From Acholoe squamosa (taxonomy: Eukaryota > Annelida > Polychaeta > Phyllodocida > Polynoidae), in NCBI GenBank assembly GCA_949317995.1, contig OX439042.1:16037174-16101173 (forward strand): a stretch of 64,000 nucleotides of DNA, written 5' to 3'. This document shows, piece by piece, positions 1 to 64,000 of the stretch (position 1 is its first letter; the number at the start of each line of letters is the position of its first letter). Both the position numbers and the translations under genes were made by a program. The notes under the pieces were generated by a model. That model saw nothing but the letters and a program-made list of their open reading frames with translations. It was not told the origin of the DNA and made no database searches.

Positions 1-1797
1 GTTATCTTCAGTATGCGTCATATGCGCTTACCCGTATGGTCCAATGTGTTCCTCCTCAATAAACGCCAAAACACCAGGCTACACAAAGCGACAAACGTGC
101 AGTAGCACATGACTTTACAAACGAGCCTCTACATCGGAACAATTTCCTAATCAAACAGACACTGCAAATACAGCAGTCACAAACACACATTTATAAAGTA
201 GTTAACACACGGTAGTCAGCATACACCTCACCTCTGTCAGCTGTCTGTCTACCTGTCTCTATTTGATGTTAACCCGCAAAAGTGTTTCCTACGTGCACCC
301 ACCACACTGTTAGAACCCCAACACGAAACGTAAACACGGGTAAAGCAGGACGCATACTGCACGCAGCGGACCCATTCCGATCCCTCACCGGGTGTGTGTG
401 TGGGGGGGGGTACATTATAAACACGCCACCCCCAGGTACCCCCAAGCCCTCCTCCTGCACAGCTTCTGTACCTGAGTGCATGTCTTTGCATTGCTTAAGT
501 GACCTAACTTGGGCCTGGTGATTAAGTTAGTAAATTAGTATGTGCTGGGGTAGGGGTCATTGCGGATTATGATAAGTGCTAATTTATATAAGTGGGTTGG
601 GAGGTGTCTGGTGGTATGGATTATGGGGATTATTGCATCAGGGGTAGATAATCAGCTGGTTGTTCCCATGCTAAGTATAGAAGGTAGTAGAGCTTTGTCC
701 TGCTATCTGGATAGTCACGATCACGCGTACCAATATCATTAAGGGAATAATATATGAATAGATATGCACAAAGGCTGGTAATCCAAGGCTAAGGCATTGG
801 CGTTTGGTGAAGAGGGTAACTTTAATTTTTTGACTCATTTTTGAAACAAATTATCCTTATTTCAGATTAGAAATATGGCCGATTGTTATGTAAGAAAATG
901 GCAGTCATCTTGTAACGCCATGATAGCTCATAATGTCTGAATTATGATGGTGGGAAAAGAAGCCCTATGAACAACTGTCCTAGAGAAATCTGGCAATGCT
1001 AGTCTCAAGTTTTCATGTATACGGTCTGTGCATTGCAAGGCATCTAGCGGCGGGCTCCTCTGTAGCCTGTAGCCTGAAGCAGAGCCCCGTCTACGGTGGG
1101 CTATACTACTTACAAGAACGTAACATAAAATGTACTGTGTCCACGCTGCTCGCCTTAAGTAGCATAGGATTCTGCATGTTTGTAGCTGGTCATGGTCTCT
1201 CTCACTCCACATCTTTGCCCCCCTCCCCTTCCCGATTTGATGTCATTCCCCAGTACAAGTGTGCACATTGAATTGTGGACACATTGGTAGGATGGCTGCG
1301 TTAGTAGGACTCGTTCCACATGAATTCATATGTATTTTCTCATTATTCTTAACGTAATGAATGGGTGCAACTAAATGAAAAATGTACAAGGTAGATGACT
1401 ATGTTATTATTCAAGGGAGTTGACTGTAGGGTCATAAACAGTCAGTCGTTGACTGCCCACAAGAATTGGCCCCTTTAGAAGATCAATGTTACCTGTTACC
1501 AACCCTTCTATAGATCTCACAGCTGTATGTTGTAGACCCTCCCTGTGATGTCCCACATGACAATCACGGGCCTGCATGGGTTCACCTAGGTACACTTATA
1601 CTCCAGACAACACGCCGCGGTGCATTTTGGGGACTAGAGTACATCCAGACCTAGCGGAGAAAGATTGACAACACTCCACACCCTGGGGGCACAGTGACGG
1701 CTTGTAGGGAGAAGGTGTGTGTGGTGGGAGGGGGAGGATGAGTTGGAGGGTGTCTAGCCGTTCAAGTGGAGCATAGTGACAGGCTCTGGTCGTATTG
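1..1797. other. Non-coding host DNA, no gene seen
   Basis: Only short ORFs in random frames occur here, with no recognisable domain, codon pattern or splice structure. A short run of G near 410 and pyrimidine-rich patches are the only compositional features. I see nothing else to annotate. Confidence 0.6.
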
Positions 1798-1931
1798 GTG
1801 CATGAATGCAGCCCTGTTGGGTTTGTTCACCAGGGCTGCATTTATGCATCATGTTGACCCTATAGGGTCGATACCCTCTTGAATAGTCAGCATGATGCAT
1901 CAAAACAGTGCAGTGCATTGGTGCATCATGC
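1798..1931. repeat. Palindromic repeat family, two copies
   Basis: Two imperfect hairpins of a family that recurs through the first 34 kb. The first has arms GGTGCATGAATGCAGCCCTG and CAGGGCTGCATTTATGCATC. The second runs from GATGCATC to GGTGCATCATG. The shared core is TGATGCAYNAATGCAG with its inverted partner. No coding capacity. Confidence 0.65.
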
Positions 1932-2357
1932 CCATAAGGACACATTGACATGGAGGCATCATGCCTTCCTTACATGACCAGGAGAGGTCGTCCAGGCGGC
2001 TAACCCTATAGCCTGGGGCAAAACCCCAATTCTAGTCCGTGTAGTACTTACTCCATCTATTTCTGCACGGCCTTTCGATCCTCTCACCGACCCACCCACC
2101 CACCCACTCTCCCCCATCCATAGGACTCTAGCTCCAAACCCTTTTAACTCTTTTATGCCTAGCATTTTATTTTGCTGCATGCCTCTTTGGTGCTGACAGA
2201 GTAGAGCATTGCAGCCCTAACAACACGCACTAGGACTATATACTAACATTGCAGGATCGGATGTCTAATATGGCGCGACTATTGCTCACACTGGTTACCA
2301 GCGGTTATCACCAATAATAACAGTTATCAGCTGGGTACCATCTGCACCCGACAAGTA

Positions 2358-3219
2358 CACTGCAAAAATGGTGTTTAGATCCTAAACACAATTCTAAACA
2401 TATTCTTGCAACGTTTTTGTAATCAAATTAATTTCCTACACATGTTTAGCCAAACAATGTGCTTAGCCCAAGTGTTTAGAAATCTAGGTGTTTAGGTTTA
2501 AACTTTGTGTTTAGATGTTTATGAATTTTTGTGTTTAGATGTCTAAATGCTTTGACGGAGAGGGTGTGCAGACATGTATACATTAAAAAAAAAAAGATGT
2601 CTTTTGTTTGTTTTCTCATTTACAGGGGGGTTATTTACATGTCAGTCTCCAAAGATTTCAGCCACACATATCTACATGTGCATGTATGTACACACTGCAT
2701 CAGAATAAGAGACTTGAGAAAGTACAACAGCTTGGCAGGAAGGAAATTGCTTTGTCTATTCCAGAATAACATGAAATAGGTATCAGTCATTGAGCTTATT
2801 GATTATTTCATGCTAATGATGGTGGTGTAAGGTGAATATAGTCAACTTTCTATTGCCCTTTCTATTCTCATGACATTTAATGAATAGAAACTATAATAAA
2901 CAAGCGGTTTGGGTACATTTGTCACAAAAATTGATTATAATTGTGTAAAGATAGTCCATTCAAAGGTAGTGCTGCTACCTGGTGTGGATTCAACATCCAA
3001 GTATCTAAACATAATGATGTCTAAATCTAAACATCTATTATTCAACTGTTTAAACTCTGAACATCTAAACATGTTTAGCAAAAATGTTTATGTAGTTAGA
3101 ATAAAAGTGTTCATTTCCTAAATGTGTAGTTGATGAGACACCTAACTGACCTATATGTTTAGGTTTTAAACGTGTTTAGAACTAAACATGTTTAAAATCT
3201 AAACACCTTTTTTGCAGTG
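2358..3219. mobile_element. MITE-like element with CACTGCAAAAA ends
   Basis: The 862-bp segment begins CACTGCAAAAATGG and ends CTTTTTTGCAGTG. The terminal inverted repeats continue through GTGTTTAGAT and its inverse. TA flanks both ends and may be a 2-bp target duplication. The interior is full of TGTTTAGA/TCTAAACA sub-repeats and has no transposase, so it is probably a non-autonomous DNA transposon. The superfamily is not settled by what is visible. Confidence 0.7.
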
Positions 3220-3622
3220 TATGCAGTGAATAGTTGGGATTATTTCATGGACTGATAATAAATCCTGCTAAGTCGGTATACATTGTGCATGATGTCTACT
3301 CTAAATGCCCAAGCACAAAAAGTACCTGACATGAGCTATGTTTTGCCGTATGGCAATAAGGGAAGGATTGTATCGTGGTGTGGTCCCCATGAGGTGAACT
3401 GCTTAGAGTCCCATGGGGTTCAAAAAACGGAGTTTGGAATAATACAATCTACAACATCCATTACTATGTACATTCATCATAATGATAAATATCATTAGTT
3501 TGTAGTCTGAATTTATAGAGATAAATTCTGTAGTTCTTTTTTGTATTTAGAGTAGATGGATGGGGCGATGTTAAAACTTTAAGGACAACAAGATTCCTCC
3601 ATATTCATGTTTCATTGTCGTC
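3220..3622. other. Non-coding spacer
   Basis: No gene, RNA or clear repeat seen between the MITE-like element and the next perfect hairpin. Confidence 0.5.
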
Positions 3623-3674
3623 ATGCACCAATGCAGTGCTGGCGAGTCTACTCGCCAGCACTGCATTGGTGCAT
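3623..3674. repeat. Perfect hairpin of the palindromic family
   Basis: A 24-bp perfectly complementary stem with a 4-base loop (TCTA). The left arm starts ATGCACCAATGCAGTG and the right arm is its exact complement ending CATTGGTGCAT. It is the best preserved member of the dispersed family. Confidence 0.85.
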
Positions 3675-4217
3675 CATGTTTCAATCCTGTAAGATCATTA
3701 TGATGCATAACCCTACATGGTGAGTTACTTCCCATTGTAACATTCATGCCTAGTTACAAATGAACACAAAGCAATAATGTCTTATGTTACCCTTAAAGGA
3801 TTCAGCAGGGACCTTGGAGAGGGGAGTTGATGTAGAAGTATGACTCACACGGCCCTATCGGCGATCAGCTGTCCCCTCCCCCATCCCCCAATCAAACCAT
3901 GCCCTGCCACTGTCGCTGCTGCAGCACAGGGCCCGGGGCAATCATGTAAAATTAACACAAAGTGTCCACATTGCAAATTATTTCCCAGGTTTTGAGCATT
4001 TCTACCCTCGGCTCCCTCTCTCCTCATCGAGCATATTCCCTCCAGTAGTTTATTCTCCTGCCTTCATCAATAGACTCCCCTCCTGACCCTCCACCCTTTG
4101 TTCTAGTTCTCCTTGTCAGCTTGTGTACCTTCCTTAGCCATTTGATGGCCACATATTGCTTTGGTACACGGTTTTAATTGTAACTCTGATATTAACCTTG
4201 TGAGTCAGTCATATCTT
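3675..4217. other. Non-coding spacer
   Basis: No ORF with domain features, no RNA gene and no repeat recognised. Confidence 0.5.
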
Positions 4218-4470
4218 CACTGAAAAAAAAAATTTCTTACTCACTTGAGTCTAGATCCAGACTCAGGTAGTGTCGCCAAAATAAGTATGATTTGAGACTC
4301 AGTCTGATCATAGGATTATACTCAGCCAGAGACAGAGTATCACCCCGGAATCAGCCTCAGGATCTGCCAGAATATCACCCCAGGATCAGGCTGAGTCTCA
4401 AAACATAATCATTTTGGCGACATTGCCTGAGTCTGGATCCAGACCCAAATGAGTAAGATTTTTTTCAGTG
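4218..4470. mobile_element. MITE-like element with CACTGAAAAAA ends
   Basis: A 253-bp segment that folds back on itself. It begins CACTGAAAAAAA and ends TTTTTTTCAGTG. The arms share TGAGTC, GGATCCAGAC-type and TCGCCAAAAT/ATTTTGGCGA blocks over about 70 bp. It is related in its ends to the elements at 27332 and 32731. No transposase, so it would be non-autonomous. A target-site duplication is not clear. Confidence 0.75.
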
Positions 4471-4927
4471 TGATTGATACACTCCTGCTATCTTAATCCC
4501 TCACATATAAGGGATTGTAAGCGAGGAAAGGCCCTTATGGTGCCTGGTAGTATTTGGCTAAAGCTGGAAGTGTGCCTTATAGGCAAGAACATTATGTGAT
4601 ATAAAATAACATCAAACTTCTAAATTGTCAAGTCCTAGATGCCTCTTATAGCCTTGCCTTCAACTCAGGGTGCGTTTTATACACGGGGTACTCCCTATAA
4701 GCGAGTTTTATCTCTTTAAGTGTGCACGAAACAGAAATGGAGAAATTGCGAGTGGCTCCTCAGCACTGCATTGGAGCACCATGCATAGTAACAAATAATC
4801 ATGAATTGTCGTCCTTTAAGCGTTAGTTTACTGTTCTTCATCCCTTTTCCTTCATCGTCTCCTTCTACACAGAGAAAAGAACACTGATCGCTTTGACGCA
4901 TACTGCACAGGTCACAATTTGTCTCCC

Positions 4928-5812
4928 ACATGACATGTATGAAGGCATGTCAAATGAGGTTGACCCTCTCATATTTGGTTCGTCAACTCCATTTGACATG
5001 CGTAATGAAGACACGTCACATATTTCTGATCCATTCACCTGAGTGCTAGGTAATACTGTGAGACAATTATGTAAGGGTCAAGAACAGTCAATAACTATGT
5101 ACCAATGGTTCAATCAAGGGAGGCCTATAATAGAAGGCAGGGGATATCATAGTCCCACAGGCCTTCAACACTAAGGCACTTTTTCCTATCTACAGAACTC
5201 CTACTTGACTGAGGACCTCTATGCAGTCCATAAGACAAGGGCATGGAGGTGCATGGCAATGCCATATGTCTCCCTGTACTGTAGATACTGAGATTATAGA
5301 TTGTGGGTTAGAATACAGTCCTTTGGTATTTTCACTGACCCACACATAAGGTGTCTAACCACTCCAGTTGGAGTATTCAGGATGGTGGGTGTCTATTTTG
5401 ATATTCAATAACAAATGCAGATTTAACAATGAAATAGAATTCACTACCATTCATTGATAGTATTTACAGACCTTAGTGATCTATTCTTCATGAAAACAAA
5501 ATGACACAGATACATCACATGTCTCAAGTGTTGGTAGTACTTCTTGGTAGTGATTAGTCCTGGTACCAAAATGGTTGTTTGCTCCATCTAGTGGAATATC
5601 CTAGAACAATTATGTATGTCAAACCATCACATGTCAAGTGCCTTCGACATGGCCGTGACCCTAGTCAACTCACAGATGACATGGCATTTTAAGGCATGTC
5701 AAATCATATGAGGATTACTGTGTGCTACAGTTGTCATGGTGACATATGTGCACATGTCCCAATGACGTGTGCTCTCTGTGTCAAATCAAGTTGACATGGG
5801 TATACATGTCAT
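4928..5812. repeat. Candidate foldback element, degenerate
   Basis: The left part carries TGACATGTATGAAGGCATGT followed by CAAATGAGGTTGAC. The right part carries an inverted version ending GGTATACATGTCA. Several TGTCAAAT motifs lie between. The similarity is imperfect and the ends are not fixed, so this is a weak call. A CAGTG end at 5835 may mark the true terminus. Confidence 0.4.
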
Positions 5813-6078
5813 TTTGTCAGGAAGACTTTTTTCAGTGTATTTCTTGTACCTTAGATGCACCCTTACCCGCCCCTTATACAAAACTTCCTTTATTGCCAAA
5901 ATGATACCCGTAAGACACACATAGATTGACTCATTACAGCTCAGACACCCATACATTGTCACCCCCACCCTTTATACAGAGATATCAAATAATGTACTCA
6001 CCCAACGTAACCCATATCGATTACACAGCCCGACCTCTTATACCCCAATCACTACCACACCCACTCTGCACCCTTGAC

Positions 6079-6082
<4 letters not shown>

Positions 6083-6147
<65 letters not shown>
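6083..6147. repeat. (CT)n microsatellite
   Basis: About 32 uninterrupted CT dinucleotides. The poly-Leu/Ser and Arg-Glu reading frames over it are artefacts of the repeat. Confidence 0.98.
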
Positions 6148-6149
<2 letters not shown>

Positions 6150-7386
6150 CAATGTAACATGTTACCTTATCAATACCTGTGTAGAGTAAGACACATGCGT
6201 TTATAGTAGATGATGCTAGCTTGGCACATAGCCAGAAGGACCCACATCTAAGGGGTCTACTATCTCCCCCTCCACCAGACACCACCCCTCCCAACCCTCA
6301 CCCTCAGGATCCTTGTGTAATGTTTGATCCTCCAGGTCTGTCTGTGGTTTGGGTCTCCTACTACCCCCTCCCCTTGAGGTGCACTATGACAGTGGTGTGG
6401 GTGGGTGCCGGGGTTGGGTGGGCAGGATGGATGACCTCCCTTAGGGTGGCCTACTTCCTCGGAGTCCCACCTGTGTGGGTCTGTTGGAGAATTGTCATGG
6501 TCCAAAACCACACCATGTAGAAGTCTAGATCCATACACAGTGAATCCACCATCTTAAATTTAACTTGGTCTGGTAATTAATGAGACCTGCCAGGGTCTAT
6601 AATAATGATGCAGATTTTTAAAAAGAAGACCCATACCAAGACCACGCTTGAATTACATTAAAGTTTCAATGGCAACCTAGTCCCTACATTATCAACGAAT
6701 ATCGCCAGACTCAGCTCTCGTCCTATTTGATGCATATAAGACTCGAACTAGATATAGAGATAGATGGGTCGGACTCCAATCAAGTTCGCCGAATTGCTAG
6801 CACATATCATCTTTCCACTCATGAATATCACTTTATGTCATGGCTGATACAAACGTCACTATAGATTAATACTAGAACTGCCGTATTTAATGGGGACATT
6901 GAATACAATGTGTCCATATTCAATGGGTGTCCGACATCTTGGATTTTGAACAGATCTGAGCTGTTCTTCTTTTTTTTAAAAGCAAAATAACCCCCTAGGC
7001 CATGACATAAATGCAAAAGTCCACTTATTTGCTTATATATACCATGCAGATATGTGTCAATTTCTCGTATTCATAATGATCATGTTTTACTACATAGAGT
7101 AATCTTACATCATAATTCTCCTCTGAAGTGCCACGCCTGTAAATCATACACGTGTGTCACAGAGGAGCTGTCAAAAAACCAATATTACTAGAAATGTACT
7201 ATGTGGGTAATCTGGTAATTACAGCTAATTAATTTCCATCTCCACATCTCAGCACATAACTTTATGTAATACTATGTAAGCCTTCCTCCATAGTGTCCAC
7301 AACCTCTTCCTCCTTCTACCTAATCAATGTCACTCACTAACCATTTATGTGTCACATAATGCATTAAGGTATCATGCCCATTTGGC
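6148..7386. other. Non-coding spacer
   Basis: Short ORFs on both strands around 6220-6540 mirror each other in C/G-rich sequence and show no domain. I see no RNA gene or clear transposon here. Confidence 0.5.
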
Positions 7387-7695
7387 ATTATGATGCATGA
7401 ATGCATCTCTTGCAAATCTGCTCACCAGGGATGTATCCATGCATCACACCAACGCTATGACGTTTGTTCAGTGCTGAAGGGTCAGCATGATGTACCAATG
7501 CAGCGCTGGCGTGTGGAATCGCCAGGATTGCATCGGTGCATCATGACAACAAAGGAACATAGACCTAGAGGCATCATGCAGCTTTTAAAGGTTTATTAAC
7601 CCTGTAAGGGCCGCTCATGCATCAATGCATCATGCCCATTGGCCTTCATGATGCACCAATGAAGTGCTCACCAGCATTTCATTGGTGCACTTCAT
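7387..7695. repeat. Palindromic repeat family, cluster of copies
   Basis: At least three imperfect copies: one from GATGCATGAATGCATC to ATGCATCACACC, one from TGTACCAATGCAGCGCTGGC to GCATCGGTGCATCATG, and one from GATGCACCAATGAAGTGC to CATTTCATTGGTGCAC. Same core as the perfect hairpin at 3623. Confidence 0.65.
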
Positions 7696-8863
7696 TGGTT
7701 AAGGGTGATGTGACAGCCACAGAACTCATCACACTATCCTTCTTTATATGTACTTGACGTTATTACAGCTGTTACCTGTCAACTACTGTCAACCACCGGT
7801 TTGTGCTGCTAAATAGAACCCTAATCATGACAGGAGGTGGGGATGACGTATACTATAGGACTCAGTATGGATCCCTATTGGATCTAGCATTTTGAATTTC
7901 GCTGGTTGAGGTAAAACCCACTGATAAGACATAGCATGATGGGTACCTTGTCCCTGGTTAACACCCACTTCCAGGGACATGCTAGTCCCATCTCATCAGT
8001 TCTTATCAGTGTATATCGCCAGAACCGATCCAGATCCGCCTGTGGCCAATAGAGAAGGCCATGAAGGTGATCACCCTAGACTTATCTAGTGTTGCTGACT
8101 TACTATATCTGAGGATTTCCTTCAATTATACTTGAGGGGCACGCTTGACAAATGTCAATATGAACACAATCAGGAGATGGAAAAATAGGGACTGGCAATA
8201 TTCAATCAATAGGTTACTAACATAGAAAGTACAGACAAACTATCTTCTATCTTTTATCTTCTATAACCATTCAATATATAAAACAATCCAGTACACTATG
8301 ACGGAAAAGCTGCTTGCTCAGCAGTCTTCTGTATACATATTGGCAACCCCTACCAACTCACATTACCATCCAGTACCTATCCCTACCCCTATCAACCCTA
8401 CCCCACCCCCATGTATAACAGCTGTACTATAGTGTCTGGTGGTATTGTACATGTCTATGTGTTCACTCACACCTGCCTCTCACCCCTGCCTCTCACACCT
8501 TATAGGCTTAACCTGCCCCCCTACCCCAAGGGCAGAAGATATTAACCATTCATGGGCAGTATGCTGCCTTCCTCATAGTTTCATACAAATGCAAACATGT
8601 TAATCATTTGGATGCATATCATCATTGAGTGGTGGGTATAATACCGGTATATGAATGAAGCAAGGGCAGTAATGAAACTATGATAAGGATAACTGGTAAA
8701 ATCATACAAGTCATATGCTGTCGTGTAATCATTTCTTATTGTTAATGCTAGAAACATGTTTGACACCATTGCTATATCCATGCACAATGGAAACAGGGGT
8801 ACATAACTATATAGTACATTTTAAGGCCCTAAAGTAATATAAAGTTCATGTTTCTCGGTCCTT
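7696..8863. other. Non-coding spacer
   Basis: AT-rich sequence without recognisable genes. Small ORFs around 8581-8787 lack any supporting feature. Confidence 0.5.
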
Positions 8864-8926
8864 ATGATGCACGAATGCAGTGATGTTGATTCTATACCCG
8901 CCAGTACTGCATTAGTGCATCATACA
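8864..8926. repeat. Palindromic repeat family copy
   Basis: Arms TGATGCACGAATGCAGTG and ACTGCATTAGTGCATCAT around a central TTGATTCTATACCCGCC-type loop. Confidence 0.65.
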
Positions 8927-9814
8927 AACTCATCAGCCCCAGTGATCAGTATATATAATGTATTACCATACTGTGTGGCCCCTAAAGGGTTAAAGCATCG
9001 TACTTACCTAACCCTACCTAACAGTAGCAGGTGTACACTCATGTGCACAGTGGGCCTAGATGATGAGGCTTCTCCTTATGTAACCTCCTACTGCATGGTG
9101 AGAGTTCATTACCAGTGGAGGGCCTTATAGTTATAGGTCCCTGTAGCACAGGGGTACTTAAACTCTGTGTATTAATATAATCCTGTCATCCCATTTTAAC
9201 TATTCTGTGTGCCTGTTGGAGGTAAGATTGTGGAGGGAACAAAGGCATTGCTTCCATCAACTCAATCTTATTTGATAGGATGCGAACAGGAAATGGTAGA
9301 ATGTGTGTATGTTGCATCCATTGCAATGTTTATAGGATGTGTTAATCAACCAGTCCTGTGCGCACTGGGATACGCGTACATGTACTGGAGAGAGTAAAGG
9401 AGTGCCTTGACAAGAAGATTAGATTTAGGGGTGTTCTATACCGTAGCATTGTTCAAATGCTGTCTGGTAATTTTGTGGCATTATTTATGTTACATAGAGA
9501 TCAAATGTAAACGCCAAGCAAGGAGAGTCTCAGTCGTTTTCTGTCAGACTGTGGTTTCTTGGATTTTTGCGTAAAGACATTAAGCAGGGGAAAGGCAGCG
9601 TTCACTTCTGATGTGACTTGAGAGAGATAATTCCCACGGCCTAATCCTACCTATGAGCGTTTTGTGAATCATCAGATCTAATCAAGCTCTCTTCTAAACC
9701 TCTCTTAACCCTTTTAAGAAAGTGTAGTCATTTAATGCAGTATTCCCAATATAGTTATGGCAGAAAAATGCAGCGCTGGAGAATAACTTACCCGTGAAAT
9801 TACATTGTATCATA
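8927..9814. other. Non-coding spacer
   Basis: No gene or repeat structure recognised. Confidence 0.5.
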
Positions 9815-10158
9815 CCAGCCAGTTTACACACTTCCATGGGGGCGTCATGATACACTAATGCAGCATGGTGAGTGACCCACCAGTGTTCCATTGGTGCATA
9901 CCAGCCAGTTTACACACTTCCATGGGGGCATCATGATACACTAATGCAGCATAGTGAGTGACCCACCAGTGTTCCATTGGTGCATACCAGCCAGTTTACA
10001 CACTTCCATGGGGGCATCATGATACACTAATGCAGCATGGTGAGTGACCCACCAGTGTTCCATTGGTGCATACCAGCCAGTTTACACACTTCCATGGGGG
10101 CATCATGATACACTAATGCAGCATGGTGAGTGACCCACCAGTGTTCCATTGGTGCATC
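9815..10158. repeat. Tandem array, four copies of an 86-bp unit
   Basis: Copies start CCAGCCAGTTTACACAC at 9815, 9901, 9987 and 10073, an exact 86-bp period with only a few substitutions. Each unit contains a half of the dispersed palindrome (ATGATACACTAATGCAGC ... TTCCATTGGTGCA). The array may therefore have grown from one palindrome copy. Confidence 0.92.
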
Positions 10159-13100
10159 ATGATAGCTAATGCTCACACCGCCCTGAAAGGTTTAGATACC
10201 TTCCCAACCATGGAGCTACTCTCAGACCGATCCAGCTCCAGGCTGTCCATTACAGAAAAACTATTTCCGACCCAATTTCTATCAACCTCACCATTCTTTT
10301 TTTTTCTGCCCCATAGTTTCCCTTCTCTAAAGAAGTCAGCCACCACCTTGCCACCTCTGGCTTTTAGGCATAATGACCATGCTCTGTCCCATCATTGGGG
10401 ACATTCTCCGCCTAGCTTAGGCGGATCCTGAGTCATCACGCCTAACAAAAGCTCCAAAGGCAGGCCTAACAGACGCTTCCCCCATTTCCTCCTGCACTAG
10501 TCCTATTCGGCACGCAGAAGGAGGGGGAAACACGGGCTTTATTTTGAAGCTGCATCTTATTTTGATATGATTTGTTCTTGTACAATGCCCTGATTTGATC
10601 ATGTCTTGAAAGGTCTCTGTTGAAATTCTGTTCAGAGGATCTAGGAAATGTAATCAATTAAGGCATATGGCTGTACGTAATGACATTTACATATATCCTA
10701 CAGTTGTGTACTTCTCTCAAGTACAGAAGCATTGGTAAGGCTAAGGTAGAACAAAAATGGTCAGCCATTATGTTTCATTATGATCTAATCGTACTTCAGA
10801 AGTAAGTCTTTTTATGTACTTTGATGGGCACAAGTCCCTGAAAATAATGTTTGCAGTTGCAAAGACATAGGAGAGGGCTTTGATGTTGACCGAGGAAGAC
10901 TGGTTTACTCGAAGGAACCTATGAGCCTCTGCCTTTGTCTTTGGTGATGGTAACTATCCAGATGGATCTAAAATCTTTGCTATCATATCCAGTTTTCTGG
11001 TAATGTAATGGTTGGATGTCAAGACTTTCTGAACTAGTGTAGGAAAGGGGGCGGGGAAATAATATGGAAGTCCCCTCTCTTGGTTCCCGGTATATGCCTA
11101 TATAAAGGTATGCTAGGAGGGTCCCCCACCCCCCTACCCCCAGCCCGCATAACCAAGATCCCTGCCTCCCTCCCCCGTCAATACAAGGATGCCTCATATG
11201 CCTCTGTTCTGTTAGTGACCGTAGTCGTGATGGATTTTGGACGACCTTAATGCGGTCCAAGTCCAGCCAATATTGCTGCCTAATCCGGCAGATTGAGGGT
11301 GTGTGTTCAGGGGGGTCTTCTCTAGCTGTCTCCTCTATCCACTGTCTCACACCCACTCAATATGCTAACCCTTAGCCGGCAAGTGTCACCAAGGTCTTAA
11401 CTCTCTATGGGGTGTATGATATCGGCATGATGCAGGTATGGTGCCCAAAACATTGCTGAAAAGTAGATTTACAGCACTACACTGGTGCCCTTTGAGAAAC
11501 CATCAGTGCTACGTGTAATAGATCATCATTAAGGTGACAAGTGGGGATAATCCGTGTGGCTTTTAATGGTTGAACTGTTATATATTCACATACAGGTGAG
11601 TTTTGTAAAAGTCATATCCTTCGCACTACACTGAGTTTTCACCATGGTAAATACTCTTCTTTAATGATAGTATAAGGAGGGTTTCGGATCTTTTATTACT
11701 TCTTTCAGTTCCTCCATTTTATGGTTTTACTTCACGTCAGTGACTCTGAGCATAATTCCTGTTATCTAGCACCCCCTCAACACGTAAGATTATCTGGAGC
11801 CACTGCACTTTCACTACTTCCCAGAGTTATCCCTTATTTCTCGCTCTGATTTCTTAACTTCTCTCAACAAAGCAAAGGTGTGGTGGTTCCCTCCCCCCTC
11901 CTTCTTTAACCTTAACCAAAGCCTACTTTTGATCCCCTTACACTGTACACCCAACAACCCTCACACTAACCCTTTGACCCTTTCCTTATATGGTGTGTCA
12001 TTATCCACGCTTCCACCCCGTCCCCTCCCATCACAGTTTTCACTTCATAAAGGCAATGTCATTTTACCAGGTACCCCATGTACTTTTACTATCGAGTTAC
12101 AACTTTCTGATCAGCTGACTATCACGATCTGAACCCACCTTCCCCTGGAAGTTCTCCACCCCTCCTCCCCCCCCCCATCTCCCTTTCCTTTCCTACCGTT
12201 AGCTGCTGATCAGGGGCGCTCTCTGGTGGCACTGGATGACAACGCTACCTCCGCCCGGCCATCCGGCTTGGAGAGTGAGAGAAGGGTTTTGTGCAATGGA
12301 TATTTTTCTAATTAATCCGACTGAGCTGGATCTTCGATCCCCAGCCTCCCCTCGTGCCGCCCCTTCAGAACATGTCCTGCGGCTACGGGCTCAGGCTGGG
12401 TGGGGTGCTGTGACACAGGCGTGACCTAGTTTTGATGAAAAAGATGCGTCTCCAGCTCACCCCACCACCCACCCTGCCTAACCCTGCCAGCCTCCCCCTG
12501 ACAACCGCATCCCGCCCCTCGCCTGCCCCAAACCCCCATGTTCATGTACTACTACTACCTCTGTCTGATCATCCTGTACCTACAGGAAGGAAGTGAGGTG
12601 TGTGTGTTGGGAGATATGGGAATGACTTATGGAAGTTGTACAACTTGGTACCTGAGGTAGTAGAGGTGGTACAGTAACCCTAGCGGCTCTCACTCCAGCA
12701 CACCTTATTAAGGCTTCCTTGTAACGAGCTGATTTGCCTTTGCCCCCCTCCACCTCTTTTTTCACGCCCGGCTCGTTCTCGCGAGATCTGGGCCCGGATA
12801 TCGCGTGACTGTGTGAGAGTGTGGAGTGTGCGGCGTCTGTTCCCGGGGGTATATAGCGGTTAGAGCCGACACGGCTGGTTGAACCCATGCTGAAATATTA
12901 AACAGCGTTTACCAACAAACTCCCACGGACATCTGTGATTGTTTCCCATTGCTGTTGCTGCTACATGTAGAAAGTGTTTGAGTTAGGCCGTAAGTAGCCA
13001 CATCCTGAGACTGTATGAAAGGATTCAAAGCTCAAACAAGACTTAGATTCTTAGATCAAGGATCCCCTGTATTTGCTTATTTTATTCCACTGTTTCTTTG

Positions 13101-14059
13101 CCTGTGGATCTCTACGTCCCTGTTCCTCTTTCTTTCTCAACCTTTCGCTGGAATTCGATATTTCAAGACTTAATTTTTTGCAAGGTAAATTACCATACAA
13201 TGAAAAACACAGTAGATGACAGTAGCCACCCACCCCCACCTCCAAAAAAAAATGCTTTAATTCAAAATCTCATTTGGAGATGAAGCCCATCTGCTAAGTG
13301 GGGGATACTATGCAAACTTTGAAATATACTAAGGCCTCAATATCCAACAATGAAGACCTCGCGTTGACCCTTGTATGCAAATTCCCCTTATCATTTCCAT
13401 GAGGTATCATTATTTTGGGCCCTATTCTTTGGATATCAAAGCTCCCCCAGCCATGATGGTCATAAATAATAACTTCAAATATGATGCTTGTATTCTAATA
13501 CCTCACCGTTCTGCCAGTCTGAATAAATAATGTCAATTATTCAAACCATGTTCCCAATAACTTTAAAAACAAATAATAGAAATGATTTCATCAAGGTGTG
13601 ACCCAAATTAAAAAGCTCTACAGACATAAACCTCGTAAATTGGCCTATTCGGGGCGCGCCATATGGCATCAATGACTACCTGGGTACCATTGAGGTGACT
13701 ACCTGCAGAACTGCAGGACGTATTAACCCTTTAAAGGTTGCACAGTGTATTGAAGAATATTATTGGGATGCAGTCCTTTGAAGCATTATAAACTGGATAG
13801 TCTACACACGCAGTCTATAACTATGTAAGTGTAAGACAGGCTGCTCAGCACCAATTCAATGCTGCTGAGCAGTATCACCAGCTTTAAATCGGTGCCACAT
13901 TATGAAAAAGGAGCATGCATCTGGATGCATATTGTTCCCCTTAACATGCTAGGTGATGTGGAGGTCACTCTGCCTCCTGTAACGTGCTAAATGTCAGGCT
14001 GGGCTGTGGTCAGTAGGAGGGGTAGGCTGGGTGGGTGGAGTTGGGGTAGTTAGGTAAAG
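10159..14059. other. Non-coding host DNA
   Basis: About 3.9 kb with only unsupported short ORFs on either strand. Pyrimidine-rich stretches occur near 11880-12200 and 12430-12540. A small perfect hairpin (CTGCTCAGCA/TGCTGAGCAG) lies at 13841-13872. I see no exon chain, RNA gene or complete transposon. Confidence 0.5.
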
Positions 14060-14800
14060 GTGTGGGGTTTCCATGTTATGGGGTCGTTGATACCTTGTGT
14101 GACCGTTGGGGGCGGGTTGGAGGTCACACAGGTATGGACAAGTAGAGGAAGTGCTGGACACATGGTACAGTGGACAATGAAGGGTTCATGCTGGGGAGTG
14201 GTTCTGTGGAACAAGGAATCAGTGGGGGATATGGTGGAGTAGCATGTATGGGTTGTGGGAGGTGTTAATATTGTGGATTAGGATGTCAGGTCCAGGGGAA
14301 ATGCTGGATTAACATGGAAGGGAAAGTGTTGGATGATGCCCAGGGTCGGTTTCCTTCTGATGGCGTTGTTGAGGATATAGTGGATAAGCATGTAGGGACG
14401 AAACAGAGGACATGGTGGATTAGCATGTGGGGAAATGTGGAGGATGTGATAGATTAACATGTAGGGAAACTTGGAGGATATTTTGGTGTGTTAGCAGGTA
14501 AGGGAAGTGTGTATGAGATGGTGGTATGTAAAGGAGAGGTGGGGAGGATACGGTGGATTAGCATGTAAGGGAAGAGTGGTAGATATGGTGGATTAATATG
14601 TAAGGGTAGTGTGGAGGATATTGATATGGTGGGTTGACATATAAGGAAGGTGTGGAGGATAAGCATGGAATGGATGTGTGGAGGAGATGGTAGCTAGATT
14701 AGCATGTATGGAAGCTGCATGGGATATTATGGATTGGCACGATATATGGAAGTATCGAGATGTAAACGTGTTATTGTAGGTTAACATATAGGGTAGGTTA
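14060..14800. repeat. Degenerate minisatellite
   Basis: Loose tandem repeats with a theme like GTGGATTAGCATGTAAGGGA and GTGTGGAGGATAT, irregular in length (about 50-60 bp). The repeat explains the similar short open frames on the minus strand, rich in MLI and HILP-type strings, so these are not genes. Confidence 0.7.
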
Positions 14801-15615
14801 GCCTAAAAACGTCAACTCCCAGACAATTGCCATAGCATTCGGTTTGCTATTACCAACTGGTAGATTCAATGCTCATCAACGATTTCACAGTATTGATACA
14901 GGAGTAAATCTATTTTTATGGCAAATTTGTTGGGTGGACGACTCAAGGTATGTGGACGTCTTTAGGTTAATCTACCCTAAGAGATATGTGTATGATTTTG
15001 TAAGTTAGCAAGTAGGGGACAGGAAGGACGTGATCTACAGTTGCTTTCACAGAAGAGAAGCTAGAATTTAAGACTAGGAAGTTTGTAGGATATGTATAGA
15101 TCTGTTAATGTGTTGCCCAGGCGTGTTGCACATTATCTTATAGATCAAAGGAAATATCTCTGATTATCTGTATACTATTTGTTATACACAGTTTATGCAT
15201 CTGTTGTGTTTAGCTTCTCACTTTTGTGAGCTTTCTTTGGTATGAAATAAAGTGAGTACATAACAGGTGAAGAACACATATTATACCTATCTACATTAAC
15301 TATCCTGGGCATGTGTTGTCCCTATACAGAAACTCTAGATCCCGGGGGCATTTAAATGGTACAAATTTTAAATCTTTTTTTATAATATGTGTCCACCGAG
15401 GAGAGTGTAGAGTAGATGTGGAACATGGGATATTAAATGTAGACATTCGTGACGATGAAATAGTGACAATATTTTTTGCCATTTTGTGCAAGACTGAAAA
15501 TTCCAGTGCTGATAGAGCAATTGTCTATTGTAAAAGACTGCAAATGTTGGCTAAGTAGAGATGTTCATTCAACGGAATAGGGTTGGTATGCTAATATAAC
15601 ATACAAATTACTTCC
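14801..15615. other. Non-coding spacer
   Basis: No gene seen. Two overlapping short ORFs on opposite strands at 15300-15558 have no domain and cannot be supported. Confidence 0.5.
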
Positions 15616-15935
15616 CAGGGGCGTAGGAAAAGGGGGGCAGGGTTCCTGCCCCCCCCCCAATCACAGAGGAGGTGGGGCCTGAATATGTCTGGGCCCCCAC
15701 AAAATGTGTCAAGCCTCACTATAAAATGTACAAGATTCCCATAGCTCATAGACAAATATGTCATTAAGATAGGGAAAATGCATGGCAGCATTGTTTAAAG
15801 ATAAGCCATCGAGGAATAACCTTTTATATAAGTCGCATACAGTGAGTGATGCATGAACACCAGCATGCTCAAACCGATAATTCATTGTGGCTGGGGTGCC
15901 CCCCCCCCAATGAAGCTTTGCTTCCTACGCCTCTG
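15616..15935. mobile_element. MITE-like element, CAGGGGCGTAGGAA ends
   Basis: A 320-bp segment begins CAGGGGCGTAGGAAA and ends TTCCTACGCCTCTG. It is flanked by a 6-bp direct repeat ACTTCC. C-rich runs occur near both ends. Ends of this kind are typical of hAT-type non-autonomous elements in invertebrates, although hAT duplications are usually 8 bp. A relative lies at 20796. Confidence 0.8.
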
Positions 15936-16060
15936 ACTTCCACAATAGACAATGCTTATAGACAATTATGGTACAAGCTTTGACCAGCTGCAGACCTTGA
16001 ACTTGAGGCCAGAGAACGTAGCGCAGTTGTAGTTGCATTACATGACTTCTACCCTAGAAT

Positions 16061-16220
16061 ATAATGCTTACACATCCAACTGATATCTAGGTTATTTTAA
16101 CCCCCTATCACTGTAGTGTACAAGACAAGTTTACAATATATACCCTAAACTTCTTCAGTACACTATATATAGGCAGGGGGTAAGAGCATCCTAGATATCA
16201 GTTAGATGTGATTGCATTAT
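16061..16220. repeat. Foldback repeat of 160 bp
   Basis: The left arm ATAATGCTTACACATCCAAC continues into TGATATCTAGG. The right arm CCTAGATATCAGTTAGATGT continues into GATTGCATTAT. A second inner pair, CCCCCT/AGGGGG, is also present. Probably a small inverted-repeat element. Confidence 0.7.
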
Positions 16221-17269
16221 GTACTACAATTCGATTGGATTTTAGCCATAGGCAAAGTTGTTCACAGGTGAAAGCCTGTGCCTAAAATATAGTATGATGG
16301 CGCTGTGTACTTCCTCAATCCTCCTTCCAACCAGGTGTGGTGCACACATACGTGTATTAGGCCTATACAGCAGTGACTGAACATAACATTTGGGGATATA
16401 ATAGAGAAGGAAAGAATTAAGACAGGTGTGGTTTTGGTGTGTGTGGCGTGTGGCCTCATAACGGTGTAATGTTTCCATCTGGTATAGGCAGCACTCCTCC
16501 CCCCATGCACCCCTCACCCCAAGGGCCGTAAACACACCTGGCCACCTGCCCCCCCCCCCACTTGTCCACACCCCTCACCCCCTCTCCCCCATGTGTGACT
16601 GACTCTATCTACCTGTACAACCCTTTGTAACCTAACTACCTGGCACCAGCCGGGTCAACCAGTGGCTTTTGTATACAGTGCTATTGCCACAGGGAGTCGT
16701 TCTTGGCCCCTATCTTTCACTTATGCAAAAGCCTTTGACCTGTCACATAACAAAACATAGTGAAGTGATGGACGCTTCTGAACGTGTTTATAACCAGTGA
16801 TAAGGGACAAGGGACATATTGTGAATGGATCATATTTCAGCTGGAAGCTATGTACATGGCTTCTGCCTTCAATACAATAGCACAACAGCTTCCAACACTG
16901 TTGTCACACATAGATCCTAAAGGTAGCATGTGTTGATGACCACATCAACACATCAAAGCTGACTGATGATATATGTCACAGTATAAAGGGGTGTCATAAT
17001 CCTAGATCCCATGCTTCAACATGATGACACTTGGCATTATGGATGCTGATCCTGTAGTACATGCATGTGGCTTCAGCACGGTAATATCCTGTAACATGAG
17101 GAGAGGTGTCACGCTGTGTGACAGACACACCTACCTTATGTGTAGTTTGTAGAGGTGAGGTCCTGGAGGGGGCTGTAGTAGTAATCAGGGCTTCCTCCTG
17201 GGTCGGTAACAATGGTAGCAGGTGATGAAGAGTAGTCCTAGGTAAGCCTAACGTACTGGTATTAACTGT
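16221..17269. other. Non-coding spacer
   Basis: No gene or repeat recognised. The ORFs around 16242-16571 overlap each other in C-rich sequence and lack domains. Confidence 0.45.
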
Positions 17270-18620
17270 TAGGCGTCGGCGGCCGCCGAGGGGACGTCGG
17301 CCGGGCCTGCCGTCAAGGGGAGCCGGCGGGACCGGCCGGCCTTTGTCTCCGCGACGGCCTGCCGTGTCGCTCATTCCCGACGACGGCTGTCGTTGACGAC
17401 TCTCCAGGCAGGCAGTGTAAGGGGTACACGCCTCCGTGTCCGGGCACCGCCCATGGCAGCGTACTGGGTGCCTGCTCTGTAGCAGGAGGAGGGGTGTGTC
17501 GTGCTAACAACAAAAGCAATAGTAGTAGCTGCAGATCAAGTTGTAACACAAGCAGTATAAAGTACAGGGTATATCCGTTAAGGTGTGTCCAGGTAGGAGT
17601 GGGTAGGGTTAGTCCAGTGTTAATCAGGGTCTTATCCTACAGGGGTACAGGAGGCTGGTTAATACTGCAGTATCAGCAGCTGCAGGGTGCATGCATGTTG
17701 TTGTTCCTCGTCCCTTGTAGCCTCTACTCCCCGCGTCACCACGTCAGGTGGGGGTGTGCGCGCGACGCGTCGCGTGCGCCTGCATCAGGGACTCGTGCAC
17801 GTGCGGATAGTGCGTACAGGGAGTGTGTGTGTTGGAGGGGACTCCTGTGTCCCCTGTTATAGAACACTCAGGACTACCTGGTGCTAAAATGTAGCTGAAC
17901 TTCTATTACAAATCCCTGCCTCATTATGGACAGTCTGTTTAGGCGCCGGGTCTCAAAATTAGTTCCACTCTCAAATAAGCGTCGGCGGTATATTGGCATT
18001 AATTTTTTTTTTAAATACACCATGCACTAACTGTGTCTCCAAAAAGGGTTAGGAGTGAGTGGTATACTAAGCGCCGGGACGCTTAATCAATCATTTTTCA
18101 TAAAGTTATTTTTCTAACTTTGGACAGTGAGTATTTGTTAGTCACAGTGAAAAGGCAATCATAATTTGAGAGAACTTATAAGAACGCCCTAGTAGGTTGA
18201 TTATGCAGATCTCCCTATATAAAGACCTAAGGACGCTGACATACTTTGACAGAACCCTACACGTCTCCGAAATCTTTTTATTAGAACTTGCTGACATGTG
18301 CCCCCGGGTGGACAATACCAATGTTGTATCCGCCCCACCCACCCCACACTCTCAGTCTCAGTCACAGCAGCAGCAGCCGCAGACGCAGCAGCAGTAGCGT
18401 GGTCAGAGATCCACCCTGTGCCCATGGAGGAGAAGGGGGGATGCGTATCCTCCACACGGTGACAGGGGCGGGGAGGGGCGGCATACGCGTGCTCGCGTGC
18501 ACTCGGTCGCCACACGTGGGGGACGCGTCGAACGCTGCATGCTGCGCGCACACGACGCCCCCAACCATTGTTTGGGACGCGCACATGGCGCATGCGTACG
18601 GTGGATCCCTGTAACATGAA
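17270..18620. other. CpG-dense block, possible promoter region
   Basis: CpG-rich patches at 17270-17480, 17740-17850 and 18470-18610 stand out from the AT-rich surroundings. CAG-type runs occur near 17500-17540 and 18365-18400. Such density can mark a promoter or a first exon. The ORFs here, on both strands, are low-complexity and do not form a convincing protein. No direction of transcription can be assigned. Confidence 0.35.
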
Positions 18621-18845
18621 TGAACAGCGCTGTCCACGTGTGGGCAGGATCGTAGTGTGTAGTAGTAGTAGCGGGGAGGGAGGGAGGGACGGCTGGTGCC
18701 GTATGGTAATACATGTGTACTGAATGGGAGATGTCTGAAACTTCTGTGGACATGTGAAGATGCTGTGTTGGCCTGAATTATATACATCTAGTGGTGCACA
18801 TTGGTAATAGATCTATGGGCAGAGAACCCTAGCAGTACTTGTACA

Positions 18846-18848
<3 letters not shown>

Positions 18849-18889
<41 letters not shown>
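18849..18889. repeat. (TA)n microsatellite
   Basis: About 20 TA dinucleotides in a row. Confidence 0.98.
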
Positions 18890-18894
<5 letters not shown>

Positions 18895-19087
18895 CCACGA
18901 TTTCGGAACTTCCGGTGGTTTTATATGCAATATATACGTGGTATATTCTGCATATACCACCCATGTGCGTTTTTAGAATTTTTGGTATATACTTTTTTCG
19001 GGGTCAAGTTGGACTTAGAATATTTTTGGAAATTATGGCAGCTATACAAAGTTAATCTAGCCATTTTCCATATTGAAAAATCGTGCC

Positions 19088-19160
19088 AACTCGCATGAGA
19101 ATTGAACCCCGGCTGCAGTGGTGGTAGGCGAAGGCCTTAGCCATAGCGCCACACTGAACG
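19088..19160 (-). mobile_element. tRNA-derived SINE-like head
   Basis: Read on the minus strand it has a box-A-like TGGCGCTATGG near its start and a perfect box B core GTTCAATTC about 45 bases later. The CTACCACC-type middle is common in tRNA-derived SINEs. The ends do not form a good acceptor stem, so this is more likely a SINE fragment than a working tRNA gene. Confidence 0.6.
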
Positions 19161-19216
19161 GTGATGAGATCCAATGCGAAAATAAATAAGTTCTAACCTG
19201 CCATGTTTCCAGTCAG

Positions 19217-19607
19217 TTTTCGTATGGAATCCAACCATGACATGTTATAATATTGAAATCCCAAGAAGTTTTCGATCAATAGAAGAGGAATGCGTGCTAA
19301 TTTTCTCCATTTTCTTTGATATAAATAAGAATCCATTGATTTTCCCATGGTAAGCGAGTCGCGGTCCGGCCATTCCCACCCGCCTCCTTGTTCGGCGAAA
19401 GTGTGTCAGGGGCCCGGATGTGGATATAGGTCATCTGCTCGCCGTACGAGGAAGACGCCGAAAATTTCGGACCCGTTTGGAAAATCAATGGATTCTCCTT
19501 CATTTTGAATATATTGGACATAATACGTATGGAGGGATCATCTAGACTATCTAAGGATATGTATGTTTTATTTTGAAGACTTGGCATGGTTGGATTCCAT
19601 ACGAAAA
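19217..19607. repeat. Nested foldback element
   Basis: The outer arms are a 23-bp perfect inverted repeat (19217-19239 and 19585-19607, starting TTTTCGTATGGAATCC). The inner arms are a 16-bp perfect inverted repeat, AATCCATTGATTTTCC at 19330-19345 with its complement at 19479-19494. The centre is GC-rich. This nested symmetry suggests a decayed foldback or MITE. Confidence 0.75.
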
Positions 19608-19784
19608 GTGAGTGTGAACACGGCGGTTCATCTCTCGGCAAGGAACAAAAACAATGGCTTCGCGCAGAGCGGACACGGGCCGTGTCGCTTGCTTTTACAA
19701 AATGTCTTCTCGTGGCTATATTCTGTGGATATCATGTAAGAAATTAATACAAAATGGAGGAAATGGTGGTATAAACCTATTAGG

Positions 19785-19889
19785 TCATGGATGTTGGAGC
19801 CCACGGGGAGTCTATGCTGGATATACCCTCGCCGCTCTGCGGCTCGGGTATATCCAGCATAGACTCCCCTAGGGCTCCAACATCCATGA
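19785..19889. repeat. Long hairpin, about 43-bp stem
   Basis: The left arm begins TCATGGATGTTGGAGC and runs to GGATATACCC. The right arm is the near-perfect complement, GGGTATATCC to CATCCATGA, with a short mismatch at CACGG/CTAGG. The loop carries its own small GC-rich pair. Single-stranded, it would be very stable. Confidence 0.85.
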
Positions 19890-19899
19890 TCTATTAGCT

Positions 19900-19902
<3 letters not shown>

Positions 19903-19984
<82 letters not shown>
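19903..19984. repeat. (TA)n followed by (TG)n
   Basis: About 24 TA units, then about 17 TG units from 19951. Confidence 0.97.
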
Positions 19985-19988
<4 letters not shown>

Positions 19989-20795
19989 GTACGGTAGGCG
20001 CAGGATATCGTGTGTAGAGACTTGAGTAGTACATGGAAATAGGGGTAGGCAACTGACGTCGGTGTTCGCTACAATAAAAACATGTGGTAAGTAGTATATG
20101 GAATGAAAGTGACATGTGCTTTTGGAGTACCCGTATACCGGTAGTAATACATCATGCGAGAGTATGGTTTAAACATACTTGTAGTACAATATGGTATCGC
20201 TGATCCGACTTAAAACAGGCTGCTTTTATTATCGAAGTTACTACAACATATAGACGCCACCGACTCCAGCTCTATAATTGGCTGATTCAAAATATAGTGT
20301 TCTAGGTATTGGTGAATATACTACCACTATTATGATATTTAGGTTAAGGGGCAATAGGTTAGTCATAGAACTGGTCATAGGAATAGTGCGATTAGTAGGA
20401 TCTTGAACAAATAGTAGTAAAGGATATGGGTGAGGGGGGTTGGGAAATTTCTAGTACCAGTATATCTAATCATGTTATACATGTATAGTATTACAGAATA
20501 TAGGGGCGGACGATGGGGGTTATTGTGTTCATGGTGAAAGATACCAGACTGTATAGCTATAGGAAAACTGGTATCATTATGTTCTTTCATGTTGTTAAAT
20601 TGAATTCAATCTACAAAAGTATAGGATATAAAGGGGTCTTATAAAGCCGTATGTACCCTATATAATGGCGCTAATTACTGGAAACCACTGGATGTCCCAT
20701 TATGGTATTTAATTAATCAAACATCCCCCTCCCATTCTAATTACTAGCACAGCCGTCACGGACACCTCTTAATCACGTACAGTGGGATGTAGTAT
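19985..20795. other. Non-coding spacer
   Basis: No gene, RNA or structured repeat recognised. Confidence 0.5.
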
Positions 20796-20935
20796 CAGGG
20801 GCGTAGGAAGCAAATTTATATTGGGGGGGGGGCAGGGGTCTCGGTTGGGGAGCCTGCTATATTTTTATATGGACTTATACAGGGAACCTTCTCATTATTG
20901 GGGGGCCCAGCCCACCCCCCTTTCCTACGCCCCTG
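20796..20935. mobile_element. Short MITE-like element, CAGGGGCGTAGGAA ends
   Basis: A 140-bp segment begins CAGGGGCGTAGGAAGC and ends TTTCCTACGCCCCTG. AGTAT flanks it on both sides. Its ends match those of the element at 15616, so both belong to one family. No coding capacity. Confidence 0.8.
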
Positions 20936-21013
20936 AGTATATCTTGGGCATTCTGTTTTAAACATTGTCTTATCTTGTATAGGTACATAAACATGTATGT
21001 ATATCATTGGCCA

Positions 21014-21303
21014 GGAGGGTGTTGCTCCTATTGTAAAAAGAGCAGTGAGTATGTGCCCTCTTTTCTAAACAAGTCGTGCACTGCTTCACCTAAGTACTTG
21101 CACACACTCACGCTCTATAGTTTATTATACTGACTGACTTATCCCAACTAGGTACCTACTCAAATCCCCCTTTTTTAGCACCATACTTGAATGACCACTT
21201 GTGAGCAACAAAAGGGACAAGTTATAGCTACATGAAAAGAAAGGTCTGGAAACAAGGGCATTTTTAGCCAGCTCTTCCTTTTACTATAGGAGCAACACCC
21301 TCC
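21014..21303. repeat. Foldback repeat of 290 bp
   Basis: The arms GGAGGGTGTTGCTCCTAT (left) and ATAGGAGCAACACCCTCC (right) are complementary, and the match runs on through the TGTAAAA-type continuation to GAGC. The interior is unique. Confidence 0.75.
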
Positions 21304-24124
21304 ATTCTGACAATGAAAGATGGACCGTTTAGCCACTGCAGCCTGGAGACGCTGTCGATGCAAGTTTAGTTTCTTGGTTATTTTCCAAGGGATACATTCA
21401 CCTTTAAAGTATATAAAATTATTAAGCTTAACAATGAGAAGTGATATCCCTTTTATTATCATCATATCATCATAGCCCTTAATTAGAGCAGACACATTTT
21501 TAAATACAACTACACAAAGCAGTGTGCAAGATCCTCACGTACACAATTATATTTATAAGAAGAATCAATAGGCCACCCTAAAAATATGCAAAATAGTGAA
21601 ATAAACCCTACTCCCTACATGTCACTGACCCAGAGATGAACCCTGTGGGACACTAACGTGCTAACAATGCATTGTCATGGATGACACCGATCCCCAATAA
21701 CTTTGAGGAAGTGCAAACAGCGAATTATGCCGCAGCACACTGCACAGTCAAGAACCTGCAAATGCAATTTTCTATTCGGCTCTGTCCCAAAGAGACTAAG
21801 AAGAGATCTGGTGTCGTGGTAGGCACTCTGCTTAATTGAAAATATTGAGAAAAGGCATAGCCTTTCAATGCACTGAGTGAGGGTATGGGCTTTTGTTTGG
21901 GACCTTGCTCCTTGTCATCTTTATCATATGAGGAGATAATTATTTTAAAAGTAAGGAGTTATCCATGTCTATTTTGAGAAATATAATGAGAGATCAATGC
22001 AACATTCTTTGCTTCTTTTCCCTGTATTCGAATTAATTTGGTTGGTAACTTTTTGCATATGCTTGATTGTCATCCTGACGCATGCATGCAGACCTGCAGG
22101 GCATTTCTCAATAGCAATAATTAACGTAGTCGGGAAATGCTCTCCTAGTGAACAAACTATTCTATATTCACGCATGATGGCGACCCAATGGAGTTGATAT
22201 GGTTTGAGGGACTGGTATGATTCTCCAATAAAGTGATAACAAGCTTCTCATTGATGCTGCATTAGTTCAGCTTAAAATAAAACCTTGTAGTATCATGTCA
22301 TTCTTCAATGGTAAAGGGTTTGGAAAAGAAAATCCTGTATCCAATTTCAAAAGGAAAAAAACAATACCAACAATAGCCATCTGTATGAATTATACAAATT
22401 ACCATGTGATGCCAGTATTGTAGCTGTAAGATCGCGTGGTACAAGTCAATGATCATGTTTAAAGTAGGATAAATCACTACTGTCCAATACTGACTGCTCT
22501 GATTGTAAGTTGAACTCTGTTTGAAATAGGCTAGTAATGCTCGGCGTCACGTCACACAGGCACGCTACACTGTTTAATTGTGAACTAGGGACGACACACG
22601 CCACAAAGTCACCTAGTGGTGTGTGGAAGAACTAGAGGGACGCAGTCTACAAAAAGGGAGGATGGCGCGCGTGCAGGGATGACCCGGCCTTTTAACTAGT
22701 GCGCATGTCCGGAAGTTGTCTATCAGCAGGGGAGGTACATTGGGGAGCAGTGGGAGAAGGTTTAAGAGAAGGTAAAAGGGGCCAGGGAGACAAGAAGCTA
22801 TTAAAGTGACTCTTCATCATGCTCCTCCTAGACGCCTGGTAGCTGATAAATGGGGTTACCCGAGTTAGAGGAAGCCAAACAGATTCTACACATACCTATT
22901 ATCAGAGATGGTGAATTGCATATTTTGGATTGCATGCATAGCTTTGGATTCCGATGTACATCCAAATAAATAAAAGTTTGGTTTGTCCTGAACATGAAGT
23001 CGCACAATTCAGTGGCGAATCCAGGATTTTGAAAAGGAGGGGCGTACCCCTTGTTTGAGACCAGAATGTTGGATAATTTGGGGGTAGCACACGAGTTCCC
23101 AAACCGCTGACGGCCTGCTCTGGGCTAAACTACTGGCAGAAAAGAACATCTGATGGTTATCCATGGGACTGACAAAAGACATGTCCTCGACAGATCCGAA
23201 GAATGGTTAGGATCACAACATGTATACCTTGTTTAATCCTATGCTCTCACTTTGAATACCTATCTCAACGTTTTTATTGTTTGTTTGTTGTTGTTGATGT
23301 TTTCTGTGGAGGTGAATTTAGGCTTTCATTGTACGAAACCCATTGCATTCTACCTTCACGGGAGTGGGTAACTAGATTGGCACCACTGTGCACCAGGACA
23401 GGGTCTATCTAAACAGTCTATCTATGGTCAACTCAGATGGTCAACTTACTTCCGGTATAAACAGTATGTACAGGCCCTATGTGGGTATTCAGTCCTTCAT
23501 GTTTATAAGCCACAAGGTATGGTGCAGCTCCCCTTCCGTACAGATGGGGGCACATAGTTGTAGCACCACACCGACTAGAAAATGCTGATTCATTGTCTGC
23601 AGGTATTGGCCGCTTGGGGGCAGAGCGATCATCTCAGATTTAGCTCACGCCCTCTGGTGGCCATGAAGGCCGACGCATGCGCGGGTGACAACTTCCTTAA
23701 TTATCGCCCACATAATGCAGCTGTATGTTGTTCTCGCTTCAGGCACCAGAGGACAGCAGTGGCTTCCCCCGGTGGAAAATACCTCGTGTGGTCACAATGT
23801 AAGAGTGGAGAGATTTTTGGCTTCATACTCCCCTCCGCACCCCCGAAGAGGATCGAGTATTGAGTAGGGTCTATGGAAAGCCCTGAAATAACCACCTTGA
23901 GTAGGAGAGTGGACGTGCATGACCGGGCTTCCTTCAAAATAACGTCTACCCCATGATGGGGGTGAATCACTGCTACTACAAAATTGTACTTCTGATGCTG
24001 CGATTAACTCTAAAGAGAAACCAAGTCTTTATGGGGCCCACATAAGGTACCCACAAGTGTTGACCTTGCAATTAATCTTTGTGAATTTGTTTACAGGAGT
24101 GTGACTAATGTTAAGACATTCAAA
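21304..24124. other. Non-coding host DNA with one partial transposon end
   Basis: No gene recognised in 2.8 kb. At about 23008 the sequence CAGTGGCGAATCCAGG resembles a hAT-type terminal inverted repeat, but no matching right end is visible, so it would be a truncated copy. Short ORFs in 23203-23970 lack any supporting feature. Confidence 0.45.
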
Positions 24125-24549
24125 TCTTCTTCTTCTTCTTCTTCTTCTTCTTCTTCTTCTTCTTCTTCTTCTTCTTCTTCTTCTTCTTCTTCTTCTTCTT
24201 CTTCTTCTTCTTCTTCTTCTTCTTCTTCTTCTTCTTCTTCTTCTTCTTCTTCTTCTTCTTCTTCTTCTTCTTCTTCTTCTTCTTCTTCTTCTTCTTCTTC
24301 TTCTTCTTCTTCTTCTTCTTCTTCTTCTTCTTCTTCTTCTTCTTCTTCTTCTTCTTCTTCTTCTTCTTCTTCTTCTTCTTCTTCTTCTTCTTCTTCTTCT
24401 TCTTCTTCTTCTTCTTCTTCTTCTTCTTCTTCTTCTTCTTCTTCTTCTTCTTCTTCTTCTTCTTCTTCTTCTTCTTCTTCTTCTTCTTCTTCTTCTTCTT
24501 CTTCTTCTTCTTCTTCTTCTTCTTCTTCTTCTTCTTCTTCTTCTTCTTC
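24125..24549. repeat. (TTC)n/(GAA)n trinucleotide tract, about 141 copies
   Basis: 425 bp of TTC without a single interruption. Every apparent long ORF here (poly-Ser, poly-Leu, poly-Lys, poly-Arg) is a translation of the repeat. GAA/TTC tracts of this length are known to form triplex structures and to impede replication and transcription. Confidence 0.99.
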
Positions 24550-27331
24550 GAATCATGTCTCCCCCATTTGTAGTTATGGTGGCTGAAGCAGACGACAACC
24601 AAGTTGTGTCGTCACTCTTTTGGCGCGCTTTTCTGGCCGGCCTCCGCTGACATGGCCCCGCGTGATGTAGCCCGGGGCGCTGATCGTCACCAAGACAACG
24701 GGCGTCGTCATGACCACGTCCCCCTCCCCCCACCCAACTCCCGCCACCTACCGTCAATATCAATTTAATATGCGACACCGCAATGCAGGGAGAATCATTT
24801 CCGGGTCAGGGATTCAAGTGTATCCGAGGTCAGCATTTGGTGACAGAAATCATTCCAATCTAAAAACCCAGCCCTGATCGAGCAAAGATGGACACCCTAG
24901 TGCCTCACCGGATCACAACAACCTAGACTAATAATGATTTAAAATGTTCTTAGTCTATGATGGGTCTTTTTTTATATTCAATCAAAAATAACATTACAAA
25001 CAGATGGGGGTCTGCAGCAACTCTAATCACAGTTGTCTCAGCTATACACAAATACATGTATATACAAGTATATAGATGCCCAAGTACCTGGTAATCCTAA
25101 ATGTTGCTGAATGGAAGACCGAAAACATTATTTGACTGCGTGAAATGATCCCTAGAACCGAGTCGGCAGACCAAACATAAAAAAAGAATATCTACCTCAG
25201 CTTGTTCCATACACTCGATGGTTCCATATGTGTAATTTGATTTGACTCAGATATAGTGCACCAGACATTTCTGCTGAGGTTATGGTAGGACTTGTTCTCA
25301 AGGAGTTCATCAACGGTAGAAGATGTGTCGATGCTTTCGGCGAATACTAAGTCTTATTTGCGAGGCATTATCAAACACAGTTGTGTTACTATCATCAGAC
25401 ATCTGTGGTAACTTAATAAAACAAAGCTTCAGTAATATACTGTGACATCTCAGACTCAGCGTAGCTCTTCAATTAAAACTGCCTCTACCCTGGCTATCAA
25501 CCACTGCAACTGACCTCAATATCAAAATCTAGTATTTTAGCAGACGATTTTTCAATGAATAAATTCAAAGTTATAAAATCACCCTCTACAAGGAGGGGCA
25601 CAGAATTAGGGGCAGACTAGACTAATCACCCCGCCAGTTGTGAGGTTTTAGCTACTCCACTTTTTACACAAAGGGGCTGGATCCCCAGACGCAATGCAGG
25701 TAACCATAGCAACCACATGACTACTACAAAAAACGTCGTATTTACATGGTAGAGAGTAAAGGGTAGGTCAGCCGCTGTAAACGCTGTGCGGGATTAATAA
25801 GGCATTCCAAAATGGGTCAGTGCTATTTTGTCTGATTTCTGTTAACAGAATAGAGCTTGTTGCTATTATATAACGTTTCTGTATGGTAAATACACCTGGT
25901 TGATAATTAGTAACTTAATGTGTTCTCATTTAAAGAATTCTGCCCATATGATATTTGTAATAGATTAAAATTTATGATCAATTGTTTCTCAGCCTGAATA
26001 AAAACATTAAGTTTAAGACATAGCCTCCTGTTAGGGCCTATGGCACTACTCTTTTACTTAGCAGGCATATATCTAGCTTCCCACACCTCCACACACCATG
26101 CCTCCTACTAATAGTAAAATGTTTTCCATATTAGTTGAGACTTAGAACATATCTCTGTGTATTATTTTCTTGTAAAGCCTGGTTCAAAAATACCAATCTA
26201 ATATTATGTGACGGTCTTTATTAAGTAAGTGTACGTTATAATCTCTAGCAATCGAATGAATGAATACGGTATGGTAGCTGTTCAACGTAAGCTGGTTCTA
26301 AAGGCCTGATAAGCCGAGTTGCTCTTTGATATCGGGCATGGTCATGGACAAGGGCTGTCCTAAAGATAGACAAATTACCGGTGACGTCACAAACTAGGGT
26401 AAAGCCCCGGATATCAACGTCAACGTCGTTGTGTGACGTGTGAGGTGTGGATGTGGTCGGTGGGTGAGGGAGGCAGGGGTAGGTGAGGTCGGGCTCGACC
26501 CAGCTACACTGGCATCCTGTCCAATTAAACTGTCGACAGGAGACAAAAGGTGTCGACCGGGAACTAGCACAACACACGTGACCGCGGAGTAAGCTGACCC
26601 CTACCGGAGACCAGGGGAAGTAACCCGAGCCCAGCTTCTGCTCCCTACCCCAGGCGGGGGGCTGAAAATTCTATTACTTCACCCCCACTCCCACCTTATT
26701 TCTCACAGTCTCTCGCAGAGCCCCCCTCCCCATGTAGTGCCTGGGAAAGGCAGAGCGTGAATACATTATATCTTGTATCTTTTCTACCCCTTTTTGTCAC
26801 CCTGGTTGTATCGGGTTAACTAATCTGGGATGGCAGGTATTGTCATTGTTGTCAGGGGGAGCTATCAGGTGCTATTGTGTCAAATAGACATGTCAATAAC
26901 ACCACATCTACATGTACTGGTATTTAAATCCTCGAGATATTCCCACTACATGTTCCTAAAGATTTAAACCATTTTTGTTAGATTTTTGTTGTTTTTTTGT
27001 GTATTCTTTGTTTGTTGTTCTAAGAAAGTAGAAAAGATAGATGTTCCGTTTTGTGCGCATCCCTGGTAGATTCAACAGTATCTTTTTACAGTGTAGGCCT
27101 ATGTTAAAGTCATATTGGAAGTCTGAATTTAAAACTTCACTAAAGTAATGCATTTGCACAAATTACACCATTTGTAAAGCAAAACTATCCCTGACAGTGA
27201 TTGCTGAGGTCAGTGTAACTATCCCCTCGGTGGTATATTCAGAGAATAGTGAAACTCCCAGCGTTATAACGTCTGTAGGACCTACCATTTCATTGCATTT
27301 TGAAGTGTTCAAATGAAAACTAAATCAATGC
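24550..27331. other. Non-coding host DNA
   Basis: A CpG-rich patch (about 24600-24730) flanks the TTC tract. The rest is AT-rich with only unsupported short ORFs. No RNA gene or complete transposon recognised. Confidence 0.45.
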
Positions 27332-28068
27332 CACTGAAATCCGCCGCTATTGGTAAGTCGTCATATATGATGAGTTTAGGGTCGTCAGAGGGTCGTCAGG
27401 TCATTATTACTACCTTGGATATACTCTTAGTTTGGATATGTGCCATAAGAGGCCCCCGCTATGCATTTCCTTGATACAAACGATGTCCCCTGGGGTGTAT
27501 ATTGAGCCTTATCTTTACATTGCTCTTGTTGTATAGTCTACTATGAAAAGGAGAATGTGGGAAATGTATAATATAAATGTTCTTGTGAAAGATGGGAATT
27601 TCTAAGTATGAAGGGTAGAAATAACATGGATCATTCTGGTAATGACACCTCTCTTATGGATATTGCTGGAATATGACCCCTTATTTGGGTGTGCCTAAGG
27701 TATAATACATGTAGATGGGTGTACTCATAATGTACTACATCATAATCTTTCAATGAACCCATGATAGTGGGTTGGGAATACCCACAATAAACTCTTAAAT
27801 GGTAGATGAGGTTACAAGAAATAATTAAAGAAATAACATTGGGAAAAAGTAAAAGAAAATACAATGCATAATTTATATGAAATTTCTACACAAAACTATA
27901 TAGCTATAAAGGACAGCCATAGTGACAAGTTTAGGTCGTCACTGAGGACCTAAAGTCGTCAACTATGACAACCACCTGACGACCTAAAGCTGTTGTTTTG
28001 GGTATTGTCAACCTGATGGCCTAAACTCGTCACTGTTGACGAGTTTTGGGTCCCATAGGTTTTCAGTG
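27332..28068. mobile_element. MITE-like element with CACTGAAA ends
   Basis: It begins CACTGAAATCCGCCGC and ends GGTTTTCAGTG. The arms share a GTCGTCA ... GATGAGTTTAGG pattern and its inverse. Internal CGACCTAAA/TTTAGGTCGTCA palindromes match those of the element at 32731. No transposase. The target duplication is not clear. Confidence 0.6.
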
Positions 28069-28369
28069 TGTATAGATATTAATCATTGAGATCACACTTC
28101 CTGGTGTAGTGACGTTTACATTAGACGGTGAATATTTACCAGTCCTCATCTATCAATGTCAATTTGTACAGACACACCAATCAGCTGTCACACACGTTTA
28201 GACATGGGGTCACTTGGTGCTGTTGATATCCCTATCGCTAACTATACAGCCTCTAGTGGATGGAAACTGACCTCAGCAACTGTTAAACCGTTAAGGGGTC
28301 GCAAGGGGCAGATTCCACAAAAACCCTATTTCAGGCAGAATGGGTATAAAACCCATGGGACCTGTACAT

Positions 28370-28816
28370 ATTATACATGGTTAGAAGCGTAATCAATGTC
28401 TTTATCAATTCCCTTCAATAATTTAGCATTTTGTTCTTTTTGCGTAGAACATCATTATGGGATAGAAATTTATCATATATGTTACTTTTAATGATTTAAC
28501 ACGTATTTTCACCTACTTTAGCCCATTTTCCCTGAAAATTACACTTTTTGAATGACAACCCAACTTTGAACAGCTCTGTAGACCTTAATAATTGGAGTAA
28601 GAACAACAGAAGAAAGTGCCCTCCGAAATCCCTCCAAAATTCATGTGGAATCATTAGAAATAACATATATGACAAATTATATCCCATAATGATGTTCTAA
28701 GCAAAAAGAACCAAAAAAGAACGTTTTTGTTCCATTTTCATTCCATACAAAACAAAATGCTAAAATGTGGAAGAAAATCAATAAAGGAATTGATTACGCT
28801 TCCAACCATGTATAAT
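28370..28816. repeat. Foldback element of 447 bp
   Basis: Arms of more than 100 bp: left ATTATACATGGTTAGAAGCG and on through CATTTTGTTC and GAACATCATTATGGGATA; right the inverse, ending CAACCATGTATAAT. An insertion of about 40 bp distinguishes the right arm. No coding capacity. Confidence 0.75.
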
Positions 28817-29237
28817 TAGTAAAGGTTTGATTAGAGTGGCTGATCATAGTAATGTCTTACAACTGTACGATCAGCACTTATAGTGTAATGATTACATAGG
28901 ATTTGGTAGGGTAGTCATACCAGTGTCATCATTGGTGACCACTAAATGCAGGGCTGTAAAGGCATTAGGGTGAGGGATCCCACTACGATTTGAAGGGGTC
29001 TAGTCGTACCATCTTGAGAAATGCCTTCCTGGTAAGAAGATTAATGAGGGATGCATTCACGCATGATGTCGACCAGTCAGCACAATGTAAGAGTGCACGA
29101 TGCAAGGGTACTTAATGTGAGGCCTTCATTTAACTACCATGACATAGGTTAACATTTTTAAAGGTAACGCGATGTTATTTTATTGGAACGACTATTACAA
29201 TGTATTAGCCATTCAGAAAGGATAACCCACTTTCCCA

Positions 29238-29238
<1 letters not shown>

Positions 29239-29322
<84 letters not shown>
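29239..29322. repeat. (CT)n microsatellite
   Basis: About 40 CT units with one G interruption near the start. Confidence 0.97.
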
Positions 29323-29324
<2 letters not shown>

Positions 29325-29934
29325 CTCTACACCTCCCCTCCCAAGAAAATAATAAAAATCAAAAAGAGGTCACAATACTGGACAGGCGGCAGTTAATGTC
29401 CATATTTGTTCAGCACATAATTCCCCCCCCCCCCCAATCCTTTATCAGTCTGCTAATGGACTGGTCCATTTAGGGTCAGTCATTTGTTCTGTTAGTTATT
29501 AAAACAATTACAGACCCTAGCCTCCAATAATGAACTACGACGTCCGACGTCTGTGGTCAATACTCAATGGTCACCATTTTAGCTGACATTTATATTACGT
29601 GCATTTGTCTGATGTACGGCTTTTCACCCGTTGACCTTTTTGTGTCCATGAATTAGGAGAAAATAATTCATTGTTGGCTTATGGACAATGTGTCTTGATT
29701 AGCGATGCTTTTTGTCTGATTGGAAATACTTGTAATATCTAGTTGCATTTCTCCTCCGTGGTTTTATACATTGGACTGTATTGTTGTTCCCTAAGTAGTC
29801 ATTTATAGTCTAGCATATTGATGTAGTATTTATTTTGCAAATTATAAGTTACATGTAAAATCAGATTCGCTATATATAATTTTCATTCCGTCGCCTGGTT
29901 TTTAAGCGATGTGCGTCTTATACACCATGTAGTA
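29323..29934. other. Non-coding spacer
   Basis: Nothing recognised apart from a C tract at about 29425. Confidence 0.5.
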
Positions 29935-30850
29935 TAACAGTATTCACAGACAGGACAGCAGTGCACGGAAATGTGATAGTCACAAGTAGTATAATAGTAT
30001 AGAAAAATGGGACATAGTCACAGGCAGCATACTAGTATGGGGTATAGGGAAATGGCACATAGGCACAGGCAGCATAGTATTATAGGGAAATGCTACATAG
30101 TCACAGGCTGTATAGTAGTATAGGAAAATGGCACAAAGTCACAAGCAGTATAGTAGTATAGGAAAATGGCACAAAGTCACAAGCAGTATAGTAGTATAGG
30201 GAAATGGTAAATTGTCACAGGCAGCATAGTAGTATAGGGAAATGGCACATAGTTACAGGCAGCATAGTAGTATAGGAAAATGGGACACTGTCACAGGTAG
30301 AATAGCAGTATAGGGAAATGACACATAGTCACAGGTAGTATAGCAGTATGGGGAAATGACACATAGTCACAGGTAGTACAGCAGTATAGGGAAATGGCAG
30401 ATAGTTACAGGCAGTGTAGTAGTATAGGGAAATCAAACATAGTTACAGGCAGTGTAGTAGTATAGGGAAATCAAACATAGTTACAGGCAGTGTAGTAGTA
30501 TAGGGAAATCAAACATAGTTACAGGCAGTGTAATAGTATAGGGAAATCAAACATAGTTACAGGCAGTGTAGTAGTATAGGGAAATCAAACATAGTTACAG
30601 GCAGTGTAGTAGTATAGGGAAATCAAACATAGTCACAGGCAGTGTAGTAGTATAGGGAAATCAAACATAGTCACAGGCAGTGTAGTAGTATAGGGAAATC
30701 AAACATAGTCACGGGCAGTAAAATAGGGATTTGGTACACATTCAGAGGCAGGATAGTAGTATAGGGAAATGGTACATAGTCACGGGAAGTATAGTAATAG
30801 TTGTATAGGCAAATGGTACATACCTACAGGCAGTATAGTAGTATAGTTAA
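29935..30850. repeat. Minisatellite, 38-bp unit, about 23 copies
   Basis: The unit is AGTTACAGGCAGTGTAGTAG followed by TATAGGGAAATCAAACAT. Copies near 30400-30700 are almost identical. Copies towards both edges diverge (GGCACATAGTCACAGG variants), which suggests growth from the centre by unequal exchange or slippage. Confidence 0.93.
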
Positions 30851-31237
30851 AGGGACAAGAAATAGGAGTATAGTCTCAGTGTACCGTCTATATATGCTGG
30901 TGCAGCTAATGTGCATGGTTTCAGGTCTCCTCCAAGCAAGTGTCTTTAGGATCACTCACATAGGAAGCCACTCAATGAGTTGACGTTGACAGTTCACTAA
31001 TTCATGGCCGCCTATTACTGAACAACATCGTGGATTGTTATCCTGATTAAAGTGTATTTAAGCATTTTTACCAATTTGGGCGTCCATAATGAAGATTAAG
31101 ACAAAGCTTGACTAATTTGTCCCAGATTTGTGCTAAATCAGTGCCATCAAAGCCTCACGGGGACACAGCTTGAGGTGGTCTTGGTTATGGTTTGATTTAC
31201 CCTTTAAGGGTAACAAGGAAGTATGTCCCTTTGTCGT
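30851..31237. other. Non-coding spacer
   Basis: Nothing recognised. Confidence 0.45.
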
Positions 31238-31379
31238 CATGATGCATGAATGCAGGCCTGATGATTATATATATATATAAATACTTAGAAGGGCTGTATT
31301 CGTGCATCATGCTGTCCATACTGGTTGATGCAGCAATGCAGCGCCTATGAGTCGAGTCGCTGCATTCTTGCATCATGCC
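31238..31379. repeat. Palindromic repeat family, two copies
   Basis: First copy ATGATGCATGAATGCAGGCC ... GGGCTGTATTCGTGCATCAT, with a TA-rich loop. Second copy TTGATGCAGCAATGCAGCGC ... TCGCTGCATTCTTGCATCAT. Same core as 3623. Confidence 0.65.
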
Positions 31380-32730
31380 AATAAGAGGTGATGAACCTGG
31401 AGACGCCATGTGGCTTTCAAATGGTTAACTTTTTTCCCTCCAATAGTAAATCCATCATCGCAATGTTCCATTTCCTCCTAGGGCCCCTTGCAGCTTGTAC
31501 CCCTCGTGTCCTCACTGCGCCGTTTTTATCCTTCCCCTCTCTTTATTTCCCAGTGAGTCACAAGAAAGATTAAATTGAAATGGTTACCGCAGAATACCCC
31601 CCTAATCTGAGGTGTGACGATCCATTGTCGTATTGCCTGACAGACAGCCCCTTCGCATAATCAACAAAACGGACGCTCGTTTGTTCTTGGGGTAGTTTTG
31701 GCGCCAAACTGCGCCCCTCCGTGTTTGCTACGTCTGAATGTCGTCTGTCGTATGCGGGGTTTGCATGTTGTGATGCAAGGGGGTCAAGCGGCCCTGGTTC
31801 CTACCACTGACCCTGCGTGAAACGTGATTGATTTGATGCCAACCACCTCACGCAGACTTGGAGAGGTTTGCCTTTTGTTATGTCTCTATGGTGTAATCTC
31901 TGTATTACCCCACCGCCCCCACCCCACTTTCTATGAAATGAAATATCGTCTGAAGATACTGTTTGACCGATACGAGGATGAGGTCAACCCCTTCTAAATG
32001 TTACTTAGTGGCTACTCCACTATAGCCGATAAAAAAGAAAAATTGGTAAGAGATCGTGCACAATTTTTGGCAATAAAAAAATCGGAAATGAATTTACAGC
32101 CCAGGATCGGGTCTAAGAAATCAGACCCGTAAAATTTCCTCCGCCTTCCTGAAATAGCTAACACGCTAGATATTTCCGAATTTATTCTGTTCGAAATTTT
32201 CACCAAGTTATTAAGTTTTGCGAGGAATTGTACGCAAAAAGAGGGCACAAAGAAGCATATGAACAAGAGTATTTCATCAGATTGTTTAAGCCACATGCAA
32301 ATATTATTTTCTCATTATACCAAGGCTTTACCCCGGCTATCAAAACACGTTGTTCTTATCAATACTGTACATGTTCAGAGAATCGTGTCATTAGCCTGGT
32401 ATGGCCGGCTGAGGGAATAAAGGACCCCATTGTGTTTATGTTTCTACTTTATCTCAACCACTGATGCTCATAATCGTACCCCTGCCGCTGCCTATCTGTT
32501 CAATTCCTGCCCAAATTGTCAGCACGCGTGGCTTTGTTTGTATTCATTATACCACCAAACGCCAACAAGATAAGCATCTGCCCAAGTCACCCTTTCTAAC
32601 TATGGAGGGTCCTCTGTATAGGGATATGACTGGTTGTACTAACATAGCCGCCATCTTGTCCTCCAGAACAGTTTGCTGGTTGCCAGTGAGAATAAAGACA
32701 GTTTTAAGTTGTGATGCAAGGTACCCTTTG
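31380..32730. other. Non-coding host DNA
   Basis: Short ORFs on both strands, none with a domain. No repeat recognised. Confidence 0.45.
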
Positions 32731-32944
32731 CACTGAAAACATGGAAGAGCCGAAACTAGTCAGCGGTGACCACTTTAGGTCCTCAAGTTGACGATACATA
32801 AAACTACAGCTTTAGGCAGTCAAAATTTTGACTTTAGGTCATCATCCTGACGACCTGAGTCATCAATATGACGACTCTGTACTGTCAGTATTGTCATCCT
32901 GATGGTCACCACTGACTACTTTCAGATTTTCCATGTTTTCAGTG
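32731..32944. mobile_element. MITE-like element with CACTGAAAACATGGAA ends
   Basis: 214 bp. It begins CACTGAAAACATGGAA and ends TCCATGTTTTCAGTG, with an inner GGTGACCA/TGGTCACC pair. TG flanks both sides. Internal TTTAGGTC and GACGACCT motifs tie it to the element at 27332. Non-autonomous. Confidence 0.8.
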
Positions 32945-34915
32945 TGGTAATAACGATGTACTGACTAAATGCAGCCTGATTGATTGGCGCTGAATGTATT
33001 CATAATCTTAGTCCTTAAACTAAAGCCATTTCAAAGGGGAAGCAATTGCCATCATTCTGAAATGCCTCCACAAAGAGTTGCACGCTCCCAAAGACTTGAC
33101 ATTGATGTTGGCGAGTTACACGCTACCAGTGCGTGATCTTGGCGAGTTACTCACTAACTCTTCACGATCTTGGCGAGTTACTCGGCACCACTGCATCAGG
33201 GAATCATGATAACTCTACTCAGGCTGAATGGCTTGGTGTCCAACCGATAGACTGACAAGAAACTCCTTTTCCCTATCATCCCTGACCACCATGACCTCTC
33301 CAGACCTGCTAACATACCCCCACCGCCTTCCACAACCTCAAATGACCCGCTAGGGGCTGCTAGTTGGTGTCTCGTGGCCTCTCACCCTGCACGAGGCTGC
33401 ACGAGACTTGCCGGTTCAGTGATTTGTGCCACGTGTGAGGCAGAGATAGGTGCAGTAAGGGGGAGGGGTCATGTGACAGGCATGACCTTCATGGGTGGTT
33501 GAATTCTATGTTGAACGTGAGGGGAAGGTGGGGCTAGCTAGCACAGGTATCTATAGATACATGTGTATTCAAATAGACAAATTGATTCTCACCCTTTTTA
33601 CTGGTATTTACAAATTGTATTTTTAATTGCTGATGTTTTCGATTTGTTTTCTATATTGTTTTTAGTCGTGTTTTTCCTTGCCAAAAGATTTACTTCGGAT
33701 TCGTCATCTTCCCGAATGAATATGCATATTATAAGCATTTTCCCGGTACCTAATATGCTATTATGTAAGAGGAATTGTCAGGAAACCTTTTCAGTCTCAC
33801 CCAGGCTAATTTTTCATTCTGTACTGATGAAAAATTATTTTTCCTTTGCAAATATTTTAAGTCAATGTACTAGACACTTTTTCACCTATATAGAATTTTT
33901 TTCGTCGTGAATCATTGCAGTTTGTATTACATGTAATTAAAGACGGATCTCCAGGGAGAACCCAAAATAACAAATCCCCTCTCGTTTTTATTTAGAGAGA
34001 CAGTGGACCGTGTATTTCAGCAGGAATACAATTAGCTGGCCCGCTGGGTAGGAGGCTGGGGATGAAATAACATCCTCTCAACAATTCAACACACTTTCCA
34101 AATCATTTAAGGCAAGATTAATATGCGGTTGTAGGTTCATGCCAGGACATGACAAATAGCTGAGGCTGAGCCCCCTTAGCTCCCCTTCTACCTCACATTC
34201 CAATAAGGCATCGAAATTTAAAAGGGCGAGCCAAAAATGCCTCTGCAGTAACCGGAAGCCCTGGTCTCGTGCCCCCAGGGACGTCGCCTTGTCTCCTCAT
34301 GTCTCGTTTTGTCTCGCGAGAGCTCTGCGGTCAGCGGACGCCGCCAGACTGGCGCCGGAACGCCGAGTGGACAGTGACGTCATCATTTCTGGTATTTGGG
34401 AAGGTCTAAAGTCATTGATAAAATTGGTAGAGTATATTATTTGAAATTGTAACAATCTTGTAGTGTGTACGTACAACTCTCGTCTGGAGGTTAATTCAAA
34501 ACATCCTGGGATCACAACCTCAGCGATCTTAGGAATTATTCTACCTTATTCTATTAAGCAATCTTAAGATTAGACTGCGTTCACATTTCCTAGCCAGCAC
34601 TAAGATTGCATTGATCTTAGCCTCAGCCCTCCTACACTATTCCAAGAAGTACTGACTGGGCACAGGGGTAAGAGTCCCAAAATAAAGGAATAGCTGTGAA
34701 GCCACTCTTCTACACAACAGTGTTTATACCATCGTTCCCAGTCCCCATATGGGCTAACAAAAGAGCACAGGGTGCAGTTGACCCCCGTACAGTGTTCAAG
34801 AGTTGTTCCCATGAAGCTATGATTTATGCTTGCCTGTTAGAAGCATTGTGCCCTCCCCCCAGGACAAAGAGAGAGAAGGGAAGAATTACCTTACAGTGCA
34901 CTTAACACATGAGTA
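32945..34915. other. Non-coding host DNA flanking element A
   Basis: Short repeats GGCGAGTTAC occur three times at 33112-33182. No gene recognised. GAGTA (34911-34915) directly abuts element A. Its partner copy would lie beyond the window, so a target duplication cannot be tested. Confidence 0.45.
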
Positions 34916-36159
34916 TGTCATACTAGTGATTGGCATGATCAAGTTGTCATATGAGAAATATCATATGACTAGTGGTGTATGGAGTAAATACATCAGGCTC
35001 ATAATAAATAGTGTTATTTCCAGTTGTCACTGGTTTATTCAGCTTTAGGCAACATGTAAGAAATATCAATCATACAGCAGTTAGTATGTAGGTAATTTGT
35101 ACATACAATAAGCATACAGTAATTTATAAAGTACAATGTTCAGTTCCACTCCACCTGTGAGGTAACAATAATACAATGTCCAGCATAGTTCTAGGTGGGT
35201 TCCCACACCTAGCTCCTGGCCTGCTGCTTAGAGGAATAATGTAATAGTGAATAACTTTACCCTCTGGTGGATGTCTTGGGGAAGATAGCCTCTGGCCACT
35301 AATGATGGAAACCCATGCCTGTCTAGCATAGTTTCACCATAGTGCAGTGGTATAGCAGGTAGCAGGAGATGACTGGAGATGTTACCTCTGGAGTGGTTCT
35401 TGGTGTTCTGTCCTCCTGGAGGTGCAGACAGGCTATTTGTAGCAAATCTTGGAAAAGCACCTCCAGACTGACTGGAGCCAGCAGCATCTGCCTAACTCTA
35501 CAATTGTTTGAGGGGAGTCTTTCAAGTGTCACAGGGGGACAAAGGACCCCCATGGGCGCCGCTGTGTCCCCCATTGTCTTGGTCGGTTCTGCAACTTCAG
35601 ACCCTCATATCTCGGTCGTTTATGCGTTTATAACCGCCATTTTGCGCATGCGCGGAGTTGAATATGTCAAGTTTATAATGCCCGTTGGATAGGCGCGTAA
35701 CTCCCGCCGGTTTGTCTGTAGGGAACTCGGAGCTCCTTTCAGTCTCCATGGCATAACTTCCTTAATAATGGGAGTTCCGCCTTGATCTTGGGCTCATTTT
35801 GACCGTCTAATTATGGGCTTTCCATAAATGCTTTGATATTTGACCTAGCTTGCTCAGGAGCGACGCTAGAGCGACCGGAAGGTTATGGCGTCGTGCTTAT
35901 GTAACCCATTGTTCAGTTATTAGAGTGCTCAGACACTCATGACGGCGTCAGCGGTGCTCAGGCACCCATGACGGCCGGTTGCATTCACTTACAAGTTATT
36001 AATTTGTGCATTGAACCATGAGGTCGCACACTGAGACCCTCATTTTTATTATATTGTGCAGTGAACCATTAGGTCGGAGCCTTTGATGTCAGAGTGAGTG
36101 TTTGTAACTGACCTGGCTGGTGTGCAGTGGGGCATGAACACTCTTATACAAAGTTTGAG
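34916..36159 (-). repeat. Element A 3' LTR (part proven by comparison)
   Basis: It starts TGTCATACTAGTG and matches 62757-64000 at a constant offset of 27841 with about six substitutions and no indel. The inner end cannot be placed because the other copy runs off the window. The LTR may extend further, possibly to near 38616. Short ORFs here are not supported as genes. Confidence 0.9.
35034..35039 (-). promoter_or_regulatory. Polyadenylation signal AATAAA, element A
   Basis: TTTATT on the plus strand reads AATAAA on the minus strand, about 120 bp before the 3' end of the LTR in the element's own direction. This is a normal place for an R-region signal. Confidence 0.55.
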
Positions 36160-38030
36160 CGCTCTTATAGCTCTTAGAACCAACCTATGTATTAATTTCA
36201 TAGATATCCTTTGATTAATACAAAATATGTTACAATTTATGGAATAATAAAATGGTATATCATAGAATACTCCCTCTCCCCCGAGAGAATGCGAAACTCC
36301 TTCATTTCGCCGAGGGAATGTACAATTTATACAATTTTTACCTTATTTTGGAGTTATATACTGTTTGTAAGGGGATTTGAAGTGATGGGGAGTGCTTCAA
36401 ATGCAATTTTTGTGGTAGAGCTTTGTCAGTATAAACAATTTTCTCCTGGGTATAAGTACATTTCCGAGTTTCTATATCTTACCATACCTGAGCTTATTTG
36501 CTTATGTAACATCAATTTTGGGTACAACTTTCCCTTTTTATGTACAACATACAATTTGGCAAATAGTGTGCCATTTTGGCATTCAATGTTCAATTTAGCG
36601 TGCAAATTGAACATAAATGACAATTTTAGTGTGCAAATTTACGGTTTCGCGTGTAATTGCGTTCAATTGACAATTTCAGTATGCAAATATATAATTTTTG
36701 CGTACATTTGGCAATTTAAGTGTGCAAATATATAATTTTCGCGTATATTTGGCAATTTTAGTGTGCAAATATATAATTTCGCGTACATTTGGCAATTTTA
36801 GTGTGCAAATATACAATTTCGCGTACATTTGGCAATTTTTGGTGTACAAATATATAATTTTTGTGTACATTTGACAGTTTTAGTTTGCCAATATATAATT
36901 TTGCGTTCAATTGATAGTTTCTGTATGTACATATATAATTTTGCGTACATCTTGGATACACATAGAAATGTTGATTTCTAAAAAAAAATCTGATTTCAGT
37001 GTATGAATTGGGTACAGACATACAGTATAATGTGCAACATACAATTCAAGTGTGTAAATTGGATACAAACTTACAATCTAGTGTGCAAACATACAATTTT
37101 AGTGTGCAAATTGGGTACAAGCGTACAATCTGGTGTGCAAACATACAATTTTGTGTGCAAATTGGGTACAAGCGTACAATCTGGTGTGCAAACATACAAT
37201 TTTGTGTGCAAATTGGGTACAAGCGTACAATCTGGTGTGCAAAAATACAATTTTAGTGTGCAAATTGGGTACAAACGTACAATCTAGTTTACACTCTACA
37301 ATTTTTGGGATTTGAGACAAATTTTTCCGAGGACCGGAAAAACAAAGTACTTTATGTACAATAGGCTTGTTTGTCTCTGAGTTACTCTTTGATTTTGCTA
37401 TATGGGTGTATTAATTGGCAATTTCGGCAGTGGGCCGCTGCTTAATTGACTTTTCCCTAGCCTTTTGAGTAAGTGTCCCTGAAAGAGATTATTTGGTGAG
37501 TATCTTAAGTAAACATTTTTCATGTCAACAATTTTTCTCAACAATTTTTTCCTTTTTTTTTTTCATTCGTTTTTCCAACAATTTTCTTGGACACCTAAAG
37601 TGTGTTACTCTAAGTAAATCTTGGCATATTATACAAGTGCTAGTGGGTACAAAAACTGTCTTAGTTATCTACCTGCATTCATGTATATTTGTGTTGGATC
37701 TGTACAATTTACAATTTTTAAATTGCAATTTCGCAATTTTGCGCGTATATGCGCGCATTAATCATCGATTTTTGTGAGAATACCATAGATTTTCATATTA
37801 TACATCAACAAGTGGCTGTGTATTTTTTCTAAAAAATTTTTCTAATACTTTGATAATTTCATTGATAGTGGAGGTGTGTCAGGAGTGAGATGTGAGTCTC
37901 CTCCCTGGTGTGCTCATGCAGTGGTGGCACTTGAGGTGTTAGGTGCCAGATTCTGGCATGTGTCTGTGGCAGTGCCTAGCTTGGTGTCAGTGGACAGTTC
38001 AGGGTGGGGGGGGGGGTGTGTGTGTGTCCA
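36160..38030 (-). other. Element A 3' region, AT-rich, unresolved LTR or internal sequence
   Basis: It lies between the proven LTR part and the env-like gene. It contains the tandem repeats at 36600-37310 and AT-rich sequence with a T/A-tract near 37555 and 37825. Open frames here follow the repeats and are not taken as genes. Confidence 0.5.
36600..37310. repeat. Tandem repeats in element A, 40-bp then 51-bp units
   Basis: The first part repeats TTTAGTGTGCAAATATATAA and TTTCGCGTACATTTGGCAAT with a period of about 40 bp. The second part repeats CAATCTGGTGTGCAAACATA and TTGGGTACAAGCGTA with a 51-bp period. Both share GTGTGCAAA and ACAATTTT blocks, so they are related. The 51-bp unit is a multiple of three, which keeps frames open and produces spurious repeat peptides. 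Confidence 0.85.
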
Positions 38031-38066
38031 TTTAAGGAGTGTGTGGCTGGTATTGGAGTATCAGTT
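38031..38066 (+). promoter_or_regulatory. Candidate core promoter opposite to element A
   Basis: A TATA-like TTTAAG at 38031 lies about 32 bp upstream of an initiator-like TCAGTT at 38061. A start ATG follows at 38095. The spacing suits an RNA polymerase II core promoter, but such short motifs occur by chance. Confidence 0.35.
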
Positions 38067-38094
38067 CCTCTCTGGAAATCACTGCTGTAGTACC

Positions 38095-38322
38095 ATGGCC
38101 CATCTACAAGCTCTCTTTGCTTTGCCTGTCCCCCAGTTGATGGAGGTGGGGAGTCCAGTTAGGGCCCTGGTTGAGTCTAACCAGACCATCCATTATGGGT
38201 ACATAGTGAGGAATTTCAAGGAGATCATTGAGCATGGTGATGTGATGGTCTGTAATTACTCCTGTCACTATTTCTTAGGCTCAGCCTTGCGTCGGGGGGG
38301 CCACTGTGGCCCTTCTGACTAG
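38095..38322 (+). CDS. Unknown small protein, first part, antisense to element A
   Basis: The ATG at 38095 lies in ACCATGG, an optimal Kozak context. The 75-residue frame begins MAHLQALFALPVPQL and looks like a folded protein rather than repeat translation, with a Tyr/Cys-rich middle (NYSCHYFLG). It ends at a TAG after a run of seven G at 38294-38300. The next frame (38306-38575) continues with similar character, so the two may be one gene joined by a frameshift or by an error in the G run. I do not recognise the family. It lies on the strand opposite to A's own genes and is followed by a histone-type stem-loop. A retroviral-type antisense gene or a captured host gene are both possible. Confidence 0.45.
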   Translation: MAHLQALFALPVPQLMEVGSPVRALVESNQTIHYGYIVRNFKEIIEHGDVMVCNYSCHYFLGSALRRGGHCGPSD

Positions 38323-38575
38323 GGCCTTGGGTAATATGGGTTTCTGGCCCATGGACTATAACTTAGGGCCGCGGGAGCGAGTGCTATGGGATTATCTGTT
38401 GGCGGCGTCCCTCCTCGATCTTGCGGCATCCGGGGATCCATCCACGGCTGCCGAGTATGGACTGGGGATGCTGGAGGCCCGGCTCGTTGAGTGGGAGCAG
38501 GATCACGGCCATATGTATGGCTCGGACTCGGACTCGGACTCTCCCATTGATGTTGAACCCGAGGATCTGTGGTAG
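38306..38575 (+). CDS. Unknown small protein, second part, acidic tail
   Basis: An 89-residue frame that opens just before the stop of the previous part. It has a predicted helical, Leu/Ala-rich middle (LLAASLLDLAA), a second helix (MLEARLVEWEQ) and a strongly acidic end made by repeated TCGGAC codons (GSDSDSDSP, then PEDLW and stop). One base fewer in the upstream G7 run would put it in frame with the first part. The acidic tail, the small size and the histone-like 3' signal 48 bases downstream suggest a compact gene. No family is recognised. Confidence 0.45.
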   Translation: MALLTRALGNMGFWPMDYNLGPRERVLWDYLLAASLLDLAASGDPSTAAEYGLGMLEARLVEWEQDHGHMYGSDSDSDSPIDVEPEDLW

Positions 38576-38622
38576 GATCCCGACTGACCGAAACCTAGGG
38601 TGTAAAAACCCGCCATCCCAAA

Positions 38623-38638
38623 GGCCCTTTTCAGGGCC
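38623..38638 (+). terminator. Histone-type mRNA 3' stem-loop
   Basis: GGCCCTTTTCAGGGCC gives a 6-bp stem with a TTTC loop, the metazoan replication-dependent histone consensus. AAA precedes it, as in histone genes. The purine-rich GAAAAG at 38651-38656, 12 bases after the stem, is placed like a histone downstream element for U7 snRNP. The 3' flank (GGCAAA) departs from the usual ACCA. It lies 48 bases after the stop of the small plus-strand frame and in the same direction. Confidence 0.6.
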
Positions 38639-38724
38639 GGCAAATTGTCCGAAAAGTTCTGAATACTGTCTCTGATGTGTTGTCTCCTGGTGGTGGACTG
38701 GGGGCAGCCTAGGCTGTGGGCAGT

Positions 38725-40539
38725 CTAGGCTGTTTCCACAGTCACCGGGGAGGGCTGGTGGTTTAGAAAATTAGCAATAGTCTGCATGTTTGACCTTGCG
38801 GTCTCCTCCTGTTGTTCGTCAATAATTATATCTGTTGTATTTTCCAGTGCTGTCATGGTCACCGGGCTGGTGCCACAATCATTCTGGAGAAGCATGGAGT
38901 AGTACAGTCCTTTGTTTTTAAGGGCTGGTATAGTACTGAACCTAGTGCGCCAAGGTAGGTGTATCACCTGAGGGAGGTGATAAGCAAATTCTCCTCTCTG
39001 TGTTGTTATAACTGCTGGTCCATTCCAGGTAAATATAGCCTTAGGTAGTGGGAAGGTTTTAACCACTATATCCTTATAGGTAGGGGCAGCTGCTGATTTA
39101 ATCTCATCAAATTCATGTGGTATTGGCCTCAAGGGTAGCGCGAAGTTTGAGTCTCCACAATATATTTTAAAATATATTGTGGGGTTTGTGCGCTTGGCCA
39201 CATTTTTCTTGCCACAGTGTGTCTGTGCAAATTTCTTAAGGTACTTCATTATTCTGTAGGCTGAGTAGATGGTCAGGGTGAATAATATAGCAATTATCAG
39301 GGTGTGGGTTTCCTGAATTGTGAGGAAAGGGGTGTGGGTTTCCTCTGTAGGGGTTAATTTGGTAGGATTCTTATCTGGGAGCAATTTGTGTAGGGGCAGC
39401 TCGTTGACTAGTCTGAATGCCTTGGCTGTAGGCAGGTAGGCTACAGTCCCTCCTAGTCTGTATAATTTGAGTAGTATGTATACTATAAAAATGTGAGCTG
39501 ATATCCCTAGGATGAGTGCTAAGCTTTGGAAGATTGGATGCTCTGTAACTCGACGTAGGTATGATTCCTCGTAGCGTGATTCCATTTCCTTATTAAGGTT
39601 GGAGGCATCTTTTAATACTGTTTTGGCAAAGGGCTCTAAATTCAGTTGAGTAATATCATCCATGATTGGATTTTCCTGTAGTTTTTCTAAGGTTCTAGAA
39701 AGGTTTACTACTGGGAAATTTGGAAGATTCTCTCTTTCATCTGGTTTGGTTTCAGAAATTTTGTTAAGTGCTGCCATGAATGGTAAATTAATTGTCTTGA
39801 GAATGTAATGAAATGATAAGGTTGAGTTACAGGGCAACCTTGTGTTTGGAAGAGAAAATTCTCCTACACTGATCGTGCACCCACAGGGTACACCTATGAT
39901 TGAGTAGGACTGGGCTTTTCGAGTTTCAGACGTTTTACCATGGCAGTTGATAAAGTAATGGGGTTCATTAGTAGTGACCAGATACTCATCTTCAGAAATG
40001 GAAATAGCATGGGTGGTAGGTGCTTGCAGTGGTGAAACTGTAAACTTGCAATGTTCCTTAATCTGTTGAGCCTGGTTAGTAAAAATGGCTACAGGGCATG
40101 TAGGCCTGTGTTTATAGATTCTACCATTTACATCTCTGCATACCTTTACTGTAGTACCTTCACATGCCTGCATATCTGCTGAGTCCAATTCGATAAATAA
40201 TGATTCATCGTAAGATACTGCTAGAAACTCAGTTGTGGTTTGTAATTTGGTGATTCCTCTGGTGGGGGTCTCCTGTGTGTCTATAGGCATGGGTGATGTA
40301 ATCATTTGGTACAGTTTGAAGGTTGAGGTGGTAGATTGTATTATAATGTCCAGATGAATATATATATGGTGAGCTGAGTAAGTGTATGAGGTCAGCTTCT
40401 GTGAATAATAGAAATCTAAGTCATTAATTGCGACTTGTGCTCCAGGGTGTGTGATCCTAAGTTTGTTATTAATGTCAATTAAGTATCTAGCAAGGTCTGA
40501 GGGTGGTACTATATCAGGGGTTAGGATTCCTGATGATAG
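38725..40539 (-). pseudogene. env: Element A env-like gene, C-terminal part (interrupted)
   Basis: About 604 codons read from the insertion point to a TAG at 38725. The part is Cys-containing ectodomain, with several cysteines (for example PCGCTISVGEF), then a membrane segment around 39470-39550 (AHIFIVYILLKLY), a linker, a second membrane segment around 39250-39310 (LIIAILFTLTIYSAY), a basic stretch and a long tail of about 130 residues. The first 14 codons of the longer open frame come from the LTR of element B and are not part of the gene. The frame agrees with the N-terminal part at 54407-55220 once the 4-bp duplication is discounted. The gene is broken only by the insertion. Confidence 0.8.
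40536..40539. other. Target-site duplication ATAG, left copy
   Basis: ATAG stands directly left of the LTR of element B and recurs at 54407-54410 directly right of element T. Neither B nor T alone has matching flanks. Confidence 0.8.
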
Positions 40540-40904
40540 TGTAGGGGCCGGTATCGTCGTATATATATTAGTGCCGTTCATCCGAGAGACGTGTTCGTGT
40601 GGTGCCTGTTCCTTCTATGCCAGCTAGGTGTCGCTTTGTGATACCCCGTTGGTACAAGAGGGGGCGGCACCATGCCTCGCGTCCAGCTCCTACTAAGGAG
40701 CCGGACGAGCGGCAGAAGGTGACTGGATCTAGTCCAGTCCAGACGCGCAGCCTAACCTGTAGACTAGAGTGGAATAAAGTCCTACCCGAGAGGTAGGGGT
40801 TTCTGGGGCTTTGCCCAACCCGAACTACTTGTGTTGTGTTGGTATTTCTAGTGGTAAGCGAGCCAAAGAGCCACCCAACATATAAGTCAATACGAACCAT
40901 TACA
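40540..40904 (+). repeat. Element B 5' LTR
   Basis: TGTAGGGGCC ... ATTACA, 365 bp, repeated at 53051-53415. It has a TATA-like TATATATATTA at 40560 and AATAAA at 40773. Short open frames in it have no supporting features. Only two base differences from the 3' copy were seen, indicating a recent insertion. Confidence 0.95.
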
Positions 40905-40905
40905 C

Positions 40906-40917
40906 TGATGCCGTGAC
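40906..40917 (+). other. Element B primer binding site, tRNA-His-like
   Basis: TGATGCCGTGAC begins one base after the LTR. A site for animal tRNA-His would read TGGTGCCGTGAC, so 11 of 12 positions agree. The A at the third base would mismatch the terminal CCA, so the copy may be slightly damaged or tolerate it. Confidence 0.55.
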
Positions 40918-41067
40918 CAGTTGGTTCGGGGGTGGTGCGCGGCCACATTGGCCGAAAGCCTCGGGAAACCCGAAGCGGATCCCCCCAGCCCTGGGCTAGA
41001 GGGATTCGAAGAGGATGACTTTACATCCCAGCATCTGTTGTTAGACTGGAAACCCAGTCAACAACAA

Positions 41068-44007
41068 ATGTATAATCCGGCGGGTGTCCGAACTGTTTTC
41101 TCGACACCTGGTCTGATGGACGGTGCCACAGGTGAGGGTATCGTAAACTTGTATCCGGGTACACCCCGAATGGGAGTACCGGATACGGGATTGTTCAAGG
41201 GAATAGTAAAACCCCCAACTTTAGACCTGAGTGATTGGTCCCAAGCTATAACTAGTAGACGCCAGCTGTGTCCTATTGTACCAGCAGGCTCGGCTAGCAA
41301 CTTGGGTACACCAGTGGCACAAAGCCCTGGAAAACGTACTGCGACCCTCCCAATAGCAGTACCGGATGGTGCAAACGAGGTACCCCCATTAATGACATCG
41401 TCGGACCATGAGAGCGATGATGTCAAAGCCATAAGGGACACAATAGTCCCAAGCATAAATGCGAAGAATAAGCCTAGGGGTGCCGAACCGAAAAGCTCGG
41501 AAAGGCATCACTTAGGCCGATCGCTAGATGAAGGCTTGTCTGACTCCATGTTTAATCCTGGAGGCAGTCGCAGGTCTATATACGGACGTCGGATGGGCCC
41601 TGGGTATAAAACTACCCCGGCCTATTTGAAAGCCAAAGAACAGGTAGAGTTACAAGCTAAGCGGCAACATGAACAATTCATGGCGGCCCAATTAAAAATA
41701 GAAGAGGAAACTAAGTCTCGGATCGGAAAATTACGTTCCGAGGAGCAGGAGGCGATTCTAAAAGAATCTGACCTAAAGTATCGTCTAACTTCGGCAACCC
41801 ATCGTTTGGAAAGGAAGGAGAGAGACGAACTCGAGAAAGAGAAAAGATTGGCTGAGTTGGAACTCGAAGAAGCCAATAGACTTAGAGCAATCGAAAAGGC
41901 TAGAGCCGAAGAAGTTGCTAAGGCCCGGGATGTAAACAGATTACAATCCGAGTTGCATGCTATGGAGGAGAAGCTGAAGAAACTTCAACTCCGAAAGGCG
42001 GAGACCGAGGCCAAATTGGTCTCGGAACAAGCCGAGATAAGGAAGGAGACCAACGAGTATCAAAGGTCTCAGAAAGAAAAAGGTGAAAAGTACCGCTTAC
42101 TAAAGGATACTTTTAAGCGGGAGGCTTTAGCCGCTCAGGAAGAACGAAACCGAGCTGTGGCGGAAAATGAAAAGATTCGATCCGAAATCTTAGCAGAAAA
42201 CGCACAGCTGAGGGAGGAACAGCGAAACCTGACCACAGATCTAGCTACCCTCACAATAAATAAGTCTGCCATGGAGAGTTATTTACAAGAGCAGGAGCAA
42301 GCGAATGCCCCTCCGGCGAGTAAGGACACAAACCCGAACTCGACTTTCGTTAAACAGGGCGACCCTGTCTCCTGTTCTACGCCGAAGCATCCGCCGTATA
42401 ATCCATTTGTCAATGATAATGCGACGCGGAATGTAGATCAAGGGGGAGTTTATATTAGAACCCAAGATAAACATGGCCGAACTAGTAGAGTCCGGATAAG
42501 TGAAGTGCCCATAGTTCACAATTTGGACCCGGACTATGTACCACGGGAAGCCTCTGACAGCAGTGCAGAGACTAACGGATTCCACATACATGTGGATCCG
42601 AGTGACAATGTGGGGTTGGGAGCTGGTAATGACAGCAACCAACCCAATCCATCAAACGATGGCAGTCATCCGACAGGTAACCAGCCTTCTAGCGGCGGTT
42701 ATCAAAGCACACAAGGAGGGGGCAGTACCCCGGGTCCCACAGGCTACAGTGGTACCTCGGGTCCTGGCCCTAACCAGGGTGGCGCGGGTTATACGAACCA
42801 CAGTGTCCCACAGTGGACGTATACTCAGCCACCACCACCACCTCCACCGGGCAATACGAGCTTCGGTGGTATAGGGAGCAACCGAACCTTGAATGAAACA
42901 AAGGCGGTTGAATGGAGCAAACAGCAATGCACTAGATTGATGTATGCTCATAATTCTGCCCGAAGGGTAGCCGTTATTCCAAAAGAATATGACGGTACTC
43001 GACCATGGAAAGAGTGGTTTGAAGACTTCATCGACGTGATGAATTGTAATGGGTGGACCCCATACAAGGCCAAGCCACATCTGGTAAGATGTCTGAAGGG
43101 CGGCCCGGGTCGCATGGCTGTAGAGCAATGGCGAACCTGGTACGGTCTCGTTGGAAGTTTTGAGCAGTTGGTAGAATCTGCTAGTGGACTGTTATGCAAC
43201 ATGGTCAAGGAGGACCCGATGGTCCGTTTCAAGAAGCGAACACAGAAGCCCAACGAAGCTTTTCGAGCATACGGTATGGAGCTCCATGCCCTGCTAAGCA
43301 AAGCCAGACCCGGTACTGAAAACCAGGACTGGTATATGGACGATCTGATTACCCAATTCGTCAAGGGTCTGAGAGACCAAGATGAGCAGGTTGCTGCCAG
43401 GGATGCCTGGAAAGAAGGCGTAACACTTCACGACATATTTAATGGTATAGATATGGCCGTGAAGAAGCGAACAATGTTAGCTGGTGACATACCGAATGCC
43501 AGCCGCTCGGCTCCCCTGGTATCGGTAGTCCAGCAGTCTGAGGTGCAAGTCCCCTCAGATGATTTTGAATTGATTGAAATCGAACAGGAGGACGGAACCT
43601 TCTGTTCGGTCCAATTAAGGAAGAATACTTCGGGCAGGAAGTATATTCCTAGGAAATCTTTTAATAAGCTAAGGGACTCAAGACCACCACCCGAGGTCAA
43701 GAGTGACCAGAAGGCTAGTGAGAAGGCATCCAAACCTTTAGCAAGCGCCGATAAATCGAAGGGTCAGTCCCCGGACATGACCAAACTTATGGAGGACATG
43801 TGTAAGAAAATTACAGATGCCATCCAAGCCAGTCGGCAGAGACCCCGAGTGGATCGCCGAACTGTAAAGTGTTTTAGATGCCAACGCATGGGACACTATT
43901 CGTCTGAATGTACCGCTGCTAAACCGGTAATGGCTGCCTTCTATGAACCCGAAGACAACGGCGAAGGAAGGGAGAACACTACGGATTCCACTGATGTGGA
44001 AAACTAG
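41068..44007 (+). CDS. gag: Element B Gag
   Basis: About 979 residues from the ATG at 41068. The frame is open back to 40921 but without an ATG. A charged N-terminal region leads into a long coiled coil (about 41640-42300, Glu/Lys/Arg/Leu-rich), then a Gly/Ser/Pro-rich linker with a run of nine prolines broken by a few bases, then a retrotransposon Gag core (about 42970-43340, with WKEWFEDFIDVMN). Near the C terminus is one zinc knuckle, CFRCQRMGHYSSEC (C-x2-C-x4-H-x4-C). Gag forms the particle and binds RNA. It is longer than usual because of the coiled coil. It stops at TAG where the pol frame begins one base back. Confidence 0.9.
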   Translation: MYNPAGVRTVFSTPGLMDGATGEGIVNLYPGTPRMGVPDTGLFKGIVKPPTLDLSDWSQAITSRRQLCPIVPAGSASNLGTPVAQSPGKRTATLPIAVPDGANEVPPLMTSSDHESDDVKAIRDTIVPSINAKNKPRGAEPKSSERHHLGRSLDEGLSDSMFNPGGSRRSIYGRRMGPGYKTTPAYLKAKEQVELQAKRQHEQFMAAQLKIEEETKSRIGKLRSEEQEAILKESDLKYRLTSATHRLERKERDELEKEKRLAELELEEANRLRAIEKARAEEVAKARDVNRLQSELHAMEEKLKKLQLRKAETEAKLVSEQAEIRKETNEYQRSQKEKGEKYRLLKDTFKREALAAQEERNRAVAENEKIRSEILAENAQLREEQRNLTTDLATLTINKSAMESYLQEQEQANAPPASKDTNPNSTFVKQGDPVSCSTPKHPPYNPFVNDNATRNVDQGGVYIRTQDKHGRTSRVRISEVPIVHNLDPDYVPREASDSSAETNGFHIHVDPSDNVGLGAGNDSNQPNPSNDGSHPTGNQPSSGGYQSTQGGGSTPGPTGYSGTSGPGPNQGGAGYTNHSVPQWTYTQPPPPPPPGNTSFGGIGSNRTLNETKAVEWSKQQCTRLMYAHNSARRVAVIPKEYDGTRPWKEWFEDFIDVMNCNGWTPYKAKPHLVRCLKGGPGRMAVEQWRTWYGLVGSFEQLVESASGLLCNMVKEDPMVRFKKRTQKPNEAFRAYGMELHALLSKARPGTENQDWYMDDLITQFVKGLRDQDEQVAARDAWKEGVTLHDIFNGIDMAVKKRTMLAGDIPNASRSAPLVSVVQQSEVQVPSDDFELIEIEQEDGTFCSVQLRKNTSGRKYIPRKSFNKLRDSRPPPEVKSDQKASEKASKPLASADKSKGQSPDMTKLMEDMCKKITDAIQASRQRPRVDRRTVKCFRCQRMGHYSSECTAAKPVMAAFYEPEDNGEGRENTTDSTDVEN
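43995..44007 (+). other. Gag-Pol -1 frameshift window, element B
   Basis: The pol frame opens after TGA at 43992-43994 and gag stops at 44005-44007. A -1 shift must therefore happen inside about 13 bases. They contain GGAAAAC just before the TAG, close to but not equal to a canonical slippery heptamer. A 14-bp palindrome, GGGGTGCGCACCCC, in GC-rich sequence lies about 120 bases downstream, too far for a classical stimulator. Confidence 0.6.
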
Positions 44008-47000
44008 TGGGGGTTGTATCAACGGCATCTGATACGACCCCATGGAAGAACGAATGCCAAAATGCTACCGGGGGTGACCCGGTGGAAGATTTCGAATCAA
44101 TAACACCTGGAGGCCGGGTGGCCGGGGGTGCGCACCCCTGCACCCTGGCCGGGGCCGGGGACCCTAGTGTTTATATGTATGAGGGTGAGCGTATGGAGGC
44201 GAGTGGCCACACTAGGGGAGAGGAAGGATGGATCAAAGAGTTGATCCGAGTGTGTGGGACATGCCTTCCCCCAAGTCATCCGTGTCTGGAATTCTTGAGA
44301 GGACTCGGATTGAATCTTGGTGATTCGGGAGACTTTCACCAGTTTACCAGTAACCCCTCACCCTTAGGGGGGAGACGGTGGTATGTACCCATATCTGTGG
44401 AAGGCCGGGTAGGAGAATTCTTGGTGGATACTGGAGCTAGCCATTCCTGTGTGTCCAAAAGGTTCTTCGACTCGGTGGCCAGCAGCCATGAGAACCTCAA
44501 AACAGGGGTAAATGCTTGCACGGCCGACGGAAGCAGTATGCATACATTTGGTATGACGTTTATGCCTATCCGTATAGGAGGCAAAGAATTCGTTCTTTCG
44601 CCAACTATAGCAGAGGTTAGTGATGACGGAATCCTCGGACTGGATTTTGCAAGTTTATACGGGGCCGTCTTGGACCGGAGGGACGGTATGATGAGTATAC
44701 GGAACCCGTATGGCTTGCATGTCCAATGCGTATTGAGACAGGTGTCTTCGGTCGCATCAGTGATACATACGGTGAAGATCCCACCGGGTACCACTTGCGA
44801 TGTCCTTTGTGGCGGGTCCATGGCTCAAAGGAATGAAACTGGAGTCTATGAACCCGATACGGTGTACTTGTCGCGTGTCGGGTTGGACTCAGTGGATACA
44901 TTAGTGGCTAATGCAGCTTGGACTGTATTACCCATGACTAACCGAAGTGGTTCAGTAGTCTATCTGAGGCGAGGCGACTGTATTGGGAGGATGAGCTCGG
45001 TAGAACATGTCGCCGAGGCAAAATTCAATAAACCACTGAACCCTGTTAGTAAGCATCCTTTGGATGAAGAATTCCAAAAGCTGATTGATCAGTCCGATTT
45101 AGAAAATACGGAAGATAAGGATTGCCTGTCGAAACTCCTACAGAAGTACGAGAGTGCTTTTGGTAGGGAGGGAGGACCGGTGGGTAGATCCGATAAGGTG
45201 TTGCACACCATAGATGTGGGCAACGAGAAACCTTTTAAAATTCCGTATCGTAGACTTCCTCTAAAGAAGAAGTTAATTTGTGAAGAGGAAATACAAAAAC
45301 AGCTAGACCTAGGGGTAATCGTGCCCAGCTCGAGTCCCTGGTCTAGCCCTGTTTGTATGACCACTAAGAAAGACGGTACAATCCGCTTCTGTGTCGATTA
45401 TCGGAAATTGAACGGTATAACAAAGAAAAACTCGTATCCTTTACCAAGGATAGACGAGACTTTAGATAGCTTGGGCGGGAACCAATGGTTCTGTACCTTG
45501 GATCTACAGTCCGGGTATTGGCAAATACCGATGCACCCCGATGACAAGGAGAAGACAGCATTCTCCAGTCATATGGGGCTATTCGAGTATAACGTCTTAC
45601 CCTTCGGATTGTGTAACGCCCCCGCTACATTCGAGGCTATGATGGAATCCTTACTGAGTGATCTTTTGTGGAAGAAATGCCTGGTTTACTTGGATGATGT
45701 GGTCGTGTTCGGCAAGTCGTTCAAGCAATGCCTGGTGAATCTGCAATTGGTCCTCGACCGGATACTATCAAACGGTCTTAAACTTAAACCCAAGAAGTGT
45801 AATTTGTTTAAGAAAACCATTACATACTTGGGAAGGATCATTACTCCTAACGGAGTGAGTGCGGATCCGGAAAAATTGGAAACCGTAGAGACTTGGGAAA
45901 GACCCACGAGTGCTAAGGAGGTGAGATCATTTTTAGGATTTTGTTCCTATTATCGTGATTTCATACCAAATTACTCTCGTGTGAGCTTCCCCATGCAGTG
46001 TCTAGCTCACTGGACTCCGGGTAGGGCACGGGACCCATTCCCATGGACCAGCGAGCAAGAAGAATCTTTTAATAAAATAAAAGATTTGTTTAGGAATACA
46101 CCAGTGTTGAAATATCCCACTCCCGAGGGACATTTCATCTTAGACACCGATGCGAGCAATGATGCAATTGGGGCAGCTCTCTCTCAGGTCCAAGAGGGAG
46201 TCGAAGTGCCGATAGCATTTGCTAGCAACACGTTAAGCAAGACACAGCGAAATTATTGTACCACCAAACGAGAACTCCTCGCTGTGGTGGTGTATACGAA
46301 GAAGTTTAAGCATTTCCTCTGGGGAAGTGACTTTACCTTAAGAACCGACCATTCGTCCCTTAGGTGGCTCCTTAATTTTAAGGACGCCGAGGGGATGATA
46401 GGACGATGGTTAGCTCATCTATCCGAATTCGGATTAGAGCATAAACAGATAGAGCACCGACCCGGTACTAAACATATCAATGCGGATGCCTTGTTGAGAC
46501 GACCCATCCGAAGGTGCCAGAATGCCACTTGTGATGACTGCGGGGCCCACAATGCTGTGGTAGCCGGGTTGGTATTTAATCATACCACCCCCCGTATCCC
46601 CTGGGAGGAGGCTGTGTGCAGCTATCTTGATTGGTCCCCGGAAACGATCAAGAAGTTCCAACAGTCGGATCCCACCACAACTCGCATAATGGAATACCTA
46701 CGGTCAGGTATTAAACCGGCAAGGCCGCTAGTATCCCTAGAGGATAGGGAGGCGAGGCGATTGCTAGCCCAATGGACCGAGCTAGAGATCCGAGACGGCA
46801 TACTGTGCAGGTGGAAGACAACTCCCACCAATGGTATGCTGTTGCAAATAGTGATACCCACCCCGATGAGGAGGGATATCATGTATTATTGCCATGGCCA
46901 TCAAACAAGTGGCCATTTCGGTAAGAAAAGGTCAATAGAGCGCCTACAAAGGCGTTACTACTGGCCTGGTATGAGAGGCGACCTGCTTCGGTGGATCGCC

Positions 47001-48242
47001 ACTTGCCCGGATTGCTGTAAAAACAAGCCGGGACCCGGCCTGGGTAAGCAACCCCTATCCCAGGAATTGTTTGGTGTCAGATTCGCTCGAGTGGCGATAG
47101 ATATCATCAGTGGAATTAAAACAACGCCCCGAGATAATACTTGTATGATGGTAGTGACCGACTATTATACCAAGTACACTCGGGTGTTTCCCCTTCCTAA
47201 CCACAAAGCCGCCACGTGTGCGGAGGCATTTGTGAAAGGCTGGGTGTTACATTTGGGTGTTCCCCTTATGATGCACAGCGACCAAGGAAGGGAGTTCGAG
47301 TCGGAGCTATGGCAGGAAATGTGCCATTACCTAGCCATTTGCAAGACCCGAACAAACCCATACCGACCACAGTCGGATGGGCAGGTAGAGCGTTTCAACA
47401 GAACCCTCATACAAGTGCTAAAGCCCCTGGTCAATACCCACCAGGACGACTGGGATGAACAGTGTGAGTTTGTGGTACATGCCTACAACAACACTGTCCA
47501 TTCATCCACTAATTGCACTCCCAACCTGCTAGTGTTCGGCGAGGACATCATAATGCCCGCCGACTTAGTGTATGGAGTGGTTGGTATAGACCCGGAGGCG
47601 CCCTGCACTGTGTTGTTTGTGGAGTCATTAAGGGACAGGTTCAAACAGGCATACGAGGCCGTTCGTAAAGAACTGCTGAAGAGTGCGAAGTTGCAGAAGG
47701 TGGGTTATGACACCAATGCTAAACGAATTCGTTTTAATGTAGGGGACAAAGTCCTAAGGTATTATGAGCCGCTGGAGAAGCTGAAGCTCGTAACGCCTTG
47801 GGAAGGTCCGTTTAAAATAATTCGTGTCATCTCCGAATCTACGGTGATGATGGAGGACTGCCTAACTGGTAGGAAATGGAAGACAAATGTCGGAAAACTT
47901 CGGCCCTGGAAGGGACGCGAAGAGGCGGAGAGGGAGTTCGGCTACAAGCCACCTGTATCTGTCCCTAGCGGACCGAGCGTGGTAATACCGACAAAACGCC
48001 CTACAGGCCGGCCGAGAAAGACGCCGGGAGACGAGGGTATGGTGAAAAAGAAGACGAAGGCCAGGAAACGACCTAATCGTAAGAAAAGGAAAAATGTCTC
48101 GCTGAGTGAAGGCATTACGTATGGGAAGGTGCCCGCTGTGGCCAGGCGGAATCCAGAGAGGGCCGTACGTAAAGCCGGGAAAAATAAGAGGCTAACCGAA
48201 GGCGTTAGACGCAGTCCCCGGTTGAGGTCTGCCGTAACCTAA
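44007..48242 (+). CDS. pol: Element B Pol: protease, RT, RNase H, integrase
   Basis: About 1411 residues, made as a Gag-Pol fusion by -1 frameshifting (no ATG at the start). In order: aspartic protease with DTGA near residue 140; reverse transcriptase with YLDD near 561; thumb; RNase H with DTDAS near 713 and LRTDH further on; integrase with an H-H-C-C zinc domain near 962-1007, catalytic AIDII near 1029, SDQG near 1092 and VERFN near 1127; a GPY/F-type module (WEGPFKI) near 1267; and a Lys/Arg-rich tail that could act in nuclear entry. All catalytic motifs are intact. RNase H before integrase is the Ty3/gypsy order. No chromodomain seen. Confidence 0.95.
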   Translation: MGVVSTASDTTPWKNECQNATGGDPVEDFESITPGGRVAGGAHPCTLAGAGDPSVYMYEGERMEASGHTRGEEGWIKELIRVCGTCLPPSHPCLEFLRGLGLNLGDSGDFHQFTSNPSPLGGRRWYVPISVEGRVGEFLVDTGASHSCVSKRFFDSVASSHENLKTGVNACTADGSSMHTFGMTFMPIRIGGKEFVLSPTIAEVSDDGILGLDFASLYGAVLDRRDGMMSIRNPYGLHVQCVLRQVSSVASVIHTVKIPPGTTCDVLCGGSMAQRNETGVYEPDTVYLSRVGLDSVDTLVANAAWTVLPMTNRSGSVVYLRRGDCIGRMSSVEHVAEAKFNKPLNPVSKHPLDEEFQKLIDQSDLENTEDKDCLSKLLQKYESAFGREGGPVGRSDKVLHTIDVGNEKPFKIPYRRLPLKKKLICEEEIQKQLDLGVIVPSSSPWSSPVCMTTKKDGTIRFCVDYRKLNGITKKNSYPLPRIDETLDSLGGNQWFCTLDLQSGYWQIPMHPDDKEKTAFSSHMGLFEYNVLPFGLCNAPATFEAMMESLLSDLLWKKCLVYLDDVVVFGKSFKQCLVNLQLVLDRILSNGLKLKPKKCNLFKKTITYLGRIITPNGVSADPEKLETVETWERPTSAKEVRSFLGFCSYYRDFIPNYSRVSFPMQCLAHWTPGRARDPFPWTSEQEESFNKIKDLFRNTPVLKYPTPEGHFILDTDASNDAIGAALSQVQEGVEVPIAFASNTLSKTQRNYCTTKRELLAVVVYTKKFKHFLWGSDFTLRTDHSSLRWLLNFKDAEGMIGRWLAHLSEFGLEHKQIEHRPGTKHINADALLRRPIRRCQNATCDDCGAHNAVVAGLVFNHTTPRIPWEEAVCSYLDWSPETIKKFQQSDPTTTRIMEYLRSGIKPARPLVSLEDREARRLLAQWTELEIRDGILCRWKTTPTNGMLLQIVIPTPMRRDIMYYCHGHQTSGHFGKKRSIERLQRRYYWPGMRGDLLRWIATCPDCCKNKPGPGLGKQPLSQELFGVRFARVAIDIISGIKTTPRDNTCMMVVTDYYTKYTRVFPLPNHKAATCAEAFVKGWVLHLGVPLMMHSDQGREFESELWQEMCHYLAICKTRTNPYRPQSDGQVERFNRTLIQVLKPLVNTHQDDWDEQCEFVVHAYNNTVHSSTNCTPNLLVFGEDIIMPADLVYGVVGIDPEAPCTVLFVESLRDRFKQAYEAVRKELLKSAKLQKVGYDTNAKRIRFNVGDKVLRYYEPLEKLKLVTPWEGPFKIIRVISESTVMMEDCLTGRKWKTNVGKLRPWKGREEAEREFGYKPPVSVPSGPSVVIPTKRPTGRPRKTPGDEGMVKKKTKARKRPNRKKRKNVSLSEGITYGKVPAVARRNPERAVRKAGKNKRLTEGVRRSPRLRSAVT

Positions 48243-48750
48243 CTCAGTACACAACGAGCTGCTGCGTGTTGTCCGCCATAGTCGGGTAACATATGTCCAC
48301 GGCTGGAGATGCCGAACGTGCCCTCCCCGGGGAGCTGTATCCCGCGAGCGGCGGTCGGATTAACCGGTACATTCGCTTTGAAGCGTTGTATACACCGCCA
48401 AACTCCAGCAGATAGCACTCGGGTGGTAGGCCGCGTCCCGCATGTCGAGTCGAATGTTAGTTCGGATCTAGTTCCCTAGGTGGCGCCGCGGGTGCGGCGG
48501 GAAAGGTTGGAACTAGGTCACCGGATAGCCACGGCGGGATCTCGCGAGGCGAGATACGTGACGTCATACTGGTCATAACTAGAGCGGACTCGTGGTGGTT
48601 AGACGCCACCCGTTTTTGCTCTAGTTGTTGTTGGCGGTTTACAGGCCCCTAGCTGTCGGTTAGCTTGTCTAACATCACCTTTTGTTGGACGAATCCTTCG
48701 GGAGGAGTCCAACACAGACGCCAAATTATTTGGAAGTCGCCCTCAGTGCC
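48243..48750 (+). other. Element B spacer between pol and third gene
   Basis: About 500 bp of GC-rich sequence without its own gene. It would be the 5' leader of the third gene. The frame of that gene is open from 48682 but its first ATG is at 48751. A splice acceptor for a subgenomic RNA could lie here. I cannot choose one. Confidence 0.5.
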
Positions 48751-51531
48751 ATGGCACAGGGGACGATTGACGCCGCGCGTCAAACTGCCAACGTTCTGTT
48801 GGAGGTAGGCGAGGACCCGAAGGTCCCGTCTCGGGTCGAGGAATCTATGGATTCTTCGACAGAGGAGGCCGCCCGGACGCTCTCGGCTATGGCCGAGGCC
48901 ACCGACCGGGAGAGGATGCCACCTCCACCACCACCACGCCCGGAGCGCTCGTCTGCAGCAGCTGCTTCGGGTAGCAAAGTGGATGTCCTGGACATTCCAA
49001 TGTATCCTCCGGGATTCAAGACTCGGATCGAACGTATGGCACACGTCGATCGCGAGGCCGGTGTTGTGTACACCTCCTGGGGGACCTACATCCCCATGCA
49101 CGCCTCCATGTTCGGATGTGGACCAATGGCGGTGGAGCAGGGTGTGCCCGAGCCCATACCAGATGATTTCAAGACTCTGGTAATGGACTCGTGCAGTGAC
49201 GAGCTGGCTGACAATATGCCAGTTTCTTGGCTCCGCAACTATCTGAAGTTAGCGGAGAATATGGCGGTGAACGAGAGTCTGGCCCGAGCCGTCTTGATCT
49301 CTGAGGGCATCACCCGAAAGGCCTCAGAGTTAAGGGAGTCCGAATCCGATATGGATACAGACTCCACAGTAACCTTGTCGTCGGTGGAAACCGACCGGGT
49401 CAAGCGATTGACCCGTAAACCTGCGCCTAAGGGTCCTCTCACTGAGAGCGATCTGGAGGCTGAGGATGTCCGCATCGCCGTCGAGAGGTCCACAACCGAG
49501 ACCGACCCAGCTGCCGACATCCCGGAGGCACCTGGCGAGATCTCGGATGAGGACATCTCGCGCCAACAGGCTGCTGTGGAGGCAAAGCGAGCCGAGCTTG
49601 CCAAGCAGCAGAAGGAGCTCACCGCAGCTCGCCGGGCCCATCGCAAACAGCAGGCCCAACAGAAAACCAAGGTCTCTTCCGACTCTGACTCCCCGGTCAG
49701 CGGAAGGAGGAGCCCTCGTATAGAGGACCGGAATCGACGGGAGTCGGATTCCAGCCCTGAGATGCCGGCGCAGCCCACCAAGGTTCAGCGCCGGAAGAAA
49801 AAGAACGGAGCGAAAGCGTCTCCCGCAGAACCCACACCCCCCACCAAGCCGAGGGGTAAGGGTCAGCCGAAGACGCCCGCCTCCACCACCACAACTACAA
49901 CCACCACAGTAGCCACCTCGGCTGCAGCTTCCACTGCCAGCACCAGCGGAAAAGGCGCCAAATCCTCTGCCAAGGCTTCGGCTGGTACTACCACCACCAG
50001 CCGAGCGAGCCGTAGGGGAGCTGGTATCTACACGGACAGTGAGGATAGCGACAGCGATCCAGAACTGCCCGAGTCGGCCAAATCTGATTTGGAGTCCGTG
50101 ACAACGTGGGAAGAGATGACCACGGATGTCCCAAAAGACGACAATCAGAAATGGATGTGGAAGAATGCAGCCGAAGGGTTCAAAGAACGGACTCCTCGCT
50201 GCTTCGCGGACTGTGCCTACGACACGGTCCATTACATGTGTCCCGGCGCCGTCAATAAGGACGGTGACAGCGATGACGAGGAGTGGATGAAATCCGGCCC
50301 CTCGGATACGCCTGTAGGTAAATTCTACCTCATTTGGATTGACCAGCTGAAATCCAAATTGGGGTCGATTTACAGCTACGAGGCCCGGACGAAAGTTCAG
50401 TGGGCAATGACCCAATGGGGACCAACCGGCAGTCGCCGACGGTGCCCATTCGAGTCATGCCAGCTGGCTCTCACGGGTGAGAAGATGTTCGAGACGAAGC
50501 CTCGCTTCGCTCGCCACATTGTTGAACATCACATGCACCACAAGCCTGTGATGATGTGTGTGCTTGGGGACCGCCCGAGCAAACATTGTGATGGATCGTT
50601 CAGCACTCACCGGCGCCGAGACATGGCTCTGCACTTGCAGAAGGCCCATGGCATCGGCCTGGAGAAAACCAGGAAACAAGCCATCAAGTGCTTCAACGAG
50701 CTCCTAGCTAACTGGGCCTCGTTGAGCATTAAAGACGTCAAGGAGCAGGCATTCGAGACCGGATTCTGCTCATGGAAGAGCGGCAACTTGTTGACCTTCT
50801 TCCAAATCAACTTCTCTTCCACGAAGTTCGGGATGCCCAGTGAGGTGCACCTGAAGGTAAAAAAGTGGCGAGGAGATGATAAGCGAGAGAAGGCCAAAGC
50901 CCGCTCTAAGGGTCCCGGCGGAGGCACAACAACAGCTACCGGTGCTTCCAAGAGGACCCGAGCAGACCGGTCCGTGAGCCCTTCGGGTGGCAAGGACCAG
51001 CCAAGACCAGCTAACCCAGCTGATCGTCGCGAGTCGGGACAACAAGTCTCGGCTCTGGATATGCCTAGCAACCAGGCCCATAGGTCGAGTAGCCAGGCAG
51101 CCGCAACGGCGACTCCAGCCACCACCACCTCTACACCTGCACCCGCGGAACAACGCCCGGGCGAAGCCACTGGCAGCCAGGATGGTGGGGGCGAACTCTT
51201 CGCTCCCCCATCTGGGATTCTTCTTGGTGGGCCGGAGAGGGATCTTCCGGCAAGCGCCCCACGTATAGTGAGTACGCGGCGAAGTTCCCCGCTATGGGAC
51301 CAGCTGGACCCGAGTCGCAGGTCCTTACCTCCCTGGGCCGGACCAAACCCCGTGGTAGAGGCCGTGGTGGGCTGGAGTCCACCCGAGCTTCCCCGGGCGG
51401 TGGCCGAGGCCGGGGCGGTCTTACGGTTGAGGGCCCGTCTGCTCCTCCAGCAGGTACTCCACCTGCCCCAGTGGAAGCCACCGCGCCTCCACCAGTCATT
51501 GCTCCACCAACGGGCCCTCGGTTACCCCTGA
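48751..51531 (+). CDS. Element B accessory gene 1, C2H2-like zinc-finger protein
   Basis: About 926 residues from an ATG in GCCATGG. It sits where an env gene might be expected but has no signal peptide or membrane segment. It has a Pro-run near the start, a conserved-looking block (IPMYPPGFKTRIERM), long acidic/Ser and Lys/Thr low-complexity linkers, and a globular region about 50100-50880. This region holds two Cys/His clusters: CPFESC followed by HIVEH (C-x4-C-x18-H-x3-H), and CVLGDRPSKHC followed by HLQKAH (C-x9-C-x14-H-x4-H). These resemble C2H2 fingers and suggest DNA or RNA binding. The Ala/Thr/Pro-rich C terminus overlaps the next gene. I do not know the family. Confidence 0.8.
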   Translation: MAQGTIDAARQTANVLLEVGEDPKVPSRVEESMDSSTEEAARTLSAMAEATDRERMPPPPPPRPERSSAAAASGSKVDVLDIPMYPPGFKTRIERMAHVDREAGVVYTSWGTYIPMHASMFGCGPMAVEQGVPEPIPDDFKTLVMDSCSDELADNMPVSWLRNYLKLAENMAVNESLARAVLISEGITRKASELRESESDMDTDSTVTLSSVETDRVKRLTRKPAPKGPLTESDLEAEDVRIAVERSTTETDPAADIPEAPGEISDEDISRQQAAVEAKRAELAKQQKELTAARRAHRKQQAQQKTKVSSDSDSPVSGRRSPRIEDRNRRESDSSPEMPAQPTKVQRRKKKNGAKASPAEPTPPTKPRGKGQPKTPASTTTTTTTTVATSAAASTASTSGKGAKSSAKASAGTTTTSRASRRGAGIYTDSEDSDSDPELPESAKSDLESVTTWEEMTTDVPKDDNQKWMWKNAAEGFKERTPRCFADCAYDTVHYMCPGAVNKDGDSDDEEWMKSGPSDTPVGKFYLIWIDQLKSKLGSIYSYEARTKVQWAMTQWGPTGSRRRCPFESCQLALTGEKMFETKPRFARHIVEHHMHHKPVMMCVLGDRPSKHCDGSFSTHRRRDMALHLQKAHGIGLEKTRKQAIKCFNELLANWASLSIKDVKEQAFETGFCSWKSGNLLTFFQINFSSTKFGMPSEVHLKVKKWRGDDKREKAKARSKGPGGGTTTATGASKRTRADRSVSPSGGKDQPRPANPADRRESGQQVSALDMPSNQAHRSSSQAAATATPATTTSTPAPAEQRPGEATGSQDGGGELFAPPSGILLGGPERDLPASAPRIVSTRRSSPLWDQLDPSRRSLPPWAGPNPVVEAVVGWSPPELPRAVAEAGAVLRLRARLLLQQVLHLPQWKPPRLHQSLLHQRALGYP

Positions 51532-52268
51532 TGGAGTTAATTTCGGATACGCTGTCAGGTCTTCAGGATCCGAACACGTTTGTTGACCACAGAGATGTCC
51601 AAACGGTTCACATCCAGAATGAGCTGATGGCGGAGTGGCAGGCATTGCACCGCCAGAAGTCAGTCGACTACTGGCGGGCGATGACTGAAGCCACCCTCAA
51701 TCTGGTATACGAAATCCAGAAGAGGGAGGAAGACAAGCTCAGGCAGCTGGAGAAGGACAGAGTCCAGGAGGCTCTCGAATCCTGCCGGCGTCAGCAAAAG
51801 GAAGCCGAAAAGCTTAAGGAGTTTCACCAAGCTGAAAACGCCAGATACATCCATAGGTTTAAGGAGGCTGACCTCAAGTTTTTCCTGGCATTCGGGAAAC
51901 ATCTGGAGGAGTGGGACGGCTTACCGTCGTCCCTTATCTTCATACCAGATGTACCCCCGGATGCCCCGCCAGCCCCGGCTACTCCACCGGTTCTGGCCAC
52001 TCCACCGGTCCCGGCTGCTCCGCCAGTTCCGGCAGCTCTCCTGCTCCCGCCCCCTACCGTCACCCGGACTGTTACAACTGCCACGGTCGCTTCACCAGCA
52101 TCCGAGGCAATGGACAGTCCATCCGCGGTGATGAGGGCCTTGAGCTTGGAGGGCGATACGCCCAGCGAGGCTTCCGCGGCGCTCTCTACGAGCAGCTGTA
52201 GCAGCTCGGCTCCATCTGCCTCAATGGAGTCGGCTGAGAAGATGGACACGGATCCGGAAGATCTTTAA
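51294..52268 (+). CDS. Element B accessory gene 2, RG-box and coiled-coil protein
   Basis: 324 residues from an ATG at 51294, overlapping the previous gene by 238 bases in the -1 frame. The N terminus is Arg/Gly-rich (RGRGRGG twice) and Pro-rich. A charged coiled coil follows (about 51640-51880, with EIQKREEDKLRQLEK), then repeats of the type TPPVPA, and a Ser/acidic tail. It resembles RNA-binding or particle-associated accessory proteins only in composition. The overlap and frame mean it may be made alone or as a -1 frameshift extension of accessory gene 1. Function unknown. Confidence 0.7.
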   Translation: MGPAGPESQVLTSLGRTKPRGRGRGGLESTRASPGGGRGRGGLTVEGPSAPPAGTPPAPVEATAPPPVIAPPTGPRLPLMELISDTLSGLQDPNTFVDHRDVQTVHIQNELMAEWQALHRQKSVDYWRAMTEATLNLVYEIQKREEDKLRQLEKDRVQEALESCRRQQKEAEKLKEFHQAENARYIHRFKEADLKFFLAFGKHLEEWDGLPSSLIFIPDVPPDAPPAPATPPVLATPPVPAAPPVPAALLLPPPTVTRTVTTATVASPASEAMDSPSAVMRALSLEGDTPSEASAALSTSSCSSSAPSASMESAEKMDTDPEDL

Positions 52269-53036
52269 GTGTCCATCTGACGGTGTCTCCTTTGTACCCG
52301 AGGGTAAAAGCATTTAATATGCCAGAGGCACTGTTCCTTACGCTGGACTCCTGATATCTGGAACGTAACCTGCAGCGAAGATGGACGCTAAACCCGACAC
52401 ACCAAAAAGGGATTACCACACCTACCCGGGGCTCCATCTTCCCATCTTCATCAGGGCACATCACAACAGCAACGTGGCTTGCCACCACACATATGTCGCC
52501 GGATGGAGCTGCAGAAACCAGTCGTTCCAGATTCGCCGGAAGTCCGGTATATTGTAAGGGTGATCCTGCTACCCTGGTAGGACACCTCTATTTGTCAGTA
52601 TTATTATTTTTGTATAAATATATTTTTATACCAAATATGTATTTTTGTAATTAAAACAAACAAATTTTTCTCTCGGGTTATATACCCCACCTCGGGTCGG
52701 TTGGTTAATACTGTAAAATTTTATTCATATCGCCTGATTACTCGTCTATGACTTTTTAATGCGTCTTGTTTATAATAATAACACTATTGTAACACTGTTA
52801 CTACACATCACCATAGGTCGATGGTGCATAAGGCGCCACTTCCTATTTGTTATTATTAATTACCACTACTTCGGGTTATATGCGACGATGCCTCATTATG
52901 TACATATTATTTATAATGCCCCTAAATGTTCTATATGCTATACGAACTGTATATATAGACTTACCTATTTGTGTATAATATTATTGTATAAAGCTAACAA
53001 TAGGTATTTATTAATTACACCCAACCCTAGGTATAG
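52269..53036 (+). other. Element B 3' untranslated region
   Basis: About 770 bp after the last gene, becoming AT-rich from 52590. The ORF at 52759-53055 has no domain and is AT-driven. No further gene seen. Confidence 0.6.
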
Positions 53037-53050
53037 TCTAGTGGGGGTGG
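53037..53050 (+). other. Element B polypurine-like tract
   Basis: TCTAGTGGGGGTGG directly precedes the 3' LTR, the expected position for the plus-strand primer. It is G-rich rather than a pure purine tract. Confidence 0.5.
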
Positions 53051-53415
53051 TGTAGGGGCCGGTATCGTCGTATATATATTAGTGCCGTTCATCCGAGAGA
53101 CGTGTTCGTGTGGTGCCTGTTCCTTCTATGCCAGCTAGGTGTCGCTTTGTGATACCCCGTTGGTACAAGAGGGGGCGGCACCATGCCTCGCGTCCAGCTC
53201 CTACTAAGGAGCCGGACGAGCGGCAGAAGGTGACTGGATCTAGTCCAGTCCAGACTCGCAGCCTAACCTGTAGACTAGAGTGGAATAAAGTCCTACCCGA
53301 GAGGTAGGGGTTTCTGGGGCTTTGCCCAACCCGAACTACTCGTGTTGTGTTGGTATTTCTAGTGGTAAGCGAGCCAAAGAGCCACCCAACATATAAGTCA
53401 ATACGAACCATTACA
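53051..53415 (+). repeat. Element B 3' LTR
   Basis: Matches 40540-40904 at an offset of 12511 over its whole 365 bp. AATAAA at 53284-53289. It ends ATTACA and is followed with no spacer by TGTCGG, the first bases of element T. Confidence 0.95.
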
Positions 53416-53568
53416 TGTCGGGGCCAGCTCTGGCTGTAAGTCCATGGCGGTAGGCCATCTGCCCCGTTCCGGTTGCACCAGCCCTCAGGGGCTGGTCAGC
53501 TGGTATAAGCTGCCCCCCTTGTGTATTATACCGATCCAGATGTAGGTGGAAGGTAGAGAATGTCAGAC

Positions 53569-53640
53569 GGGGAAGTAGCTCAGCGGTAGAGCTTCCGCCT
53601 GCAGGTTGGAGGGTCCCGGGTTCGATTCCCGGTTTCTCCA
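53569..53640 (+). tRNA. tRNA gene inside LTR, anticodon GCA, Ala-type acceptor
   Basis: 72 nt with a full cloverleaf. Acceptor GGGGAAG/TTTCTCC (seven pairs, G3-T70 and G7-T66 wobble), T8 A9, D arm GCTC/GAGC with loop AGCGGTA, anticodon arm TCCGC/TTGGA (four of five pairs, C-T mismatch next to the loop) with loop CTGCAGG, variable loop GGGTC, T arm CCGGG/CCCGG with loop TTCGATT, A73, no encoded CCA. Box A TAGCTCAGCGG (53576) and box B GGTTCGATTCC (53619) are intact. The anticodon GCA (53601-53603) reads Cys codons, but G3-U70 and A73 are alanine identity elements, and tRNA-Cys normally has U73. It is likely transcribed by Pol III. Whether it is charged is unknown. Its 3' end fits the primer site at 53666. 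Confidence 0.85.
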
Positions 53641-53645
53641 GGACA

Positions 53646-53649
53646 TTTT
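53646..53649 (+). terminator. Pol III terminator after the LTR tRNA
   Basis: TTTT begins six bases after the tRNA 3' end, the normal distance for a nuclear tRNA gene. With boxes A and B it completes an autonomous Pol III unit inside the LTR. Confidence 0.75.
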
Positions 53650-53665
53650 CCGCCGACCTCTACAC

Positions 53666-53679
53666 TGGTGGAGAAACCG
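53666..53679 (+). other. Element T primer binding site, complementary to its own LTR tRNA
   Basis: TGGTGGAGAAACCG starts one base after the LTR. It is the exact complement of the last 11 bases of the LTR tRNA (53630-53640) plus the CCA that is added after transcription: 14 of 14 positions. The TGG part cannot be copied from the gene, because the gene lacks CCA. This supports pairing with a mature tRNA rather than a simple inverted repeat. Confidence 0.88.
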
Positions 53680-53870
53680 AGTTGGTCCTGACCCGTGTGA
53701 GGGGGGACTACGAGAACTCGGTACCTGGGCTTGTATGACACGAATGACGATTCAATTTGCTAGTACTGGGGAGACTTGGAAAGAGGTGGCCGGTATGCGA
53801 CTCAGTACTAGTCCCGGGTATCTGGTACCTATAGGGTACTGAACCCTATATTGAATCTGGTAGGGAGGAG

Positions 53871-54010
53871 TGTAGGGGCCAGCTCTGCCGTAAGGCCAGC
53901 AGCCCCGTTTCTGGAGATCCCAGCCCCCAGGGGCTGGTATCCGGTGGTAGCTCCCCCCTACGTGTGTGTCATACCAATCCAGGTGTAGGTTTCTGGAACG
54001 GTATAATACA
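53871..54010 (+). repeat. Diverged third LTR-like copy in element T, without tRNA
   Basis: TGTAGGGGCCAGCTCTGCCG onward matches the first half of the T LTR with many differences and is preceded by the same GGGAGGAG tract (53863-53870). The likeness ends near AGGTGTAGG, before the tRNA would start. The segment may end at GTATAATACA (54010). It looks like an older, tRNA-less LTR relic inside the element. Confidence 0.65.
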
Positions 54011-54149
54011 GATACGCTTCGACCCTGGCAGTACTGTGTACTGGTAGGTCAACTGGGAAGTCAGGAGTGCCTCACACTGCTTGATAAAGCCCAAACCGAT
54101 CTGGTTGGGAGGAATGCTTGGTGCTGGTTGGCCATGGTTGAAGCTGGTT

Positions 54150-54157
54150 GGGAGGAG
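54150..54157 (+). other. Element T polypurine tract
   Basis: GGGAGGAG directly before the 3' LTR. The same eight bases stand before the LTR-like relic at 53871. Confidence 0.75.
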
Positions 54158-54310
54158 TGTCGGGGCCAGCTCTGGCTGTAAGTCCATGGCGGTAGGCCAT
54201 CTGCCCCGTTCCGGTTGCACCAGCCCTCAGGGGCTGGTCAGCTGGTATAAGCTGCCCCCCTTGTGTATCATACCGATCCAGATGTAGGTGGAAGGTAGAG
54301 AATGTCAGAC

Positions 54311-54382
54311 GGGGAAGTAGCTCAGCGGTAGAGCTTCCGCCTGCAGGTTGGAGGGTCCCGGGTTCGATTCCCGGTTTCTCCA
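54311..54382 (+). tRNA. tRNA gene inside 3' LTR, identical to the 5' copy
   Basis: Same 72-nt sequence as 53569-53640, including boxes A and B, anticodon GCA (54343-54345), G3-T70 and A73. Both copies would give the same product. The identity follows from LTR copying during reverse transcription. Confidence 0.85.
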
Positions 54383-54387
54383 GGACA

Positions 54388-54391
54388 TTTT
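54388..54391 (+). terminator. Pol III terminator after the 3' LTR tRNA
   Basis: TTTT six bases after the tRNA, as in the 5' LTR. Confidence 0.75.
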
Positions 54392-54406
54392 CCGCCGACC
54401 TCTACA

Positions 54407-54410
54407 ATAG
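54407..54410. other. Target-site duplication ATAG, right copy
   Basis: Partner of 40536-40539. It shows that B and T behave as one inserted unit. Confidence 0.8.
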
Positions 54411-55220
54411 CATCCTCAGGGCTGCATTTGTCCTTTGCAGTGATTGGACTGTATTCATTCTTGCTGCTATGATAATTAATGCATCATTTAATACTTGCAT
54501 TTTCTCCCTTTGAGTTTTCTCGTGCCTTGAATATGAGTCAAGTGACCTGGACATGTTAGAGGCCCACAGGTTGACGGTGTCACCTATGGTGTTGATTGTG
54601 CTGTCTAGTACCTTCTTATCTTGGATGTATGCTTTAACAAACTTATCTTGTCTGTCTGTGATCTTTTCAATGAGATTAGCTGCTTCCTGATCCTGTTTAG
54701 CAAATTTTCTTAGTATTTCATCTATGTTCTTGAGCTGTCCCATTACTTGGTTTACATCTTCTACTGTGGCTAGACCTAGCACACCGCGAAACAGGGGTGC
54801 TAGAAAACCCAGTATGGCCTCTCTTTTGGCCTTGTCCAGTGTGTTTATGGGGTTGGATAAGAACAATTTGATGGAGGCTAGTGTTTCATTTATCTCCTTG
54901 TCTGCAATTTCCAGCAAGGTGTCTAGCTCCTTAGCTTGTTGGATAATTTGGCCAGAGGTATGATCTTGTAGAGTAGGAGTGGTCAAATGGAGTATTCTAT
55001 CCCTTATGGATCCTTGGGTAACGGGTGCCCGAGGTATCTTGTAGGGGATAGCTAACAACAGTGTTGTGGTTGTATGTCCATTGACCAATGGTTGAGGGCT
55101 AGGTTTGAATACTACTCCTATGTTTTGTCTCACCACAGGTGTATAACCTGCAGTAAGTGGTTCTATAGTATATAATAACAGCATAGTTAGCAGTATGGGT
55201 GAAACTCTCAGTCTCCCCAT
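54411..55220 (-). pseudogene. env: Element A env-like gene, N-terminal part (interrupted)
   Basis: About 270 codons from the ATG at 55218-55220. The open frame extends a few codons upstream without an ATG. The first 25 residues form a signal peptide (MGRLRVSP then a Leu-rich core). A furin-like KAKR near residue 130 is followed by a hydrophobic, Gly-rich stretch (ILGFLAPLFRGVLGLA) placed like the fusion peptide of baculovirus F-type or errantivirus envelopes, then a helical region. N-glycosylation sequons are present (NETL, NMSR). The frame runs into the insertion of B and T at 54407 and resumes at 40539. It is a class I-like glycoprotein by layout only. Confidence 0.75.
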
Positions 55221-56050
55221 GGTGCTTGTGTAAAGCAAGTTTGCTGTTTAAAGTCTTGTCAAATTTGTAGTGGTTTGGTGCTGGTAAAGTCTAAGTGTAT
55301 GGTGTAACACTTTAAATGAAGTGGTTCGAACTGTACCTTTGCAAGATTGAGCTGTCTTGGCAATATGTCCGGTGAGTCTATAGAGATTGACCAGTAAATG
55401 GTAAGGTCAGGTTGAAGGTGAAGTAGGTGTGTTCTTTATCCTAGTGCAGTCTCTCCTAATGGAGAAGTGGGCTGGCTAATTCCCAAGTGGGGTCCTGTAG
55501 ACTTGTGTTCCAGACTGCAGCTGGATGAAGACTGATGGTGGGCTATGGTCCACAGTGCTTCTTATGTAGCCTACCCTACCCACATCCATTGTGGGCCTGG
55601 TATTGTTTCTCTGGAGCAGGTGCACCTAATCTCCAGTGTCTGCTACTGTGGGGGTCTATTGTGTAATCTGTGTACTGGTAATTAGCTCCTCCTGTCATCC
55701 AGGACAGCCATTCATGACCGTCTAGACAGTTGTCTGAGGGTAGCTTATAAGGTCAATTGATCTCTATAGACTGCTGTGTTGGCATAGCGCGCTCTTTCAT
55801 GTGGGGATTAGGCTTTAGACACTCCATTGTGTTACCCTTACTCTTCTTAGACTTCCTGTCTGCTTTACTTGGGGGGTCCCAGTCTTTGACCCTTTCAGAG
55901 GCAATAACCTACTGATATATTTACAAATTTGATTGGCTTTATATACATATAAGTAATTCATTATCAGTCACACATGTCTTATGTGTGGATGAAGAGAATT
56001 TGTAATACATTTTGAAAATCTTATGTTCTTTTGGTATCTCAATCTTGTTT
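55221..56050 (-). other. Element A spacer between pol and env-like gene
   Basis: About 830 bp without an ORF of note on the minus strand. It is the probable 5' leader of a spliced env RNA. No splice site could be chosen. Confidence 0.5.
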
Positions 56051-59000
56051 CTAATTTCTTGAAACTGCACCACACCTAGATGTCTTTCTTAGTATGTGGT
56101 GTGCAGGCCTAGGCTTGATAGGGCCTATGCCTGTGGTTTCTCTTGTAAGGGTGATATCATTTTTGTTCCTTACAATTTTGCTGTAGTATTTGGCCTCATG
56201 TGGAATAAGCCTGTGTGCAAATTCATTGTTTCTGACAGCCACAACCTTTTTCAGTCTGTCTATGTGCACTGGTCTGGCCACCAATAGATTGGTGTCCAAG
56301 TTTTTGAGTTTGGCACTTGTCAAACTAGGTCTGTCTACTACAACATATGGTCCCATAAAAAGGGGTTGAAGTTTCTTACACTCTGTGTTGGTCAGGATTC
56401 TTGGTATGTTTAGGTACACCATGTCGGTGACCTTGATTTCCTGTGGTGTAAGTTTCTTATCATATCTATCCTTCCTTTCCTTTTGTAGCTTGGCGACCCT
56501 TTCTATAGCTTTCCTCCTAGAGGTATCTTGATTTGTTATTATGTTAGCTACATGGTCTGCTACTGTGGATATGTCTTCCTGTATTCCCAGCCCTAAGTCC
56601 ATTGGGGTGGCTGGGTTTCTTCCATGGAGTAGGAAGAAAGGGGTGAATCCTGTGGTTTGGGATTCAGTGTTGTTTAATGCAAAGGTTATGGGTTCAATAA
56701 ATGAATCCCAATTGTTTTGGTGCTTTGAGCAGAATGCTCTGAGCGCTGTGCCTATGCTAGCATTGAATCTCTCTACAAGCCCATTTGATTGTGGCCTGTA
56801 TGGTGAGGAGAATTTATGTTTGATCTTGAGGTGTTTAGTTAACTTTGTGAACTTTGCACCTGTATAACATGTTCCATTGTCTGTTTGAAGAGTGGCTGGT
56901 GTTCCATGATGACAAATTATATTCTTGTAGAACTCTGCTGCTGTTGTCTCAGCTTTTAAGTCAGTAGTAGCCCAAGCTGTTGCATATCTGGTAGCATAAT
57001 CTATGCAGACTTGTATATGTTTGTTTCCCCTGGCAGTTGTGGGAAGTGGTCCCACCGCGTCTAGGTTTAGGAACTTCATTGGTGAAGTCATGTACTCTCT
57101 CACTGTCATTGGTGTTTTGTGTGAGTGTACTTGCCTTTTTGCTGTGAGGCATGTGTGGCAGGTGGAAACATATTTTGTTGTGTCTGCTAGCATAGACTTC
57201 CAATATACCCTAGGTCGGAGTGCTGACAGCATCCTACTTGAACCAAGATGGCCGCCAGTAGGTGAGTCATGGAAATACTGTAGTGTACTTGTTACCCATT
57301 GCTGTGGTATAACAATTTGAAGTGGTACAGTATTGGTTTTTCTCCAATTTATGGGGCATATATGGACTAATGTACCATTTACCAAGGTGTATGTCTGGCC
57401 TTGGTTGATGATTCTATTTCCTTGTGCTTTTGGTGCAGGCAAGGTCCCATCCTCAAGATATTGTATGAGGGGCAACAGTTCCTTGTCCTTCCTTTGTTCC
57501 AAGCCAAGGTTTGTACCTGAGATGGATGTGTCGGGAATCTGATCTAGTAATTGATTTATATCTAGCACATGTTGTTTTATTCTGTCTCTTTCTTTTTCTT
57601 TTTCATCGACTATTGGCCTATCTTGTGCCTTTTGTTGGGGTGTGTCACTCTTGTTTGGGTGTGTAGGCTCCTTTGGAGGGCCTATTCTCGCCTTGGTGGG
57701 AGTGGCAACCTTTTTCTTTAAAGGCACAATTTGCTTTTTGTCATTCTTCTTTGTCTCAGAGTTCTTTGACTTAGTAGATGCAGTGTCTTTTGTGACATTT
57801 TTCCTGGCAGGTGGGGTTTTGGTAGGTTTGTTTCCTGTGACCTTTTTCTCATGTAGAATAGTTTGTGATTGTGTGGGGGGTTTTGGTGTGCCCTCCTGAA
57901 TCATTTCTCTAGTCTTTGAGCGTGTGGTCATAGGACACAAATGGTTTGATGTTTCCTCTCCCTGCATTGATTCAAAGAATCTGACTGATTTGGAAGTTGC
58001 TTGAGTAATAGCATATATTGTGTCTTCTGAATCTTCATCGTCTGAGTCAGGTGGGGTGAAGGGTGGCTCCTTTGGAGTTGCCTTCAGCATCTGATTGAGT
58101 GATGAGAATTCAATAGGCTCGAAGTCATTATCTGGAAAGAGTTGTGAGTATTCTCTCTCACAGTGGCAAAACACATAGTGTGTAGATTGCTTCAAGATTG
58201 TTTGATTTGGTTGCAGTCCCATGGGTGTGACTCTCATTCCCAAGAAGTCTATTCTGTCTATGAAGTATTCACATTTTGATTTCTTCAGTTTGAGTTTACC
58301 AACTCTTAGGCTGTTGAACACATCTTCCAGGTCATGGAATTGTTGTTCGATTGATGGTGATAATACCAATATGTCATCTAGGTATGGTAGGGCACATTTG
58401 TACTTGAGTTTGTTCAGAATTAATGTGACTAGATGGCAGAATCCCGCCGGTGCCGTCGCTAAACCCATCGGCATCCTTTCATAGACATATTTTTTGTCAT
58501 TTGCTATGAATGCGGTTTTATGCTGATCCTCCTGTCTTATAGGAATTTGAAAAAATCCCTGTTGGGCATCTAGCTTACTGAATACTCTTGGTCTGAGTGA
58601 CCCTATCATGTCTAGAGTGTCATCGGCCCGGGGTGTAGATAAGGCTTGATTTATCGTGTTTTGGTTCAAATAACGAAAATCTGTGACGAGCCTATGGCCT
58701 CCCGATGATTTTTGTACTAAAAAGGATCTGGAAGCCCAGGGGCCTTCAGCACATTCTCTCAGAATGCCCTGTTGTACTAGCCTTTCACACTCTTCCCCTA
58801 TTGCGGCCTGTTTTTCTGGTGTTTGTCTATATGGTAGGAAATGACATGGTACTGCCTCAGGTTTTACATGTATTGAGAGTGTATACAGGTGTGTGGCACC
58901 AATGTCTCCATCTTTTCCTACAAATACATCATCATACTTGGTCAGCAGTGATCCTAATCTATCGTGCTGATCTTTGGATGTGAGCACAGATTTTGGTGGA

Positions 59001-60013
59001 ACATTCTCTTCCAATTCTGGCTCGAGGTCATGTGCCTCACTATGTATAGCAGCTATTTCAGAGAGTCTGATTGAGTTGGGTTCAGGGTCAGCATATGTGG
59101 ACTCACAGTCTGAGTCTGTGTCACTGAATTGAGTTACATCCTCAGGCCGTATGGCTGAGATGGATTGATCAGTGTGTGTGGTAGTGTCTGACACCTGTTG
59201 AGGTTTTTCTAAATCAGATTCCTTGACTTCCTGAAATAGAGCTATGATGGCACCCTTTTTGATTTTATGTGGGCGCCTGCTGGTGTTGAGTAACACTAGG
59301 GGGTGTTTGTTATTTTCCCTGGGGGTTACTGCTGCCCTTTGAACTAGATATGGGGCATTGTTATTTCTTTGGAGGTTATCTACTACTCCAGTTTTGCCTT
59401 GCAGTGATTGAGTAGATGTGACTTTACCCAATACTGCAAGTTCAGAGAATGGAGGGATGGTAAAATCCCTCACTGCCCTAATGGGTTTGAGAATTTGTTC
59501 AGGATCAACATTAAATTCAATTTGAGATTTTGTAGTGCTTAAGAAATCTGTGCCGAGAACAACGGGCTGTGTGAGGTTGGGTATTACAGCAAATTGGTAT
59601 TGGAATCTGACACCTTGGATTCTAAAGTTCAGCATAGCTGAATGTCTAACATGACACACCGATCCATCTGCCAAGTGGATGTTGATTTTAGATTTTCTCA
59701 GTTGGATATGGAATCTCTTTTGGAGATCCATGAGGAATGATTGTCTGACACAGGTGATAGTAGCACCTGTATCAACCAAACATTGTACATCTGAAACATC
59801 ATATAGATTTGCATTGATACAGCCATTTTGAAGAAGTACAATAGAAAGCTTGGTACTCTCACCTGTATCCTTTGATGATGAATCTGGTGGGTTGATGTGT
59901 ATCACTGATGGACGTCTCTGTCTGTTAGATGGTAGATTTGCACTAGCAATTGTCTCTGGTTGGATCTTTGTTAATCCTGATTGATTGTTTGTATTTGGGG
60001 TGTCACAGTGCAC
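56051..60013 (-). CDS. pol: Element A Pol lacking thumb and RNase H
   Basis: About 1320 residues from a non-ATG start. The frame is open further upstream and overlaps gag in the -1 frame. Order: aspartic protease with DTGA near residue 84; reverse transcriptase with YLDD near 547; then, shortly after the GMRVTPMG motif near 600, an abrupt change to CHCEREYSQ and a Pro/Lys/Thr-rich linker; then integrase with H-x6-H ... CHTC (about 914-950), LDAVGP near 986, TDNG near 1044 and VERFN near 1081 (D-35-E spacing counted), and a GPY motif (MGPYVV) near 1219. The whole thumb and RNase H (no DTDAS, no RTDH) is missing with the frame kept. Protease, RT palm and integrase look intact. This copy may depend on another for RNase H. 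Confidence 0.9.
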   Translation of the reverse strand: MHCDTPNTNNQSGLTKIQPETIASANLPSNRQRRPSVIHINPPDSSSKDTGESTKLSIVLLQNGCINANLYDVSDVQCLVDTGATITCVRQSFLMDLQKRFHIQLRKSKINIHLADGSVCHVRHSAMLNFRIQGVRFQYQFAVIPNLTQPVVLGTDFLSTTKSQIEFNVDPEQILKPIRAVRDFTIPPFSELAVLGKVTSTQSLQGKTGVVDNLQRNNNAPYLVQRAAVTPRENNKHPLVLLNTSRRPHKIKKGAIIALFQEVKESDLEKPQQVSDTTTHTDQSISAIRPEDVTQFSDTDSDCESTYADPEPNSIRLSEIAAIHSEAHDLEPELEENVPPKSVLTSKDQHDRLGSLLTKYDDVFVGKDGDIGATHLYTLSIHVKPEAVPCHFLPYRQTPEKQAAIGEECERLVQQGILRECAEGPWASRSFLVQKSSGGHRLVTDFRYLNQNTINQALSTPRADDTLDMIGSLRPRVFSKLDAQQGFFQIPIRQEDQHKTAFIANDKKYVYERMPMGLATAPAGFCHLVTLILNKLKYKCALPYLDDILVLSPSIEQQFHDLEDVFNSLRVGKLKLKKSKCEYFIDRIDFLGMRVTPMGLQPNQTILKQSTHYVFCHCEREYSQLFPDNDFEPIEFSSLNQMLKATPKEPPFTPPDSDDEDSEDTIYAITQATSKSVRFFESMQGEETSNHLCPMTTRSKTREMIQEGTPKPPTQSQTILHEKKVTGNKPTKTPPARKNVTKDTASTKSKNSETKKNDKKQIVPLKKKVATPTKARIGPPKEPTHPNKSDTPQQKAQDRPIVDEKEKERDRIKQHVLDINQLLDQIPDTSISGTNLGLEQRKDKELLPLIQYLEDGTLPAPKAQGNRIINQGQTYTLVNGTLVHICPINWRKTNTVPLQIVIPQQWVTSTLQYFHDSPTGGHLGSSRMLSALRPRVYWKSMLADTTKYVSTCHTCLTAKRQVHSHKTPMTVREYMTSPMKFLNLDAVGPLPTTARGNKHIQVCIDYATRYATAWATTDLKAETTAAEFYKNIICHHGTPATLQTDNGTCYTGAKFTKLTKHLKIKHKFSSPYRPQSNGLVERFNASIGTALRAFCSKHQNNWDSFIEPITFALNNTESQTTGFTPFFLLHGRNPATPMDLGLGIQEDISTVADHVANIITNQDTSRRKAIERVAKLQKERKDRYDKKLTPQEIKVTDMVYLNIPRILTNTECKKLQPLFMGPYVVVDRPSLTSAKLKNLDTNLLVARPVHIDRLKKVVAVRNNEFAHRLIPHEAKYYSKIVRNKNDITLTRETTGIGPIKPRPAHHILRKTSRCGAVSRN

Positions 60014-60034
60014 TGGCCCATCGGCACTGTGACA
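60001..60034 (-). other. Hairpin at the gag stop of element A
   Basis: An 11-bp perfect stem (TGTCACAGTGC/GCACTGTGACA) with a 12-base loop begins two bases after the gag TAG. The pol frame is -1 relative to gag. A stem this close to the stop could stimulate recoding, although no canonical slippery heptamer is visible and the spacing is short. Confidence 0.55.
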
Positions 60035-60036
60035 TC

Positions 60037-62127
60037 CTAGAGTTCCTGGTTCTGTGGGGTGGTTGAGATGGTTGCCACCAGGAGCTTGGAGATTTGATCC
60101 ATTACATGAGGTGGTATTTGGGGGTTACTTCGTTGGTTCCCCTGGTAACCTCTTGTGTCAGGTTTGTAATCCTCCTGGCGTGAGTTGGAACCCTGGTTAT
60201 ATTGACCAGAGTTGCTGTATTGACCGGAGTTATTGGATCTCTGGTTGTTGTAGGCGCCATTGTTGTTGTAGGATCCACTGTTGTAGTTCCTATGTGGACT
60301 CTGGCTCCTACTGTTGGATCCTTGGTTATAGGATCCAGAGTTGTTTGAACCCTGGCTGTTGTTGTAGGATCCAGAGTTGTTGTAGGATCCAGAGTTGTAG
60401 TTCCTATGTGGACTCTGGCTCCTACTGTTGGATCCTTGATTATTATAGGATCTGCCATTACTTGGGGTTCTGTCTCTCCTATCACTGTATGAAGAGTTAC
60501 CATTGTTGGAGTTGGAAGAGTTGTTGTCTTTCCTACTGTTGTGACCCCCCCGGTTGTTGTTGTTGTTGCCCCCTCTACCTCTACCTCTATTGGATTGGTA
60601 GTTGGGGTCATAGTTATTTCCTCTATATCTACCGGTAGGGTCTCTTGATGCAACCTTAGCCTCCTGTTGCCTTACATGGGCACTAGACATTAGGTTAACA
60701 TCTTCATCTGCACTAGTGCTGATTTCCTGGACCTTTTTCTTAGTAGGCTGTGGGTTGGACTCTGCATCCCTCACCTTCCTAGATCTCTCTTGGGTCTCAA
60801 CCTCTAGGGCTAGGTCTAGGGCTTGGTCAAAAGAGTCTATTTTCTTGTTCTCAAGAGCTACAGAGATCCAGGGCCTCATGCCTTGGGTAAATGCCTTGCT
60901 TAGGATTTCATCACTCTGGCGTTGGGCATTACACACTTTCCTGAGATGGCATGCATAGTCTAGGACAGGTTCATCTACCTTTTGTGCACGGAGTGCAGTC
61001 CTTGAGATTATATTGTCTCGAGTAGCAAAATACTCTTTTAATTTATTCACTACATTGGTCCATGTCAACATATCAGGTGTGGCACTCTCCCTGAAGGATT
61101 CAAACCAAGCTAGTGCTTGTCCTTCGAGGTACTTGGGTAAATATGTTACCATGGTGTCACTGTCTGTTACTTTGTACTTATCCTTCAGATATTCTGGGAA
61201 TTTGTGATCAATAAATAATGCTGTTGACATGAGTGGTGATGGGTGTGAAAAGGTTTTGGGTTTTGTTACCTCATGTAGCCTGATCTTTCTGTCATCCTGT
61301 TGTTTTCTGTCTATGAGTTTGGTCATGTTGGACACCATGGAGATTATGATGTCATCTTTGGATCCAGAGGCAGATGGTGTGACAACAGGTGTGATGGCAG
61401 GTGTGGGAGGCTGTGGGGTCTGGGATGATACCATCTTAATGAGATCTGCTATCTGTTGTTGTTGTCTCTCTAGGGACTTCCGCTGATCTTCCATGGCCTT
61501 CTGTTGAGCATCTATTGCTGCATTCCTCTCTGCCAGTTGTTGGTTGAGGATCCTCTCCCTTTCCTCCTGCTGGGACTTGTTGGTCTCTAGGGCAGTAACT
61601 GCATCTTGGATGGCCTTCTCATAGGCCCTTATCTTCTCAGCTGTCTGATTAGGTTGGGGGCCTTCATCGGTGTCCATGATGGAGGGTGTGGGGGAGGTGT
61701 CTCTGGAGGAGTGGCTGTCAAAAGCTGGAGGTGGGGTGGAGGATCTAGATGAGGGTGTGGATCCACCCCCTGAGGCAGATCCTTCTTCCCCTGAGGTAGA
61801 TAGCGTGAGTTGGGCGTCCTGTAGAGATCCCTGGGAAATGTTGGATCCCTGAGAACTGGTTGTTCCCTGAGTAGACAGGGTGGGTGGTGTGGGGTCTACT
61901 GAGTGTGGGTCTGTTGTATTGGAGGCTGGTTTGCCTCCTGTGGGCCTCCTAGATCTAGGTGGGAGGGAGACCTCTTCAACAGGCCCCTGACTACGTAAGG
62001 TCTTTGTGTGTTGTTCTGCCAGCTTGACTGATAAGGCCTTGATGTGTGTGGTGGACCTTACTGACGTGTGGGAGACCTCACTGACGTGTGGGAGACCTCT
62101 CTGACGTGTGGGAGACCTCTCTGACAT
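60037..62127 (-). CDS. gag: Element A Gag
   Basis: Up to 696 residues. The first 29 residues come from the 20-bp tandem repeats and the first ATG exists only because one repeat reads CAT for CGT, so the true start may differ. Ser/Pro/Thr-rich N terminus, coiled coil about residues 162-235 (QQLAERNAAIDAQQK), retrotransposon Gag core about 300-440 (LEGQALAWFESF), and a C-terminal Arg/Gly/Asn/Ser-rich region with repeated SYNN and NSRSQSPHRN blocks. There is no CCHC zinc knuckle. The RGRGRGG and basic repeats probably bind RNA instead. TAG at 60037-60039. Confidence 0.88.
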   Translation of the reverse strand: MSERSPTRQRGLPHVSEVSHTSVRSTTHIKALSVKLAEQHTKTLRSQGPVEEVSLPPRSRRPTGGKPASNTTDPHSVDPTPPTLSTQGTTSSQGSNISQGSLQDAQLTLSTSGEEGSASGGGSTPSSRSSTPPPAFDSHSSRDTSPTPSIMDTDEGPQPNQTAEKIRAYEKAIQDAVTALETNKSQQEERERILNQQLAERNAAIDAQQKAMEDQRKSLERQQQQIADLIKMVSSQTPQPPTPAITPVVTPSASGSKDDIIISMVSNMTKLIDRKQQDDRKIRLHEVTKPKTFSHPSPLMSTALFIDHKFPEYLKDKYKVTDSDTMVTYLPKYLEGQALAWFESFRESATPDMLTWTNVVNKLKEYFATRDNIISRTALRAQKVDEPVLDYACHLRKVCNAQRQSDEILSKAFTQGMRPWISVALENKKIDSFDQALDLALEVETQERSRKVRDAESNPQPTKKKVQEISTSADEDVNLMSSAHVRQQEAKVASRDPTGRYRGNNYDPNYQSNRGRGRGGNNNNNRGGHNSRKDNNSSNSNNGNSSYSDRRDRTPSNGRSYNNQGSNSRSQSPHRNYNSGSYNNSGSYNNSQGSNNSGSYNQGSNSRSQSPHRNYNSGSYNNNGAYNNQRSNNSGQYSNSGQYNQGSNSRQEDYKPDTRGYQGNQRSNPQIPPHVMDQISKLLVATISTTPQNQEL

Positions 62128-62610
62128 GTGGGAGACCTCACTGACGTGTGGGAGACCTCACTGACGTGTGGGAGACCTCACTGACGTGTGGGAGACCTCA
62201 CTGACGTTTGGGAGACCTCACTGACGTGTGGGAGACCTCACTGACGTGTGGGAGACCTCACTGACGTGTGGGAGACCTCACTGGCGTGTGGGAGACCTCA
62301 CTGACGTTTGGGAGACCTCACTGATGTTTGGGAGACCTCACTGACGTTTTGGGAGACCTCACTGACGTTTTGGGAGACCTCACTGATATATGGGAGATCT
62401 TACTGTTGTGTGAGAGATCTCACTGATGTGTGGGAGATCTCATTGATGTGTGTGGGATCTCACTGATGTGTGGGAGATCTCATTGATGTGTGGGAGATCT
62501 CACTGATGTGTGGGAGATCTCACTGATGTGTGGGAGATCTCACTGGTATGTGGGAGATCTCACTGGTATGTGGGAGATCTCACTGGTATGTGGGAGCTCT
62601 CACTGGTGAC
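62045..62610. repeat. 20-bp tandem repeat in the element A leader
   Basis: About 28 copies of CTGACGTGTGGGAGACCTCA. Copies near gag are almost identical and those towards the LTR drift to CTGATGTGTGGGAGATCTCA and CTGGTATGTGGGAGATCTCA. The array covers most of the leader and enters the gag reading frame. Confidence 0.95.
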
Positions 62611-62743
62611 CTTGGTGGGCATGGTGTCAAGGTCAAGGTCACTGGGTGGGTGGAGTGGGTTTTACTGTGTGTATGATTGTTCTTAGTTGTGTTACCAGCT
62701 TTAATTTTTATGAGCCTGTGAGAGATGGGATCTTAGTAGGATG

Positions 62744-62753
62744 TTCTCCACCA
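62744..62753 (-). other. Element A primer binding site candidate
   Basis: On the minus strand TGGTGGAGAA begins three bases (AAG) inside the 5' LTR. It equals the first ten bases of element T's primer site; the next base is C instead of A. I know no standard nuclear tRNA ending TTCTCCA, so A may be primed by the same unusual tRNA as T. Confidence 0.6.
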
Positions 62754-62756
62754 CTT

Positions 62757-64000
62757 TGTCATACTAGTGATTGGCATGATCAAGTTGTCATATGAGAAAT
62801 ATCATATGACTAGTGGTGTATGGAGTAAATACATCAGGCTCATAATAAATAGTGTTATTTCCAGTTGTCACTGGTTTATTCAGCTTTAGGCAACATGTAA
62901 GAAATATCAATCATACAGCAGTTAGTATGTAGGTAATTTGTACATACAATAAGCATACAGTAATTTATAAAGTACAATGTTCAGTTCCACTCCACCTGTG
63001 AGGTAACAATAATACAATGTCCAGCATAGTTCTAGGTGGGTTCCCACACCTAGCTCCTGGCCTGCTGCTTAGAGGAATAATGTAATAGTGAATAACTTTA
63101 CCCTCTGGTGGATGTCTTGGGGAAGATAGCCTCTGGCCACTAATGATGGAAACCCATGCCTGTCTAGCATAGTTTCACCATAGTGCAGTGGTATAGCAGG
63201 TAGCAGGAGATGACTGGAGATGTTACCTCTGGAGTGGTTCTTGGTGTTCTGTCCTCCTGGAGGTGCAGACAGGCTATTTGTAGCAAATCTTGGAAAAGCA
63301 CCTCCAGACTGACTGGAGCCAGCAGCATCTGCCTAACTCTACAATTGTTTGAGGGGAGTCTTTCAAGTGTCACAGGGGGACAAAGGACCCCCATGGGCGC
63401 CGCTGTGTCCCCCATTGTCTTGGTCGGTTCTGCAACTTCAGACCCTCATATCTCGGTCGTTTATGTGTTTATAACCGCCATTTTGCGCATGCGCGGAGCT
63501 GAATATGTCAAGTTTATAATGCCCGTTGGATAGGCGCGTAACTCCCGCCGGTTTGTCTGTAGGGAACTCGGAGCTCCTTTCAGTCTCCATGGCATAACTT
63601 CCTTAATAATGGGAGTTCCGCCTTGATCTTGGGCTCATTTTGACCGTCTAATTATGGGCTTTTCATAAATGCTTTGATATTTGACCTAGCTTGCTCAGGA
63701 GCGACGCTAGAGCGACCGGAAGGTTATGGCGTCGTGCTTATGTAACCCATTGTTCAGTTATTAGAGTGCTCAGACACTCATGACGGCGTCAGCGGTGCTC
63801 AGGCACCCGTGACGGCCGGTTGCATTCACTTACAAGTTATTAATTTGTGCATTGAACCATGAGGTCGCACACTGAGACCCTCATTTTTATTATATTGTGC
63901 AGTGAACCATTAGGTCGGAGCCTTTGATGTCAGAGAGAGTGTTTGTAACTGACCTGGCTGGTGTGCAGTGGGGCATGAACGCTCTTATACAAAGTTTGAG
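62757..64000 (-). repeat. Element A 5' LTR, truncated by the window
   Basis: Same sequence as 34916-36159 at a constant offset, about six substitutions seen (for example TATGCG/TATGTG near 63475 and GGAGTT/GGAGCT near 63499). The remainder lies beyond the window. Confidence 0.9.

Follow-up and report, generated by a model that had tools for sequence, protein, structure and literature searches.

By the accepted view, LTR elements and retroviruses start reverse transcription from a borrowed host tRNA, from a tRNA fragment or by self-priming. In LTR elements primed by host tRNAs, the primer binding site lies just inside the 5' LTR and fits the 3' end of the tRNA. A 991-bp element, designated T, at positions 53416-54406 of a 64,000-nucleotide stretch of Acholoe squamosa DNA (the window, meaning the whole stretch analysed) raises the question of whether an element can encode the tRNA that primes it, for the tRNA that matches the site of T is located in T's own LTR, unlike the arrangement in host tRNA-primed elements. 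Judged from T and its relatives across the genome, small LTR elements of this kind probably supply their own primer rather than use a host tRNA.

The two LTRs of T are 249 bp long and each contains a full tRNA gene, as the first-pass annotation of the window had claimed; ARAGORN and Rfam (RF00005, 53.5 bits against a cut-off of 29) agree. The 5' LTR (53416..53664, forward strand) starts TGTCGGGG and ends CTCTACA. Its tRNA gene, with anticodon GCA, occupies 53569..53640 (+), and a TTTT run resembling a Pol III terminator (53646..53649, +) begins five bases past it. The 3' LTR lies at 54158..54406 (+) and carries its tRNA gene, called by ARAGORN and by Rfam RF00005, at 54311..54382 (+). The LTRs are identical at 248 of 249 bases, the sole difference being T/C, and the 100% LTR identity reported for T by the repeat finder reflects rounding. 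Read from the letters, the tRNA of T has A73 and a G3:U70 pair. We take G3, U70 and A73 to be reminiscent of alanine identity; the anticodon is not that of alanine.

A single spacer base (53665) separates the 5' LTR from the primer binding site, TGGTGGAGAAACCG (53666..53679, +). The annotation had placed this site one base inside the 5' LTR with a match of 14 of 14 bases to the CCA-tailed tRNA, and the letters bear this out: TGGTGGAGAAACCG is the exact complement of ...CGGTTTCTCCA plus CCA, that is, of the last 11 tRNA bases and the added CCA. Base 15, counted from the start of the site, has no match to the tRNA. The internal region (53665..54157, +) ends in a polypurine tract, GGGAGGAG (54150..54157, +; read from the letters), which adjoins the 3' LTR; a similar tract stands ahead of the 3' LTR in L109, L119, L142 and L144. 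A further polypurine tract, GGGAGGAGTGTAGGGGCC, precedes a diverged LTR-like stretch (from about 53871 to about 53990), which gives the impression of an older LTR enclosed in the internal region. No open reading frame of at least 150 aa lies wholly within T, and one frame from outside touches its last 5 bases. Reverse transcriptase and integrase would therefore have to be borrowed, which makes the original description of a closed, self-sufficient priming system too strong; T would depend on host tRNA processing as well.

Searches of the 1.48-Gb assembly (63 contigs) show that T is one of many. The motif CNACANTGGTGGAGAAACC, comprising the primer site and the LTR end, has 1,617 occurrences genome-wide, while the reversed control has none, so the match between tRNA and primer site in T is not due to chance. 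A T arm joined to TTTCTCCA, with a next base other than G, occurs 2,663 times (control 0). Used as a query, the T tRNA returned 293 candidates, and all 40 that were scored showed 100% identity. Directly upstream of the primer site, an LTR tRNA ending in TTTCTCCA was found at 27 of the first 30 loci by position; the three exceptions are L074, whose LTR is rearranged, and L071 and L086, two copies of another repeat. Target duplications flank 25 of the 32 T-type copies whose ends a script located (23 with 4 bp and two with 5 bp); the seven without include the window copy, which has no target-site duplication of its own. LTR pairs are identical in 13 of 33 copies and at least 99% alike in 18 of 33, the mis-bounded L066 being counted among the 33. 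From the duplications and the identical LTR pairs we infer real, recent retrotransposition of the integrase type.

Conservation within the family falls on the part of the tRNA that a primer would use. Across 28 copies chosen by primer site (the 30 loci minus L071 and L086, with L074 retained), no part outside the primer site varies less than the tRNA 3' strand taken together with base 73 (mean pairwise difference 0.066). The 5' strand follows at 0.079, and the values for U3, the anticodon loop and the 17 bases past the primer site are 0.316, 0.336 and 0.378. The anticodon varies among T-type LTR tRNAs (GCA, CGA, CAA) and the acceptor end is constant, a pattern that fits the need of a primer and not that of a decoder or a bare promoter. 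Two features count against an element-encoded primer. The T-type site is conserved for two bases (AG) past the match, which the LTR tRNA leaves unexplained, and in L015 the primer site is cut to TGGTGGAGAA, yet the LTRs are identical and a 4-bp duplication is present. At G000 C1:2995619-3025993 (L032-L038), copies of the T LTR recur at intervals of about 3.7-7.3 kb, and five share one right flank; here the T LTR lies inside a tandem repeat.

The first-pass annotation had suggested a look at compensatory changes between LTR tRNA and primer site across copies, and such changes do occur. A tRNA-like T arm that is followed by TACA, any one base, TGG and then a base that is not T was found 122 times (control 13). 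Twenty of the 100 matches listed were fetched and yielded families 6, 7 and 7b, with L090 among the 20 showing no matching primer site and L108 a weak one; 12 more stretches on or beside that match list yielded families 8, 9, 10 and 11. There are thus eight tRNA-end types, T plus seven others, with ends TGTCTCCA, TGTTTCCA, ATCTGGTG, TTGGGATT, TTGGGATC, CAGAGCTT and TGATCCTA. Where the T family pairs the tRNA end CGGTTTCTCCA with the site TGGTGGAGAAACCG, family 6 pairs CGCATCTGGTG with TGGCACCAGATGCG, family 7 pairs CGGTTGGGATT with TGGAATCCCAACCG and family 7b pairs CGGTTGGGATC with TGGGATCCCAACCG. Family 10 pairs AGGCAGAGCTT with TGGAAGCTCTGCCT and family 11 pairs CGGTGATCCTA with TGGTAGGATCACTG, both at 13 of 14 bases. 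The sites of families 8 (tRNA end CGGTGTCTCCA) and 9 (tRNA end CGGTGTTTCCA) follow their own tRNA end with one other change in each copy, that is, at 13 of 14 bases in each of two copies per family. Families 7 and 7b differ by a compensatory change at discriminator base 73, made both in the tRNA and in the primer site.

Scoring was applied to 82 distinct junction sequences from the loci fetched, belonging to these eight types only, identical junctions being counted once. Matches at 9-11 of the 11 bases beyond TGG were found in 69, and 13 fall below 9. The last bases track loosely within families, with 37 of the 69 perfect at 11, 25 one base off at 10, and seven two bases off at 9; base 63 varies in the tRNA and the site stays CCG. 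Each of the 69 matched sites fits the 8-base end of its own family better than it fits the other seven ends. Matched and unmatched junctions number 44 and 8 for T, 9 and 1 for family 6, 6 and 0 for 7, 3 and 0 for 7b, 2 and 2 for 8, 2 and 1 for 9, 2 and 0 for 10, and 1 and 1 for 11. The 13 unmatched junctions are presumably 3' LTRs or solo LTRs beside a chance TGG. An earlier tally had 62 of 76 junctions matching and the other 14, L113 and L114 among them, scoring 5 or less. Outside the 82, no matching site stands beside the LTR tRNA in L108 (6 of 11 only), L113, L114, L117 or L118.

The types are not all independent. T, 8 and 9 look related, as do 7 and 7b, and about five tRNA types look unrelated, so the covariation goes back to a small number of independent events repeated over many copies. 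In an alignment of L119 (family 11) with L068 (T type), U3 and the stretch immediately past the primer site correspond, and the tRNA body and the primer site differ jointly. L172 carries a chimeric LTR tRNA with a family-7 acceptor end and a T-type anticodon arm. The joint swap and the chimera together argue that modules have been exchanged between families. In favour of a match that is an accident or a bystander, with the LTR tRNA a dead relic, some copies (L091, L094, L108) have a decayed tRNA that is uncalled by ARAGORN; matches in eight tRNA-end types, the bimodal scores and the compensatory change at the discriminator base make this explanation hardly credible.

The form of the match bears on which RNA would act as the primer. 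In Tf1, the 5' end of the RNA folds onto the primer binding site, and T would resemble Tf1 in using the element's own RNA. A comparable fold can be drawn here, in which the encoded CGGTTTCTCCA pairs with the primer site of the same RNA and the cut end primes, since the primer site repeats the tRNA 3' strand in inverted form over 11 bp, at a distance of 28 bases. However, matched primer sites start with TGG, which pairs with the added CCA, and in none of the 69 matched junctions does the element encode CCA directly behind the tRNA. The site, unlike that of Tf1, thus fits a separate, processed and CCA-tailed tRNA and not a fold, and we regard priming in cis as very improbable. Behind the tRNA, a TTTT run occurs at 4-8 nt in 66 of the 69. 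If Pol III were to transcribe the entire element, it would stop at this run. The tRNA is therefore hardly the element's promoter, and full-length element RNA would need Pol II. Pol III transcription of the LTR tRNA, then processing and CCA tailing, would be the simplest reading of these features.

A mature tRNA with the required end might also come from the host. On this account host tRNAs prime, the LTRs have captured copies of those very tRNAs and retain them as Pol III promoters, and LTR tRNA and primer site match because each goes back to the host tRNA. This is the reading proposed for Helenus (TRIMp3), whose published families use host tRNAs (PMC10886601). A pattern for Ala-type tRNAs ending in TTTCTCCA matched 13 loci (control 0). 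On C12, three of these are host tRNA-Ala(AGC) genes; the other 10 have the letters of what seem to be mutated copies of the LTR. The three genes end in CGGTTTCTCCA and fit the T site at 14 of 14 bases, as the LTR tRNA does, so T alone cannot decide between a host and an own primer. The alanine-like features of T, 8 and 9 likewise fit an origin from tRNA-Ala. All three genes are variants within a tandem tRNA-Ala array, each scoring 43.1 bits, and the full letters of one of them, L169, show a C7:U66 mispair. Ala-type matches number 186 (control 0); among the first 21 of these, 15 end in GGGTTCTCCA, four end in GGCATCTCCA and two look like chance. The commonest host end, CGGGTTCTCCA (15 of the 21 matches listed, from 186 in total), fits the T site at only 13 of 14 bases. 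The T tRNA and host tRNA-Ala also differ in the tRNA body. A host tRNA with the same 3' end, which the first-pass annotation had named among the findings that would refute its claim, therefore exists, but as three variant genes, while the commonest host end listed is one base off. At G000 C12:51451300-51476477, at least 71 genes of tRNA-Ala type stand in tandem within 25 kb, at steps often of 291 or about 390 bp.

Other families offer further evidence against a host primer. In families 8 and 9 the site pairs with the family's own tRNA at 13 of 14 bases, as compared with 10-11 for the two common host Ala ends and 11-12 for the three variants. Host-tRNA searches covered the ends of the T, family 6 and family 7 types. 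For family 7, three of six matches to a pattern for tRNAs ending in TTGGGATT (control 3; three of the four possible next bases covered) were read, and all are LTR copies, with no host tRNA among them; from the remainder, one is, by spacing, the 3' LTR of the element at L104 and one is identical in its letters to a copy that was read. Family 7 would accordingly be the best case for a primer of non-host origin. The family 6 search gave six matches (control 0), and the two that were read are known LTRs. Use as a promoter would need no acceptor end, yet the acceptor end is least variable, and the TTTT run would cut short the very transcript that such a promoter is supposed to provide. Taken together, host priming with captured LTR copies appears unlikely, though less so for T. 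The claim that the LTR tRNA is the primer thus gains from covariation across families and is held back, for T, by the host tRNA-Ala genes with its 3' end; the reading is stronger than a single copy could make it, and for T a host primer keeps some plausibility.

Two further candidate sources of the T-type site were tried and rejected. A host tRNA with the end CTCGGTTTCTCCA would explain 16 conserved bases, TGGTGGAGAAACCGAG, but none of 25 matches is a host tRNA: 24, read as short stretches, are LTR copies, a few of them truncated or rearranged, and the remaining one, at C2:62906907, belongs to L022 as its 3' LTR. GAG also follows the differing primer sites of families 8, 9 and 10, and is therefore probably a separate motif. 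A pattern for other host tRNAs ending in TTTCTCCA that avoids T-type letters, and so misses host tRNAs sharing the excluded letters, gave 66 matches (control 2); none of the 20 fetched is a host tRNA, and for most of the remaining 46 the judgement was made on the letters of the match alone. Three well-paired T arms (L149-151) belong to an unrelated repeat with no ARAGORN call. Another repeat (L071, L086, C1:105463695) carries TGGTGGAGAAACC after CGACA. In L071 and L086, CGACAATGGTGGAGAAACCC is followed by a long ORF, and the letters can also be read as a start codon; this repeat is perhaps an autonomous user of the same primer.

The architecture of T has close published counterparts. Helenus (TRIMp3), as described by Kojima in 2024, consists of TRIMs roughly 1 kb long, whose LTRs both include a tRNA sequence and which have a primer binding site, a polypurine tract and, in animals, 4-bp target duplications (PMC10886601). 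T likewise has tRNA-derived sequence in both LTRs, is short (991 bp) with two LTRs and no ORF of at least 150 aa, and has an internal region bounded by primer site and polypurine tract, with similar bounds in other families; the duplications of 4-5 bp at 25 of 32 T-type copies resemble the 4-bp ones of animal Helenus. The same paper states that complementarity between LTR tRNA and primer site was sought and not found, and reject a priming role for those families (PMC10886601). T differs here, in that the Helenus sites are described there as fitting a host and not an LTR tRNA, whereas the LTR tRNA fits T at 14 of 14 bases and matches recur in eight types. The first-pass annotation knew of no described case of a self-supplied primer; tRNA-bearing TRIMs have been published, and PMC10886601 records no match of primer site to LTR tRNA. 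The accessible part of a 2026 meeting report that cites the Helenus paper contains nothing on priming in such TRIMs (PMC12859917), and among the titles and abstract openings listed by searches of the open-licence PMC literature, none describes an element-encoded primer tRNA. Cassandra and Ajax are also small LTR elements with a Pol III gene within the LTRs, but theirs is 5S rRNA, where here it is a tRNA; the site of Ajax is said to fit tRNA-Leu (both according to PMC10886601).

Compared with Helenus by its published description, T and its relatives are, in our judgement, likely to be Helenus-like TRIMs with an element-encoded primer tRNA. Pol III would read the LTR tRNA from internal A and B boxes and halt at the TTTT behind it, and host enzymes would trim the transcript and then add CCA. 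The mature tRNA, drawn from a pool produced by thousands of family LTRs, would anneal to the primer site 25 bases downstream of the tRNA in the full-length element RNA and prime minus-strand DNA synthesis by a borrowed reverse transcriptase. The tRNA 3' end and the primer site would evolve as a lock-and-key pair, and the pair would be exchanged between families. The anatomy, the matching ends in eight tRNA-end types, the compensatory change, the conservation of the acceptor end and the Pol III stop are read directly in the DNA; what we infer from them is that the tRNA is transcribed, processed and given its CCA, that packaging and priming take place, and where the enzymes come from. One difficulty tells against the scheme: since the LTR tRNA is itself part of the presumed genomic RNA, its processing would cut that RNA. 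We lean, by a small degree, towards the broader idea of a clan of LTR retroelements with heritable primer choice, in which tRNA gene and site form a co-evolving, exchangeable module and lineages drift away from every host tRNA.

An element-encoded primer tRNA, if real, would be another solution to priming, and would contradict the sole published statement found on priming by LTR tRNAs in tRNA-bearing TRIMs. It would account for the retention of a complete tRNA, and not of the promoter alone, in these TRIMs. The natural pairs of tRNA and site, with their swaps, offer material for studies of primer and primer-site co-evolution, and tRNA gene counts in such genomes may be inflated by mobile elements.

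T abuts a larger LTR element (40540..53415, +) with 365-bp LTRs at 40540-40904 and 53051-53415. The two stand head to tail with zero bases between them, and ATAG occurs on either side of the pair (40536..40539 and 54407..54410, both +), as if they had integrated as one piece. The larger element is a possible protein-supplying partner of T. No BLAST hit between the two was found at E 1, so the suggested partnership draws on the common flanking ATAG alone. For the candidate idea that T is mobilised by the integrase of a Ty3/gypsy partner, the observations are the same two, a shared ATAG and no sequence similarity. The primer site of the larger element, TGATGCCGTGAC at 40906-40917, presumably resembles the complement of tRNA-His with one change. 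Open frames at 38725-40614 and 54402-55247 (-) flank the pair and, on visual inspection, resemble an envelope-like gene in two parts, which may belong to an outer element whose repeat copies are at 34916 and 62757.
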